Below are positions 1 through 64,000 of a stretch of 64,000 nt of DNA, piece after piece (the stretch's first letter is position 1; each line of letters starts with the position of its first letter). The stretch spans positions 7,626,001 through 7,690,000 of the forward strand of contig CM069876.1 in NCBI GenBank assembly GCA_036172665.1, in the 5' to 3' direction. A program made the position numbers and the translations under genes. The DNA is from Prosopocoilus inquinatus. Its lineage: Eukaryota > Arthropoda > Insecta > Coleoptera > Lucanidae. Under the pieces are notes generated by a model. That model did not search any database and was not told where the DNA came from. It saw only the letters and a program-made list of their open reading frames with translations.

Positions 1-28
1 CAAATCGTTTTTGATTGCAGTGAGAACC

Positions 29-93
29 TCGAGCAGCCTCTGGACAGCTGTTTCAGCCCTGCTTGGGGCTTCTTCAGCAGAAACGTAGCTCGA
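29..93 (-). ncRNA. Type I hammerhead self-cleaving ribozyme, unit 1
   Basis: Read on the minus strand, the core is CTGAAGA, then a perfect 5-bp stem II (AGCCC/GGGCT) with a 6-nt loop, then GAAA. A very short stem III (ACA/TGT around GC) follows, then the GTC cleavage triplet. Stem I is open-ended: CTG/CAG next to the core, an internal loop, then TCGAG/CTCGA. All invariant nucleotides (C3, U4, G5, A6, G8, A9, G12, A13, A14) are present, with A at the free position 7. Predicted cleavage lies between plus-strand positions 43 and 42. The tiny palindromic stem III is typical of retroelement hammerheads that work best as dimers. Confidence 0.88.
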
Positions 94-340
94 CATTCCC
101 ACTGCAGACCAAAAACGACTTGCCCAATTTATTCGCAAATGCGATGTAAGAATGATGAACATATAAAATAGCGACATCTTACTATCGCTTTTTGACCTAA
201 CATTGCAGTAGGATAGACAAATTGAAGCGGGATTTGCTCCTAATGAGTCCCCCATGCAAGGCGGCCATGCTTGCTGTCAAAGCATATTGAAAGATTTTAG
301 AAAAATTTTGTGCAAATCGTTTCTGATTGCAGTGAGAACC

Positions 341-405
341 TCGAGCAGCCTCTGGACAGCTGTTTCAGCCCTGCTTGGGGCTTCTTCAGCAGAAACGTAG
401 CTCGA
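341..405 (-). ncRNA. Type I hammerhead self-cleaving ribozyme, unit 2
   Basis: This is an identical motif exactly 312 bp after the unit 1 ribozyme, with the same core, stem II and GTC site. Cleavage of a minus-strand transcript at the two sites would release a 312-nt monomer whose ends can be rejoined by the same ribozyme. Confidence 0.88.
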
Positions 406-624
406 CATTCCCACTGCAGACCAAAAACGACTTGCCCAATTTATTCGCAAATGCGATGTAAGAATGATGAACATATAAAATAGCGACATCTTACTATCAC
501 TTTTTGACCTAACATTGCAGTAGGATAGACAAATTGAAGCGGGATTTGCTCCTAATGAGTCCCCCATGCAAGGCGGCCATGCTTGCTGTCAAAGCATAAT
601 GATAGATTTTAGAAAAATTTTGTG

Positions 625-860
625 CAAATCGTTTTTGATTGCAGTGAGAACCTCGAGCAGCCTCTGGACAGCTGTTTCAGCCCTGCTTGGGGCAATCAAA
701 AACGATTTGCACAAAATTTTTCTAAAATCTTTCATTATGTTTTGACAGCAAGCATGGCCGCCTTGCATGGGGGGCTCATTAGGAGCAAATCCCGCTTCAA
801 TTTGTCTATCCTACTGCAATGTTAGGTCAAAAAGCGATAGTAAGATGTCGCTATTTTATA
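625..860. repeat. Third retrozyme unit, cut in the ribozyme and joined to an inverted body
   Basis: Positions 625-692 repeat the start of the unit in minus orientation. At about 692/693, inside the ribozyme stem II loop, the sequence switches to the plus-orientation body (caatcaaaaacgatttgc onward) and runs to 860. The ribozyme here (653-692) is only a 3' half and cannot fold alone. The last bases match the body end at a cgctattttata motif, after which unique AT-rich DNA begins. This head-to-head junction recurs in form at two other loci. Confidence 0.8.
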
Positions 861-1251
861 GGAAAAAATAATGTTCTGTTTCTGAGTTTCAAAAAATCTT
901 CTTAAAAGTTTTGAATGTATTAAAGCTCTCAAAAAGTTATACAGAGAAAACGATTAAAAGCTCAGACAAATTGAAAATCCAAAAGTTCAAAAGTTGTCAG
1001 TTCTGTTACTAATTTATCTGTAAAAATTATTCTGGGAAGAACGTTAACTCTAACTTTAGAAAGTATTTACTTAATTTAATTTTATACAGGAAGGGTCTAC
1101 TAGTATACGTATATTGGTAAGTACGCTTTACAGGTCGTTGAAAATGAATAAATGGTAACATTCGATAACTAAAACGAACTATACAAACAATACAAAATCA
1201 GTCTTGGCTATACTTTCGGTTCAACCGAACTTTATTATTTTAAAAATCTGG
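861..1251. other. AT-rich spacer, nothing recognised
   Basis: No long open frame, terminal repeat or RNA motif is visible between the tandem array and the next diverged copy. Confidence 0.5.
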
Positions 1252-1486
1252 TTGCAAATCGCTTTTGATTGTAGTGAAAAACTCGAGCAGCCTCTGTACG
1301 ACTGTTTCAGCCCTGTTTGGGGCTTCATCAGCAGAAACGTAGCTCGAATTTTTTTCGTTTGACAGCAAACATGACCGCCTTGCACGGGGGACTTATTATG
1401 TAGCAAACCCACTTCAATTTGTCTATCCTACCGCAAGGGTCAAGTCAAAAAGCGATCGTAGGATGTCGCTGTTTTATCTGTTCATC
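1252..1486. repeat. Solo retrozyme-like copy with opposed ribozyme and body
   Basis: This diverged single copy begins with ttgcaaatcg and ends near ctgttcat. The ribozyme is on the minus strand, while the following body (from gacagcaaacatgaccgcc) is in plus orientation, the reverse of the tandem units. The body is recognisable by the caatttgtctatcctac and gtcaaaaagcgat blocks. It looks like an old insertion. No clear target-site duplication was seen. Confidence 0.72.
1283..1347 (-). ncRNA. Type I hammerhead ribozyme, diverged copy
   Basis: The minus strand reads CTGATGA, a perfect AGCCC/GGGCT stem II with a CAAACA loop, GAAA, a 2-bp stem III, and GTA at the cleavage position. Stem I CTG/CAG and TCGAG/CTCGA are intact. 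Compared with the tandem units it differs at position 7 (T for A) and at the cleavage nucleotide (A for C), both of which hammerheads allow. Stem III is altered (CAGTCGTA), so activity is less certain. Confidence 0.78.
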
Positions 1487-1915
1487 TTTATTATTTTAAA
1501 CGTAATACCCGCCCCGTAAATTATTAAATTTTTGAATTCCTCATTCAATTTTACATCTTTTGTATTTTGCATACATTAGAACTAAAGTTCATTGTTGAAT
1601 TATGACGATTCGAAATTTTCGGGCTTCGGCTACAGTCACTATTTACGTAGTAGTACATATTTTTTGATAAAAGTCACTGTTAATACATAATTTTAAAATA
1701 TGTACCAAATTAATTAAGTAATTACAATAATTAGCAATATTTTTGTAAATCATTATTCAATAATAACAGAAAATGCAATTTTAATAGAGAATTGAAAAAT
1801 AATAGAAAGATAATTCAGAAAGGGCGTAAAATATTAAAAAAAATGTTAGAATCTATAATAATAGCAAATCCAAAGATAAGAGATCATTTTAAAATCATGG
1901 AGCATTCAAAAGGTA
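1487..1915. other. AT-rich spacer, nothing recognised
   Basis: Low-complexity AT-rich DNA with no open frame of note and no terminal repeat. Confidence 0.5.
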
Positions 1916-2202
1916 CATGCTGAGTGTTTGGAAATTGCTAGTACAAAAAAAGACTGTGGCATGTCGAAGTGCTAAGAAATACAAGAAATTAAATTTTCTT
2001 TTTCCATAAAATAATACCATGTCCGTCAACTCATTATTTGTCTAAGCGGCATTTACTTCGGTAATAATAATAATGTACCGAGTTGTGTGTAATTTTCATC
2101 TCGAAAACCAATGGATTTTTATTAGAATTTTTTTTGCCGATGACTTTAAGTCACCATCATCAACTACCATTTTTTTTGTACTAGCAATTTCCAAACACCC
2201 TG
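1916..2202. mobile_element. MITE with gtgtttggaaattgctagtac inverted repeats
   Basis: A left arm gtgtttggaaattgctag is matched in inverted orientation by ctagcaatttccaaacac at the right end, about 290 bp apart. The right end is CACCCTG followed by TA, as in Tc1/mariner-type MITEs; the left end is slightly degraded. There is no coding capacity inside. Confidence 0.7.
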
Positions 2203-3059
2203 TATAAAAAAAAATTAAGTCAACAAAGGATCCAAAAATAAAAGAAAATTACAAGATAAAATAAAATCTGATGGTAACAAAAAAAAAAAAAAAACGAAAA
2301 TGAAAGATTAACAATTTTAAGAAAATTGTATGAACAACTTTATTCAATAATAATAACCAAAAATTTGCTTTTAGCAAAACAACAGAGAGCTTCTGTAAAA
2401 AAACATAACTTAGGGTAAAACATACTTGTAATTAAAAGTCATGGGATAAAGAATTACAGTCACACAAAATTGTGATATTTCCAAATTATTAAAAAAAAAT
2501 AAATAAAATTTAAAAAAGTAAAATGCGATGCTTTTTGTATAATTTTGTATAATAATTATTATTTCTACTAGAATTTGCATTACTTTGTTATATCTTTTAA
2601 ATTTTATTATGTGAGGGCTTTGAGTTATTTGTGTTTTAAGATTTATTTCGCATAGTTTTATAAACTGCAAAGAGCTGTCTATTTATTTATGATGATATTT
2701 TATTTATAAATCGATGGTTAAAGCACAAAACCTGGTAAGTAAGTTTAGCATTATTTTACAAGAAACATAAAAAAACTCTCTAAACTTTACAAGATAAAAG
2801 AGTTTTTTTCCTAAATTTCGCTTACCTCGAAAGATTACAGATTATAAAGACTTGATAAGAGCGCTAGTAATAAATCAATTTTCTTTGTGCCTTAAATAAA
2901 AAGGACTTAGTTTTGTGGTTTTGATACATGCAGTATTACATAAACACCTAGACATGTGAGACAGTACACTATAAGGGATAAGAGTACTTTTAAAATAATA
3001 GTACAATACACCCAAAAATCTACGGCGATTATGATTCTGATTGTCTGCAGTTGTTACAT
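2203..3059. other. AT-rich spacer with homopolymer runs
   Basis: This stretch contains A-runs near 2280 and 2485 and no recognisable gene. The 86-codon minus-strand open frame at 2410-2670 is low-complexity and matches nothing known to me. Confidence 0.5.
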
Positions 3060-4015
3060 TTCAAGTAATTTCTCTGATTAAAGTCAAGGTCAATAAGAAA
3101 ACCAAGACCTAAAATTTGAAGCTAACAAAATGTGATTTTTCTCAAGAAATCCAAAATGCAAAGTTTTATATTAAACGTCTTCAGGATTCAGTTCTTTGAT
3201 TAAAGTCAAGATTTCCTGATTTGATAGACCTTAACGTGCAACAAATCCAAATCAGTTCAAGGAATTCAAGATCTAAGGCTTTAAGCTGACTTAACAGAGC
3301 CTTTTCCAAGTCAGGGTAAATAATCTATAAAATTCAAGAGACAAATCCAACAAAACTTAATGTTACGTCAAGGTCCATTTCTTTGATTAATGTCAACAAT
3401 GTTTGACCTGGAGGTTTTTGATCTACGATTTCCACAGTGTCCGGTGTACGGATTAAAAACAATTTTCTTCGGACGAGGATGCACTTCAATGATCTTAAAT
3501 TAGTTCGAGAAAATCATGATGTAAGAGTTGAGTAGTTTTCTCAAAAACCATAAAAATCAAGATCCAAAATGAAACAAAACTCATTTTGGACGACTTGAAG
3601 GTCCATTTCTTTGATTAAAATCAAAGTTCCTTAATTTGACGGACCTTGACCTACAATAAATTCAAATTCGTTCAAGGAATTCAAGATTTAAGGCTATAAA
3701 CTCATGTAATTCTGTTTTTTCCTAAGGCGAGGTAAAGGCTTTACAAAATTCAAGAACCATATCCAATAAAACTTTGTCTTAATCAATCTCGAAGCACAGT
3801 TCTTCTGATTAAAGTCAATGTTGTTTGATCTGACGAATCATGATCTATGGTGTTGAATTAGTTTGAGAAAACCGAAAATCTAAAGTTTCAAGCTAACGTA
3901 ATTGAACTTTACTTCAAGCCAAGAGGTAAAGATATTATAAAAGTTAAGGTCCAAATTCCCTTAAACTTGGTCTTAATCAAGGACATCAAGGTTCAGTTCT
4001 TTGATTAATTAATTA
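3060..4015 (+). repeat. Degenerate ~190-bp tandem repeat array
   Basis: The block ttctttgattaaagtcaa recurs near 3077, 3193, 3378, 3600, 3800 and 3985, mostly 185-225 bp apart. The linked block gttcaaggaattcaagat is at about 3255 and 3671. Monomers are heavily diverged, with many indels, so this is an old satellite or minisatellite remnant. No open frame is kept across units, so it is not a protein repeat. Confidence 0.65.
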
Positions 4016-4680
4016 AAAGATTTTTTTCATCTTGTCCTCCGATAAAACTACTTATTTCTGTCACACCTTGTACGTATACTTATTTCAAGGTTTCTTAGAC
4101 ATTTTCTGTTTGTTTTTTTTATTACAAAAAAAAATAATTTTGCGCGGTCTTCCAAGAGTAACAAGTCTAAATTATGGGTATTATTTTCTTCTGTCTATTT
4201 AATACACTTAGCGAAAGCCTTCAGCGAAACTGAGTCTTTAATTTTGTTGCCCTCTTCCCTATTTTCCAGCACGTTATTATTTTCTTTTAACGTTATATTT
4301 CCTTCGGATTAGGTGTTCTATCTTTCTCTAAGGTGAATGCTGAATGATAAAACCACCTCGCAAGTCGGTCACAGCCGCAGCCCAAATATTTGAATTTTCA
4401 CCAAACCCCCATTCTGTAATCATTCGTTAGTTACACCATTTTCAAATCATTACTTTACCTGGTTCACTCTAAATGCCTGCATGCATAATAACCAAGGTTA
4501 CCAATTATGTACCGCGAGTTTTATCAAATTTCAAGAAAGTAAAGATAAAAATTTCAAAGCGTTCGAAATACATAAAGAACCGGATTGTAGGAGTGACAGC
4601 ATTACAGTGAATTCGAACTAGCGAAACTCTACTGTATTTTACAAAGAGGTTACAAGGTATTCACAAGAACTGACAGTTTT
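4016..4680. other. Unassigned AT-rich DNA
   Basis: No recognised coding or repeat signature. It contains ordinary AT-rich intergenic sequence upstream of the TATA-box candidate. Confidence 0.45.
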
Positions 4681-4686
4681 CAGCAG

Positions 4687-4725
4687 TATATAAATAGACT
4701 TTTTTTATTGCAACCACTGACTTTT
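4687..4725 (+). promoter_or_regulatory. Candidate TATA-box core promoter
   Basis: A good TATA box, tatataaatag, lies at 4687-4697. A start about 30 bases downstream would fall near 4720. The sequence downstream is clearly richer in GC than its surroundings. It could be the start of a host first exon or an LTR promoter. No TCAGT initiator is present, so confidence is low. Confidence 0.3.
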
Positions 4726-5032
4726 TCTATGACATTAAGACGCAAAATATAGTGGTGGACCAGGGGCGGTTTGTACCTGATCGTTCTGGTCGGTAGCCCA
4801 GCACATTATTGTCAGCAAGAGTGTAAGAGAGGACACAATCCTCAGATCTTCGTCGTTCCCCGCAGCTTGGTCTCTTTCAAACGAAAAGATGGCGTATTCC
4901 GAGGAGGGATTTGGTTCTCTGTGTCTATAGAATTCAACCAAATCAAGAGTTTTTTGCCGTGTGATTGTAGCCAGAATTATGCATTATATTTACTTTTTAA
5001 TTTTCACGATATAAAACCACGTTGTCAGATAT
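4720..5032 (+). other. Candidate first exon or LTR fragment
   Basis: A GC-richer block follows the TATA box and ends at a splice-donor-like gtaagtac at 5033. Open frames cross it on both strands (plus 4771-5046, minus 4735-4941). The plus frame lacks an ATG at its start, and neither resembles a family I know. It may be untranslated exon sequence or retroelement LTR. Function unknown. Confidence 0.2.
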
Positions 5033-5116
5033 GTAAGTACAAGTGAAGTCTGGTTTTCCGATTATATGTGAACGATATCGCAAATTTGGCAAAAATTGAC
5101 TGCGCGAACGTCAGAG

Positions 5117-5376
5117 ATATTCTGCCCTGTTAAGCATAGAAGTCATGAATGACAAAAACCATGCTTCGAGATGTCCCTCATTTAGAAAAATTTATTATGC
5201 CACCAAATTTGGATATTTTATCAAAAATTGAATTTAAATTTGCTAAAAAGCTGCAAAGAATAATGTAATAAGCCAGAACATGTAGGTCATGCAGACGTCA
5301 TAAGCCAAGCATGTAGACGTTATGATGCCGCAAATGTGCGAATGTAGATGCGTCTTCTATGCTTATCAGGGCAGTA
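5117..5376. mobile_element. MITE with ctgccctg-taagcatagaag termini
   Basis: The left end ctgccctgttaagcatagaag is matched in reverse complement at the right end by cttctatgcttatcagggcag. The element is about 260 bp, non-coding, and contains a short internal direct duplication around gcatgtagacgt. Confidence 0.65.
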
Positions 5377-6578
5377 TTGACGTAACTATGTACATAGGTT
5401 AAAATGATTGTCCTACAACAAACCTCATTCTTTTAAGGATCTTTTCGACCATGCGACCAGAGTAAGAGTCATTCAACTGTCGGATTTTCCAAATAACGGG
5501 ACACTATGATAATATTTAAACACCGCATCCTTTTTAATCCTACATATTTCATATTTAAATTCACATTTATATTTTTTCTACCATCATTGACGAGTCACGA
5601 AAATATAAATGAATATCTCGCGATTAACATAATAATCTCTTATTCTTCTTTTTTACATCTGCATCAATAATCATTTAACATTTAACATCAATAAAATATT
5701 TTTACCATTTTTAAACATAATGCAGCTGTTAATTAGACGCCTCAAATCGTTGATTATAGGAAATGTAAACAATTCTTAGAATTTCCAGTACTATCGTGTG
5801 CTTAAGGTTAATAGGTGATTCACGTCTGTATACACTCGTTTAATTTTACCATAACCGTTTTTTTTTGCGATAGATGTAACTGTAAATCCGAGAATAGCAG
5901 GAATGTACTCATCTACTCATTGTTCTACAGTCTACAGCCTCGGTTTTATACATAATTCTCAGTAATTGTAATTAATTGACGTCAGTCAAATGAATGCATG
6001 CACACACAAAAAAATCGAGGCACACACGCAGAAAAAGTAGACACCAGGTATGTATTGTACAGTGATTCATACTAATGGGTTCTCTCATCTCTGACATGAT
6101 CAACAAAAAAAATGCGTCATCCGCAATGTTCTAAACGTGTAAATAGTGCGTAATTCTGACTGGATTAACAAGATAAATTTCAGCAATGGGACAGGAGCAG
6201 CTCATGGTTTATGTAGGTTACCGAATGTAATTTGATAACTGACGTCGCGTCGGTGATAAACTAGTTTGTTACTTAACGACATGCCTACGTAACATTAAGA
6301 GAATTTGGACCAAAAGTGTGCCAAATTCGAACTCGAAAGGTTTGGTAATTATTTATTAATATTCCATCAAGACCTATCGTTTTCAGAGAAGAATTTTGTC
6401 GATAATGTCCTGTAAGACTTTTCCAAATCAAGAATTTTGGAATTTCTCTTGTCGGAAAGGTATACTTCATAGAAAAATTACTTCTAATATTATCACATAA
6501 CAGATTATTTTTAAAATTTTTAATTTGAGTACGCCACTTTTACAAACTAACAGTTAAAGTAAGCTTTTAGTAAATTTT
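5377..6578. other. Unassigned AT-rich DNA
   Basis: Nothing was recognised in this 1.2-kb stretch beyond simple AT-rich sequence. The 61-codon minus frame at 6285-6470 has no family resemblance. Confidence 0.45.
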
Positions 6579-6735
6579 GTTGTCAGTCGTTTTTGATAGC
6601 AGTGAAAACCTGTAGCAGCCTCTCTACAGCTGTTTCAGCCTTATTTGGGGCTTCTTCAGCAGAAACGTAGCTCGAAATTTCCACTGCGAACCAAAAACGA
6701 CTTTACCAATTTATTTGCAGTTGCGATGTAATAGT
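6579..6735 (-). repeat. Truncated retrozyme-like copy
   Basis: The ribozyme and the adjacent body start are in the same minus orientation, as in the tandem units. The copy stops after gcgatgtaatagtgac, so most of the body is missing. It is the most diverged of the family in this window. Confidence 0.7.
6611..6675 (-). ncRNA. Degenerate hammerhead ribozyme
   Basis: The core CTGAAGA and GAAA are retained, but stem II has an unpaired position (AGCCC against AGGCT). The base pair next to the cleavage site is lost (GTA then GAG), and distal stem I has decayed (tgtag in place of tcgag). It is probably inactive, but it helps date the family. Confidence 0.65.
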
Positions 6736-7121
6736 GACCTATTAAGCTTTTAATGAATGAACCAGGCCTTAATTAATTCAATTTGAATTATCTGACAATC
6801 TGACGATTTAAATCAAAATGTCAGTTATCTTATCAGAATTGCCAACAACCTTTATCAAAATTATTGTTTACTCCAATTAAAAATCTTAAAAATGACTCGT
6901 TATATTAAGTACTCACAACTGTAGATATTTAAAAGACATGAAACTATATATTTTAGCAAAAAAAAATTAAAAAATGGTTAATTAAAATATTTAAAAAGAC
7001 GTTTAACTTGAAAATCAACAAATGTAGCTACTATTAACATTAAAACTGGAAACGTAATTTTTGGAAAATGATCATCATTTCGACGACAAATACTTATTCT
7101 ATTTCTTACAGTGTGTGTTTT

Positions 7122-7325
7122 GTTTTTAAATGCCATAAGGGCTGGCTATGGAAAATAAAATTTATGCCTTCACCATTCATGTATATATCAACAACATTTA
7201 AATTTCTAGGTCAGATTCTTTAGATGTCAGAAATAATGCACTGGTAGCTCCTTAAACGTGTATGAATCAAGCAATGACATGAAATTTATTTTCCACAGCC
7301 AGCCCTTATGGCATTAAAAAAAACA
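7122..7325. mobile_element. MITE with gccataagggctggct termini
   Basis: The inverted termini are tgccataagggctggctatg and a match ending in ccagcccttatggca, each followed inward by a matching attttatttt-type stretch. Its length is about 200 bp and it is non-coding. A partial relative (cacagccagccctaatta) appears at about 49048. Confidence 0.72.
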
Positions 7326-7733
7326 GACATTATTATTACTTTAGAATATTTATATAAATTAGTGAATATGTAAAGCATCCTCATTTTGAACAGAAAATTT
7401 TAGAATAAAATCATTTACCTACTCTGTCTTGACACAAACATACAGTTAATTTGGTTGACATAATGTGACAATATTATAAAAATTTAATTTACGCTACCAC
7501 TATTTAACCATTAACGAAATGATAGGATATGTTTGTAATAACTGCTATTTGTCAGAAGCTTTATAATTGCCACACAGATGAGAAACCAATATTAAAGAAC
7601 GAAATGTAATTTTGATACGATTAAGTATTTTCAGTATTTCTTAACTTTTATTGTTCAGTTTAGATTATATTATATTATCAGGAATGTAAGATTTTCCTAT
7701 TCATTTATAACCCGTTTTTTGAGTAACTGTGAA

Positions 7734-8205
7734 CAGGTGACTACCCGAGATTTCCTACTCCCGTTTAACTTTTCTATTTTTGGACTTACGAAGCGATGTT
7801 TAATACAAAATTTATACAGACTAATTCAAAGTCTTTGCTGATGTTTGTAGAAAAGCAAATGAAGATCGTGTAACTGAGATAGAGACTGAAATTGTATTTT
7901 TTAAATGGAACACTCGGTATATTTACCTATACACATTTGGATTCTCTATTTACTTCTATTGGAATATTGTCTAAATAATATACAGGAGTACATAAAATAA
8001 AGAGTATTTAATGCATTTGGGATCCAAATACTGAGTATTCCATTTAAAAAACCAGATGTCAGATTATACAACGGTTATGCGATATGCATTTGTTTTTCTT
8101 TAAACATCAGCAAAAGCCTTGAACTAGTCTGTATAAGTTGTATTTCTTCTTAAGTCCAAAAAAAGAAAAGTTAAAGAGAGTAGGATATCTTGCATAGTCA
8201 CCCTG
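7734..8205. mobile_element. Foldback element with ~190-bp arms (caggtgact family)
   Basis: The left arm begins caggtgactacccgag and the right arm ends gcatagtcaccctg before TA. The arms pair through blocks such as atacagactaattcaaag against its complement near 8120, and aaatggaacact against agtattccattt at the inner ends. Single arms of the same family occur at 40109, 42290 and 50139. Confidence 0.72.
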
Positions 8206-8252
8206 TACCTATTTGACGAGAATTAAACTAATTAAAACGAAACGAATATTAA

Positions 8253-8565
8253 ATATCTGTGCCCCGGAGGTAAAGGGTACAAATCACAAAAATGTAATTT
8301 TTCAGGAAAGCAACTTTATTATTTTTTTCAACTTTAAATGCATGTTTCTTCGCAACTAGCAGTAATCGCTTTATGACAATAAAATTATTATCTGCTGATA
8401 ATTATTATTACAAAGCGATAAATTATTATCTGCTGATAATTATTATCAGAAAGCGATTATTGCTAGTTGCGATGGAACATGCATTTAAAGTTGAAAAAAA
8501 TGATACTCTCCTGAAAAAATTACATTTTTGTGACGTGGTGTCCTTTAACTTCGGGGTACAGATAT
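8253..8565. mobile_element. Palindromic foldback element, 313 bp
   Basis: Almost the whole element is self-complementary: tatctgtgccccgg at the left end against cggggtacagata at the right, then aaaaatgtaatttttcagg against cctgaaaaaattacattttt. The centre contains two copies of ttattatctgctgataatta. The open frame crossing it is a by-product of the palindrome. Confidence 0.8.
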
Positions 8566-8900
8566 GTTTAAGTGAATTTACACGTAATATGTACAGTCAC
8601 GAACATCCTACGCGAAACCGGTGCAAACTAATCATTCCGTTATTGACCCTGGAAGTAAGGCTCAGAAAATTAGCGATTGGTGACGATTTACTTGACTGCG
8701 ACTGTACAATTGCAGTGAGATAAGATGAAATATTAAGATGAAATATTACCAACTAAGGTGAAATAAAATGTATGTACTAATTTCAACTTCATTTTAACTA
8801 ACTAATTCCCACTAATTATTATTTGTTTAATAAACGGAAGATCTACAAAATACATATTTGTTCAAGTATGTGTTTTGAATTTTATACATATCATACTATA

Positions 8901-9467
8901 CAGGGTGCTGCATTTTGAAACACAACAAAGAAAATCCCATGTTAATTTAAAGGTGCTCGAGTACTGGCTTCCATAATTATTTTACAGCAAAATTCCATGG
9001 AGGTTTTTTAAAGTACTCTTCAAGATTAATCTGTCTGTGAAGTTTGAGAATTTTTCGTTCGCTCAGTTTCAAGATATTTAAAAAATATCAGTAACGAAAT
9101 TCAATTTATACTAAACTATCAGCACGGTCTTGATCAGTAATGTTAAAATAAATTACTGGAAAAGCTTTTTCTATCAATCTTTTTCAAAAACGACTAGACT
9201 TAATAGTCGTCTCTCCAGTTTTCAATTGATCATTGATCAAGGCTGTGTTAAATGGTATAAATTGAATTTAGTTACCAAATCTTTTTTTAAGTATCTTAAA
9301 ACTCAGCATATGAAAAATGTTCAAACTTCACAGACAAATTCATCTTTAAGAGCACTTTAAAAAAGCTCAATGGAATTTTGCTGTAAAATAATTATGGAAG
9401 CCAATATTCGAGCACCTTTAAATAAACATGGCATTTTCTATGTTGCGTTTCAAAACGCTGCACCCTG
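8901..9467. mobile_element. Long-terminal-repeat-arm MITE, CAGGGTGCTGC family, copy 1
   Basis: The 567-bp element runs from cagggtgctgcattttgaaa to its complement ending in gctgcaccctg, flanked by TA on both sides. The inverted arms exceed 200 bp and include the blocks tctgtgaagtttgag and ttttacagcaaaattcca. TA duplication and CAGGG ends point to the Tc1/mariner superfamily. A second copy is at 28083-28640. Confidence 0.85.
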
Positions 9468-9666
9468 TATAATAATAATAATAATAGTCGTTACTGAGGT
9501 CTTATAAACGAAATTACAAAATATAAAAGTAACTCATATTCAACCAATAAGTGTACTACTCCTGATCTTCGATCAAACCTTGAAAAACAGAACTAATATA
9601 TGCATGAAGTGCCTAAACTATGAATAATGTTTTGCTTAACATAAAACAACTCAATGTATCATTAAA

Positions 9667-9717
9667 ATGAAGTTGAAATTAGCGCGTTTAGGTGTTCTAT
9701 TGTTTATGATCTCAATG
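9667..9717 (+). CDS. Possible first coding exon with signal peptide (weak)
   Basis: An ATG in a fair context (attaaaatg) opens MKLKLARLGVLLFMISM, which has the basic start and hydrophobic core of a signal peptide. It is followed at once by a donor-like gtacgtg. Insect secreted and cuticle genes often have a first exon of this form. No second exon, promoter or homology was identified, and chance is a real alternative. The frame itself runs on to 9882 without resemblance to any family. Confidence 0.15.
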
Positions 9718-9949
9718 GTACGTGTCACTTTAAAACTAAGTACCTACTCTTTATCATTAATAACTACAGTCACGAGAAATAAATTTTGGTCGTCACGGTC
9801 AATAAAAACATCACTTTTCATTCCAGACATCAAACATTTTCATGTAAATATCCCATCTTTTACCAAAAAAAGTATAAAATAAATTAAATTTTTAAGAGAT
9901 TATTCCCAATACTCAAAATTTATTTATTTTTAATAAATCACAAATCAAG

Positions 9950-10193
9950 TACAGTTGCGGCCCTTGAAAACTGGTTAACCATGACAAAAACAATGTTTCG
10001 GCGGTGTAAACTGATCCTAAATCTGAGGTTTATAAACGTAACTCAAATCACTCTAAAACCTGCTACGGATTTGTCAAATTTAACACTGACATTAAAATTA
10101 TAGATTAAGGTTTGATTTACACATTAAGAAATTACGAATTTTTGGCATTGACGTCAATTCTCAGTGTACCGGTTGTCAAAGACCGCAACTGTA
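9950..10193. mobile_element. MITE with tacagttgcgg termini
   Basis: The left end tacagttgcggcccttgaaa is answered at the right by tttgacaaccggtacactg in reverse complement, ending ...gaccgcaactgta. It is 244 bp and non-coding. Confidence 0.72.
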
Positions 10194-10255
10194 AAAATCT
10201 TTGACAATCAATAACGACTAAAATTTATTACTGCTCGCGACTGTACACCTTAAGG

Positions 10256-10424
10256 CCAGGGGGCTCTATTCTCAAGTCAATCGACCAAAGTGGTATGCGA
10301 AACACGTCAAAGTGACGCAATTTTCGAACGATTTGTAAAGTTTCGAGAAATCTGAGAATGAGAATCTACTTCATTTTGACGTCATTTTCGCATACTTGAC
10401 GTGACTTGAGAATAGAGCCCCTGG
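10256..10424. mobile_element. MITE with ggggctctattctcaagtc termini
   Basis: The termini ccagggggctctattctcaa and gacttgagaatagagcccctgg are inverted copies. Further inward, a tgcgaaacacgtcaa-type block pairs with a gacgtcattttcgcata-type block. Its length is about 169 bp and it is non-coding. Confidence 0.75.
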
Positions 10425-11795
10425 TACCTAACAACAATAGAGACAATCACGTGTCATTAATTGGGATATCGGTGTCAGTTACTGGGGCAAATGATATATT
10501 TCCAAAACACGTTTCTAGAGCCCAAATAATCTACAAAAGTGCAAACTCGCCTGAATTATCACCTTAAACGCTAGCTTACATTAGTGAAGTAGCTCGGCCT
10601 AGTGAACTGAGCCAAGTGCTCGGTCCAGTACTCGACTCTCCCTTCAATATTAGGAAGATTTATGAATTTATTATATGATAGTGGTGACAATGGCAAGTCT
10701 AGTTATGAATCTAGTCACAAATAAATTGGTGGTTCGTGAAGGCGAGTAGGCTCGACCACTCGACTCGGCCAATACTACTTTTTCACACTCGTCTCTCTAC
10801 ATTACCGTTTACTTACTTACTAATCTAAACTAACCTTAAAAGCCATATGAAACGATGTTAACTTTTGTAAAAAATTTGTTACAAAGTGACAGAGACATGT
10901 CACTTATAGTGAAGGTTTATTTAACACTTCTCTGTCAGTTTTTCACAAATGTTAAACAAAAAATATCACCGTGTCTTATGGACCTTAATAATATTTGTAC
11001 AGTTATGCAATTCATTATTGATTTCCAGAAAATTTTCTTACAAAATGTGTCCATATTTTTTATAAGCGAAGTTTTAAGGAAAACCATTGTAACAAAAGTC
11101 TTTGTTGTACATGAAAAAGAATTTTTAATCATATAGATAAGATAAATGTCCCAATTAGTGACAACGTACGTTTTTTTGTATATTATACATATTTTAGAAT
11201 ATTTTATTATTAATTAGAGTGCACAAGTTTTCAGTGTATTATATTTTAAAATATTTTAATACTAATTAGTTCGACACGACTAAATATAGCACTACATAAA
11301 ATATTAATATTTCTTCTATCAAATAGTGAATTTCTTTTATTTATAATTTACATGTTTAAATAAATTACCAGATGTAATACGATGAGCAGTCCATGGTATG
11401 CCGATTATTTTTGTGGTGGTGTTAAGAACGTCAATGGCGTAGGGCAAAAGCGCTGTTGACATGAGTAACACCACCGCAAAAATGATCTGCACAACATTGA
11501 CTACGAATCGTATTCGGAGGACTATTCTTCAACCCGTTTTACGCAAATTAAATAAAGATTTTCATTTGTTTAAAATATTAACTTCCAGTACTAGTACAAT
11601 ATTCGATGTAATTTGTACGAGTATAATTACCGCTGCAATTTCTTTGTAACCATAGAAATGATTAAAATTAAGTTTTTCGTTGGTTAATCAACATGAAATG
11701 ACAGATGAATTAAATAGTCGCTTAAATTAAAGCATTTATAAATGTCCCAATACAGTACAATTGAGTACAGGGAAGTTTAAAAAAATTAATAATAA
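10425..11795. other. AT-rich DNA with two weak inverted repeats
   Basis: An imperfect hairpin lies at about 10856-10960 (gttaacttttgt against acaaatgttaa, and agtgacagaga against tctctgtcag). A second inverted repeat lies at about 11378-11512, with ttttgtggtggtgtt against aacaccaccgcaaaa at its centre. Both may be MITE remnants. The open frames on both strands at 10855-11136 follow from the first region and show no family resemblance. Confidence 0.4.
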
Positions 11796-11835
11796 AAAAT
11801 TTCTTCGTATGATGCGAACTTCTTGACGGCCACTG
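11796..11835 (+). repeat. Isolated Tc1-like terminal inverted repeat
   Basis: The stretch ending atgatgcgaacttcttgacg then gccactgta matches the right-hand end at 60294-60335. Read in reverse (tacagtggccgtcaagaagt) it has the form of Tc1-like transposon ends. No transposase is attached here, so it is a solo end or the edge of a MITE. Confidence 0.55.
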
Positions 11836-12276
11836 TATATCTTAGCAACGTGATCATAATTTTGACTACAGTTAACTCTATTTTATAATCACATGTCAAC
11901 TTTAAATATCAGTTTTTTTCCATTGTAGCTATTGTTTCTGCAGAAATAAACTGAACTTTAAGGTTAACTTGTTGATTATAAAACTGAGCTTAAGGTTGGC
12001 ATACCGTTGGGGTACAAAAATAATTCTGTTTTTTTTTTTTTAATTACAAATTCCAAAAGGGCATATTTTTACGTGTATGTGTATAAAAACAGTCTTTATT
12101 GACGAGGTTCGGCTATTCACCGCCCTTCCACCTAATCTATAGGATGTTAAAAAAAACTGTACACGTTTTGTGACAGTCGAGATCAAAACAAAAAAAAAAA
12201 TAGGTACAATAAACCTATGTCTAATACTCAATACAGGAGTCCACGTTATGTGTTACTCTTCTGGAATTTTTATTTT

Positions 12277-13605
12277 TATACAGGCTCTTCATGAGAAGCT
12301 GCTACAATAGCAAACTCTCTTATTTGTATTTTTACGAAGTAACTTAAATTAGAAAAATTTTAAGACTTCTCCTCCTCGTTTTTATGGTACTTTTGAAAAA
12401 ACAAATGACAATCAGATTTTCGAGATTTTCAATTGTTTTCAACTCTTTTAAATGGAATGTTAGGTTTTTTATCATTGTATCGCGTTCAGGATGTCAAATT
12501 AATGATATCTCTAAAATATCAGTTCCCATAGCCTACTATTTTATAAATGATTTAGTAACAAAATCTCGGTGTTCACGGGACATGGTTACAATAGCTAACT
12601 TTTTTATTGAAGTTTCACGAAGTAGCTTAAATTAGAAAAGTTTCAGGACCTTTCCTGCTTGATTTTATGGTATCTTTCCAAAAACAAATGACTATCATGT
12701 TTTTAAGATTTTCAATTGTTTTCCACTTTTTTAAATGGAACATTACGTTTTTTATCAAGAAATCGCATTCAGGATGTCAAATTAAGTATGTCTGTGAAAT
12801 AATATCTCTCAAAACAGAATATTTCATAAATAATTCAGTCTTGATATTCGCGGGAAGAAGTGTATCGTTACGATAGTCTTTTTATTCACGAATACAATAT
12901 GGTGCGCATTGAAACAAGAGAATAAAGGAAGTGTGTTCAAACTGTCAGACCTTTGTAAACTGTCATGGATCAAATTTTGTTTAACTTTAGTTCAAAAACC
13001 CTTGGGTCCAAATATTGAAAGCGCGACATGTTAAAATGTCTAATACCTTTATTTATCAAATAATTTATAAAATAACAGACTTAGGAGGGGAATATTTTAG
13101 AGAAATACTTAATTTGACAACCTGAACACGACACGCTAATAAAAAATATAATGTTCCATTTAAAAAAGTTGAAAACAACTGAAAATTTCGAAAATCTGAC
13201 AGTCCGAGGGTACCATAAAATCGAACAGGGAAGGTCCTGAAACTTTCCTGATTTAAGCTACTTCGTAAAATTTCGGATAAAAAGGTTACCTATTGAAGCC
13301 ATTTCCCGTGAACACCAAGATTTTGTTACTAAATCATTTCTAAAATTGTAGGCTTTGGGAGATGATATTTTAGAGACATAATTAATTTGACTCCTGAATG
13401 CGATGCGATGATAAAAAGCCTAACATTCCATTTAAAAAAGCTGAAAACAATTGAAAATCTCGAAAGCCTGATTGTCATTTGTTTTTTTGAAAGTACCATA
13501 AAACCGAAGAGGAAAGGTCCTAAAATTTTCCTAATTTAAGTTACTTAATAAAATACAAATAAGAAAATTAGCTATTGAAGCGGCTTCCCATGAACACACT
13601 GTATA
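12277..13605. mobile_element. 1.3-kb foldback element with duplicated arm units
   Basis: The ends tatacaggctcttcatgag and ctcatg/cccatgaacacactgtata are inverted. Each arm contains two diverged direct copies of a ~285-bp unit: left arm about 12284-12560 and 12570-12810, right arm about 13090-13330 and 13330-13600 in reverse. Shared blocks include aaatggaatgttaggttttt and acgaagtagcttaaattag. The centre, 12830-13060, is unique. There is no transposase. The open frames at 12384-12635 and 12667-12876 are parallel readings of the duplicated unit. Confidence 0.82.
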
Positions 13606-15120
13606 AAGATCGGGATTGATAAATTAAAGCAAAACTAATAAATACAACCACAAAATTAACCCTTTAGCCCCCCTTTAATTGAAGGAAGTCGGTAAAAATA
13701 AAATAAAATAAAAGTATATGAGCAGTGTAATCAATTGTCATTCTCTGCGATCAACAATTTATAATATACAAGACGCATATAAAATATTCAATACGCATTA
13801 CATAAGTACTCGAAACACCACTCTCGCTGCGACTTTTACTTGTCTTCACAAAGTAGGTTGCCGAAACGGTGAGAATATTTATTCATTTCGCTAAATTAAT
13901 AATTACGTGCGGTTATGCAGTCTAACAATGTGAAAACTTTCTTCGCAATCCTGGAAGTTAGAGCAATGAAAGTTTCAAAAGAACAATTCCTGAGATACGA
14001 GCTTTGAAATTGATACCCTTATACATGTATGTACAAGCATCAACAATGAACCATCATCGCGGTAGTATTTCATTTCCTTAAACTAATTAATTAATTAATT
14101 AAGGCACACATTGATTAAGAAGAGTTTTATTCAATAATAATGGATTTATTTATATTTCTGTGTCTATCTAAATAAATTCTTCAGCAGACACGTATGTGAA
14201 CTTTATTCATCTTAGCATGCAATCCTTGAATTTATTCAAATCAAATTTGATGACTAATCCTATCAACCTCATTAGGTATTTATTAAAACCAATACCATTA
14301 TACTATGGAACCTACAACTTGCATGAAGACCTCCGATGTGAAAGCAACGACGGAAACAAAGGTGGGGTTCGTTTACATTATCAATGCAAATAAGTCGTTT
14401 GTTTATTTAATGAAACGCACAGTTCGCGAAAACGTTAAGTTCCGGTCGCGTACACTTCTTAACAATAACCCGCATCCTGTAGATAAACGTGTTCGTTTCT
14501 AATCCCATGCGTTCAGGATTACATCACCGATGGACAAGTACCACCGAGTGATAATTCACACAAATTTTACGTGCACACTTATATCTATTATTACTTTTAA
14601 AAGCCTTGAAAGTTCAAGTGCCTGAGACACGCATGTTTGTACGTATTCAGCATTCCACGAATGAGAGGTGAACATTCTTTGAAGTTAGGGTCAAACAGGT
14701 GGAGCTGGACAATGAAGAGACAAGAAAAATTGGCCTAATTCAGGCAGGGGATATTAAATATCGAAAAATTCAATTGAAATTCATGTGCATAAATCAACGT
14801 GTGGTTTAGGTATGAAACGGCTGGACAAAATTAAGGTCATTTATTTATTGTCGCTACTTATTACATATTGACAGGTCAACGTTGATAACATGGATTTAAA
14901 ACAATGGATGGCTAACATAGGGATATGAAAGTGAAACAGGTGGCACCCGCAGTCCGCCATTTGTATTGTGGAATAGGCAATTTGTTCTCCACTTACTTAC
15001 ATGTTAAAAGTCACCCACAGAAACGGTTATTTAAGGGGGTTATCGTTTACTTGGTGTGACGTTCGGTGATTTCTGTGTTAATTTAAATATCCGTTTGCAT
15101 AAATACATCAGTTTCAAGCA
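13606..15120. other. Unassigned DNA with a TTAA microsatellite
   Basis: The stretch includes a short (TTAA)n run at 14084-14103. Overlapping 65-codon plus frames at 14196-14502 have no recognisable domain. Nothing else was found. Confidence 0.45.
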
Positions 15121-15133
15121 GTGCTTGTGGCTG

Positions 15134-15169
15134 TATAAATAGATTTAAAGCCTCGACATTTTTTTCAGT
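15134..15169 (+). promoter_or_regulatory. Candidate TATA plus initiator core promoter
   Basis: A TATA box, tataaatag, lies at 15134-15142. A TCAGT initiator, the arthropod consensus, lies at 15165-15169 with its A at 15167, 33 bases downstream and in the usual range. The next ATG, at about 15214, opens only a three-codon frame, so any transcript's coding start is elsewhere. The decayed LINE begins about 800 bp downstream and probably has no link to it. Confidence 0.4.
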
Positions 15170-15944
15170 AAGTGTTAGATTTCATTGCAGAGAGTCACTC
15201 AAAAATCATCAAAATGATAATTTAGACACCTACGTCTTTCATACACTTGTCAAGAATCAATATGTTAAAAAAGAAGTACACTTGAAGCTATAAAGCTCAG
15301 GCAAATCTAGTGATATGTATTTTTATTGTTAATATTTTATTGCTTTCATGTTATTGTAATTAATACTTATTATCATATCAAAGTAAAGAAATTCATGGAG
15401 GTATTAATTACAGGTAATGATTATATTTACGCTGCAGATTTCTATTAAGTGAAAATATTTTAAAATTGTGGTTATGTGCTCTTCGCAACTCTTTAAAAGA
15501 AGCAATTTATAACAACAGAATATTCCAACTTCACTTTAGGTTCAAAAAAAACAAATCCAAAAGAAGGGCACACAGAGCTTAAAAATTTTCTTCGGCATTG
15601 ACTTATGTTTTCTCGAAGTCCTCCTATATTACAAGTAAGGCATTATTAGACAGTCAAACCTTTTTATAACTTAAACCGAGCTGTTATGTTCTAAAAGAAG
15701 GAAGACCTCATAAACTATTTTTAATAATTATTATGATTAAAAGGTATTTGAAAGTGAGACCGTTCTTAAGAAAAATTCTTCTCTATAAACTTTGCTAATT
15801 CTATTAACAAGAAACAAGAATTGTCTGTAAGGTAAGAATTTTGTTTATTAAGTAGTAATAGTTACTTACGGAGTCATATTATTCACGGAATTAATAAAAT
15901 AAACAAAAATTAAAGAATTTAAAAGATATACATAAACCATGACC

Positions 15945-16108
15945 TAAGTAAGAAAGAAAGAGAAAAGCAAAAACTAATAAGATCCAGAGCACAAGAAGAC
16001 AGAAAAACTGGAAAAACAGTCAAGATAGGGTTCAACAAACTAACTATCGAAGGAGAAGAATGGAGCTGGGATATGAGTAATGAAAAATTAATAAAAACAA
16101 AAAACTAA
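15945..16108 (+). pseudogene. LINE ORF1-type tail fragment
   Basis: Translation from about 15945 gives a highly basic stretch with GKTVKIGFNKLTIEGEEWSW followed by a stop at 16106-16108. This short lysine-rich tail ends just upstream of the endonuclease frame. It resembles the end of a LINE first ORF, but the rest of that ORF is absent or unrecognisable. Function is inferred from position. Confidence 0.5.
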
Positions 16109-16124
16109 ACAAATACTTAAGACA

Positions 16125-17200
16125 ATGAAAATGACTGACGACTTGTCAAAGAAAAAGGAAAAAGACAATGTAAATGGAACGGAGAAACAAAATAAAATAA
16201 AAACAAGAACAAAGAAAATAACTGAGAAAGACAAAATCAAGAATAAGATAGAGAAGATTAACAGAAGAGAAAACATATTAAGATTGGGAACATGGAATGT
16301 CCAAACGACGCTGACAGCTGGTAAGATGAAAGAAATAGCAGAAGAAATGAGGAAATACGAAATAAAAATTTTAGCTCTTCAAGAAACGAGGTGGAAAACA
16401 CAAGGTAAAATTGATAAGGAAAACTTTACGTTATATTACTCGGGTGAAAACAAGCAGGGCAGAAATAGAACAGCCTTTATGATCAATAAACAAATAAGAG
16501 AAAAGGTAATTAAATTTGAAGCAATCGGTGTTCTACAAACGACTAGAAAATAAACAAGCTAATATATCTATAATAAATTGATACGCGCCTACAGAAGCCG
16601 CAGATAACAAAGAAAAGCAAGAATTCTACTAAAACCCAGAAAAGATCTGCGGTAATGTACCTAGAAATGATATACTGGTGATCCTAGGAGATTTTAATGC
16701 GAAGATTGGGAAAGAGAATTATAATACTGATGTGGCAGGCAAAGAAACTATTCACGATACAACTAATGATAATTGAATTAGGTTATGTAACTTGGCTTCA
16801 TCGACTAATACATTTATCGTCAGTACAAAATTTCGACATGAAAACAACATAAGATAACATGGATCTTACCAAGTACGGTAGACGGGAACCAGATAGACCA
16901 CATATTACTTTCAAAAAAGTGCACCAGAATAGTACGTGACACTAGATCTTACAGAGGTGCCAATGTTGATACGGACCACATATTATTAATATCAAAAATT
17001 AAAATTAAAATAATTAGAAATAAATATAATAATAAGAGAATACAATGTGATATCAAAAAACTGAAGACAGAAGAAACATAAAGAATTCTCAACAACTGTG
17101 CGGATCAAGCTAAACAAGCCTGAAGAAAAAGAGCTTGAAATTGAGTGGATGAATATAAAAGAAGCTATAATTGAAGCAGCAGAGAAAACCATAGGATGAA
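16125..17200 (+). pseudogene. LINE endonuclease domain, broken
   Basis: The frame at 16125-16553 carries RLGTWNVQT (catalytic Asn strand) and LALQETRW (catalytic Glu). After a frame break, GDFNAKIG lies near 16687 and TDHILLISK (terminal Asp-His pair) near 16970. These are the ordered motifs of the EEP endonuclease that nicks target DNA for target-primed reverse transcription. At least two stops or frameshifts separate the parts. A lysine-rich leader precedes the domain. Confidence 0.8.
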
Positions 17201-17217
17201 GAACACCAGAAAAAACA

Positions 17218-18725
17218 AAAGAATGGTTCCATGAAGAATGTCAAAATATGAGAGAAAGAAAAACACATGCAAGAAGAAAGTGGTTAGAAACAGGAAACGA
17301 GCAAGACCTAATTGAATACAGAAACAAGTTTTTTAAAAGGAAAAAACTGGATATCAGACCAAATGCAAGAACTAGAAAGAGACCACAAAGATAACAAGAA
17401 GCTATTCCAATATGTAAAGAAAAACACTGGCACTAAGAAAGCAACAGGGAAAATAAATAACAGTGACTGGGAAAGATATTTTACGAGACAGTACAACATA
17501 GTAGAAATGGAAGAAGACACAGAAGAAGAAACTGAAACAAGAACCCACGAAGAAGACGCACCTACTAATGAAGAATTTATGGAGGTGGTCAAACAACTCA
17601 AATCAAATAAAGCAGCAGGACCAAATGAAATTAATAATGAACTGATACAAAATGGAGGAGAAGGGCTACTAAAGCGAATTTATAAAGTAATTGTCAAAAT
17701 CTGGACAGAATAAAAGATGCCAACAGACTAGGAAAATGGACGAATAACACCAATTCTCAAAAAAGGAGACCCAGCGGACTGCAATAACTACAGGGCAATC
17801 GTGTTACTAAATACCACGTACAAGATATTGACTTCAATAATAAGAAACCGCCTAAGTAAGTACATTGAAGAAAAACTAGGTGAATATCAGCAAGGATTTA
17901 GAAGAGGAAGGTCTACAATTGACGCAATACATGCGTTGACACAAATTATTGAAAAAGTTACGAGCACGATACTGAGCAATATATTATTTTCATAGACTTT
18001 AAACAAGCCTTTGACAGTGTTTACAGACGCCAACTTGTAAAACATATGGAAAATATGAAAATACCAAAAAAACTTATCAGCTTAACGAAGATGACGATGA
18101 AAAATTCCAGAGCGAAAGTTAGTACAACTCGTGGAGAAACAGGACACATCGATATAAAGGTAGGCGTGAGATAAGGGGATAGTTTGTCGACGGTGCTGTT
18201 CAATATTGCGCTAGAAGGAGTCATTAAAAGTTCAGGGCTGAATAGGACGATCACGCAAAGCTCCACACAGATTATAGGACATGCAGACGACTTAGCACTT
18301 ACAGCAAGAGATAAACAAAACCTGAAAGAAGCAATAGAGTGTTTAGCAAGAGAACCAGAGATCAGAGGTCTAAAAATCAACCAAGATAAAACAAAATATA
18401 TGATAAGCTCTAGAAAGCAAAATAGTAAGGAAGATCTGAAAACAAGGACATATCATTTGCAAAAAGTTGAATACTTTAAATACTTAGGTGTGACTGTAAA
18501 CGGAAGAAACAATAGAAGTATAGAAATAAATGAAAGAATTAAAGCCGGAAATAAAGTATACTGGAAATATCACATACTGTTGAAAGACAGTAACCTTACT
18601 AAAGGAACAAAAATGAAAATATATAGAGGAGTAATTAGACCAGTAATAACATATGCAGCTGAAACAACGAGTCTGACAAACAATGACGAAGAAAAACTGA
18701 GAATTATAGAGATGAGAATTTAAGA
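17218..18725 (+). pseudogene. LINE reverse transcriptase domain, broken
   Basis: Fragments run in order: 17312-17713 with SNKAAGPNEINNELIQNGGE (RT motif 1 region); 17801-17995 with LNTTYKIL and GEYQQGFRRGRST; a frame-broken FKQAFDSVYRR near 18000; and 18184-18723 with IGHADDLALTA. The catalytic box reads HADD where YADD is usual; both aspartates are kept. Further on, KTKYM and YFKYLGVTVN mark the thumb boundary. Frameshifts near 17330, 17715 and 17985 and an in-frame stop near 18175 show it is inactive. Confidence 0.85.
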
Positions 18726-19060
18726 AGGATCTTGGGACCGAAGAAAACACAAGGAGAACTCTCATACACAATGAGATAAATAAGTTAATGGACGGAGAAG
18801 ACATCGTAAGGTACATTAAAGCACAGAGGCTAAGGTGGTTTGGATATATACAACGGAAGGAACAAGATAAGATATTACGGAAGATAACGGACTGGAAACC
18901 AATGGAAGGTAGACCAAGAGGAAGGCCCAAAATCAGATGGCAAGACCAGGTAATGGAAGACATACGAAAGATGGGAATTATGAACTGGAGGACGAGAGTC
19001 AAGGACAGACAAGAATGGAGGAAACTAATAGAAAACGTGAAAACACACCAGAAGTTGTAG
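18726..19060 (+). pseudogene. LINE C-terminal region
   Basis: After a break at about 18721-18787, the frame at 18788-19060 reads IVRYIKAQRLRWFGYIQRK, GRPRGRPKIRW and DRQEWRKLIE. This is the conserved tail of RTE-like polyproteins, ending with an ochre/amber-type stop at 19058-19060. Residues 19061-19145 are probably the short 3' untranslated part. Confidence 0.8.
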
Positions 19061-19150
19061 AAACTATAGGAAGAAGAAATACGCGAACCAATCTCCCGCG
19101 AAAACCAGATCTAAAGAGCTCAATCAGTGAGCGGTCCAATATTTAGGTTC

Positions 19151-19993
19151 AAAACGAAATTTGATTATTGCAAAATAATGTGTACGTATTGTAGACATTT
19201 GTATAATAAAACGTTTATGAAAAAAAATTATAAAAAGATATTTGTATTTTCAGTAAAAAGAAATAAAAATTTCGTCTTTCTCTGAAGTAAGTAAATGCGT
19301 TCCCGCAGTTTTTTTGCCACAATACAAATGGCGGCCGATTGTCAGCGCTTGCTTCTTCACTTGTGTATATGGCTAATGTATTGCAGTTGTCAGTCCATAG
19401 TAAACGTCCTTGGTTGATAACGTTTTACAGATGTAACAATATAATACACAGCTACACTCAAATAAAAAAGATTGCCTGTGCCAAAACACTTCTCTTAGAC
19501 TGATATTATATATTTTAAAACATCTCTGGCAAAGATCAAGGTCTTTAATAGAGACTGTTTTAAAAAGGCGTTTTATAACAATAGTGAAACTTTCTGTAGA
19601 GACCTTCCCCACGCTAATAGTATTCACTAAACATCAATACACTATCTGCAACAAACGGTGATATTTTCGAAGTCACAAACTTGGACGTATCTTCTTTCAT
19701 TCTAAAATAGTTTTCCTGACGTCTAACAGATGTTCTTAAACTAAGTTTTAATTGGCTCAGCTACGATCATGTTTTGCAAACAAGGCCCGTTGGCTTTACA
19801 AAACACCTTAATTTTACAATTTAAAATTCATAAAAAAAGTTAAATACTTATCAAATTATTATTATTATGAAGAAATAAATAAGAGTTCTTCAAAGTACCC
19901 TAAGATAAACTCCGGATATATTTTAAGGCAGCTTTAAACGAGGTGAATTAACTGTGCTAACTGTAAGATCCACGATTGGATTTTAGTACTGAG
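19151..19993. other. Unassigned AT-rich DNA
   Basis: No gene or repeat was recognised. The 84-codon minus frame at 19373-19627 has no family resemblance. Confidence 0.45.
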
Positions 19994-20170
19994 ATATCAA
20001 AAATTATTTTGGTCAAGAGCGGTCATGAAAAGGAACTATTAACAGCAAATAAAACCAAGAAACTAAAGAAATAAAAGGAAGTAAACTTTTTTCAGAACTA
20101 CTTGACAAATTTTGACAATCAAAATATGATTAATACGATGCCCGAACCTAATTTCGACAATAATTTTAAA
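19994..20170. repeat. MITE fragment, tatcaaaaattattttggtcaag family, copy 1
   Basis: The left terminal block atatcaaaaattattttggt and the internal block tttgacaatcaaaatatgat are shared with copies at 35523-35759 and 38467-38680. The right terminal repeat is missing, so this copy is truncated. Confidence 0.65.
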
Positions 20171-21232
20171 AGTAAAAAAGGAAGTTATCGGAATAACTGG
20201 CGAGGAAAAGTAACTGTCGACAGACGTTTCATAACGTATAACGTATGACCAAGGTGTAAGGTGTTAACAACTTGGAGATAAACATAACAAATGAAGCACA
20301 AACTAGAAGACCAGGAGAATGCACATTTGTCACGACCACCAGAAGACCCTAATTTCGATGGGCTTACATCTAGCAGTAAGCAATGGACGCAGAAAAGGTC
20401 ATCCTGCGTCACTCGTAAAGGCCAAAGCGAATAGTTTAATAAAATCCATGAGTACCATTTGTTGCAAGTCGAATATTTTCAGGAATTAAGTGAAACTAAA
20501 TTTGGAATATTTCATTGCAGATTTTCTGGAAATTAAAAATCAATAGTGTTACAGAAACAATTGCAAAATGAAACTGTCATTGTTTCCTTGTTGTAACAAA
20601 ACAAACAATAATTGTTCCTAATTGAAATAAGTCATTTTGCAAACGGATAACTGTAACATATTAAAAAGTTGTTTATTTGACTTGCAATAATGAAGTCAAG
20701 AGAAGTAGGGAGCTAGGTTTTTAAAAAAGCGGAATAAGACAGTTAGATAGGAAGTTTTTAAAAAGTTCTTAGAGATTTCTACTGATGTTCTTTTAGTTTA
20801 GTTTTGGAGTTTCTTTTTAGTGCTTGGTTTTGAGAAGCAAGTAGTTTGCAGTTCTTTTAAAATATATTTAGTTTTAAATAATAACACGGTTTCCTGTTCT
20901 CGCCCCCTGTGCTCAAGAACCTGCGGTTTATTTAATAATTTCGTTTTTGCTCGGTTCGCTCGGCGAACAGGTCCACTCTCTTAATAAAGAAACTTGTATA
21001 CGCTAAATTTGGAAAAGTTGCTAAATTTGATGAACAAATTGATATCATCATCAAATTCATTTTTTCCTTGTGGCGCCTTTGTTGAAATTTAGTCGTTATA
21101 GAATCTACTCATTACGACGCCGATTACGGAATCATAGCACTTGTTATAAAAATTCTTTAAAACAGGTTGTGTAGATAATTAAAAATTGTCGTAAAGAAGT
21201 GTTTTAATTTTAGTTTTTTTTTTATTATTGTA
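20171..21232. other. Unassigned DNA
   Basis: No recognised gene. The 75-codon minus frame at 20185-20412 and neighbouring sequence match nothing I know. Confidence 0.4.
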
Positions 21233-21376
21233 GGCCCGATTTCATAATCGATCTAAGAGACTTTAAAATAAACGTCACATTCTAATGTATAAATAATTAC
21301 GTTTTCGTATCTTTTTGGACATGTGAATGTGACTTTTATTTTAAAGTCTCCTTTAGTTCGATTATGAAATCGGGCC
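21233..21376. mobile_element. Palindromic MITE, GGCCCGATTTCATAATCGA termini
   Basis: The 144-bp element runs from ggcccgatttcataatcgat to tcgattatgaaatcgggcc, with gactttaaaataa against ttattttaaagtc inside. It is bounded by TA on the left and TTA on the right. It belongs to the same general GGCCC-ended class as the elements at 29848, 42666, 42945 and 48366. Confidence 0.82.
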
Positions 21377-22499
21377 TTAGTGGTACATTATGGAAGTCGA
21401 ATTATTTGGTAGCCTGCTAAAGCACGCGAAATTTTGTTTTGTCAGATTGGTGGCAACATACGCCGATACATTTGTTTAAATATCAAATTGCAAATAATAA
21501 AAAAAAATTGAAATTGAATTGAAATTAATTTCATTATTAATATTATTAAAAAATAAATTATTTATTATGTTTCTTTGTGATATGTAATCCAATCGAACCT
21601 TCATATCATTAATTGAGAGATAAGATGAGATGAACTGTCTCACTTGTTATGCTTATCGATTGAATGTAAATGTAAAAAAGATTACTCTGTGTGATATTAA
21701 ACAACAGATATTGTTGCAGGCGTGATGCCAATAAATCTGTCCTGACAAGTCTACGACTTAGGACCCCGTTGAGCAAATACTACAGATAAAAAAAAATACT
21801 AATTATTGTAAGTTACCTAGATTTATATCAAAACCACACGTATGCACAACGGTGTCAGCTTTGTGACAACAAGGATCTTTGCATTGCAAGGAGCACTTTC
21901 AAATGGGAGTTGTTATAGAAAGAAAGAAAAAGAAAATGTAATTGTTAAGTTTATTCCACGTTTTCTCACTTGTTACGGTTTGGAAAATTGTTTTTCAGAA
22001 AACATCCTGCGTATCGAGTTTTAAATCGCACATATTCTTGATTTCACATATTAAGAAATTGTATGTGGGAAAGCGCCTCATGCCGTGCCTGTCGCGTATG
22101 TTTTTATTGCGTTAAAAATAGTTTTCTTTTTCTACCATCGCCTCCTTCGCAAGATTTAATTGAATTCTTATGGCACAAATGGCCTCATCCTTTGCTCATT
22201 ATCGTAATGCAAATTCAGACACTTTTTGCATTCGTTTTAAAATATATTCTTAAATCCTAGATGTGTCGGCATTTCTGTATTGCCTTAAATAAATAATAAC
22301 GTCTTGAGTTTCCATTTTTCGATACAATTGCCTCATCTTTTGCAATCGTCTGTAGATGCAGCTATTATTTTCTGTGGGTATGACCAAATTATTTAGTCTA
22401 CGCGGCCAGAATGCCATAAAACGCAGCCGACGTCTTATTTTTTTGCGTGATTAGATCATGAAAATTACAATTTTTATTTCGACGGAGATATTAAATTGT
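21377..22499. other. Unassigned AT-rich DNA
   Basis: No gene or element recognised. Two short plus frames (21842-22024 and 22063-22260) lack any family resemblance. Confidence 0.4.
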
Positions 22500-22905
22500 G
22501 TTCTCACTCGATCTTTAACGTTATTGAGGCTTCTTTATATCGTTTTATACTTGGTTGATTCTTGCTAATGTCACGATTTTCTCGATTCGTGCAAGTCCTC
22601 CGAGTCACTTCGAAATAGAATACGATCAGTTTTGGCTTTGTTAATAGCCAACGTGCTTGGAGTCGACAGAGTGCGATGTCCCCAGTGCACATTGGTGTAT
22701 TTTTCGGGTGGAAGCAGCGGCTCCACGGCTGCCAATATTCCATGGCGAACCAGGTATGTGATTTCGGTTCCGGCAGAACCTCGCAACCTGCAATTATACG
22801 ACTACGGCAGGAGATAGCCGCCATTTGTATCGTGTCTTACGGTGGTGCCCGATGGACTGAAACTCTTCGGAGTTGTCTCATCCTTGACGTTCCCGACAGG
22901 TATGT
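22500..22905 (+). other. GC-richer block with two strong splice donors: possible non-coding first exon
   Basis: This stretch is less AT-rich than its flanks. It has two near-consensus donors, aaccag|gtatgtg (about 22751) and cgacag|gtatgttt (about 22900), on the plus strand. Open frames occur on both strands (minus 22504-22824, plus 22632-22817 and 22676-22930) but none resembles a known protein. A 5' untranslated exon with alternative donors is the simplest reading. There is no TATA box. This is the best candidate for host gene sequence in the window, but it is weak. Confidence 0.25.
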
Positions 22906-23415
22906 TTGCGTCTGTTGTTTCCTCTTTTAGTGCACATTGTCGAACTAATAGTTTTTCCTTACAGGCTTTTAGGAACGGCTTAGTTTTCGGACCGGCTCAC
23001 TTTTAGTGGATTGGCCTATTTAGTTGTGCGGTACGGATCATTGCTAACGTTGGTTACGGTCTTGTATTCGAGCTATTAGACAAGCGTGGTTTTGAACCAA
23101 TCTGAGACGATCCTTGCGGAGGAGCAGAGCAGAGAGTTATTAAAATACAGTCGTTCTATAAAGATGGGGATATGCACAAACTAAAAATGTATGTTTCATG
23201 TTTTCAAAACTGGGGGTGCATGCAGTACAGTTAACAATAGTTATCAAGCGTTCACTTAGCACTAGTGTTGGCTGTACTTCATAAAATATCGATACTAGGA
23301 GTCGATACGTATCGTTCTTAAATGTATCCATTCATATGATCGATACTTTATAAAGTATCATATTCGTAATATCGAATAAATATCGATACAAGATTTTTTA
23401 ATCCAGAAGAAAGGT
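22906..23415. other. Unassigned DNA with a tatcgata-rich patch
   Basis: At 23270-23395, repeated atcgatac and gtatcgat words surround tagtgttggctgtacttcat. Such stretches are seen near hAT-type transposon ends, but no terminal pair or 8-bp duplication was found, so no element is called. Confidence 0.35.
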
Positions 23416-23422
23416 TTAAACT

Positions 23423-24223
23423 GGGGTCTAGGACAATTCGCCATCGCCGATTTGTCATCGCCAATTCACCGTCGCCGATTCGTCATAGGTACAATTCACC
23501 GCCGGAAAACTCGCCGTCGGTAAATTCGCCGTCAGCGATTAAAGTTTTAAGTCCAGGTACATATCCAAATAATAACATACCGATAATTATATGTAAATAA
23601 AATAAAGAAGTTAACATAATTAATGGAAAATAAAATAATTTGTTATTAATTAAATGTGATACATAGGTAAAGAAACAGATAAAAAAAATTTGGTCTTCCA
23701 GGAAGTATTTCTTATTTTCTTCAGGGTGTTCGTAAAATCCCTCCAATTCTTCTTTTTTATATTTTCAGATTCTGCTCAAAATCATATTGATTTTCATATC
23801 AATCAAAATCACTACACATCAAAAGTCGACTGCTTTCAAAATATTGATTCATGAAAGCTCGTCATTTAAAATTATAAATTGAAAAAGGGGTTCCATTAAA
23901 AAAAAAATAGAATTATGATAATGTGTACGTACAGCACCAATTTGTTCGTAATTTTGTGTCTTACGGTGGTCGCACTGTATTTAGGAATTTATTTTAACTT
24001 GAAATAGAAAAACAATAGTGAAGTCCATTTTAATTTACTTGAAACGTACTGAAATTATAGTTATTTTCTTCAATTCCTAGGTATAACTTGGATATTATCT
24101 AAAATAGTCAGAAAGTGTTTTAAAGCTTATCAAGCTAAATAGAGCAGTAACATGTGACGGCGAATTGGGCGTACGGTAAATTGGATCGACGACGAATTGG
24201 CGACGGTGAATCGTCCCATCCCC
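23423..24223. mobile_element. 801-bp non-autonomous element with iterated GCCGTCG termini and TTAAACT duplication
   Basis: The left end is ggggtctaggacaattcgcc, and the right end in reverse is ggggatgggacgattcaccg. The element is flanked on both sides by TTAAACT (23416-23422 and 24224-24230), a 7-bp target duplication. Both termini contain iterated aattcgccgtcgccg-like words (at least five on the left, three or four on the right). The interior is AT-rich and non-coding. The superfamily is not clear: 7-8 bp duplications fit P or hAT types. Word iteration at both ends suggests repeated transposase-binding sites. Confidence 0.72.
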
Positions 24224-24419
24224 TTAAACTGAGGTTACATAATTGAAAGATGATTTCGTATTGTGTCTCCGTTTCAAAAATAATGTAATAAAGAACAATA
24301 AAAATAAAATGTTATTGTCTGTACAAAATAAATTAAATTATATCCTGCAATTAATATAAAGGTACACATTTCGAAATAGAAACTAACAAAACCAGCTTTT
24401 TACTCTGGATCAACAATGA

Positions 24420-26951
24420 CAGATATAGAGAAACGCAGCTAAGTTTGCAGTTACGTAGTTAGTGACGTATTTCGTACCAATTCAATGAAAGCAAAATACA
24501 ATAAATTATTTGAGCATTTAACATACAGAATTTAATGCATTTGTATAGCGTTGGTAAATAAGTTTGACATTTACTGCAGCAATTTATTCTTATTTAAGTA
24601 ACAATGAAATAAATAAATAAAAACGAATGTAATATTATGTTTGAGGGTTGGAATCCTGATTATACGTTTACATATCGGCCGTTCGTGCGACTTCGTGATT
24701 TTGACAATTGTGGTTATGGTATTTGAGCAACTATTTGAGCGCACAAGTTTCTTAAATTATATTCGTTTTCTTATTGTTTCGTGTCAGTTCTTCTTAGGAC
24801 TAAAATGCCAAAACCACTGCATAGCCAATCCAAGGAATTGGTTGCCTCTTTGATTAAATATTTTGAGAGAGAAAAGGTTAACGGTGGACCTTTATTGACC
24901 GTAGGTAGTGTTTGTGAGGTTTGTGTACATCTGTTATTTTATTGCGTATTATTAATGCTAATCTTATTGACAGAGAGTTGCTGATGCATTGAATCTCAGT
25001 CTACGAACAGTACATTCCATATCGAAAGCCGTGAAAGAGAATATACCTTTACAAAGCCCTCCTAAAAAACGTTCACGTACAAAACCTATTTGCGACATTA
25101 GTGAAGCAGAACAGGGGGCAATACGAGATGGAATTTATGATATGTACAGATCAAGTAAGCTTTTGTGTTCAGTGCAAGTATAAAAATGTTTCGTTATATT
25201 TATTTGCAGAGCAACACGTTACACGTCATTCACTTTTGTTGTATCTGAAGGAACGGCAAATTTTTAATGGATCAGTAGATTAATTAGGTAGAATCTTGAA
25301 AAAGATTGGATTTAAATACAAGAAAGATGATTCTCGCCGAGCCTTAATGGAGCTTCAACATGTTGCTTCAGCAAGAATCGATTTTTTAAAATCGTATGTA
25401 CAGAATTTAAACTCTGGAAAATCCTGGCAACCAGTATATGTAGATGAAACATGGATTTTTGAGAATGGTACAGTGACACGGTCTTGGCAAGATGACAGCC
25501 ATAAGAGTGTAAAAAGAATGAAATGTGATGGCAAAAGGTTAGTTAATCGATATTAAATTTCCTGTATTTGCATGAATCATAAATTGTTTTCAGATTTATT
25601 GTACTACATGCAGGCAACATTAACGGTTTTATTGAAGGAGCTTCATTAGTATTTTCGTCAAATTCAAAGAACCCTGATTATCATGGAGAAATGAATGAAA
25701 ATAACTTCTTAAAATGGTTTGAAAACCAGTTACTAAAAAATTTAGAAGAACCTTCTTTGATAATTATGGACAATGCCAGTTATCACAGCAGTTTATGTGA
25801 CAAAAGTCCTAATAGTTCTTGGTCAAAGGCAAGAATAAAGGAATGGCTTCAGCAGCACAACGTTCAAGTAAACGATTGTTTGCTAAAACTGGAACTGTTG
25901 GAATTAGTGTCACGGTAATTGGCAATTATTACAAATTATTCAGTAACATTAGTGATGGTCTTGTTTTAGCAATAAGCCTGCGAAAACATACAAAGTTGAC
26001 AAATTAGCTTTAGAATATGGACATCGTGTACTAAGATTGCCACCATATCACTGCATATTTAACCCCATAGAAAACATTTGGGGTATTTGTAAAACTTATT
26101 ACAACAGACATGTTGGACGAGATGGATATGGTCAGGTAAAAGCTGTGGATATGTGGAAGGAGGCATTGAACCATGTGACTCCAGAAATGTGGGCGAATAC
26201 TATCACTCATACTGATAATGTCATTAAAAAATGGTGGGACAGAGAAGTAGTATTTGACACCGAAGACGTTCATCCGTTAATTATATCGGTAAATAATGAT
26301 TCCAGCACTAGTAGCGAAGAGAGTGAGAGTGATTAAATATGCAACGTTTACTTTCTTTGTATCTGTAAATCTTTTCTTAAATGTATTATATCGAAGCACT
26401 TCAGATTCCATATTATATTATAATAGCTACTAATTTTTGTATATTTTCTTTTGTTTACAAATAAAAGCTTTGTTCTTTTATATTTGAACATATCGTGTAC
26501 TTTTTGATGACAATAAATATATCATAAAAAGCCAATGAACTCCAAACTGTTTCAAAATTTTATTCACTATGAAAAAAAAAATAAATTTAAATTCTTGAAA
26601 TTTTTTTCTACGACTGCAGTTTTTAGACTTAATAGAGTTAAAAGAAAATGTAAAACAATAAAACTTCAGGTTATTTACATTTAATAATTTGATATAACCA
26701 GAACTTTATGATTGCACAAAGATTTACCCAACATAAATTACCTAGACTAATTTGGAACATGCATACATTTACTCAAAGTTTATATTTCACCTCATTATAA
26801 CATTAATTAAGTGTATTTGCATAGATAATTAATAAAAAAAATAAATATGTATAAAATTCAAATAATTATGTCGCTTCAGAACTACTATAAACGTACTAGG
26901 CATTCACGTTCGTGACGTCACTGCAAACTTAGCTGCTTCTGTCTATAACTG
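24420..26951 (+). mobile_element. Nearly intact DDE transposon (IS630/Tc1-mariner superfamily, DD81E)
   Basis: The terminal inverted repeats share gcagctaagtttgcagt: left about 24420-24480, right about 26895-26951. They enclose one transposase gene and about 560 bp of 3' AT-rich sequence. The ends read cagatatagag and, in reverse, cagttatagac. The exact first base and target duplication could not be fixed by eye. One premature stop is the only clear lesion, so this is a young insertion next to the decayed elements around it. Confidence 0.78.
24805..26336 (+). pseudogene. Five-exon DDE transposase with one in-frame stop
   Basis: Exons: 24805-24918, 24974-25154, 25210-25537, 25594-25914, 25970-26336. 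All four introns are 55-56 nt, begin GT and end AG, and each junction restores the frame. Order: an N-terminal helix-turn-helix region (ELVASLIKYF ... VADALNLSLRTV) and a basic linker PPKKRSRTKP. Then come catalytic Asp in YVDETWIF, second Asp in IIMDNASYH, and Glu in NPIENIWG. The spacing from second Asp to Glu is 81 residues, far above the 34 of classical Tc1. It ends with an acidic serine-rich tail and TAA. The only lesion is TAA at 25281-25283, in the frame of exon 3. A poly-A signal, aataaa, follows near 26460. The spacing is close to the DD82E (Sailor) group as I recall it. Confidence 0.85.
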
Positions 26952-27151
26952 CCGCGTTTGCCTAATTCTTATCTTAAATAATATACAGGAACTCTATTTA
27001 TTGCTACACTTTTTGCCTATATTTTGCTAAATATACCGGCTGTTTCAAATTGAGTGTGCACTGAAGGGATCTCCTAAACCGTAAGAGATATACATTCGGT
27101 TAAATGGAAAAAAAGTTGCACGAATCAATGCCTAATTCGTATCCATTGATG
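26952..27151. other. Unassigned AT-rich DNA
   Basis: This is a short spacer. The block ccggctgtttcaaattgagtg near 27037 resembles caggttgtttcaaattcggt near 36750 and may mark related MITE ends. Confidence 0.35.
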
Positions 27152-27386
27152 GCCGTTTGCACCATGTCTAGTTAAAAATTAAACCAGGTTTAACAGTAAA
27201 CCCAGTTTGCATCGCGGCTTGAACCGTAGTTAAAAACTCGCTAAACCAACTCGACGTTAAACCATCACGGGCGGCGGATTAAATTGAGTTGGTTTAGCGA
27301 GTTTTTAACTACGGTTTAAGCCGCAGTGCAAACTGGGTTTACTGTTAAACCTGGTTTAATTTTTAACTAGACATGGTGCAAACGGC
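27152..27386. mobile_element. Near-perfect 235-bp palindromic element
   Basis: The arms of about 105 bp pair from gccgtttgcaccatgtctag to ctagacatggtgcaaacggc. Inside, aaaccaggtttaacagtaaa pairs with tttactgttaaacctggttt, around a short GC-rich centre (atcacgggcggcgga). The arms are almost identical, so the element is young or kept by correction. A transcript would form a long hairpin. Confidence 0.85.
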
Positions 27387-28082
27387 TATGAGAGAATTAT
27401 TTTTTTCTTATTCTTGAGATATTAATAAAAATGTAAAAAAAATCGATTTTCTTTTTCTCTTTGTATCTCTTTTATCATAAATAATTTGGAAATTCTGATT
27501 TAACTTTCTACAGGCACTTTTTGATTCTGCTTTGAATACGAGCAACAGAATTGAAGTCAAACGTTTCGTCTTTCTGCGACCATCGTCAGTTTCGATCTTT
27601 TAAATACAACTTATGTCTTTTTATTCTATTCGATAGAATTCTTTCTCCCGATTATAACGGTATATCACACTTAATAGTTGATATTAATCTGAAGCTTAAA
27701 TAATACATATTTTTATATGAAAATTTTATGTAATACATAATTTCAAATTTTTAGTTCATTTTCTTAGCTACAGTGTAAATTATAATAAACTATTTAAAGT
27801 TTTCCTGTATCGTTATTTTAATAATGCATTGCACTTACGAAAATGAATTTTTACCGACAAATATCTAGTGATTCTAATCGTTGAGACTGTCTAATGTGAA
27901 ACCGAGCTTAAACTTTAATAACTTTGGTGTTTTTCTAACGGTAACAAATAGATTAAAAGTTATTACGGATTTTCAATTTATTTTCCTATAGTTATTCCGA
28001 AAGCTCGGTTGAACTTTAAAAGAATTTTAATTTCCCCTTTCGACTGCAGCCCAGTTACAGAATTTTCGTTATTTCTTATCTA
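27387..28082. other. Unassigned AT-rich DNA
   Basis: No gene or terminal repeat recognised. Confidence 0.45.
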
Positions 28083-28640
28083 CAGGGTGCTGCGTTTTGA
28101 AACGCAACGTAGGAAATCCCATATTAATTTAAATGTGTTGGAATATTGGCTTCCTTAATTATTTTACAGCAAAGTTCCGTGGAGGTTTTTTAAAGTGTTC
28201 TTCAAGATGAATCTGTGTGTGTGAGAAGTTTGAGAATTTTTCATTCGCTGTGTTTCAAAATACTTAAATAAGATCAGTAAGGAAATTCAATTAATACCAA
28301 ACTATCGGCACGGTCTTGATTAGTAAATGTTAAAATTAATTACTGGAAAAGCTTTTCCTATCAATTTTTTTCACAAACGAACTAGATTTATCAGTTAACT
28401 GTTCAGTTTTCACTATCGTTGATCACGTCTGTGCTGATATTTTGATATAAATTGAATTTAGTTATAGAATCATTTTTAAATATCTTAAAACTCAGCGTGT
28501 GAAAAATTCTCAAACTTCACAAACAGCTTCATCTTGAAGAGTACTTTAAAAAACCTACATAGAATGTTCCTGTAAAATAATTAGGGAAGCCAATATTCGA
28601 CCATCTTTAAATTTGTTGCGTTTCAAAATGCAGCACCCTG
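28083..28640. mobile_element. Long-arm MITE, CAGGGTGCTGC family, copy 2
   Basis: The 558-bp element from cagggtgctgcgttttgaaa to its complement ending tgcagcaccctg is flanked by TA on both sides. It is homologous along its length to 8901-9467, including ttactggaaaagctttt and the long inverted arms. Both copies have similar divergence between arms. Confidence 0.85.
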
Positions 28641-29845
28641 TATATGTCTGTTTAATTGCGACATATTATATTTAACATTTTAACAGCGAATTTAAATATC
28701 CCGCACTTTCATAAATTTTAATATTGAACGCACCACCTGCCGTTTTATTGTTATTGTTGTATACTGTTATTATTATCAGAAGCCGATCTCTGCAAGCTGA
28801 GTAAAAAAACTGTATTTTTTGTGCATTCCTAAAATTACATTTGTATAGAGCGACTTGAAGTTAGTTTCAGTTTAAATTTCCGGAAGCTGAAACGTCGAAT
28901 ACGAAAAGTTCTACAAAGTTGCAACCATTGAGATCCAATCGCCAGGCCGGTAGTTTCTTAGTTTTGTGTGGACTAACACGGTGTAATAATAATTGTAAAT
29001 TTTCTAAGGTAAAATCTCAATTCTGTTGTTCATTTAAATACCCGTTTAAGAGAAATTGCTTTAGTACGAAGAGCATTGTGTTATTCATTTTATTTTTCAC
29101 AAATACAATAGGTAGACTGTGTTCAAAAAGATAAGCATGTTGAGTCATCACAGTATGCATTTTTAGTCATATGCAAAAATGGAGGACAAGAACAATTGAA
29201 AATTCAAAGTATGTCTAATTATAATTACTTAATTTGTTGTATTAGAATACAATTTTCAGTTTTACGCTGAACAAGAAAGCCTTTATTGGAACAATAGATT
29301 TAAATCAGATTAACAAATGCGCACGTTTATTGCGCATTGGTTTATTACTTTTTAAATGCGCCTCCAATCAATTTTATAGATAATTGCGGTCCGTCTATAA
29401 ATGCAATGGTCCAATAAATAAAATGTATGAAAACGATTGTCAGCGCATTTTTGTAGTTCGATGCGGCCCGGTATAGTGTGTGTTGGCCTTTAAAAACATA
29501 CTGCGCGAAGTCAGCGAAATGAGCAACTTCGCATTAATAAACCAACGACGGGGAAACTTCCGCAGTCAACTATTTCGGTCTTAATTATTTACTAACATTC
29601 GTTAAAAATTATATTATCACTTTAGATATAATTTCCCTACTATTCACGGGTACGCCGCTATGCATCTATTGTGATGTCTCAACAGACTCGTCTTATTTTG
29701 AACAAGGTTTATGTTTACTTATTTTGTTTAAGTCTGCTTAACATTGTCTCTACATTGTCTACTATTTGTTATTTGTAGAGATAAACATTTTTAGAAAGAC
29801 GAATAATATACATTTTACTACTTTTTTTGATCTTTAAATAACACA
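28641..29845. other. Unassigned DNA
   Basis: No recognised gene. The 71-codon frame at 28919-29134 has no family resemblance. A GC-richer patch lies near 29450-29570, but nothing could be identified in it. Confidence 0.4.
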
Positions 29846-30129
29846 TAAGGCCCGGTTTCACTACCACAGTTTAACTTTAAGCTCCGTTTTATTGCTACGG
29901 AAACAATTATCTTTGCAATCGTTACTATGGGAATAAAGCGAACTTTAAAGTTAACCCATTAACGCCCAAATTACTTTTTACATTACATTTAGAAATCATT
30001 TTAGACCAAAAAATAATAATCAATTAGAATTTTGACTTTTATTACACACATTTTTGGAAAAAGGACTGTCCTCATTTGAGGACGCTGGGTGTACATAGAT
30101 ACAAAAATATTATTCCAAATTAAAATATA

Positions 30130-30643
30130 TTACTGTTTTTTGTGGTATTCTATAAAACAATTTGGAATGCAGAGGGTAATATCACATTTTTGGCAAAATG
30201 TCCTTGGCTTGCTAGTGCAATTTTGTTGTTGACATCTGCGCTGTTTTTCACGTTTGCCAACGTTATGATTTTTAGAGTCAAATCTAACATCATCAGGAAT
30301 GTTCCCTCGTGAGCTACTTGGAACACTCATTGGTCGTCCTCGCCTAATTCTTGTTCCATAACCAATCTTAAAATATGAGTAAGCAACTTGTCTACGGAAT
30401 TCCTTGATTGACATCTTCTGAGGGTGTGTCATGTTATAATGTTTCCATTTACAACAGCCATGTCTACTATACGTGTAAATAAACACCAATACCATTTTTT
30501 TCCTCTAACCTAAATATGGTGTTTTTCTAAAAGCCAATCGTGATGGTCAACTCCACCCATATGTTTATTATAATTCCTAACAATAGATGGTTGAGGTACT
30601 AAAATACGTTGTTTTTGCTGTCGACTCCAGCGAGGAACTTGTA
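30130..30643 (-). pseudogene. piggyBac transposase, C-terminal part
   Basis: Reading on from the mariner insert, the minus strand gives VPRWSRQQKQRILVPQPSIV and the third catalytic Asp in NKHMGGVDHHD. A TAG follows at 30512-30510, then RGKKWYWCLFTRIVDMAVVN. A frameshift near 30440 leads into FRRQVAYSYFKIGYG and the cysteine-rich end: CQQQNC, FCQKC, LCIPNCFIEYH. This zinc-binding tail is typical of piggyBac transposases. The last codon is at about 30133. Confidence 0.88.
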
Positions 30644-32353
30644 AAATGCGTTCAATTAAATCCGTTATCGAGATGGCTTGGAACTTGCTTTTATTTTATA
30701 CCGGCATGTCGTAGCTTAGTACGTATATTGAATAACTGCGAACTGTCAGCGGTGTTTACTGTCAAAGGTTTTGTTTACATTTTCAAAGTATTGTGTTCCG
30801 TTATTTGTGTTGTTGCTTTAATTCCTTTAAAAAAACAGTTCTTTTGGGAACTAAACTGCCGAGAAATGTTTACTACTGAACATAGAGTGTTTATGTTAGA
30901 ATCGTATTTTCGAAATGGACGTAAAATTGACGGTAATTGGGTATATTCTAGACCAGATAGTTTAGAAGAGTTCAGAGCTAAATTTCCGGAGTTGATTATT
31001 GACTACAACCATTTTAATGCTACGCTGGATCGATGTGTTACGCTATTTCGTGAAACTGGAGGTGTCTTAAGAAAGGAAGGTTCTGGTCGTCCTCTTAAAC
31101 GAAGTCAACAGGTTATCGATGATGGACGAGAAATCATGCAAAATAACCCAAAAACAACTGTTCGACAATTAGCGCAACAAATGGAAGTTTCAGTTGGAAC
31201 ATCTCATGCGATGTTAAGAAAGGATTTACATTTATATCCTTATCGACTAACAGCAATTCACGAATTGAAAGACATTGATATACCGCAGAGGTTAGAATTT
31301 TGCCAATGGTTTATAAACACTTTAAATAATGATGACGATACCCTACGGATGACTTTCTTTACTGATGAATCGTGGTTCTACTTGTCTGGATATGTAAATT
31401 CGCAGAATATGAGATCTTGGAATTCAGAAAATCCTCATATGTTTGTTGAACGTCCATTGCATCCTGAAAAAATTGGTTTATGGGCCGCTATAAGTGGCAG
31501 ATGATTAATTGGACCAATTTTCTTTGAAGGTGTTTATAAATATATAAATCATAAAAATAATCTTTAAACTTATATTCGCATGTTAATTTTTAGGTACGCT
31601 TAATGCAACAAGATACCGAAATGAAATTTTAAATGAATTTTTGGAGAACGTTCACGATGATGAGTTAGAAGGTGGTTACTTTCAACAAGATGGTGCAACA
31701 CCCCACTGTACAGCAGAAACATTGGCCATGCTTCATGAATTTTATGATGACCGAATTATAAGTCGCAACACTCCAACACCATTTCCTCCAAGGTCGTGCG
31801 ATTTAACACCTTGTGATTATTTTTTATGGCCTTACCTTAAAAATTCAATATTTGCAACCCCTATGAACAATCTAAAAGAACTACAGCACCGAATAAGGCA
31901 AAAATTTGAAGAAATTAATCAAAATCCGAACTTTGTAGAAAATGTAGTCGTGAGTTCCCTTAAACGTAGAGTTTTAAAATGTTATGAAGTAGGTGGTGGG
32001 CATTTTAAGCACCTTTTGTAAAAAATAAATGTTTTCGTTAATTGCATTCTCTTATTCAATTTATAGAAAATCATAAATGGGTATAAAAAGTTGGGTTATG
32101 TTTATTATAATCATGTGGCTTAAGTTAACGCGACTTCGTAAAATTTGCATTTGACATAAGCCAAAAGAACTGTTTTTTAATGGAATTAAAGCGACAACAC
32201 AAACAACGGAACACAATACCTCGAAAATGTAAACAAAACCTTTGACAGTAAACACCGCTGACAGTTCGCAGTTATTCAATATACGTACTAAGCTACGACG
32301 TGCCGGTATAAAATTCCAAGCCATCTCGATAACGGATTTAATTGAAAGCATTT
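30644..32353 (+). mobile_element. IS630/Tc1-mariner-superfamily element nested in piggyBac
   Basis: The element is flanked by TA at 30642-30643 and 32354-32355. The inverted repeats begin aaatgcgttcaattaaatcc and aaatgctttcaattaaatcc and extend for about 200 bp, far longer than the ~30 bp usual in mariner. Removing the element and one TA restores the piggyBac frame exactly. The transposase is on the plus strand, opposite to the host element. At 1710 bp it is complete in structure. Confidence 0.92.
30866..32021 (+). pseudogene. Two-exon transposase with DUF4817-type N-terminus, one stop
   Basis: The start is the ATG at 30866 (MFTTEHRVFMLESYFRNG). An N-terminal helix-turn-helix follows (EHRVFMLESYF ... 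FRETGGVLRKEGSGRP), then a second one (TVRQLAQQMEVSVGTSHAML). The catalytic Asp residues lie in FFTDESWFYLSGYVNSQN, FQQDGATPH and RSCDLTPCDYFLW, with 36 residues between the second and third. A 64-nt GT-AG intron at 31530-31593 restores frame as FFEG|TLNATRYRN. The only lesion is TGA at 31502-31504 directly before LIGPIFFEG. The protein ends at 32019 with VGGGHFKHLL. The family is common in insects, often labelled DUF4817 or Tc3-like; I do not assign a subgroup. Confidence 0.85.
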
Positions 32354-32355
32354 TA

Positions 32356-33615
32356 CCGTTGGAAGTATTGTATCAAAGTTCGTTGCTAGGGAAACACATT
32401 TGCTGTCATTCCATTTACAAATTAAAATGTGATTTGTTTTATCAAACTGCCAGTCATAGGAACCCCGCGATTCTTTTTCAAGTATCTTGGATGATTTTAT
32501 AGGACACTTTGCTGTTCTGTTCTCTCTTATTGTACCAGTAGCTCTAAAGCCCTGTTCTTTCAGCTGTTGTATTAGAGAGTAACTTGTGAAAAAGTTGTCG
32601 AAATAAACAATGTGACTTTTAGGGTCGTCAATTACAGATAACATACTTGTAACAACTTTCGAGCCCAATGGCGCACTAGCGGTTTCAGACTTTTGTTTAG
32701 CTTCTTTGCCACAGTAAAGAGAAAAGTTATAACAATATCCATTGTCTCCACATAAAGCCCATAACTTGAAGCCGAATCTTATGGGTTTAGATCTTATAAA
32801 TTGTTTCAATGAATGCTGACCATAATATTTTACAATCATCTCATCTACAGATAAGTGTTCGTGAAAAATACCCCACTTCCTAAAATTCTTATTGATAATA
32901 TCTACCAATGGTCTAATTTTGAAAGATTTGTCGTTTTTGTTATTATTAGCTTGCAAATTGAATTAGCGATTTTATTTCACAGTATGCAGTGCGACTAAAT
33001 GCATCTTTTACAGTTTGAATTCCTAAATCTTCTTGTTCCGACCAATAATCTCTTTCGCTAGGTAGTTGATGATATCCAGAGAAAATTAGGAATCCAATAA
33101 AAATTTTAATTTCATCAGCAGTTATTGAAAAATGTTGTTTATTTTTTTTGAATTGTTGCATATTTTATTGTTTCAGTTACGATAAGATTGTAAACTCTTT
33201 GATCAAAAAGTTGTTCAAATATTTCCAGAGGTGTGGCTGCTGACAATAGCTCTTTTATTTGTTCAAAATTTTCCTGAAACCGTGAACTAAAATTATTATT
33301 GTCATAGTATGGTTCTACCTTGTCCCAATCTGGGAGATCAGTAGGCATTTTTTTGGCAAAAACTGACAGTGGTAAATTATCTTCTTCATCGGAAGAAGAT
33401 TCTAAACTTTGTTCAGAGTTTTGAGAGCGAACTATAACTTCGGCTCCACCAGGAATCTCTGTTACAATAGGAACAGCTGTGTCATCATCATAGATCTCAT
33501 CTTCATCAGTAAGTTCATCTACTTCTGGTGGTAGTGCCAAGATATCAGCTTCGATTTCTTCGGAGTTAAAGTAGTCCCAAGCTTCTTCTAAAATTTTGAA
33601 AAATTTTCTACTCAT
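32356..33615 (-). pseudogene. piggyBac transposase, N-terminal and central part
   Basis: The likely start is the ATG at 33615 (MSRKFFKILEEAWDYF), followed by an acidic stretch with LTDEDEIYDDD and a SSSDEED cluster, as in piggyBac N-termini. The DDE core follows: catalytic Asp in LSVDEMIVKYYGQHS, then KPIRFGFKLWALC, then the second Asp in VYFDNFFTSYSL. Two frameshifts interrupt it, near 33150 (in an A-run) and near 32950. It is cut at 32354 by the mariner-superfamily insertion. The open frame extending up to 33729 is upstream sequence read through, not protein. Confidence 0.88.
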
Positions 33616-34079
33616 GATAGCACAGTAATAGTAGGTACCTATAAAAAAACGCAAAAAGTAAAGCACTGCAATGCCCAGTCTCCTCGTTTGAGGACACCAA
33701 AATATTTCTAGGTAGCAACCAGTACTCATTTATAAAATAAGCTCAGTTACAATAACTGCAATAAATATGACATATATACATTCAAGAAAATTTAAAACAA
33801 ATTACTTACCATGTGAATTGATGAAACGGCAAATAAAATTAGACTATCCTGCCGAACGTAATCAAAACTGCCAACAAAAACAAGCTAAAATATCTACCAT
33901 TTGTAAATTTGGAACAGACTGGCACATATATTACAACAATATATTCTTCCCAAAACCAAATCACGCCATCTCAGTGTGAATTCTGATGATCATGATAGGT
34001 TATACTCCCCAAAAATCACCGTCTTCAAATGAGGACGCTGAGCGTTAATGGGTTAAACTGTGATGGTGAAACCGGGCCT

Positions 34080-35522
34080 AAGTGCAACACCGTGTTAATT
34101 TAAAGACAATTAATAATTGGCACATAAAATATATGTTAATCATTAATTTATTCAAAAAGGCTGAGTTGATCAGTATCCAATTAAACCAGATCAGTATCCA
34201 ATTAAACTATTAACTTCTGGTAAAGTATCAAACCACAGTTTTCTTTCATAGTTAAACTGCGTTTTACATCTTAATCATTGTCTGAACAACCAAAAAAAAT
34301 CTTCAGTGAGCAACTCAGCCAAAGAGATACTCTTATTAAATAGAGCACTTCAGTATTTCTTCGATCATTGAAAGAGACTGGTACATTAGGGGCGTAAGTA
34401 TAAACAACTTTCAGCATCAACTTAAAAGTTATTACATTACCTACTTAAATTGTTAGGTAATTAATAAAAGTCGAGCTTACGTGAATCGATGAGTTTCAGT
34501 TTAACTTCGGTAAGGGACGTTAAATTAGAAAAGTTTCACGTGTCGCCGCCTGCTGTTACACGAAATATCTTCAGAACTTTATTTTTGTTTTTCAGTTACC
34601 AAGAAGAACCAGTCTCAGTCTCTACTTGTACGGTTATTTCCCAAAAGAGACAAACTTTTATTTATTCTATCAGAGACCTGGAGCCAAATCAATAAAAACA
34701 GTTTGATGAGATTAAGAAATACACCTCAGTTAACAACCAACCGGCAAGACAAAAGTATCTTAATAACAAGGTTTCTATCTAAAACTGGATTACGTATCAT
34801 GTAAACAACAAGCTGAATTGCATTAATCCCACGTAAACTTGAAAACATTTCATTGAAAAAGAAAGTTATCGACGAAGGACCTTCGCCACGGACTCGAGCT
34901 GTACGTAATAGGTCAAATGTTAATGTAAAATTACAACGTTTGATCACAGAATACTCAGGCAGGCATCCAACTGTTTCGCATTTAAAAAGAGACAGACAAT
35001 TTCATATTACTTCAAATTAAAACACAAACATGTTTTTGTTGTGTTATCAAACATTGTTATTATTATAACTTTTCCTTTTTGAGTACGAATTATCAACTTA
35101 TGTATTTTTCTTTTTTTTCACAATTAACTGCCAACATATATTTTGTAAAAATAACTGATAATGACAACTCGAATTATTTATTTAGTAAAAATCTGCTAAT
35201 GTTTATAACAAATACAGACTCTCGGACGTGAAATGAATGAAATTCGTGATCTACTATTTTAAGAAAGCAGAGCAAATGTTTATTTACAAGGGTGCTTTAC
35301 TATTTCCACCGTTCTAAAAATAAAGCAGGAATTTACTCCTTTGAAATACCATTCAGTGTTACTTCATTTTAATTATACTCTCGTATAAACGTGGTTTTGG
35401 CAGCGAAACTCACAAATTAACTTTGAAATTCAACAAATCTGAATATTTTTGTATACACATGTGCATACATAATATACACGAAAAACAATAAGTGCGAATT
35501 GAATGCGTGAGTTTCAGTTTCA
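34080..35522. other. Unassigned AT-rich DNA
   Basis: No gene or element recognised. A short duplicated word (cagtatccaattaaac) occurs twice near 34170-34210. The frames at 34489-34695 and 34726-34947 lack family resemblance. Confidence 0.4.
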
Positions 35523-35759
35523 TACTTTGATACAGAGAGACAGCAGAAATTATTTTGGTCAAGGGCTGTCATGAAATAAAATCAATAAACTATTAAGAGT
35601 AAGTAAAACTGACAAACTAAAGAAATGACAGCAAGTACACTTTTTCAAAATGGCTTGACAAGTTTTGACAATCAAAGAATGATTGATACAAGGCACGAAC
35701 CTAAATAATTTTAAGGACCATGACCACCCTTGACTAAAACAATTTTTAATATCAAAGTA
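35523..35759. mobile_element. MITE, tatcaaaaattattttggtcaag family, copy 2
   Basis: The ends tactttgata and tatcaaagta are inverted. Further inward, aattattttggtcaaggg pairs with cccttgactaaaacaattt, and tcatg with catga. It is 237 bp, non-coding, and has relatives at 19994 and 38467. Confidence 0.78.
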
Positions 35760-36846
35760 GTTAAAATCGATTTCTAAATAGGTAGTCGATTTGGTTCACA
35801 AATATTAATTTTGACAAGTTCAAAACAAGTCTCGAATGAATTATTAGTTTCTGCATTAAGAAAAGCTTACTAATATTAATGTAAATACCGTCAGAAACCT
35901 TGAGAAAGGCTATTCAGTTAAATGTAGATCTGCATCAGCTGCTTACATGCGTATACCTATACTTAACTACTTTAGGCCATCATTAGCAACAGCAACGAGC
36001 CAAGAAAACGCACAATTACAATTAAAACAAAAGAAAAATGAGGTCACACTAAGAAGCATAAAATAAGCCGAACGCAATGGCAGAGGTTAAACATTTAAAT
36101 TATTCCAAAAGGTCGACAACAAATCTGCTTTCATCAACTGCAACAAATGGCTGTTTATGTCTGACTGCCTCGTAATGAATACGAAGTTAAAAAAAAATTG
36201 ATAAGAGGAGGCCATGCCAATGAAGGTCGTAATTCCTAATGGACTGGTAATTATTCTGAGGAAAACATTTTATCGCTTTGTTTATACTTCGAATTTCTTT
36301 AAATCAGAATACTTGAAAATGATATAACTTAATCCCATTAACTTTTTTTTTTGATATAAGGATGTATTTAGGAACACGGTGATGTAAAACAGTAAAATAA
36401 ACATTAAATATTATACCGTTAAAACGAAAGAAAATGATAATATTAAAAAAAAGACGGATTCTATTTTGGTGCTTCAATGACTACCTTTGAAACTCATTTA
36501 GACTCAGATTTTAGATTTCATTTTGGTTTTCATAGATACATAAACATACACAACGTAAGGAATATAATCAATACGTTAGACAAAAGTAAAACATAAAAAG
36601 AAATCAATTAGAATATAAATTAACTTTGTAAAGTTTGTTGCACGAAATATAAGGCATCATCTATTAAGATACTCTGGACTTTTTTTGAAAAGTGTAATTC
36701 ATTAAACCATTAGAAATTTGATTTTGTTAGGTTAGCGGTAAGTTATACAGGTTGTTTCAAATTCGGTATTAAATTTGTCAAACTTGCTAAATTTGATGAG
36801 CTGAGAAATAATAATGTAAATATATCCTCATAATTATAATACACTT
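35760..36846. other. Unassigned AT-rich DNA
   Basis: No gene recognised. Confidence 0.45.
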
Positions 36847-36990
36847 AGGGCGGGTTTCACAAAGCTTTGTTTAAGCGTTGATTAACTAATTGACCGTTAA
36901 GTTTAACCAGTGTTAAAAATTTGATGCTGTTTTACAAAATAAAAAACTGTTATGTTAATCTCTGATTAACTAACTGGAGTTTACGTTTGG
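36847..36990. repeat. Possible Harbinger-type terminus
   Basis: The sequence gggcgggtttcacaaagctt preceded by TTA looks like a PIF/Harbinger-class end, with internal gattaacta repeats. No matching right end was found within 1.5 kb. It may be a solo end. Confidence 0.35.
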
Positions 36991-37395
36991 CAACATCGTA
37001 AAATTGCCACTTTGACACCGCTTTAAGTAATCTGTCCGGCATGGCGTCAGGCCTGCAGTCAGGTAATGTGAGGTTAGAAACACAAAATAAATAAATACAT
37101 CTTAAATTCTTCGTATTAGTGCAGTTAGTGATTTTTAAAAATGAAAAAGGAAAAAAGAAAGGGAGGAAGGAAACTTTAGTGCAGTTGAATTACTTGAACA
37201 TACATGGCAAAGACACATTTTCTGTTGTGGTACAGCTCAGCGGGATTACCACCAAGTGAAATAATTTTAACATGGGGTACAATCTGTGGTGCCAATGACA
37301 TGAGAAAAGCCAAATGTTAACTTACGGAGCTGCTTCTATTGGCAACTTAATTAACTGTTTGCTTTGCCTTGTAATAAGATGAGTGACACGATGAA

Positions 37396-37590
37396 TTATT
37401 CTACGTATCGATGGTTTCTGAAAGTATCACGAATCAGCTGTTGAAATATTTGTGTGGATAATAACGTAAGTTTAGCAGCAACTGATTTGTACCATAAAAT
37501 AAATTTATTTTTGCTTGTTGCAGCTTCTAATGTGGGACCAAAGAGTTCCATAACTCTTTTGGAAAAGCGAAACGTTAAATTCATTATCAT
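37396..37590 (-). pseudogene. Possible transposase fragment, family uncertain
   Basis: A 64-codon minus frame reads FRFSKRVMELFGPTLEAA then AAKLTLLSTQIFQQLIRDTF. This faintly resembles the N-terminal part of PIF/Harbinger transposases (a RFS/RL-SK start followed by a leucine-rich segment). There is no catalytic motif nearby. A chance open frame is equally possible. The nearby gggcgggtttcac end at 36847 is the only supporting context. Confidence 0.2.
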
Positions 37591-38466
37591 ACAAATTATT
37601 AAAAGGATTATTTCTGTCTCTCATAAAATGAATCCTACCCTAAGGAGGCATTTCTTTATCGTCTGAGAAGAAAGTGAGGTTGCAGACATTCTGAAATAAG
37701 TTAGAATTGTTTGTTGTTGAAAATAATTTTCGAAATAGTATCGTAAAAATTAATTAATAAACCAAGTGAGTAAAAAGTACAGAAATGTCATTATTTTTCA
37801 TATTTAAGGTGCGTTACATTTTTAAATAAATTCTCTTTAGTCCGTGAGGAGATGTTTACTGCCGTGCCGCTGTTTCCCACATCATGTCCGATGAGTACTT
37901 CTTTTAATGAATATACTTATGGGTCAAATTATATCTGAACAGGAAATGGCTTAATTTTAATGGATAACAATACCGGGCCACACAGTGTACGAAGTGCGAC
38001 CGAAGATCTTATTTGCTGTCTTTGTACAGCTTTGCTAGAGAATCCCCAAAACCTGCGATTTGTCTTTCAAGAAGAATATGAAGCAAGTCCTCAAATTTGT
38101 TAATCCATTTGTTTTTTAAACCAATTTGATTTCATTCGATTGCTTAACTGTGAAATGAAATAATTTTAGCACTTGGAGTGCATACGCATCCATTGGTTAT
38201 ATCCGGAGATTTCATTGACGACAGTCAATTTTAATTTTTATATCTAATAAAAAAATGTGATTTTTGAATTTTGTATTTTTCTTTTATCAAACTAAATTTT
38301 TGCAATCGTCTTCTTAGCTAATTCTTACATCCCGTTTCTAAAATAAATAGTTATTATCCATTATCATTCCTTATTTGAATTGAAATATTTTGTTCGTTTT
38401 GTAAGATAAATTTAGGTTTTGTTTTGTCGGTCTGTTTATAGTATTCGGGTAAATTCCAAAATGCCG
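37591..38466. other. Unassigned DNA with a weak transposase-like trace
   Basis: The plus strand at about 37961 reads ILMDNNTGPHSVRSATE, which looks like the second catalytic Asp motif of a DDE transposase (MDN..GPH). No first or third motif was found, so the trace is recorded but no gene is called. Confidence 0.3.
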
Positions 38467-38680
38467 AGATAGTAAAAATTATTTTGCTCAAGGGCGAACA
38501 TGAAATAAACTCAGGAAACTATTAACAGCAAATAAAACCAAGAAATAAAATCAAGGACACTGTTTTTCGAAACTGCTTGGCTAATTTTGACAATCAAAAA
38601 ATGATTGAAATAATGAATAATGAATAATTTTAAAATCCATGACTATACCCTTGACCAAAATAATTTTTGATGTCAAAGTA
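38467..38680. mobile_element. MITE, tatcaaaaattattttggtcaag family, copy 3
   Basis: The left aaaaattattttgctcaagg pairs with the right cttgaccaaaataattttt, and the right end reads tgtcaaagta. It shares gctaattttgacaatcaaaa with the other two copies. It is 214 bp and non-coding. Confidence 0.76.
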
Positions 38681-39014
38681 CAATTTACTTGCTGTTTTTT
38701 GTGTTTCTGTTGGTCGAACAATAAATATTGAGTAAGCTAATGTCTACCAAAAACTTTGCAAAAAACCACAAATCTCTAACGTAATTTGTTACGCCCAGAC
38801 TAAACGGAATACAGTGTATGCCAAACTTATTTTTAAATATGCTCCGCATGATACGACATAACTTTCATTTGAAATTTTTTTGTGAAATTAGTAACTAGAG
38901 AAGTATGAAGGAAGCCTCCTTAAGTGAAACACCCTGTAGATGCAGAAAACTTACGATAATTGTTATATGTAAAAGATGAGTCGATCGGAGCGCACCATAG
39001 TGCCGGGTGACAAT
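38681..39014. other. Unassigned AT-rich DNA
   Basis: Short spacer without recognised content. Confidence 0.4.
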
Positions 39015-40060
39015 TACAGCTAATTAAAGGGTCACTGTGGATCTCGTAAACTATTAAGAGATATAAAGCCGGTTATATTGCAAAAATTAGCGCTATTTTG
39101 GAGTCTGTAAAAATATTAAAATAAATCTGTCCGATTTACATTCATTTCTGAAAATTGGAAGAGAATTTCAAATCTAAATACAATACAATGCAATATAATA
39201 CAAAGCAATGTTTCAAGTATCTTGACTCATTTGAGAGGAAATAGAAGTAGTTGAACAGTTATACAGAGTTACAACTAATTAAAGGACTACTTATGGGGAC
39301 CTCGTAAACTATAAGAGATATAAAGACAGTTAAATTACAAAAAAATTGCGCTATTTTGGAGCCTATTAAAATATTCAAAAAAAATTCTAATTTTCGAAAA
39401 CCTCGAATATTTTCCTTATTTATTAAAACAGAATCATGAAATTCGATACTTCTATGTTAAATTCGATGAATAATCTACTATAGTCCGAAGAAATAGGTTT
39501 TGCAAATACGACTGTCAACTGTCTTTTTTCTTATAGACGCTATCTTGGGTATTCATACCACGTGATACAAAAACAAAATTTTAATACTACCATACGGCAC
39601 ACTTTTATTTTAAAACAAAATATCAAGATATTACAAAAGATTTTGTAAAAAAAAATGTCTAGTAGGCAGATGCCTGTAAACATTCAGAACTAAATTATTA
39701 TTAAATTAATAAATCTTATTCAATTATGGTACTTATTTACATATTTACATAAAAAAGATACTTTTTAACCAAAATTCTTAGCAACCCAATATTTTGTTTT
39801 AAAACAAAAGCATAATGTTCATATAATCGTATTCAAAAATTATTTCTGCATCACGTGCTATGAATATCTAAGGTAACGTCCACAAGAAAACTATCTACGA
39901 CTGTCAACTGTCAAACCTAACCTATTTCTTCGAACTGCATTAGGTTGACCATCGAATTTAATATAAAAACATCGAATTTTATGATTCTATCAGTACATGC
40001 CTTATGAAGAATTGGGAGAGGTAAAAATAGTTTTATTAAAAAAACATGAAAGACAAAAAG
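39015..40060. mobile_element. Foldback element, acaactaattaaaggac family, copy A
   Basis: The left arm has two direct copies of its start: ttacagctaattaaagggtc (39015) and gttacaactaattaaaggac (39261), each followed by gatctcgtaaact-type and agatataaag blocks. The right part (39790-40010) is the inverted counterpart, with atattttgttttaaaaca, cacgtg and aacctatttcttcgaact. The centre is AT-rich. The far right terminus lacks the terminal block. A longer relative is at 47739-49490. Confidence 0.65.
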
Positions 40061-40108
40061 GGACGCATATACCCGTATTTCATACTAAGGTTGAAGTGCG
40101 CTATAGTA

Positions 40109-40302
40109 CAGGGTGACTGTGCGACGACAATTCCTACCTCCTTTAACTTTTTCAGTTTTGATTTCAGGAAAAAATGTTCAATACAAAACTTATAGAGACT
40201 AAGTCAAAGTTTCTCTGTGTGCTCACAGAAAAACGATTGATAGTCGGATAAACGAGATATAAACTAAACTTAAGTTTTTTTTTTTTTTAATGGAACACCC
40301 TG
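40109..40302. mobile_element. Single arm of the caggtgact foldback family
   Basis: The arm starts cagggtgactgtgcgacg after TA and ends aatggaacaccctg before TA. It is 194 bp. It matches the left arm of 7734-8205, and in reverse it matches 42290-42472, 2 kb away. Confidence 0.68.
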
Positions 40303-40738
40303 TATTTTATTTCTGTCTTCGATTCTAAATTAAATTCTGATGAGACTACATGTATGATAAAACTAATAATGTAGAAGGTGTCTATAAAATAATTCCTATT
40401 TCATTCTTCTTATTTTTAAATTTTAGAAACAGAAAACTTGAGTAATGATTCTTTCACACTAAGAGATGTGATTCAAAGCATGTTAAAAAGATTTACACTT
40501 TGCATAAAAAAATATTGAGAACGCTTTGAATATGTTTTATGTTAAATTTTCAGTCATTTTTTAAAGTTCAATTTTTCCGAAATATTCTTCCTTTCTAGTT
40601 TAGAAGATGGTTTTAGAAAACATCTAAATCGATTTAATATGTTAATGGTAAAATTTTATTTAATGTTATGTTACAGTTAGATTTTTCGTTAGTGTTTTCT
40701 ATGTTAAAATTATTACATTTAATCAAATTTGAAGTTGG
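40303..40738. other. AT-rich DNA
   Basis: No gene recognised between the MITE arm and the GC-rich island. Confidence 0.4.
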
Positions 40739-42010
40739 GTGGCGAACCTAGTCGCTTACTCTGCCTTTTTGGGTTAGGCATTTAGTCGCTAGATGTCGTA
40801 AGCTTGCAGTGTGCATATAAATCTAGTTCGTTGGCAATAGAATGTTCCAGAATTTTATGTGGAAGTGACGTAGGTTGAAATGCACGCTTCCTATTGGTGC
40901 AGACTTCGGACAAGGCGAAAGGGTTGGTGACGACCATGTTTCTTTGTTCACTTTTGAAACGGATTGCGGAGCAAGCAGACGTTTTCTTGTGCACTCTGTG
41001 CTTTTGTGTTATGTGAGTTTTGGTTGGTGGTTTTGAGGGCAAATCCACTGTGCCGACGGCGAATGCCGGAATCTTCCCCGCAGTTCTTGAAATGTATCGT
41101 GTGAATACTTTTGTCTAAACCTGTAAATTACTAGGTTTTTTTTTTCTTTACCCCTTTGGTTTCTCCTTGTGCTAATTGCTGTTGGTGTAATTTTGGAATC
41201 ACCACCTCATCGGTGAATACCTCGGGAAGTCCCTACCTGGCGCGTGAAACCCCGACTCGAGAACGTCGTCGCGTCTCGGTCGAGTGACGTCACATTTCGG
41301 CGTGCAACGCGGAAAGTAGTTTTGGGGACAACCCCTGACCAACACCAGGCAAAGCGGCAGATTTTCTTACTCCTGCGCTGACGGGCAGTTCAAGCCTTGA
41401 AGACGACGCCTTGGAAAAGGACCAAACGCACTTGGAAGAAAATTCAGGTCCTATTTTGTATATTCCATAACCTACCAGTAGAGCTCAAGTTTACCTCCGC
41501 GTCACATTTTTTTTTTTGCGTTAGTTCAGTGGACAATTCATTGCTTTGTTGACAAGTTTTAATAACCCATTAACTTACAGTGTAAGAGCAGATCTGTTCC
41601 CACTTGCAGTTTTTGCGAGTTTTATTTTGTCAAGACATTTAGTTTGTTACGACCTTTTATTTATATTTAATGTGTGTCCATTTAAGAGACAATAAAGTTT
41701 GGTTCAACTTTTGATGGTGATATTTAACAGGCTGTGTGTGGGTGTCAAATTACCGTACCCCTTGACTTTTACACTCTATCCCCTTGCTGCATTATTATCG
41801 TCGCACTCAGCTGAGGCGAAGTTGGTGGAAACGACTGCTTCGTCATAACACACCTAGGTAATCTCTCCGTTTCCTGGCGCCTTATAAATTCTGAGACGAC
41901 CCCCTTTACTGTTGGAGAACCTCGACCCTTCTCCGTTGAGTCAGCCGTGGGCACCCAGGTGTTACCACCGTTCAGCTGCGCCTTTCGCACGGTAAGTGTA
42001 GTATTCTGTC
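40739..42010 (+). other. GC-rich island, possible solo LTR or long non-coding exon
   Basis: This 1.3-kb stretch stands out for its base composition, with tracts such as gagaacgtcgtcgcgtctcg. It has a TATA-like box (catataaatc, 40812), a poly-A signal aataaag (41691), and a good splice donor cacg|gtaagtg near 41992. The part ending tatttaaca at 41729, followed 9 bases later by tgggtgtc, resembles an LTR end followed by a primer-binding site. The matching TG start and target duplication are not clear. No coding frame longer than 90 codons exists. The alternatives are a host untranslated exon or an LTR retroelement remnant. Confidence 0.3.
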
Positions 42011-42289
42011 CCGAACCTCCAACTTTAGTTAGACTACCACCAAAAAGCCGTGGATAGGTAGCAGTTATTTTATTTAAAATGAAAACTTCGTTTATTTTTT
42101 GCGTATCCGACTCTCAATTGCTTTTTGTAAATATCTGTAGCAATAGTGAAATAAATTCTACAACTTGTTTTGTCTTTTTTTCTTTCTAAAAATAAAAAAA
42201 AATAGCAGGAATTATTTTGTAGACAACTTCTACATTATTAGTTTTATTAGACATGACTTTAATTTAAAATCTAAAAAAGTAATAATGCA

Positions 42290-42472
42290 CAGGTGTTCCA
42301 TTTCAAAAACCTTTAGTTGAGTTTATGTCTCATTTATCCGACCATAAATTGTTTTTCTTTGGGCACACAAAGAAACTGAATTAGTCCCTTTAAGTTTTGT
42401 ATTAAACATTTTTTCCTAAAATCAAAAATGAAAGAGTAGAAAGGGAGTAGGAATTCTCGCGTAGTCATCCTG
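42290..42472. mobile_element. Second arm of the caggtgact family, inverted
   Basis: It starts caggtgttccatttcaaaaa and ends cgtagtcatcctg before TA. It is the reverse counterpart of 40109-40302. The two arms could be the ends of one 2.36-kb composite element or two independent insertions. Confidence 0.68.
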
Positions 42473-42665
42473 TACCTACCTAGAAAACTGCCTTATAAGG
42501 TGTACATCAGAACCAATTAATCTTCACAAGGTAAGGGAAAAGAACTGGTTTTTTTGTTTATATTGAAAAATAAACTTATTATGAATATTAATGCAATTTA
42601 TATGTTGTCTGAATTGAATTATTTTTTACAGCTGTGATGTTCCACACTGCGGTACTTATCACTAA

Positions 42666-42793
42666 GGTCCAGTTTTACAAATGCGGTTCAACTTTGAACC
42701 GAGACTTAAACCCTTAGCAACGATTATTTCAACAATTGTTGCTAAGGGTTTAAGCCTCGGTTCAAAGTTGAACCGCATTTGTAAAACTGGGCC
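42666..42793. mobile_element. Near-perfect palindromic MITE with TAA duplication
   Basis: The arms ggtccagttttacaaatgcg and cgcatttgtaaaactgggcc, and gttcaactttgaaccgag with its complement, give about 60-bp arms around a short centre. TAA flanks both ends (42663-42665 and 42794-42796). It is 128 bp and fits a PIF/Harbinger-type MITE. Confidence 0.88.
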
Positions 42794-42944
42794 TAAGTTG
42801 CTAATAAAAAAAAATGCAATTATTTCAAAATAATTAAAAAAAAAGGTTTTCCCTCGTACCCTTCGTAAAATATTACGAGATTAAGTTACACAGAATGCAA
42901 TTAATGTAGGTACTCGTAATGGCGTTATAAATTGATTACTCTAA

Positions 42945-43071
42945 GGCCCAGTTTTACAATGACGGTTTAACTTTGAGCCGAAGCTTAAATCCTTCACAAC
43001 ATTTGTTGAAATAATTGTTGCTAAGGGTTTAAACCTCAGCTCAAAGTTGAACTCCATTTGTAAAACTGGAC
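42945..43071. mobile_element. Palindromic MITE, second copy
   Basis: It starts ggcccagttttacaatgacg after TAA and ends aatggagttcaactttgagc in reverse, with ctggac then TTA. It is homologous to 42666-42793 but its arms are more diverged, so it is older. The open frame at 43047 starts within it and has no meaning. Confidence 0.82.
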
Positions 43072-46000
43072 TTAAAGCATTTTCGGAGTATTTCTTTCTT
43101 GTTTTAAATTCGTATTATAACAAGGGACAGAGATACTCTCAGACTGCTCTGGAGCAATTAATTGAAAACGCTAAAAACCTAACTGACTCGGAAAACGCTA
43201 TTATATTTCAGAAAAAAATATCTTCTTGAGTTTTGATATTATTTTCATCCACACAATTCATCCACCAATTATGAAAAAATCAGAATGAAAATTTGTCCTC
43301 TGTTTCCAGTTCTAAATTTAATACATTTTAAAATAACTCCCTTCCCAACCAGTTTCTTGAAGAAATTGACCGGTTTCTTTTTTCTTTTATTGCATATCCT
43401 AAATCTTGTACAAAAATTGTTGTTAAATTTTTGAATGAATTTCGTTTCAAATTTTGACAAACGTAAAACGCAAAAAAAAATTGCGTTACGCCTTTTAAAC
43501 ATGCATGTAACACTTCTATTTTATTTTATTTTAATTCTGCGTTAAAATTTTTTGGTTTCTCCGAGATTTTATTTACAAAATCCAAGAAAAAAAAACAATT
43601 TCTGTAGCAGTTAAGTGCTTTTGTAATTCATTCACTTTATTTTTTCCTAATTTTATTAAAACTATATTTCATCACTTTTTTTTAATTTTCCACAATGTAG
43701 ATATCGAAATTTTCTTCTTAGAACTATGTGGCGAGTGAGCACTTATTGGTTGATTTGATATGTCTCTCTGATTTTTTAAGAACGTGTATGTAAATGTGTT
43801 GTCGTGTCAATTAGTATTAATATTTATTACTTCTTGTTCGATACTTCGCAGTGTTTCTAAAAATTTAAAAATATTGACTTTCATTTTAATTCATTAAAAA
43901 TTAAACAAAACATTCTTTTCGCTTAGGTATCCTCAATGTTCGATTGACATTTTTTAATCGCTTAATTTAATTTTTTGTTTTTATATATTTTTCTACAAGA
44001 TTTTCTATACAACACAGACCTAAAACTTGAGATACATCTAGCGTTTTTTTTTTATCTTTATCTTCCCCCGTCTTTATAATTTATTATACTTTTTTTTTAT
44101 TTAATAATGCCTTAATTCTTTTTTTCTTCAATCAGTCATTAACTATTACAACCCATTCAAGAAGCTATACATTAGCAAAAATTTAACTTCTCAAGAGTTT
44201 AATAAAAATAAATTAGTAATTATGATTAACCACAGCTATTACTCTGAAGCAAGTAAGTAATTATCAATAATTATTTACAAAAGTTTATTTAATTATAAAT
44301 TACTCATAGTAAAATGTCAAGATACTGTGTGCAATGACACACACATTAGAAAACAGAAGAACAGATAAATCAATATCTTCCATTTTTTTTTTTCATTGTA
44401 ATAATTAAAAATAGTTTTAAAACATAGTCAATTCAACAATGGTTCTTAAGTCTGTTTTACATTGTCATATAAAATGATACAAAAAAGTGGTATATCAAGT
44501 ATTGGGATAGTATAAAACAGAACAAAACAAATTAAGACACCATAAAATCATTTCTTTGCTAATATCTTTGCGTAAGGACTATTTTCTCGTAACACAAATT
44601 AGTATAATGTAATATAATGCCTTTAGTTCTTACATTATTTATCATAACAAAGCGCAACTTCTGATAATAATAGTAAAACTCTATTTTTATTGGCGAATTA
44701 TAAGAAAAATCATAAAATTAAATTCCTTCGAAGAGTCTAAATTACTTGGCTCTGGACAAAAATATTATTTATGAGAATGTAGATCAGCTTTCACGAATGC
44801 CTTATGCAAAGTTGAGGAAAACTATTAAAAAATGTCCAGGATTACTCCTCGCTTTGAGCGACACCAGAAATACAGGCTGTTCTTTTACTGTGTGCAAATA
44901 TTTAAACCTGTAATATATCACCATAAATGGCGACAACTAAACACATACGTTCTCAACAAAAATTTAATAGTTTTCGAGAAAAGTGCAGTGGCAGATTTTC
45001 ACTAAATCGTTTGAGAACTGCTGGCATTGTTGAAAATGGAACGCGACCACCTCTTCAATTATGGTCCGAAGGCGAAGTAAGACAGGGTCAGTATTTCACT
45101 TGATCTTGAGCATGAACGACGTAAATCAGCCGCTCCGATCAGCTGGTTAGTCAAAATGTTTACAATTTAAATTAACTTCACTGCAAGTAAATACAAGTTT
45201 AAGTATTTTTAAATTAAAATCTAGTGCAATTCAAGAGGCTGCGATTCGTAATTGCCGAACAAATTAAAAGCGAGGTACAAACAAATTGTAATTTCTCATT
45301 ATATATTATTTTTAATAGACTTATAAAAATTTGACATTTACTTTTTTTCCATGGATCGTAAGTAGTAATACTTTCATAGCTAGCAGCGTGATTACAGTAA
45401 AAGTTTATTTACGTAAAAGGGTGAAGGAAGAACATTTTTAACGCGCTTGCCTAATTGATGCATATATTTTCGGATTTATTCATCGATGGTTGATATCGTA
45501 AAACATATTACTTCGCTGAGTGAATAAAAATTTTAAATAAAATAATTAATAAACGATATCAGTGATTATTATTACGAAACGCTACGTTGAAAATCGAGTG
45601 CGGTATCGGTGGGCGTGTTCATACCAAGAGGGAGGCGAAGTTGACCTTCCTATCTTTCTCGCACATTTCTGCAGTCCCAAACAAGTGGTCCATCCGAAAT
45701 CTTTTGGCTATGATATAGTAGCCACTAAAAAATACCCGCAGAAGGTAGCATTTCGTGTACTTATACTGAGTTTTTCTTTTATTTGCACACAGTAAAAAAA
45801 CAGTCCGTACAATCAAAATTTAAATCACAAATATAAAATGAATATTTAATAAGTATGAAGATGTTTCAAATTGATTGCTACAGTAAAGCTTATCATATTC
45901 GAAGTGTCACATGCAAGATAATCAAAAGTCTTGCTTTGTTGAACAATAATTTATGAAGGAATTTTAATCTGAAACTGGAACACAATGAACTAAATTCCAT

Positions 46001-47114
46001 CTCGAATTGAAAAATTCCTTCAGTTCATTTTATAAGACTTTGTCCTTAAATAGTTTTAATGAAACAAGTATGTAGATACTACTACGACATTCCTAAGTAA
46101 ATATTTACCTATGTATCTAAAATCGATTACCTACAATAAAGAATAACCGTTGTCCTAACATATTTAACCACGTTCCCAAACCTAAGTTACTGTGAAGCAT
46201 TCCATTCCATACATAAGAATACAAAGAACATTACTGAGATTCCACGAAACAGGTAAAGAACATTTTTATACTTACTCATCTAGAAAATGCATCGAGGATT
46301 ACTCATTCACACCACAGGTTAAAAACCGTGTGAAGTATTTTGCAGAAATGCAGAGCAAGGTAAATAGTCAAATGTTCTTTCAGAAAAAAATCCTTTAATT
46401 GAAAAGAATTTAATACTACAGTATATATACTCATATATTGCGATTAATTACACTTTGACTAATTTATAGTCACATGCATTATGCATTTTCATGTTGCTGT
46501 TCGACAACAAAAATATGAAATTATTTAGCGAAACTGGATCAACGTTTTCAGTTATTCCACATCATAGTATGTTTACTTACTGCATTTGCCATTCTAATGC
46601 AACTACCATTTCTAATTACCTATGTCATAATCAGACCTTGCGTATCGATACTTATAAATTAAATTGCAATTAACTGTTTACGCGCTACTTTCATACGCTT
46701 GCGTTCCACGTAACAAAACTTAATGATTACGTTTGAGAAACCTATTTTCAATTTCACTTTTAATAACCGTGCTGAGCTTTCCACTTAGAGACTTTTGACA
46801 TACAACAAATCTTATTCTTAATATGCATCTTAATCGATCCTTAATAGCACTGTGGAATTTTTTACTTCAAAGCAATTTCACTTTTCGTACTGTTTTATTG
46901 ATAATGGTTTGGTTGTTTGCTGCTTCCTAGTCTTCTTACTATCTGTTTCACCTTTCTCGTGAAATATTTCATTTTGTTTTTTTTTTATATTGGTACTATC
47001 GACTTCTATACAGCGTGATTCAAGTAACTCGTTCATTAAAAGTTTCCAGATCTTATTTTGCAACTGTAGTACACCAAAAACTATTTATTTATATATTTTC
47101 TACTTTCATTATTA
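43072..47114. other. 4-kb AT-rich stretch without recognised elements
   Basis: I see no terminal repeat, ribozyme or transposase here. The open frames at 43269-43513, 45562-45816, 46192-46398 and 46878-47063 have no family resemblance. The sequence at 45590-45760 is less AT-rich and open on both strands, but nothing could be identified. Confidence 0.4.
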
Positions 47115-47540
47115 CATATAAAATAGCGACATCTTACTATCGCTTTTTGACCTAACATTGCAGTAGGATAGACAAATTGAAGCGGGATTTGCTCCTAATG
47201 AGTCCCCCATGCAAGGCGGCCATGCTTGCTGTCAAAGCATTATCCTGTCAAAGCATGGCCGCCTTGCATGGGGGACTCATTAGGAGCAAATCCCGCTTCA
47301 ATTTGTCTATCCTACTGCAATGTTAGGTCAAAAAGCGATAGTAAGATGTCGCTATTTTATATGTTCATCATTCTTACATCGCATTTGCGAATAAATTGGG
47401 CAAGTCGTTTTTGGTCTGCAGTGGGAATGTCGAGCTACGTTTCTGCTGAAGAAGCCCCAAGCAGGGCTGAAACAGCTGTCCAGAGGCTGCTCGAGGTTTT
47501 CATTGCAATCAAGAACGATTTGCACAAAATTTTTCTAAAT
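47115..47540 (+). repeat. Palindromic retrozyme-like copy
   Basis: A minus-orientation body fragment (47115-47240) is followed after a 6-base gap by a plus-orientation body plus ribozyme (47247-47540). The two body pieces form a near-perfect inverted repeat of about 120 bp per arm. The plus part matches the tandem units almost base for base, so it is a recent insertion or conversion product. The open frame at 47226-47567 is a shadow of the ribozyme region, not a protein. Confidence 0.85.
47430..47494 (+). ncRNA. Type I hammerhead self-cleaving ribozyme (plus strand)
   Basis: The core CTGAAGA starts at 47446. Stem II is AGCCC/GGGCT, then GAAA, then ACAGCTGT as a mini stem III, with the GTC site ending at 47480, so cleavage is 47480/47481. 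Stem I is CTG/CAG plus TCGAG (47430-47434) with CTCGA (47490-47494). It is identical in core to the tandem units at 29-93 and 341-405. A single ribozyme can cleave only once, so this locus alone gives no unit-length monomer. Confidence 0.88.
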
Positions 47541-47569
47541 TCATTATTACAGTCTATAAATACTTAGTT

Positions 47570-47735
47570 GTAAAACGGGGCATATTCTGGAAGCCTGTTA
47601 GGATGGCCTACTATAGTCAAACAATTGACTTCACGACTTTCGCTTCATAAAGATGGCAATATCATGAAGAAGGTACTGCAAGTCTTAACTTACAAAAAAA
47701 TTTCAATATCGCGGAAACAGTTAATTTATCTTATT
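47570..47735. repeat. Fragment related to the 57.2-kb foldback family
   Basis: The blocks gcctactatagtcaaa, aaagatggcaatatcat, ggtactgcaagtctta and cgcggaaacagttaatttat match the right arm region at about 58705-58830 of the 57250-59078 element. Ends are not defined. Confidence 0.55.
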
Positions 47736-48365
47736 CTACAGGGTTACAACTAATTAAAGAGCCACCCACTATGGATATCTCGTAAACTATAAGAGATACA
47801 CTGACGGTTAACTTATAAAAAAAAGTGGCGCTATAAAAACATGTAAAAAATATCTTTTCTATCTACATTCATTTCTCAAATATCTTCAAAAAAACTAAAA
47901 TTGAAATCGACTCTTATCCGATGAAAATTGTAAATAAAAAAATCAATCGGTAGTGAAACGTTGAGTGCCTTTCCCAATTTGAATATTGTCCGCTTAAAGT
48001 TTAAAAACTTTTGTTTAAAAAAACAAAAATTCTCAATTTCGAAAATCTCGAATATCTTCTTTCTTTATTACACTAGAATCATAAAATTCGGTGTTTATAT
48101 TTTAACTTCCACGGACAATCTAATACCGTCGGCAGAAATAGGGTAGAAGTGATAGTTTCGCTGATGCGACTGTCAACTGTTTTTTTTTCTTATGGGCGCT
48201 GTCTTAGATATTCGTACTTCGAGATGCAAAAATAAAATCTAAACACCACCATACGGCCATCACTTCTGCATTTGCTTTAGAACACTTACTAACTTTTGCT
48301 AAAAAAATATTTTCAAAAAAATTGTAATCTAGTAGGCGGATGATTACATTACATTATTACATTAA

Positions 48366-48460
48366 GGCCCGGTTTTTGCATCAGAGTTTAACTTTAAACT
48401 TCGCTTTATTCCCATGGTAATTGGAAGGACAATTGTTACCATTTTAGTTTGATTCACATT
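48366..48460. mobile_element. GGCCCGG-type MITE inside foldback copy B
   Basis: It begins ggcccggtttttgcatcaga after TAA and shares gtttaactttaaacttcgct with the MITE at 29848. The right end has decayed, near gattcacattaagtg. Confidence 0.6.
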
Positions 48461-48700
48461 AAGTGATGAGCCGTCTCCACACCTGATGAACGCCGCCGTT
48501 ATTTCCCCTGGTCTGCCGTCGAAGTCAAAGCCGAAGCTGTCAGAAGCAACCCAAGTAATCGTCCGACCCGGTTCATCGTCCACCCCATGAAAAGAAATCA
48601 GAAGTTTTCTTCGTGACGTTCCTAGCAAGCTGGCAGAGAAAATCCCCGACCCCCAGAGATCAATCTAACTCTAATCTAAATCAAATAAAGAGGTATATTT
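48461..48700 (+). other. GC-richer insert, possible retroelement 3' end
   Basis: The stretch gaacgccgccgttatttccc to about 48660 is markedly GC-richer than the host foldback. It is followed by a poly-A signal, aaataaagag, at about 48683. An 88-codon minus frame at 48362-48628 has no family resemblance. It may be a 3' fragment of an LTR or SINE-like element. Confidence 0.3.
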
Positions 48701-49499
48701 TTATAATCAAATTGTTTTAAAAGCTCTACCTACGCCACTACAAATCGGAAATATTACTTTCTGAAAAAAATTCTTAGTAGCCTAATACCGGTTGATCAAT
48801 GGAATTCATAATTAGCTGTGTGCTATTTTATGCTATGTGGTTGGATACAATGAGAAATAAATAATAAGGTGACAGTTGTCATATTTGAGGTTATGCTCGT
48901 ACTTTATACAATCTTTATTTTGTTTTTTTATTTTGTATGGATGCTGCTTTAAACTCTTAGAGGGGATTCCACAAAAGAAATTCTGACACATAAAATTTTC
49001 AATTTCAAACTGTAAGCCTGTGTTGCCAACTTTTTAGAAAATATCACAGCCAGCCCTAATTATAAATTCCGTTGATCGCATGGTATTTTGTTTTAAAATA
49101 AAAGTACAAGTGTTCCACATAGCCGCATTCAGATTTTATTTCTACATCACGTGGCACGAATATCTAAGATAGTGTTCACAAGAAAAAAAAACAGTTGACA
49201 CTCATACCTGCGATACTGTCAATCCTAACCTATTTCTTCGAACTGTATCAGATTCTCCACCGAATTTAATGTAAAAATACCGATATTTGATTCTACTTTA
49301 AGAAATAAAGAAAATATTAGAGATTTTCGAAAATGAGAATTTTCAATTTCTTGATATTTGAGATAGAAAAGATTTTTTTCCATATTTTATATACTCCAAA
49401 ATAGCGCTACTATTTTGTAATTTAACCACCTGTGAGTTTCCTATAGTTTACAAGATTCCCACATTGGCCGTTTAATTAATGCTACTGCTACTATTTACT

Positions 49500-49890
49500 T
49501 TACGTCAGTGTATTTCATTTTTTCAATGCTACATGACGCGATTTTTCAACGCTACTTGACGTCATACACCGCCATATCAATATGACGCCGCTCAGTTTCC
49601 TAGGATAGGATAAATCGTGCTAAGAACATTAAGTACATTTGGTTTCCTAGAAAACGGCAAATGTCACCTTTATCTAAAAATACGTAAAAGGTTTCTTCAA
49701 CGTTTGAAATCCTTTTTTGGTGGCTTTCCGCTTTCTAAATATGCGAATAACGTCAAATCCAGATAGATCATTATGAAACATAAAATAAATACATAACTTC
49801 GTTTATTCTTGCTTGCTTTACGCCAATGTACGTCATTTTTCAACGCTACATGACGTCATTCACCGTCATATTACGGCCGCCACATTACAA
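49500..49890. repeat. Diverged direct repeat with acgctacatgacgtcat words
   Basis: A ~75-bp segment at about 49500-49590 (tttacgtcagtgtatttcat, then caacgctacttgacgtcata, then ccgccatat) recurs at 49808-49880 (tttacgccaatgtacgtcat, caacgctacatgacgtcatt, ccgtcatat). Both carry the TGACGTCA palindrome, the CREB/ATF site. It may be the two ends of a small element or an old duplication. Confidence 0.5.
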
Positions 49891-50138
49891 AGCTTTACTG
49901 ATTGTAACTTCAGTTGTTCAGTTTGCATTGCAATTTATAATTTGTGTTTTGTTCGATAATTTCGAAAAACCGGATAAACCAGTGTAGTTATTAGTTCGAA
50001 TTAAAGAAGTCATACTGTACTAAAATATTTTTAAAAACAAATAACTCTAAAACTAATCATTTTATTTAAAAATTATACATATAAAGTGTTATCAAAATTT
50101 AATATGGGGTCCAAAAATGTTCAAATATACCGAGAATT

Positions 50139-50308
50139 CTGTTTAAAATAAACACAATGTCAGTTTATATCTCGGTTATGTGATGAGTATTTGTTTTCCT
50201 GACTCAGCAAAAAACCTTTTAATTAGTCTATACACGTTTTGTATTAAAAATGTCTTTCTAAGTTAAAAAAAAAAGTTAAAGGAATTCTCTCGCAGTCAAC
50301 TGTACAAA
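50139..50308. repeat. Single arm of the caggtgact foldback family
   Basis: The blocks atatctcggttatgtgat, ttagtctatacacgttttgt and gaattctctcgcagtcaactg match the right arms at 42290 and 8035. The outer CACCCTG terminus has decayed to caactgtac. Confidence 0.55.
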
Positions 50309-51385
50309 ATTTGATTAACGTTCACCGGTCGTCACTGCAATATTTCAAATCACATTCTTCAAGATGCAAGATGGCCCTTAGGCTGACCGCCCATTGAAGG
50401 CAACACAAGCTTATAGCGTACCACAGTCGAGCCATAGGACAACCGAGGACTTTGTAACACATTAGAATAAACGCTGCGGCACATACAAGAAACAGAGAAA
50501 AGGAAACGTTAAAAAACGTTAAAATCAAGCTCCATAAATTTCAAGGTCAACCCCATTCAATTGAACACAATTTCATTGTATTCAGTTTTATTGAAGCAAA
50601 AAATTAAAATTAAAAATATTAGAAGAGAAAAACGATTAAAGCCAAGGACAGACAACCAAATCAACTCAACAACTAAACACGATTCTATGCATACCAAGCA
50701 AAAATAAAAAATAAAAATCAAAAAACATTAACAAAAAAAATAAGTAAAAATTTTAAATGATTTTCAAAGTCAAGCCAATTTAACTGCGCTCGACCTAATT
50801 CCATTCAACTCAAATGCAAATTTGAAGCAATATTTAAAAAAATTAATAGAAAAAAAATTATAAATTTGTACGTGGATTAAAATGACCCTCTGACATCAAG
50901 TTAACTTCATCTAACACATGCAAAAGAATAAAAATTACAAGAAAAAAAGTATGTAAATTGCTAAAAATTAAATTAAAATTAATCTCAACCAATGTCAACG
51001 TCAACATAATCCAACCTAGTTCCATTCAGTCTAAGCAAAAATTTAAAAAAAAATAAAACAAAAATAAAAAGAAACAAGAAATGCATTAAAGGCCAAACTT
51101 AATTTTTCCGAATTTTAGAATTGCCACGCATAACCAAATAAAAATTAATTCGTCCATTTTGGTGATCAGTCGCCAATGTCGAAAAAAGTAAGCCAAACGG
51201 TTACCACGGTTTATCGCCCATGAACTGATAAATCACCATGGTTGGCAACACTGTCTGATTCTAAAATCACAAAGTTTTCTCATTATGGTAACTTTTTCAA
51301 GATGCAAACTAATTTAGGTAGTAATCATTTAAACTGATTCAAAGTTAAGCAAAAATTTATAAAAGTTGACTTTTTAAGAAAAAAA
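50309..51385. other. AT-rich DNA, nothing recognised
   Basis: A-rich on the plus strand; the 68-codon minus frame at 50322-50528 has no family resemblance. Confidence 0.45.
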
Positions 51386-51620
51386 TTGGCAAAACGGCAA
51401 CTATAGAATTAAAAGTACAAAGTTTTCTTGAACCGGACAGAAATATGAAATTGGCAAAACGGCAACTATAGAATTAAAGGTACAAAGTTTTCTTGAACCG
51501 GACAGAAATATGATGGGAACACACTCAACGTTTCGCTATAGATTTATAGCTATAAATCTAAAACTTTATACTTACAATTTTCATCGGACAAGAATCAACT
51601 TCATTTATAGAATTACATAC
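51386..51620. repeat. 65-bp direct duplication and gaaacgttgagtg repeat
   Basis: A 65-bp unit (ttggcaaaacggcaactata start) is duplicated in tandem at 51386-51450 and 51451-51515 with one difference. After it, cactcaacgtttcgctata and ttttcatcggacaagaa match the repeat at 52604-52860, and a related gtgaaacgttgagtg word occurs at about 47952. Confidence 0.7.
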
Positions 51621-52603
51621 AATACTTTTTTCTGGAATCGATTTGATATTCCGTAAGAAGTAATAATGTCAGCCTATAAAGGATGCACTACATAAATTCA
51701 CATGAATTTGGAATTTTTTGGAAAAGGGCGCCAGTTACTGTTTTGCATAAGGGCGTCAACTAAACTACCCTTCCTCTGGCCCTGTTTATTGAATTTAGTT
51801 TAATGCACAGAAAAATTTTATTCTCATAACCTATAATCTTATAGTTCTTGATATTACGTCAAACATCTGTCAAACAAATAAATCAACTAGAGTAGTACCA
51901 GTCCAAAGTATTAAACGCCTAGCGCTAGTTATCGGGCACATTTTTAACTTAAAATTTTGACAGTCCTTATCATTGTTATCACTATATGTAGGAAAAATAT
52001 ATTTTGCGCGGTTCAAATTCTAGTGAAGCAGGCAATATAAAATATTAGACCGTAGCGTGTAAACAAACGCGGGGGCTGCGGAGACAATTAACGCCACTAC
52101 AGCAATGGTGTTACTCACTATAAGAAAAAACAGAGTAATATTACCGCAATAAAAATTACAGTTGTGTAATCAACTCTTCTTGTTTAAACATGTAAAGATT
52201 TTCAGAGTAATTAGTTGACCAGTTGTACCTCGACCGGCGGACTTTGTTGCGACATTGCGTCATATAGTAAAAACGCCGTAAATTATTTTCACCGTCCCAT
52301 TACACTCTGTGCCTGTTCGATACATTTTTACGGCGCTACTAAAACGATGGCGTGTACTTATTCAAATCCTATGCTTAGTTATCACATATAAATGGTATCT
52401 CTGTTTCAGTATGTAAAATTTACGAGACGCTGGTAAAAATTGCAACATGCAACCCGGCGGCTAGACTTTAGTTACGGCACTGCCTAGAGTAGATACCTAC
52501 AGAACACACTTTATTGTAATAAGTACAAATTGTTGAAATAATAACTACTGTCAAGTTGTTTGGCACGATTGCGACCCTTTTATTTTTCTTGTAATTTACG
52601 CAA
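51621..52603. other. Unassigned DNA
   Basis: No recognised gene or repeat end. Confidence 0.45.
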
Positions 52604-52860
52604 AAAGGTTTTTTAATCTTAAACCGGACAGAATTATGAATGGAAATACACTCAACGTTTCACTTATATAAATCTACATGTCCGGTTTAAGATTAAAATT
52701 TTCACTACAGATTTATAGCTTCGTCTGACGAAGCTATAAGCGAAACGTTGAGTGTATTTCGATTCATAATTCTGTCTGGTTTAAAATTAAAAAACCTTTT
52801 TACTTACATTTCTCATCGGACAAGAAACAACTTCATTTATATTTTACAATATTTTAGGCA
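52604..52860. repeat. Inverted repeat with gaaacgttgagtgtattt arms
   Basis: The left arm aaggttttttaatcttaaac ... aaatacactcaacgtttc is inverted at 52742-52800. Between them is a perfect hairpin, tatagcttcgtc/gacgaagctata. The right flank ttctcatcggacaagaaac matches 51591 on the same strand. The gaagctataagcgaaacg part weakly resembles a hammerhead core but lacks a good stem II, so no ribozyme is called. Such words are frequent around Penelope-like elements, which is only a hint. Confidence 0.55.
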
Positions 52861-54739
52861 CTGATATTTTTTCATTTATAGGTAGATCGTCAAAAAGTAA
52901 CAACATTATTAACTAAAATCAATCTGAATGAGAATGCATGAATGGCAGAGTTGCATTATTTTTGGTCATTGCTGTACATCCTATATAAAATTACTCGTAA
53001 TATGTAATAGCAACTTTACAGAATTTAATCGTTTAATCAATAAACTAGAATCAAATAGATAAAACGAACACTCAAGTTATGTATATGTGGTTGGTTCACA
53101 CTGTACGTAATTAATTACTCCAACTTGCCGATAAAAACCGTGTGATCTTGCTTTTGCAAGCGTTTTTTTTAATCGTGCGAGAACGTGATGTTACTTACAG
53201 TCTAAATGTTTCTTTTTTGGGCCTATCATTTCTTCGGTCGTGGCTTTGCATACGGATTTCGCCAATCCCTGTCCGGCTAAACTGTGTTTTGCCGCTAAAA
53301 TCCTGTCGTTCAACGTTTGTCCCGCCATTCTGCCGGTCATTTCGGCACTTGATTATGAGCGAACTAAACTAATTAAAGAGCAACACCCGCACAGCCACAA
53401 GAACACCTGTATGAATTTATAACGCCCCTCTGAATGTGTATATGACAGTTAACCGATACACGATGACAACCTCCAACGTCAAGAGTATCAGTGCAACTAT
53501 TGGTTACGTTGACTAATCAAACGACACCGAGACAAGACGAACTCATTCGTTAACGTTCGTTCTTTTTTCTTATCCTTTTATTTCAAGGATAACGATTTAT
53601 TTCACAGGACAATTAACTATTCATAGAAATCAGAAATTATGCTTGTTATTCTACAGTAAAAGTTTATTTTTCTGCTCTAACAAAGATAACATTAGACCTC
53701 GACGAAAGCGCACCGAAGAATTCTCGTTTTTTGTGTACGAAGTGCTGGACGAATTTGAACTGTCAAATTCTTAACCTCAACTCCACCCATTATTTTCTAA
53801 GTTATTTTCAATCACACTGTCAAAATTTTAAGTTAATTGGGCAGAAAAACCATAATGACTACAAAAATTAAACTATACATAGGCCGTAAGGTAAGGTAAA
53901 ATTATCTCAATTTTTATTAATTTCCAAACATTTCTCTATTTTTCGGCAGCTTATTATAGATGTCGCTCTGGCGGGTGGTTGTTGCAAATGTCACGTTACT
54001 TTTTGCTTTAAATTCCTATTGGAACTTGCAATGAAGTGTTGTTTTTTTCCTTTAAACTGTTTATACTGGATTACTCTTTTCAACTTTGAATTTATTAATT
54101 TGAAAGCAGAAGTAAGAAATAGCTTTTTACTTTGAATGTAAATGTGTATCTGTACATGATCTGTACCTTTAGTCTTGAGGTTATGTCACGTTATAAACGT
54201 TTAAATTGTGAATTAAATGGAAATGTTTAAATACCTACTTATATTGTAAAAGTGCAGTTTAATGAGTAAACCTGTTTTCAGAAAGTAAGGTAGATAGATA
54301 GTAACTGTAACCGAGCTCTGTTACTTGGGCTAAGTTCCAGTATCTCATTGCAAGTTTACATATGGTAATGTACAAGACAAAATAAATTTAATGCCGTTTA
54401 TAAAATGTAAAAAAAGTAAATAAGAATAATTTCTTATGTGAATTTATTGTTAATCGCTATTTACTTTTAGCATTGACCCCGAAATGCAATATGTACCTAG
54501 TCAATGCATCTAATTATGTTTTAAGACCTTCATAGATAATCACTTTTTTCTCCACTGGTCCTGTTTTATATTCCACAAGAATTACCATTTACATATTAAC
54601 AATTAAATTTCCAGAAGTTTGCAGTAATATTAAATTTCCTCATTAATAATAATAATGTTATGATATTGTACCAATTTTAGGGCTAACTTTGTATAATTGC
54701 ATAAATTCTTTTTCTTTTAATTATGTATTAAAAACTTTG
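52861..54739. other. Unassigned AT-rich DNA
   Basis: No family was recognised. Overlapping plus frames at 53142-53422 lie in a less AT-rich patch but do not resemble any protein I know. Confidence 0.4.
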
Positions 54740-55000
54740 TTGCAAATCGTTTTTAATTGCAGTTAAAACCTCGAGCAGCCTCTGTACAGCTGTTTCAGCC
54801 CTGTTTGGGGCTTCGTCAGCAAAGACGTAGCTCGACATTCCCGATTTGCAACAACATTTTTAAAACTCATCATGCTTTGACAGCAAGCATGGCCGCCTTG
54901 CATGGGGGACTTATTAGGTAGCAAATCCGCTTCAATTTGTCTATTCTACTGCAATGTCAGGTCAAAAAGATGTAAGACGTCGGTATTTTATCTGTTCATT
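54740..55000. repeat. Solo retrozyme-like copy with opposed ribozyme and body
   Basis: It has the same layout as 1252-1486: it begins ttgcaaatcg, has the ribozyme on the minus strand, then switches to the plus-orientation body (atgctttgacagcaagcatg onward) and ends at ctgttcat. Here the ribozyme is enclosed by ttgcaaatcg/cgatttgcaa, an inverted repeat that may explain the flip. Confidence 0.76.
54771..54835 (-). ncRNA. Type I hammerhead ribozyme, diverged copy
   Basis: The minus strand reads CTGACGA, AGCCC/GGGCT with a CAAACA loop, GAAA, ACAGCTGT, and GTA at the cleavage site. Stem I keeps G-C and T-A next to the core with one wobble, plus TCGAG/CTCGA. Position 7 is C here, against A or T elsewhere. 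The fold is intact and probably active. Confidence 0.82.
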
Positions 55001-55358
55001 TGATTATGTAGTTCAAATTACTTTGCCGTATTCTGTGATCTGTACCTATACCTCCGATTATTTCGTTAAAGCCAATACTTCTGTAAGTTGTAGTAAATGA
55101 AGTATTTTATCCAACACTTGTTTATTATGAGGTAATAATAAAGCTGATTTTGAATATATTATGAGGTCTGTAAAACACTAGTGGAATTACGAACCCATAA
55201 TTAAATTGTTATTCAAAATCGGCATTATGACTTTATAATAAACAGGTGTCAGATAAATTATGTATTACACTCGTGCCTTAACAATAGTAAGCCACTTGTA
55301 TAATAAATAGCTATTCTATTTACTGATAAAATTATAACATGATAAGAATAAGAAACTA
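55001..55358. other. AT-rich DNA with an imperfect inverted repeat
   Basis: The block taataaagctgattttgaata (about 55136) is inverted near 55208 (tattcaaaatcggcattatga), and ccaacacttgtttattatga (55110) with its complement near 55243. This is likely a small foldback of about 150 bp. Confidence 0.5.
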
Positions 55359-56743
55359 CACTGCTCGAAGAAATTAACGCACCACGCTGTAAAATAAGAT
55401 TTTCTTTGTTTACAATTTGAAGCGCTTGAAACGATTTAGTAACAACTGTTTAATGTGTTGTAAAATCATCATTTACAAATAAAGAATAAAGAATTAAAAC
55501 CAATAAAATAAAAAATCGAAAAATTTGAGAAACAAAATTTTCTCTTTCAAGTTATTAACTTGGTTCGGATAATCTTTCAGAGTGCTTTCAGACGCCTACC
55601 AAGTGTGTTCCAGATACGCTTAATGGAACTGAGGTCTGAACTCGTTGCTGGATAAACCATGACATCGATTTCAGTCTCCTCTAAGCAATTTTGAACTTTC
55701 CGAACAGGTTGGGATCGAACATTATCTTGCTCTAATAAAAAAAAAAATACGTCCGATATAGGTTACAAAAGGCACGCCATGATCTTGTAGGATGTCCGCT
55801 GTGTACCAAAAAGCATTAACAGTCCCATTTTTGAACACCAATGAGTCCATACGCGCTGTCAAAGAAATTTCTATTCACGCCATAAAAAAGCTTCCGCCAA
55901 ATAATGTGGTATTCAAAGGTTGCAGTGAGCATACCGCTCATTTGGTCGTTGGTATACACGAACACGTTTATCACACTTCTAAAAACAAAATCTAGGTTCG
56001 TCTCTAAAGAGAACGCGACTCCAATCGTCCTGTAATCAAATCACATGAAATCTAACAAATTCCAAGTGATCTGTGCGAAGTTCTGTAGACAAGACTGAAC
56101 TTTGGACACACACATGACATGACATGTCAAATTAGCTTCCCCAAGACGTTAACAAACAGTTTGAATGCTAATTGGAACCCCATCCACTTCCCTTAGTTCA
56201 AATTGGAAATTTTTGCTTGTAACCAATCTCTCTTCTAAAGCAAAAAGTGTGAAAAAAGTGGTCTGAACACGGAGTGTTGCACTATGTCTGCCTTTCCTAG
56301 GCCTTCGAGAATTAATTACCAATCTCTCTATACCTTCGCACCATTCGGCACCGATATTTGGGACACACAGATTTTTTCTCCTACTCGACAATAGCTTCAG
56401 TCTTATTCTAACAAAACCACTAATTGAGCGCATTCTTCTTTAGTCAAATTTCGAAATTCGTGTGGCATAATGACAAAAAAAAAACACAAAAACAATAAAG
56501 TCACTTTAAGAATAAAACCTAAATTTAAACATTAAAATTGAAGTTTATTTTATGGTTAATGAACCTGCAGTGATTTAATTTTATGGAATCACGCTTAAAT
56601 GATTATCAAATGTAAATAAATGTTGGAAAATGAACCTCGTATACTTGGCTATCTCATAAGAACGCCAATTACTATAATTGTGGAATAAAAAAATCGAAAA
56701 TTTCGTATTTTATTGCATGCTGCGTTAATTTATTGGAACAATG
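55359..56743 (-). mobile_element. Degenerate Tc1-like transposon
   Basis: The ends cactgctcgaagaaattaac and cattgttccaataaattaac (right end read in reverse) are flanked by TA at 55357-55358 and 56744-56745. Both continue into gcaccacg/gcagcatg and aataagat/aatacgaa blocks. It is 1385 bp, enclosing a decayed transposase on the minus strand. Confidence 0.82.
55740..56468 (-). pseudogene. Tc1-like transposase pseudogene
   Basis: The minus strand starts MPHEFRNLTKEECAQLVVLL near 56468 and continues in shifting frames: RRPRKGRHSATLRVQTTFFT, LREVDGVPISIQTV, LGEANLTCHV. This is the paired-type DNA-binding region of insect Tc1 proteins. The catalytic region beyond about 56050 shows only traces (DDWSRVLFRDEPRF-like, with its motif aspartate codon readable) and ends near 55790 (NAFWYTADILQDHGVPF). 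Several frameshifts and stops exist, and the third catalytic motif is not visible. Confidence 0.75.
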
Positions 56744-56869
56744 TAGTTAATTTATTAATGTTCCACACTCTAATAAACAAAACCGTTAAAAATAATAAAA
56801 ACTTAATTGTAGGTGAGGAAACCTAGTACAAGGGAAAGGAACGGAAAATCAGACTCCACAATTTAATAC

Positions 56870-57130
56870 ACTCCGCGAAAAAAATTATGGCATCACTTGA
56901 TTTTTTTCCTTTAAACGGCGTAATTTATTTTCTAATGGTTAGTGTTGATTTTTATTATTATTCATTACTTATTCTATTTAAATTTAAGCCATTACTATTA
57001 AGAAATCACTAATTTTATAACGAAGAACACAATCTGCCTCTAGCTTGTGTAATAGCTAGCATCCGTCTAGGAAGGTACTCAATAATACTTCTTATTAATT
57101 TTTAGGTAGTTCTTGCTCGTGATAATTGCA
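56870..57130 (-). mobile_element. Truncated Tc1-like element end
   Basis: The terminus cactccgcgaaaaaaattat follows TA. On the minus strand at about 57082-57000 is the transposase tail YLPRRMLAITQARGRL, matching the SMPRR...A...RGG ending of Tc1 transposases. Everything upstream is missing. It differs from the neighbouring Tc1 remnants in its terminal sequence. Confidence 0.6.
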
Positions 57131-57249
57131 GAGAATATGAAACAAATAAAAAAAACTTTTTAAAACGAGCTAAAAGGGTAATTTATTAACTTATTTGACG
57201 TTTCGCAAATAAAATTTCTTGCTTTATCAAAAGTGAATAACGGAATATA
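57131..57249. other. Short AT-rich spacer
   Basis: The block agctaaaagggtaatttattaac then atttgacgtttcgc may be another repeat edge; not assigned. Confidence 0.3.
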
Positions 57250-59078
57250 CAGGGAGATTCAGGCAACCCTTTCATTAAAAGTTTACGGACTTCTCCTCTG
57301 AATTTCTGTTTCATATTTTGCAGTTATAAGTTAACGATATGGATCTATCAAAATATAATATTTTCAAATTTCGGACACTTCCGTTTATACCGGAAGTTGG
57401 TGTCAGCTTTCTTATTTTAAATACCCCATTTTTTATTACATTTCTGAAATCTTCATGAAATTTTAGAAATATTTTGTGTAACATGTGATACAAGAAAAAT
57501 TAGCCGTTTTAGAGATATTTCCATTTAAAAAAAAAAAATTCAAAGTTGCAGTACCTTGTTTATGATGCTGCCATCTTTGTGTAACAAAAGCTATAATTTC
57601 AATTTTTTGCCTATAGTAGGCTATGCTCATAAGCTTTCAGGTCATACCTAATTTTACACAAAATCGTTTACGGGCTGGTTGAAAAGTAACTTCTATTCTA
57701 ACTGATTTCAACTGTCGAAAAGTCATGTTTTTTAAATAGAACACCCAGTATTTTTTTATACCATAAGGATCAAAATTAAATGTTCTTTCGAACAGTATTA
57801 GCATTCCCTATACCCATCTCTTACCTTTCTCTTTCTATTCATGATTTTCTCTTTGACACATCAATTTTTTTTCACTTTTCAGTATTATTCCTGAATAGTG
57901 TGCTAAGAAAATTTAACAAACTGAGGTTTTCTAAATTAATTTCTGACTGTAATTTCAATTTCATTTTAAAAACCGATAAATAATATTTAAATACACAGCT
58001 ATCATCTGAACTTTTTATTTACATATGCCGCATGTATTAGAAGTCTTGGTATGAGTTTTTACACATTTACAAGGAAAAATTTACACTTAGAACACAAAAA
58101 TTTTTGAAAACTAATAAATAAATCAGAAATATTAAAAATTATACACAAATTGTTGGTTATAATATTGGCTCTAAGTTGTCCTCGGCTATTATTTATTAGT
58201 AATAACTTTCTATTGTGTCTCAGTAATAACATATTTTCCTTGATATAAAAACTTTTTTTCTTAACTTCTCGAATTGTCGATTTTTTGATCATCAAATACC
58301 TTTAATATGTCTGTGTTTGATTATTCATTTTTTGGTTCTTCGTAGCGAATAAATTGTTTTTTTTTTTTTAATTCCTACTAGACAGACGATTTCAAAAATT
58401 ATAATTTCTCTAGTTTTCGTAGCCCACTATTTAAAAACAATACCGAAAAATGGAAAAAAATTTCGTGTTAAAAAGAAATCATCGATAACGAGTGAACTAT
58501 GAGAGATAGGTATAAGGAATGATAATACAGGACGAAAGAACATTTAATCTTGAGTTACTTGGTCTAAAAATATACTAGGCGTTCCATTTAAAAAACATGA
58601 CTTTTTGACAGTTGAAATTAGTTCGAATAGAAGTTACTTTTCAACCAGCCTGTAAGCAACCAAGTGCAAAACTGGACATGATCTGAAAGCATGTAACTGT
58701 AGCCTACTACAGGCCAAAAATGGGCATCATGGTTTTTGATGCACAAAGATGGCAGCATCATAACCAAGGTTCTGCAAGTCTGAGTTATTTTTAAAAAATT
58801 AAAATATCTCGGAAACGGTTAATTTTTCTTGTATGACATGTTGCACAAAATATTTTAGGAATTCTATGAAGATTTTTCAAAAATGCATTAAAAATCGGGG
58901 TATTCCATTTAAAATAAGAAAGTTGACAGCAACTTCCGGTATAAGCGAAAGTGTCCGAAATTTGAATACATTATATTTTATAGATCCTTATCGTTAACTT
59001 ATAACTGCAAAATGTGAAAGAGAAATTCAAAGGAGCCGTCCGTAAACTTTTAATGAACGTGTTGCCTGAATCTCCCTG
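57250..59078. mobile_element. 1.8-kb foldback element with ~510-bp arms
   Basis: The ends cagggagattcaggcaaccc and (reverse) cagggagattcaggcaacac are flanked by TA. Arms 57250-57750 and 58575-59078 are inverted copies with blocks ttgcagttataagttaacga, acttccggtataag and gttgaaaagtaacttctatt. The 820-bp centre is AT-rich; its frames (57780-57983, 58059-58295) have no family resemblance. No transposase is present. A fragment of an arm recurs at 47570-47735. Confidence 0.85.
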
Positions 59079-59385
59079 TATAAACAATTTAGCCTATTAA
59101 ATTTTTTTTAAATTAATTGTGAAGAGATTATTCGAGGTAAAAAAAAAATTATCAGCAAAGATATAACTTGTAACCAAGAATATCATTACTGATGCGGCCA
59201 GGCCCGTCTTAATATATACTCCAATATTTACTGCAAGAGTTAGGGAAATCCTGGTAAAACCTAACTAGAGTATGCAAATAAATTGTTGTGACAAAAATTA
59301 TAACAATTCTAACAATAATAACCAAAAAAATTAGATAATATAGTTTTTTTTTTTTTAATAAACGGAATTTTCCGATTATTATGTC
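59079..59385. other. AT-rich spacer, possible 3' end of the Penelope fragment
   Basis: A T-run at 59346-59357 and general AT richness; no gene. On the minus strand this lies just downstream of the GIY-YIG reading frame and could be its 3' untranslated part. Confidence 0.35.
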
Positions 59386-59692
59386 TCATTTAATGAAACT
59401 ACAAAATATATCGTTCAAATTTGCAAAATCTGTTCTTTTATTAATTGAATTATTACACATTTTTATTTTACACATTTCAATAAATCTACGTTTAAACGTG
59501 TTAGACTCCTGAAAAAGTATTTTAGCATTTTCAAAATCAAAAATATGTTTAGTTAAAAGTGAATGTTCTACTAACATTGAATGACTTTCATTCTTTTTTT
59601 GGATATAATATTTATGCTGATCTAACCTTTTTTTAAAATTTTGGCTAGTTTCACCTATATAAGCTGAGTTACAACTTTGACAAAACTTCTTA
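59386..59692 (-). pseudogene. Penelope-like element fragment: GIY-YIG endonuclease domain
   Basis: The minus frame reads CQSCNSAYIGETSQNFKKRL, then an HKYYI and a VEHSLLTKHIFDFENAKIL segment. It ends NSINKRTDFANLNDIFCSF. The pattern CxxC, a GIY-type YIGET..NF..R, EH....H..DF and a C-terminal NxINKxxDFxNLN is the endonuclease end of Penelope-like retroelements, which normally follows a reverse transcriptase. The reverse transcriptase is absent: 5' truncation joins it at about 59692 to Tc1-like sequence. The first ~9 residues of the open frame (up to 59718) belong to that Tc1 sequence in another frame. The frame is uninterrupted over about 100 residues. Confidence 0.82.
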
Positions 59693-60159
59693 TGTAGTCC
59701 TGATTTAGATGGTTCCATTCTTCAGCTACTCTTTCAGCGAATTTATTTAAAGCTATTGCTGGAGGCTGGGTTGTACACAAAGAAAACCCGTTATGGTCCC
59801 AAACATGCTCAATTTTGACCCGAAATCTTATGTAAAAAGTCCTTGCACAAAAAATTTGAAAAATAATTCCAAATTTTCTTGTGCATGCAACAGTTCAGAA
59901 CCTAAGAGCAGTTTTTATTTTATTAAATATTCTTCATGAATATAAATAAATAAGCCACCCACATTTAAGAGTTAAATACCAAATGCCTATTGACTGCTTC
60001 ACATCTTGAGCAAAACTGAGAATACTGAAAATCTTCTTCGAAATATTAGACCGCAGAAAATTTTGTCTGGCAACCAAGAGCCGCATTTTGTAAGTACTTA
60101 TTGAAACCTATTAAAATTTTGTCTAATATGTCCAGCATTTCCAAATTACAACATTTTTT

Positions 60160-60293
60160 TTAATATTCGTATCTTAAATAAATGCTATTTTTAGGCACAC
60201 TAAAAGTTGCTCACCGGCTCTGTCCTGCTTATATTTGGTTACCGAACATGCACAAACTATTGGCGCAAACAGTTTTTAAAAAAAGCCAATATT
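60160..60293. repeat. Repeat shared in inverse orientation with 63280-63390
   Basis: The block ctgcttatatttggttaccg followed by acatgcacaaactattggc is found in reverse at about 63300-63365 (gccaatagttgg, cgataaccaaatataaacag). The adjacent gcacactaaaagttgctca also matches. It is either a transposon segment of about 110 bp or arms of a 3.2-kb foldback. Confidence 0.6.
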
Positions 60294-60335
60294 AAAAAAA
60301 TTTCCCGTATGGTGCGAACTTTTTGACGGACACTA
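60294..60335 (+). repeat. Tc1-like terminal inverted repeat
   Basis: The sequence atttcccgtatggtgcgaac then tttttgacggacactaca matches 11796-11835. It has the form of a Tc1-like right end, with the element body expected to the left. Confidence 0.55.
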
Positions 60336-61260
60336 CATCGGAAATCGGACTTTATGTTTATAAAAAAATTAGTAATTTCAAAAGTCACAGTTTTTACGAA
60401 CACTAGTTTAAAGTTTGCAATTCATACATCAACATTTTGTAACAAAAATTGAACATTAACAAAGAACAAACCAAAAAGAAAAAAATCAGGAAAAATTTTT
60501 GTTCTCGATGTTATCACATTATTTTTTGAATTTTTTGTTTTTATTTTTTTATTTTTAATAACGACTGATGAAGTCCTCCATCAATGTTACGCCCTCTAGT
60601 TAAAGCTCCATTTCTTATGACAACAATATTATTTTGTTGTCGATCGAAATACCGCCCCAGATCATCACAGAAACACCACTGAATGGGACTCTTTCTTGAA
60701 TTCTTTTGGAAAGAAACCGTTCCCCTAGTTGTCGCCATACTCGAACTCCTCCATAATTTGAATATACTGCAAACGTAGACTTATCAGTAAACAAAACGTT
60801 TCTCCAATTGCGTATCTGTTAATTACTGTGTTCTTGATTGAATTGCATTCCCGCTTTTCGCGGATTTCTGGTTAAACGCATTATTTTGGTTAGACGTCTG
60901 GCCCTCAGGTTAGATTCTCGAGATCGACTCCTCACCGTTTGATCGGAAATTTGTGGACCTGTAGCCCAAAAAAAAGATCATTTTGTGAAGTATGTGCTAT
61001 GCTGGTACGCTTCTGAAGAGCGTGCAAACGTAAAAATCGATGGTTTAAGAGTGCGATTGCACTGTGACGGACTAGCCAAAGACGAGTAACATTTCCGATA
61101 TTCTGGTGTTGCTTTTCATATTACAGACCGTTGTACGTTGACTTGTTTGGCAACATATCGCTGTATCTTGCTCTCTTGCAGAAGTGTAGCACCCCCACTG
61201 ACTTCTATTGGTGTGAAATGGCTTCGTGCACCTTGTTGAGCTAGTCCATTGCGTTGCTTG

Positions 61261-61787
61261 GCAGTAGAAGAGTTATATCAGATTAAAGAAAAAAAATTCA
61301 AATTGAATCTTAGCGAATACCACAATTATTTTTACCAGTATCACTCCAATTAACTCTCTCTCTCATAATAAAGAGGTTCTTGGACAGCTGAACTTTTTCT
61401 GAGTAACAGAGATGATTCAAACAATAATTGACTAGCCGTCCAAGATTTTTACTCATTTCGTTTAAGTTTAGCCAGTGCAAGAAAGTTTGACCCCTTTATT
61501 ATTTTGAGTAGTTTATTAGGAATAGTTAAAAATAAGATATTTATGAAAAGAAAATCACAAATTGTCCCGTCCGTTCGCCTGGAGAAACAGAAACAAATTG
61601 TAGGAAATATTCGTACAATTGTGAGGCAAGACGCTATTCTTATCGTAAAATTTACTACATTTGTTCAAATATTTGCTGTAATTTGTTTCTGTCTCCATTT
61701 TTACTACAGTTACTACTCATTTTTTTTCTGTGTACTATTTTAAATGCAAATGAATATAATTGTACTTACAAATGAATATAGTTTATA
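61261..61787. other. AT-rich DNA
   Basis: The 79-codon plus frame at 61504-61743 ends in a hydrophobic, Phe/Tyr-rich stretch but has no family resemblance. Nothing else found. Confidence 0.4.
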
Positions 61788-62276
61788 CAGGGTGTTCACA
61801 AAACATGCGGCCTGATTTTAGCAACATATTAACAACATAGTTTTGAGGACATACGTTTTACTTAACTAACTAATAACTTTATTAACAAAAATTGTGTAGT
61901 TTCATATTTTGCACAGCTCACAAATTTTTTTTTCAAGCGTACAAGTTGTTTTTATTTATTTATTAAGCTATAAATCAAATTTATATTTCTTGAATGGAAA
62001 GCTACACTTATTTTACATACTTGCACAGTACTTATAAAGATAATGAAAATGATACAAGAAAGTTTTTTTTAACAGCTTTCGAATTTTTTCGTGTTACGTG
62101 CTAGTAAGTAATGATCCAGATTCAAACGTCTACATGAAAATTATTTTAGGTGATATCAGGCCAAAATTTTGAAGAAGTACTAAAACATTCACCAATTTTA
62201 TATTTAGTATGGGCATTCACAAAAATAAAGTTCTTTGCAAGAATTATAAAATTACTCGGTTTTTAATGAACGCCTG
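61788..62276. mobile_element. MITE-like element with cagggtgttca termini
   Basis: The ends cagggtgttca and (reverse) caggcgttca are each flanked by TATA. The length is about 490 bp, AT-rich and non-coding. The inverted repeat is short (about 10-12 bp), so confidence is moderate. Confidence 0.5.
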
Positions 62277-62913
62277 TATATCGTTAGAAGAGTGGAATCC
62301 TTTTTATTGTTCTTCCAACGACACAAGACTCAACTGATATACGTTAGTTTAATGATGTGTAAGTCATTGTTTTAACTTTCATAAATTCGTTGTACGACTC
62401 TCTCATTCGCTTCAGGAATATCTTGCACAGGATTTTAAACTTTAATAAAATTGATATTTATTATTCACAGTTATTCCCATGTTAATTTAAGAGCCCATTT
62501 CAGTCGCCATCATTGTGCCACTTTCCTAGTTCAAGAATTACGCTAAAACTACTGATCTGATCATCGAATAGTTTTAACATTTTCGTTTTGTTTTTTAATA
62601 AGGAATTTCGGAGTCATTTTTAATATTTTCTAATAATTTTTATAATTTTTATTACTTATAGAAGTCGATTTTCAACTTAAAATTAACTTTCCGAGATAAA
62701 GCAACTAATTTTATGAAGATCTGGAGCAACAGAAACTTAATCAAGGCCATAATATTTAAATAAAACATGAATTATGAAATTTTATAGTTAGTAGTTGCAA
62801 ACTGCTGCCCTCTATCGAAAGTAATCGGAGATGCCACAGTAGGCGGGGCTTGTTTTTATTTTACATTTTGCGGCTGGGGAATTTCCGGTATGCCTAAAAT
62901 TCTCTGATCTGGG
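62277..62913. other. Unassigned AT-rich DNA
   Basis: No recognised content. Confidence 0.45.
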
Positions 62914-63044
62914 GGCTCGTTCAGAAACTGAAAAAAAGCGCACTTTGGGTAAAATTCTTTCTCTCAATGTGTAAGTGATTTTGTATATTTTTTTTTCGTT
63001 CTAAACGCCCAAAGTGCTCTTTCGTTACAGTTTTTGAACGCAAC
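62914..63044. mobile_element. Small foldback, gcgcactttggg arms
   Basis: The left ggctcgttcagaaactgaaa and gcgcactttggg pair with the right gcccaaagtgctc and acagtttttgaacg. It is about 131 bp with about 40-bp imperfect arms. Confidence 0.62.
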
Positions 63045-63279
63045 AGTATTGTATAAGTAAACTGAGTGGTACTTATATTTGATAGACAATCCTTTGCATG
63101 TGATCTCGAGAAAACCGGAAGGCGTGAGCAGTCATATTTACCACGATGTTTACATTTTTACTCTTTTGAAGTCATGTTAACTTCCAATAAATTAAGGAAA
63201 CAAACAAATATTCAGTAGCGTTGTTTTCTTTATTTTAATTGTATACAACAAACGGCAAAAAGTTACACCATTTGGGAAA

Positions 63280-63400
63280 ATTTTTTGCAGTTTAAAAAAT
63301 TTGTGCCAATAGTTGGTGTTTTGTGTATGTTCGATAACCAAATATAAACAGGACAGAAACAGTGAGCAGCTTTTAGTGTGGCTCAAAAAGGTACCTATTT
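63280..63400. repeat. Inverse copy of the 60160-60293 repeat
   Basis: The words ccaatagttggtgttttgtg, taaccaaatataaacaggac and tgagcagcttttagtgtg are the reverse complement of the 60.2-kb segment with scattered changes. Confidence 0.6.
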
Positions 63401-63447
63401 AAAATTCGAAAAAAAATAATAATATGGTTCCAATAGGTTTTTACAAA

Positions 63448-63578
63448 AGGCGTTTACGATAATTGGAGCGGTATATACCGGTTAATCTATTGCCTCACTC
63501 TTACTTGCATTAAACGCATTCATTTTATCTTACTTTTCTACCCCGATTCATAGAGCTCTCCAATTATCGTAAACGCCT
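63448..63578. mobile_element. MITE with perfect 21-bp terminal inverted repeats
   Basis: The termini aggcgtttacgataattgga and tccaattatcgtaaacgcct are exact inverted copies, with a third base pair layer (gag/ctc) inside. It is 131 bp and non-coding. The perfect ends suggest recent activity. Confidence 0.75.
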
Positions 63579-64000
63579 AAAATGTGTCGCTTGCTCCTCT
63601 GACAAAATGGACAAGATTTTTCATTTTCTAGTTAGAAGTGACAATTGGGCGTTTGGTATTTAGCTCTTGCAAGTGATTAGTTTATTCATTTATTCAGCTC
63701 TAAGAGAATGTTTTTTTATATCCATAAGAAATATTTAAACAAATAAAATTTGCTTCTGGATTCTGTTACATGCACGAGAAAATTTGAGACAATTTTTCAG
63801 AAGGCGTTTTCTTTATAACATTTTGTCTCATCACTTAATTTCCTGATAACATTTTTCTAGTAATCCCAATCTGGCATAAGCAGACCGAATTTTTTATTTT
63901 GGGCCAGTTTAATATCTGTACAACTTATGAAATCGACATTAGTACAAATAGTACTACCACGTATTGCACCTACAGTGATCGCCAAAATGTCGGCATCAAA
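63579..64000. other. AT-rich DNA to window end
   Basis: Nothing recognised. Confidence 0.45.

What the first reader, a model, noticed from the sequence alone, without database searches (positions are those of the whole stretch)
1..860. Tandem 312-bp units each carrying a type I hammerhead ribozyme: a probable animal retrozyme
Seen: units start at 1, 313 and 625 with exactly 312-bp spacing. Each of the two full units holds all invariant hammerhead nucleotides, a perfect stem II, a mini stem III and a GTC site. Known: retrozymes are non-autonomous retroelements with tandem hammerheads whose transcripts self-cleave to unit-length circles. Inference: minus-strand transcripts here would yield a 312-nt circular RNA. 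I do not know whether this family has been described for this genome.
Basis: partly seen in the sequence, partly recalled or inferred. Interest (0 to 1): 0.88.

Follow-up and report, generated by a model that had tools for sequence, protein, structure and literature searches.

The report
Two-ended retrozyme copied from RNA circles
The repeat is a mobile element built around a self-cutting RNA, and its copies across this animal genome suggest that both cut ends of the target DNA were extended by copying the same small, probably circular, RNA, in the same two-ended way as a known class of jumping gene living in that genome.

Summary
Two full 312-bp units (98.7% identical) each carry an intact type I hammerhead on the minus strand; a strict descriptor finds five hammerheads in the window and none in 200 shuffles. 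The third unit stops at unit base 69 and flips into an inverted arm.

In the host genome (650 Mb) the finding is the end of one 1,504-bp element that starts 644 bp left of the window: 4.3 tandem units, a 169-bp inverted arm, a 12-bp target duplication. Of 40 two-armed copies tabulated, 35 have one outer end near unit 294 and the other near 155; one has 294 twice; four have an odd end. All 26 copies with an exact duplication of 10 bp or more follow the rule. Arms run up to 5.8 circuits and meet at scattered places with excess microhomology.

A Penelope-like element in the same genome follows the matching rule in 20 of 20 loci chosen as inverted pairs: one tailed and one untailed end, 11-17-bp duplications.

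Verdict: an animal retrozyme family, supported. Most likely Penelope-type machinery extends both target strands on the retrozyme RNA from two fixed sites. Cleavage, circularity and the enzyme's identity are not shown directly.

The parts
1..624 (-). Two full 312-bp tandem retrozyme units of element A (RNA-sense strand is minus). This arm continues left of the window to G000:C8:7625357; its full length is 1,337 bp, 4.28 units
29..93 (-). Type I hammerhead ribozyme, unit 1; predicted cleavage between 43 and 42
341..405 (-). Type I hammerhead ribozyme, unit 2; predicted cleavage between 355 and 354
625..693 (-). Partial third unit (unit 1..69): only the 3' half of the hammerhead
692..860 (+). Inverted second arm of element A (unit 18 back to 162, 169 bp), 97% identical to unit 2 and 99% to the unit majority; 2-nt overlap at the junction
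861..872 (.). Right copy of element A's 12-bp target site duplication GGAAAAAATAAT (left copy lies outside the window)
1245..1485 (-). Element B, older two-armed copy; hammerhead about 1283-1347 (GUA site); 15-bp duplication at 1230-1244 and 1486-1500
6570..6742 (-). Element E, older single-armed copy, unit ~291 to ~160; hammerhead about 6611-6675 with damaged stem I, fails the strict descriptor; 10-bp duplication at 6560-6569 and 6743-6752
47117..47539 (+). Element C, young two-armed copy; hammerhead about 47430-47494; 12-bp duplication at 47105-47116 and 47540-47551
54728..55002 (-). Element D, older two-armed copy; hammerhead about 54771-54835 (GUA site); 8-bp duplication at 54720-54727 and 55003-55010 (weak, about 0.04 by chance)
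59386..59721 (-). GIY-YIG endonuclease fragment of a Penelope-like type (relic; context, not part of the retrozyme)

Best explanation
This is a non-coding animal retrozyme. Minus-strand transcripts self-cleave at tandem hammerheads into 312-nt RNAs that are then most likely ligated into circles (inferred; reported for other animal retrozymes). A Penelope-type reverse transcriptase with GIY-YIG endonuclease cuts AT-rich target DNA on both strands about 12 bp apart. Each 3' overhang primes reverse transcription on the retrozyme RNA, one strand at unit ~294 and the other at unit ~155. The two cDNAs run for 0.1 to 5.8 circuits and are joined, often through short microhomology, giving a two-armed element whose both outer ends are reverse-transcription starts. 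Shown by sequence: the hammerhead, the two fixed ends, their one-of-each pairing, the target duplications, the scattered junctions, the multi-circuit arms, and the matching rule in paired copies of this genome's Penelope element. Inferred: cleavage, circularity, that the ends are reverse-transcription starts, which enzyme acts.
For: Hammerhead: 5 strict hits in the window, 0 in 200 shuffles; 81 of 89 hammerhead instances in the fetched loci keep the core, with core substitutions 9/979 against 204/6005 outside core and stems. Circular fold of the sense unit -110.9 kcal/mol against -75.5 (sd 5.1) for 200 shuffles; antisense -78.6. Ends: of 40 two-armed copies 35 are 294+155, 1 is 294+294, 4 have one odd end (35 of 36 classified, p = 1.1e-9 against equal odds). 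TSD: 26 of 44 elements have an exact repeat of 10 bp or more, 13 of them exactly 12 bp, and all 26 have one end of each kind; by the method, 20 of 45 reach 12 bp against none of 1,980 cross-element pairings (10 bp: 0.8%). Junctions: of 40, 27 overlap by 0-8 nt, and 18 of these 27 by 2 nt or more against 17% expected, p = 1.2e-8. Multi-circuit: 19 of 38 arms from 294 and 13 of 38 from 155 exceed 312 nt, longest 1,809; of 78 inner ends 1 lies by the cleavage site against 2.5 expected; by length 36 of 38 arms from 294 and 23 of 38 from 155 pass it. Penelope-like element: 20 of 20 loci chosen as inverted pairs have one tailed, one untailed end; TSD 11-17; RVT_1 and GIY-YIG in one frame. Print: a purified Penelope protein cleaves and extends both strands, starts at two internal sites, prefers AT-rich DNA (PMC11167929).
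Against: No RNA data: neither cleavage nor a circle is shown. The retrozyme RNA has no significant similarity to the 3' region of the one Penelope family examined. Its two start sites lie 139 nt apart, against about 39 in that Penelope element. Apparent TSDs are slightly shorter (mean 12.6 against 13.5, p = 0.04). The two start regions resemble each other no more than chance. No base-pair covariation in 54 hammerhead copies. 18 of 44 elements have no exact TSD of 10 bp. The 20 Penelope loci were chosen because their GIY-YIG hits come in inverted pairs; of 3 loci chosen as unpaired, 1 showed both end types and 2 only one end; of 4 unchosen copies of this family in 3.2-kb stretches (L051, L054, L057, L058) only L051 showed both. 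One search lists two tailed Penelope ends facing outward 1.7 kb apart on C2 (41413994- and 41415665+), which break the rule unless they are inner units of a tandem. Uncleaved concatemer RNA could also serve as a multi-unit template.
Confidence: 0.8

Rival explanations
1. Snap-back or self-priming: one cDNA is made by target priming, its 3' end folds back and copies itself, giving the inverted arm.
For: Self-priming, on an antisense template, was inferred in print for head-to-head Penelope copies in a rotifer (PMC3846280, passages). In element A the first arm does contain the sequence of the second.
Against: Snap-back would make the two outer ends the same or arbitrary; 35 of 40 two-armed copies have two different, fixed ends. 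In B, D and L010 one arm holds sequence that the other lacks.
Confidence: 0.07
2. Another non-LTR retrotransposon (a LINE of this genome) moves the retrozyme by twin priming.
For: LINE-like endonuclease and reverse transcriptase remnants lie in the window (16095-18723); LINE-1 twin priming makes inversions (recalled).
Against: LINE-1 inversions are a minority and start in an A-rich tail (recalled); here two-armed copies prevail, both starts are internal, and paired copies of the same genome's Penelope element show the same one-of-each rule. LINE copies of this genome were not examined.
Confidence: 0.1
3. The template is an uncleaved tandem transcript, not a circle; the ribozyme plays no part in mobility.
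For: In vitro, ribozyme mutants of the Anolis Penelope did not affect insertion, and unprocessed RNA was thought the main substrate (PMC11167929). Tandem arms could come from concatemers.
Against: Most genomic copies contain their own inverted junction, yet other copies do not carry it (read by eye; exceptions are the duplicate loci L026/L027, L035/L039, L045/L046 and a few complex copies); one 312-nt ring explains arms of up to 5.8 circuits. The ribozyme core is conserved.
Confidence: 0.25
4. A satellite or foldback DNA transposon that happens to contain a hammerhead.
For: Tandem units and inverted arms resemble satellites and foldback elements.
Against: Dispersed copies with about 12-bp target duplications, ends that are not inverted repeats of each other, different junctions in nearly every copy.
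Confidence: 0.03

Closest known systems
Animal non-LTR retrozymes (Cervera and de la Pena 2020, PMC7229834; abstract, passages and discussion seen)
   Same: Type I hammerhead with a 2-bp stem III and tetraloop; 170-400-nt unit in tandem; low GC; target duplications over 4 bp; non-coding; Penelope-like elements in the same genome.
   Different: Described as tandem repeats, from dimers to long arrays; 'inverted' has no occurrence in its main text. Here most dispersed copies tabulated are two-armed with two fixed end sites.
Penelope-like elements (Anolis PAc, PMC11167929, main text seen; rotifer Penelope, PMC3846280, passages seen)
   Same: Inverted terminal copies with a tail on one, target duplications (8-10 bp in the rotifer passages), AT-rich targets, both strands extended, two internal start sites.
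   Different: Encode a reverse transcriptase and GIY-YIG endonuclease; minimal hammerhead; sites about 39 nt apart here against 139 in the retrozyme; no sequence similarity found.
Plant LTR retrozymes (PMC4918200, listing only; features from passages of PMC7229834 and PMC7761336)
   Same: Non-autonomous elements with tandem hammerheads and a circular RNA stage.
   Different: Type III hammerheads, LTRs, primer binding site, 4-bp duplications; the ribozyme type and duplications differ here, and no LTR was seen.
LINE-1 twin priming (recalled)
   Same: Two cDNAs primed from the two target strands, joined inverted at microhomology.
   Different: Occasional in LINE-1 and starting in the A tail; here two-armed copies prevail, with two fixed internal starts and repeated circuits of the template.

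Membership tests
Animal non-LTR retrozyme | Canonical type I hammerhead with intact core | tested here: met
   below Rfam's gathering score (23.8 against 34 bits)
Animal non-LTR retrozyme | Head-to-tail units of 150-450 bp | tested here: met
   312 bp, arms up to 5.8 units
Animal non-LTR retrozyme | Low GC, non-coding, no LTR | tested here: met
   GC 43%; a 103-codon open frame occurs in 151 of 1,000 shuffles too, and indels are mostly not multiples of 3; absence of LTR, primer site and polypurine tract judged by eye only
Animal non-LTR retrozyme | Target duplications longer than 4 bp | tested here: met
   26 of 44 elements with exact repeats of 11-15 bp
Animal non-LTR retrozyme | Self-cleaves and is present as linear and circular RNA | not testable with these tools
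   needs RNA
Animal non-LTR retrozyme | Penelope-like elements in the same genome | tested here: met
Penelope-like element | Encodes reverse transcriptase and GIY-YIG endonuclease | tested here: not met
   the longest open stretch on the 312-nt circle is 103 codons, too short for the two domains
Penelope-type integration (works like) | Two distinct RNA start sites, one at each end of the insert | tested here: met
   35 of 40 two-armed copies, 26 of 26 with an exact TSD of 10 bp or more; Penelope 20 of 20 loci chosen as inverted pairs
Penelope-type integration (works like) | RNA start region similar to that of the resident Penelope | tested here: not met
   alignment no better than shuffles, one Penelope family tried
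Hammerhead ribozyme | Compensatory base changes in the stems | tested here: inconclusive
   96.8% of cells paired but no double change in 54 copies; the stems vary too little

The most novel reading that the evidence does not exclude
A Penelope reverse transcriptase dimer holds one RNA ring at two fixed places and extends both target strands at once, each subunit from its own site. Head-to-head two-ended inserts are then the normal product, for Penelope elements and for the ribozyme-made RNA circles that exploit them, and the old Penelope 'tail' marks the second start site.
Probability: 0.5. Interest if true: 0.85.

Novelty: new variant of a known kind. Interest (0 to 1): 0.74.

Why it matters
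How retrozymes move has been open. The defining animal paper calls Penelope elements a strong candidate and proposes copying of a primed circle (PMC7229834 discussion; its supplementary scheme was not seen). The Anolis Penelope paper says that steps after first-strand synthesis are yet to be validated. Here the genomic copies seem to record those steps: both target strands primed, two fixed sites, repeated circuits of a small template, end joining. That makes the question directly testable with one purified protein and a 312-nt RNA.

Tried and rejected
Rejected: a shared sequence motif at the two start sites (not above shuffles); similarity of retrozyme and Penelope 3' regions (not above shuffles); a coding role for the 103-codon open frame (151 of 1,000 shuffles have one as long; indels mostly not multiples of 3; substitutions 9.1, 6.9 and 9.1% by codon position, an uneven pattern that I did not explain); hammerhead covariation as proof (none); Rfam at gathering scores (no hit). 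Exact pattern scans found no relative in viral contigs or genome contigs; these hold viral and prokaryote sequence, so this says nothing about other animals. The search with the D copy did not complete.

Rows dropped before counts: L027 (same layout as L026), L045/L046 (a like pair with complex structure), the second piece in L047 (1543-1717), old pieces in L012 (489-597) and L026/L027 (1-298), a 49-bp piece in L048; L009, L014 and L042 were replaced by the longer L048, L049 and L050; L039 (same junction and flanks as L035) was dropped; L050b (an extra inner break) was left out of the 78 inner ends. Single-armed copies L017, L020b, L022 and E are outside the 40; L022 has a stub of about 16 inverted bases by eye. 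The retrozyme loci are those scored (40 of 109 first-look candidates) plus the window's. In 14 older loci (L079-L092) 9 show both arms and 5 one arm (read by eye; there the ends near 155 range from about unit 140 to 170).

The seventh stem I pair was mis-specified (C-C); one search uses the right six.

Full report
Observation. The window begins inside an array of 312-bp units. Units 1 and 2 are 98.7% identical. On the minus strand each full unit carries a type I hammerhead: stem I of 6 and 4 bp around an internal loop, CTGAAGA, a 5-bp stem II, GAAA, a 2-bp stem III with loop AGCU, and cleavage triplet GUC. Rfam's type I model matches with 23.8 bits, under its 34-bit threshold, which is why a whole-window scan at gathering scores is empty. 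A strict descriptor finds five hammerheads in the window and none in 200 shuffles.

What the finding missed. The third unit stops at unit base 69 and the sequence flips: 692-860 is an inverted copy of unit 18 to 162. Four further copies lie in the window (B, C, D, E); B, C and D are also two-armed. B, C and E have direct repeats of 15, 12 and 10 bp at their ends, each reached in at most 1.1% of 1,500 random placements; D has a weaker 8 bp (4%).

Genome. The window lies in a 650-Mb assembly. I fetched 39 loci around the scored matches and extended three. The element of the finding runs from C8:7625357 to 7626860, that is, from 644 bp left of the window to window base 860. It has a 1,337-bp arm of 4.28 units, a 169-bp inverted arm, and duplication GGAAAAAATAAT.

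The rule. Of 45 tabulated elements, 40 are two-armed after one duplicate is removed. In 35 of these 40 one outer end lies at unit 270-306 and the other at 135-175; one (L025) has two ends of the first kind; four have one end elsewhere. Exact target duplications of 10 bp or more occur in 26 of 44 elements (11 bp 2, 12 bp 13, 13 bp 5, 14 bp 5, 15 bp 1), and all 26 have one end of each kind. By the method, 20 of 45 reach 12 bp, against none of 1,980 pairings of left and right ends of different elements. The duplications are 83% AT against 68% for the window. Both start sites lie in stretches predicted unpaired in the circular RNA (0.77 and 0.65 against a mean of 0.34; 98th and 92nd percentile of 16-nt stretches).

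Template. Half of the arms starting at 294 (19 of 38) and 13 of 38 starting at 155 are longer than one unit; the longest is 1,809 nt. Inner ends (78, from 39 elements) are spread over the unit (KS p = 0.07) and do not collect at the cleavage site; judged by length, 36 of 38 arms from 294 and 23 of 38 from 155 pass it. So the template seems to have had no end at the cleavage site: a ligated circle or an uncleaved multimer. Of 40 inner junctions, 27 overlap by 0-8 nt, 18 of these by 2 nt or more against 17% expected; of the other 13, ten have 1-18 unmatched letters and three have overlaps of 10-40.

Ribozyme constraint. Of 89 hammerhead instances in these loci (many within one array, so not independent), 81 keep the core, and core positions changed 9 times in 979 against 204 in 6,005 outside core and stems. 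The variable core position N7 and the cleavage-site base do vary. There is no base-pair covariation. The sense circle folds far better than shuffles, and the antisense circle hardly better (-110.9 and -78.6 against -75.5, sd 5.1, for shuffles of the sense unit).

Penelope. A GIY-YIG search of the genome gave 150 scored of 2,232 candidates, most with the same score, many as inverted pairs about 0.3-4 kb apart. One frame (L058) has a reverse transcriptase and a GIY-YIG domain. In 20 loci chosen for such pairs, all 20 have one end with a tail of about 39 nt and one without, flanked by duplications of 11-17 bp. Three loci chosen as unpaired gave one with both ends and two with only one end seen; of four unchosen copies of the family in 3.2-kb stretches only L051 showed both. 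A search with the tailed strip listed 40 ends at 298-302 of the query; this ranking favours tailed ends and is no test of the rule, and it shows one outward-facing pair of tailed ends (C2:41413994- and 41415665+) that either breaks the rule or is the inside of a tandem. In print, the Anolis Penelope protein cleaves and extends both strands and starts at two internal sites that bound the tail (PMC11167929; section 'Main text' read), and rotifer Penelope copies have inverted pLTRs with a tail on one (PMC3846280; passages). The rotifer authors inferred self-priming; the one-of-each rule here fits priming of both strands better.

Family size. A search with the older copy E had 3,621 first-look candidates; the 40 scored gave 42 matches, E itself included. 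Of 14 of these fetched, 9 are two-armed. The family is therefore probably old and large, with a young subfamily of near-identical copies.

Literature. Listings for retrozyme + hammerhead + metazoan (16 papers), hammerhead ribozyme + Penelope-like (22, 20 listed), Penelope + twin priming + retrotransposon (3), retrozyme with inverted repeat or target site duplication (743 holding two of three terms, 12 listed), retrozyme + insect (8), retrozyme + Penelope + reverse transcription + priming (1), hammerhead + head-to-head + Penelope (0) showed no title or abstract start about two-ended retrozyme insertion; open-access papers only. In PMC7229834 I saw the abstract, passages and the discussion; in PMC7761336 passages.

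Mechanism and limits. Inferred chain: transcription, ribozyme cleavage, ligation, binding by a Penelope-type enzyme, nicks about 12 bp apart, priming of both strands at two sites, end joining. The DNA record supports the later steps; the first three rest on what is reported for other retrozymes. Which Penelope family acts is open, since the one examined shares no recognisable RNA sequence with the retrozyme and has slightly longer apparent duplications. That the host is an animal is inferred from its transposons; the species was not identified.

Noticed in passing
window 59386-59721 (-): GIY-YIG fragment of a Penelope-like type (Pfam E 4.1e-4, 21 bits, just below the 22.6 cut-off; one homologue at 2.4e-12); by eye, other transposon sequence replaces its upstream part.
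   Followed up: partly
window 1917-2205: About 290-bp element with 35-bp inverted ends (91%); related pieces (71-97%) flank a Penelope insertion in L062.
   Followed up: partly
window 52725-52776 (+) and 27534-27589 (-): Two further CTGACGA...CGAAACG stretches resembling degenerate or minimal hammerheads; they fail the strict descriptor.
   Followed up: partly
window 51383-51513: Two 65-bp tandem copies (98%), with a short piece repeated at 52617-52640.
   Followed up: partly
window 30587-31504 (+), 32288-32962 (-), 16095-18723 (+), 25583-26336 (+): Transposon remnants by Pfam: DUF4817 helix-turn-helix (just below cut-off), DDE_Tnp_1_7 (piggyBac-like, recalled), LINE-like endonuclease and reverse transcriptase, and weak DDE_3 pieces below cut-off.
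   Followed up: partly
genome, one search places: A very young Penelope-like family: most of the 150 scored GIY-YIG hits have identical scores, with open frames up to 788 codons.
   Followed up: partly
L035 and L039: Two loci on contig C5 share the same retrozyme junction and, in the bases shown on each side, the same flanks: a genomic duplication rather than two insertions.
   Followed up: partly
retrozyme unit, sense strand (for example window 277-588, -): 312 is divisible by 3, and one sense frame has a single stop per circle (103 open codons); not above chance, but substitutions are fewer at one codon position (6.9 against 9.1%).
   Followed up: partly
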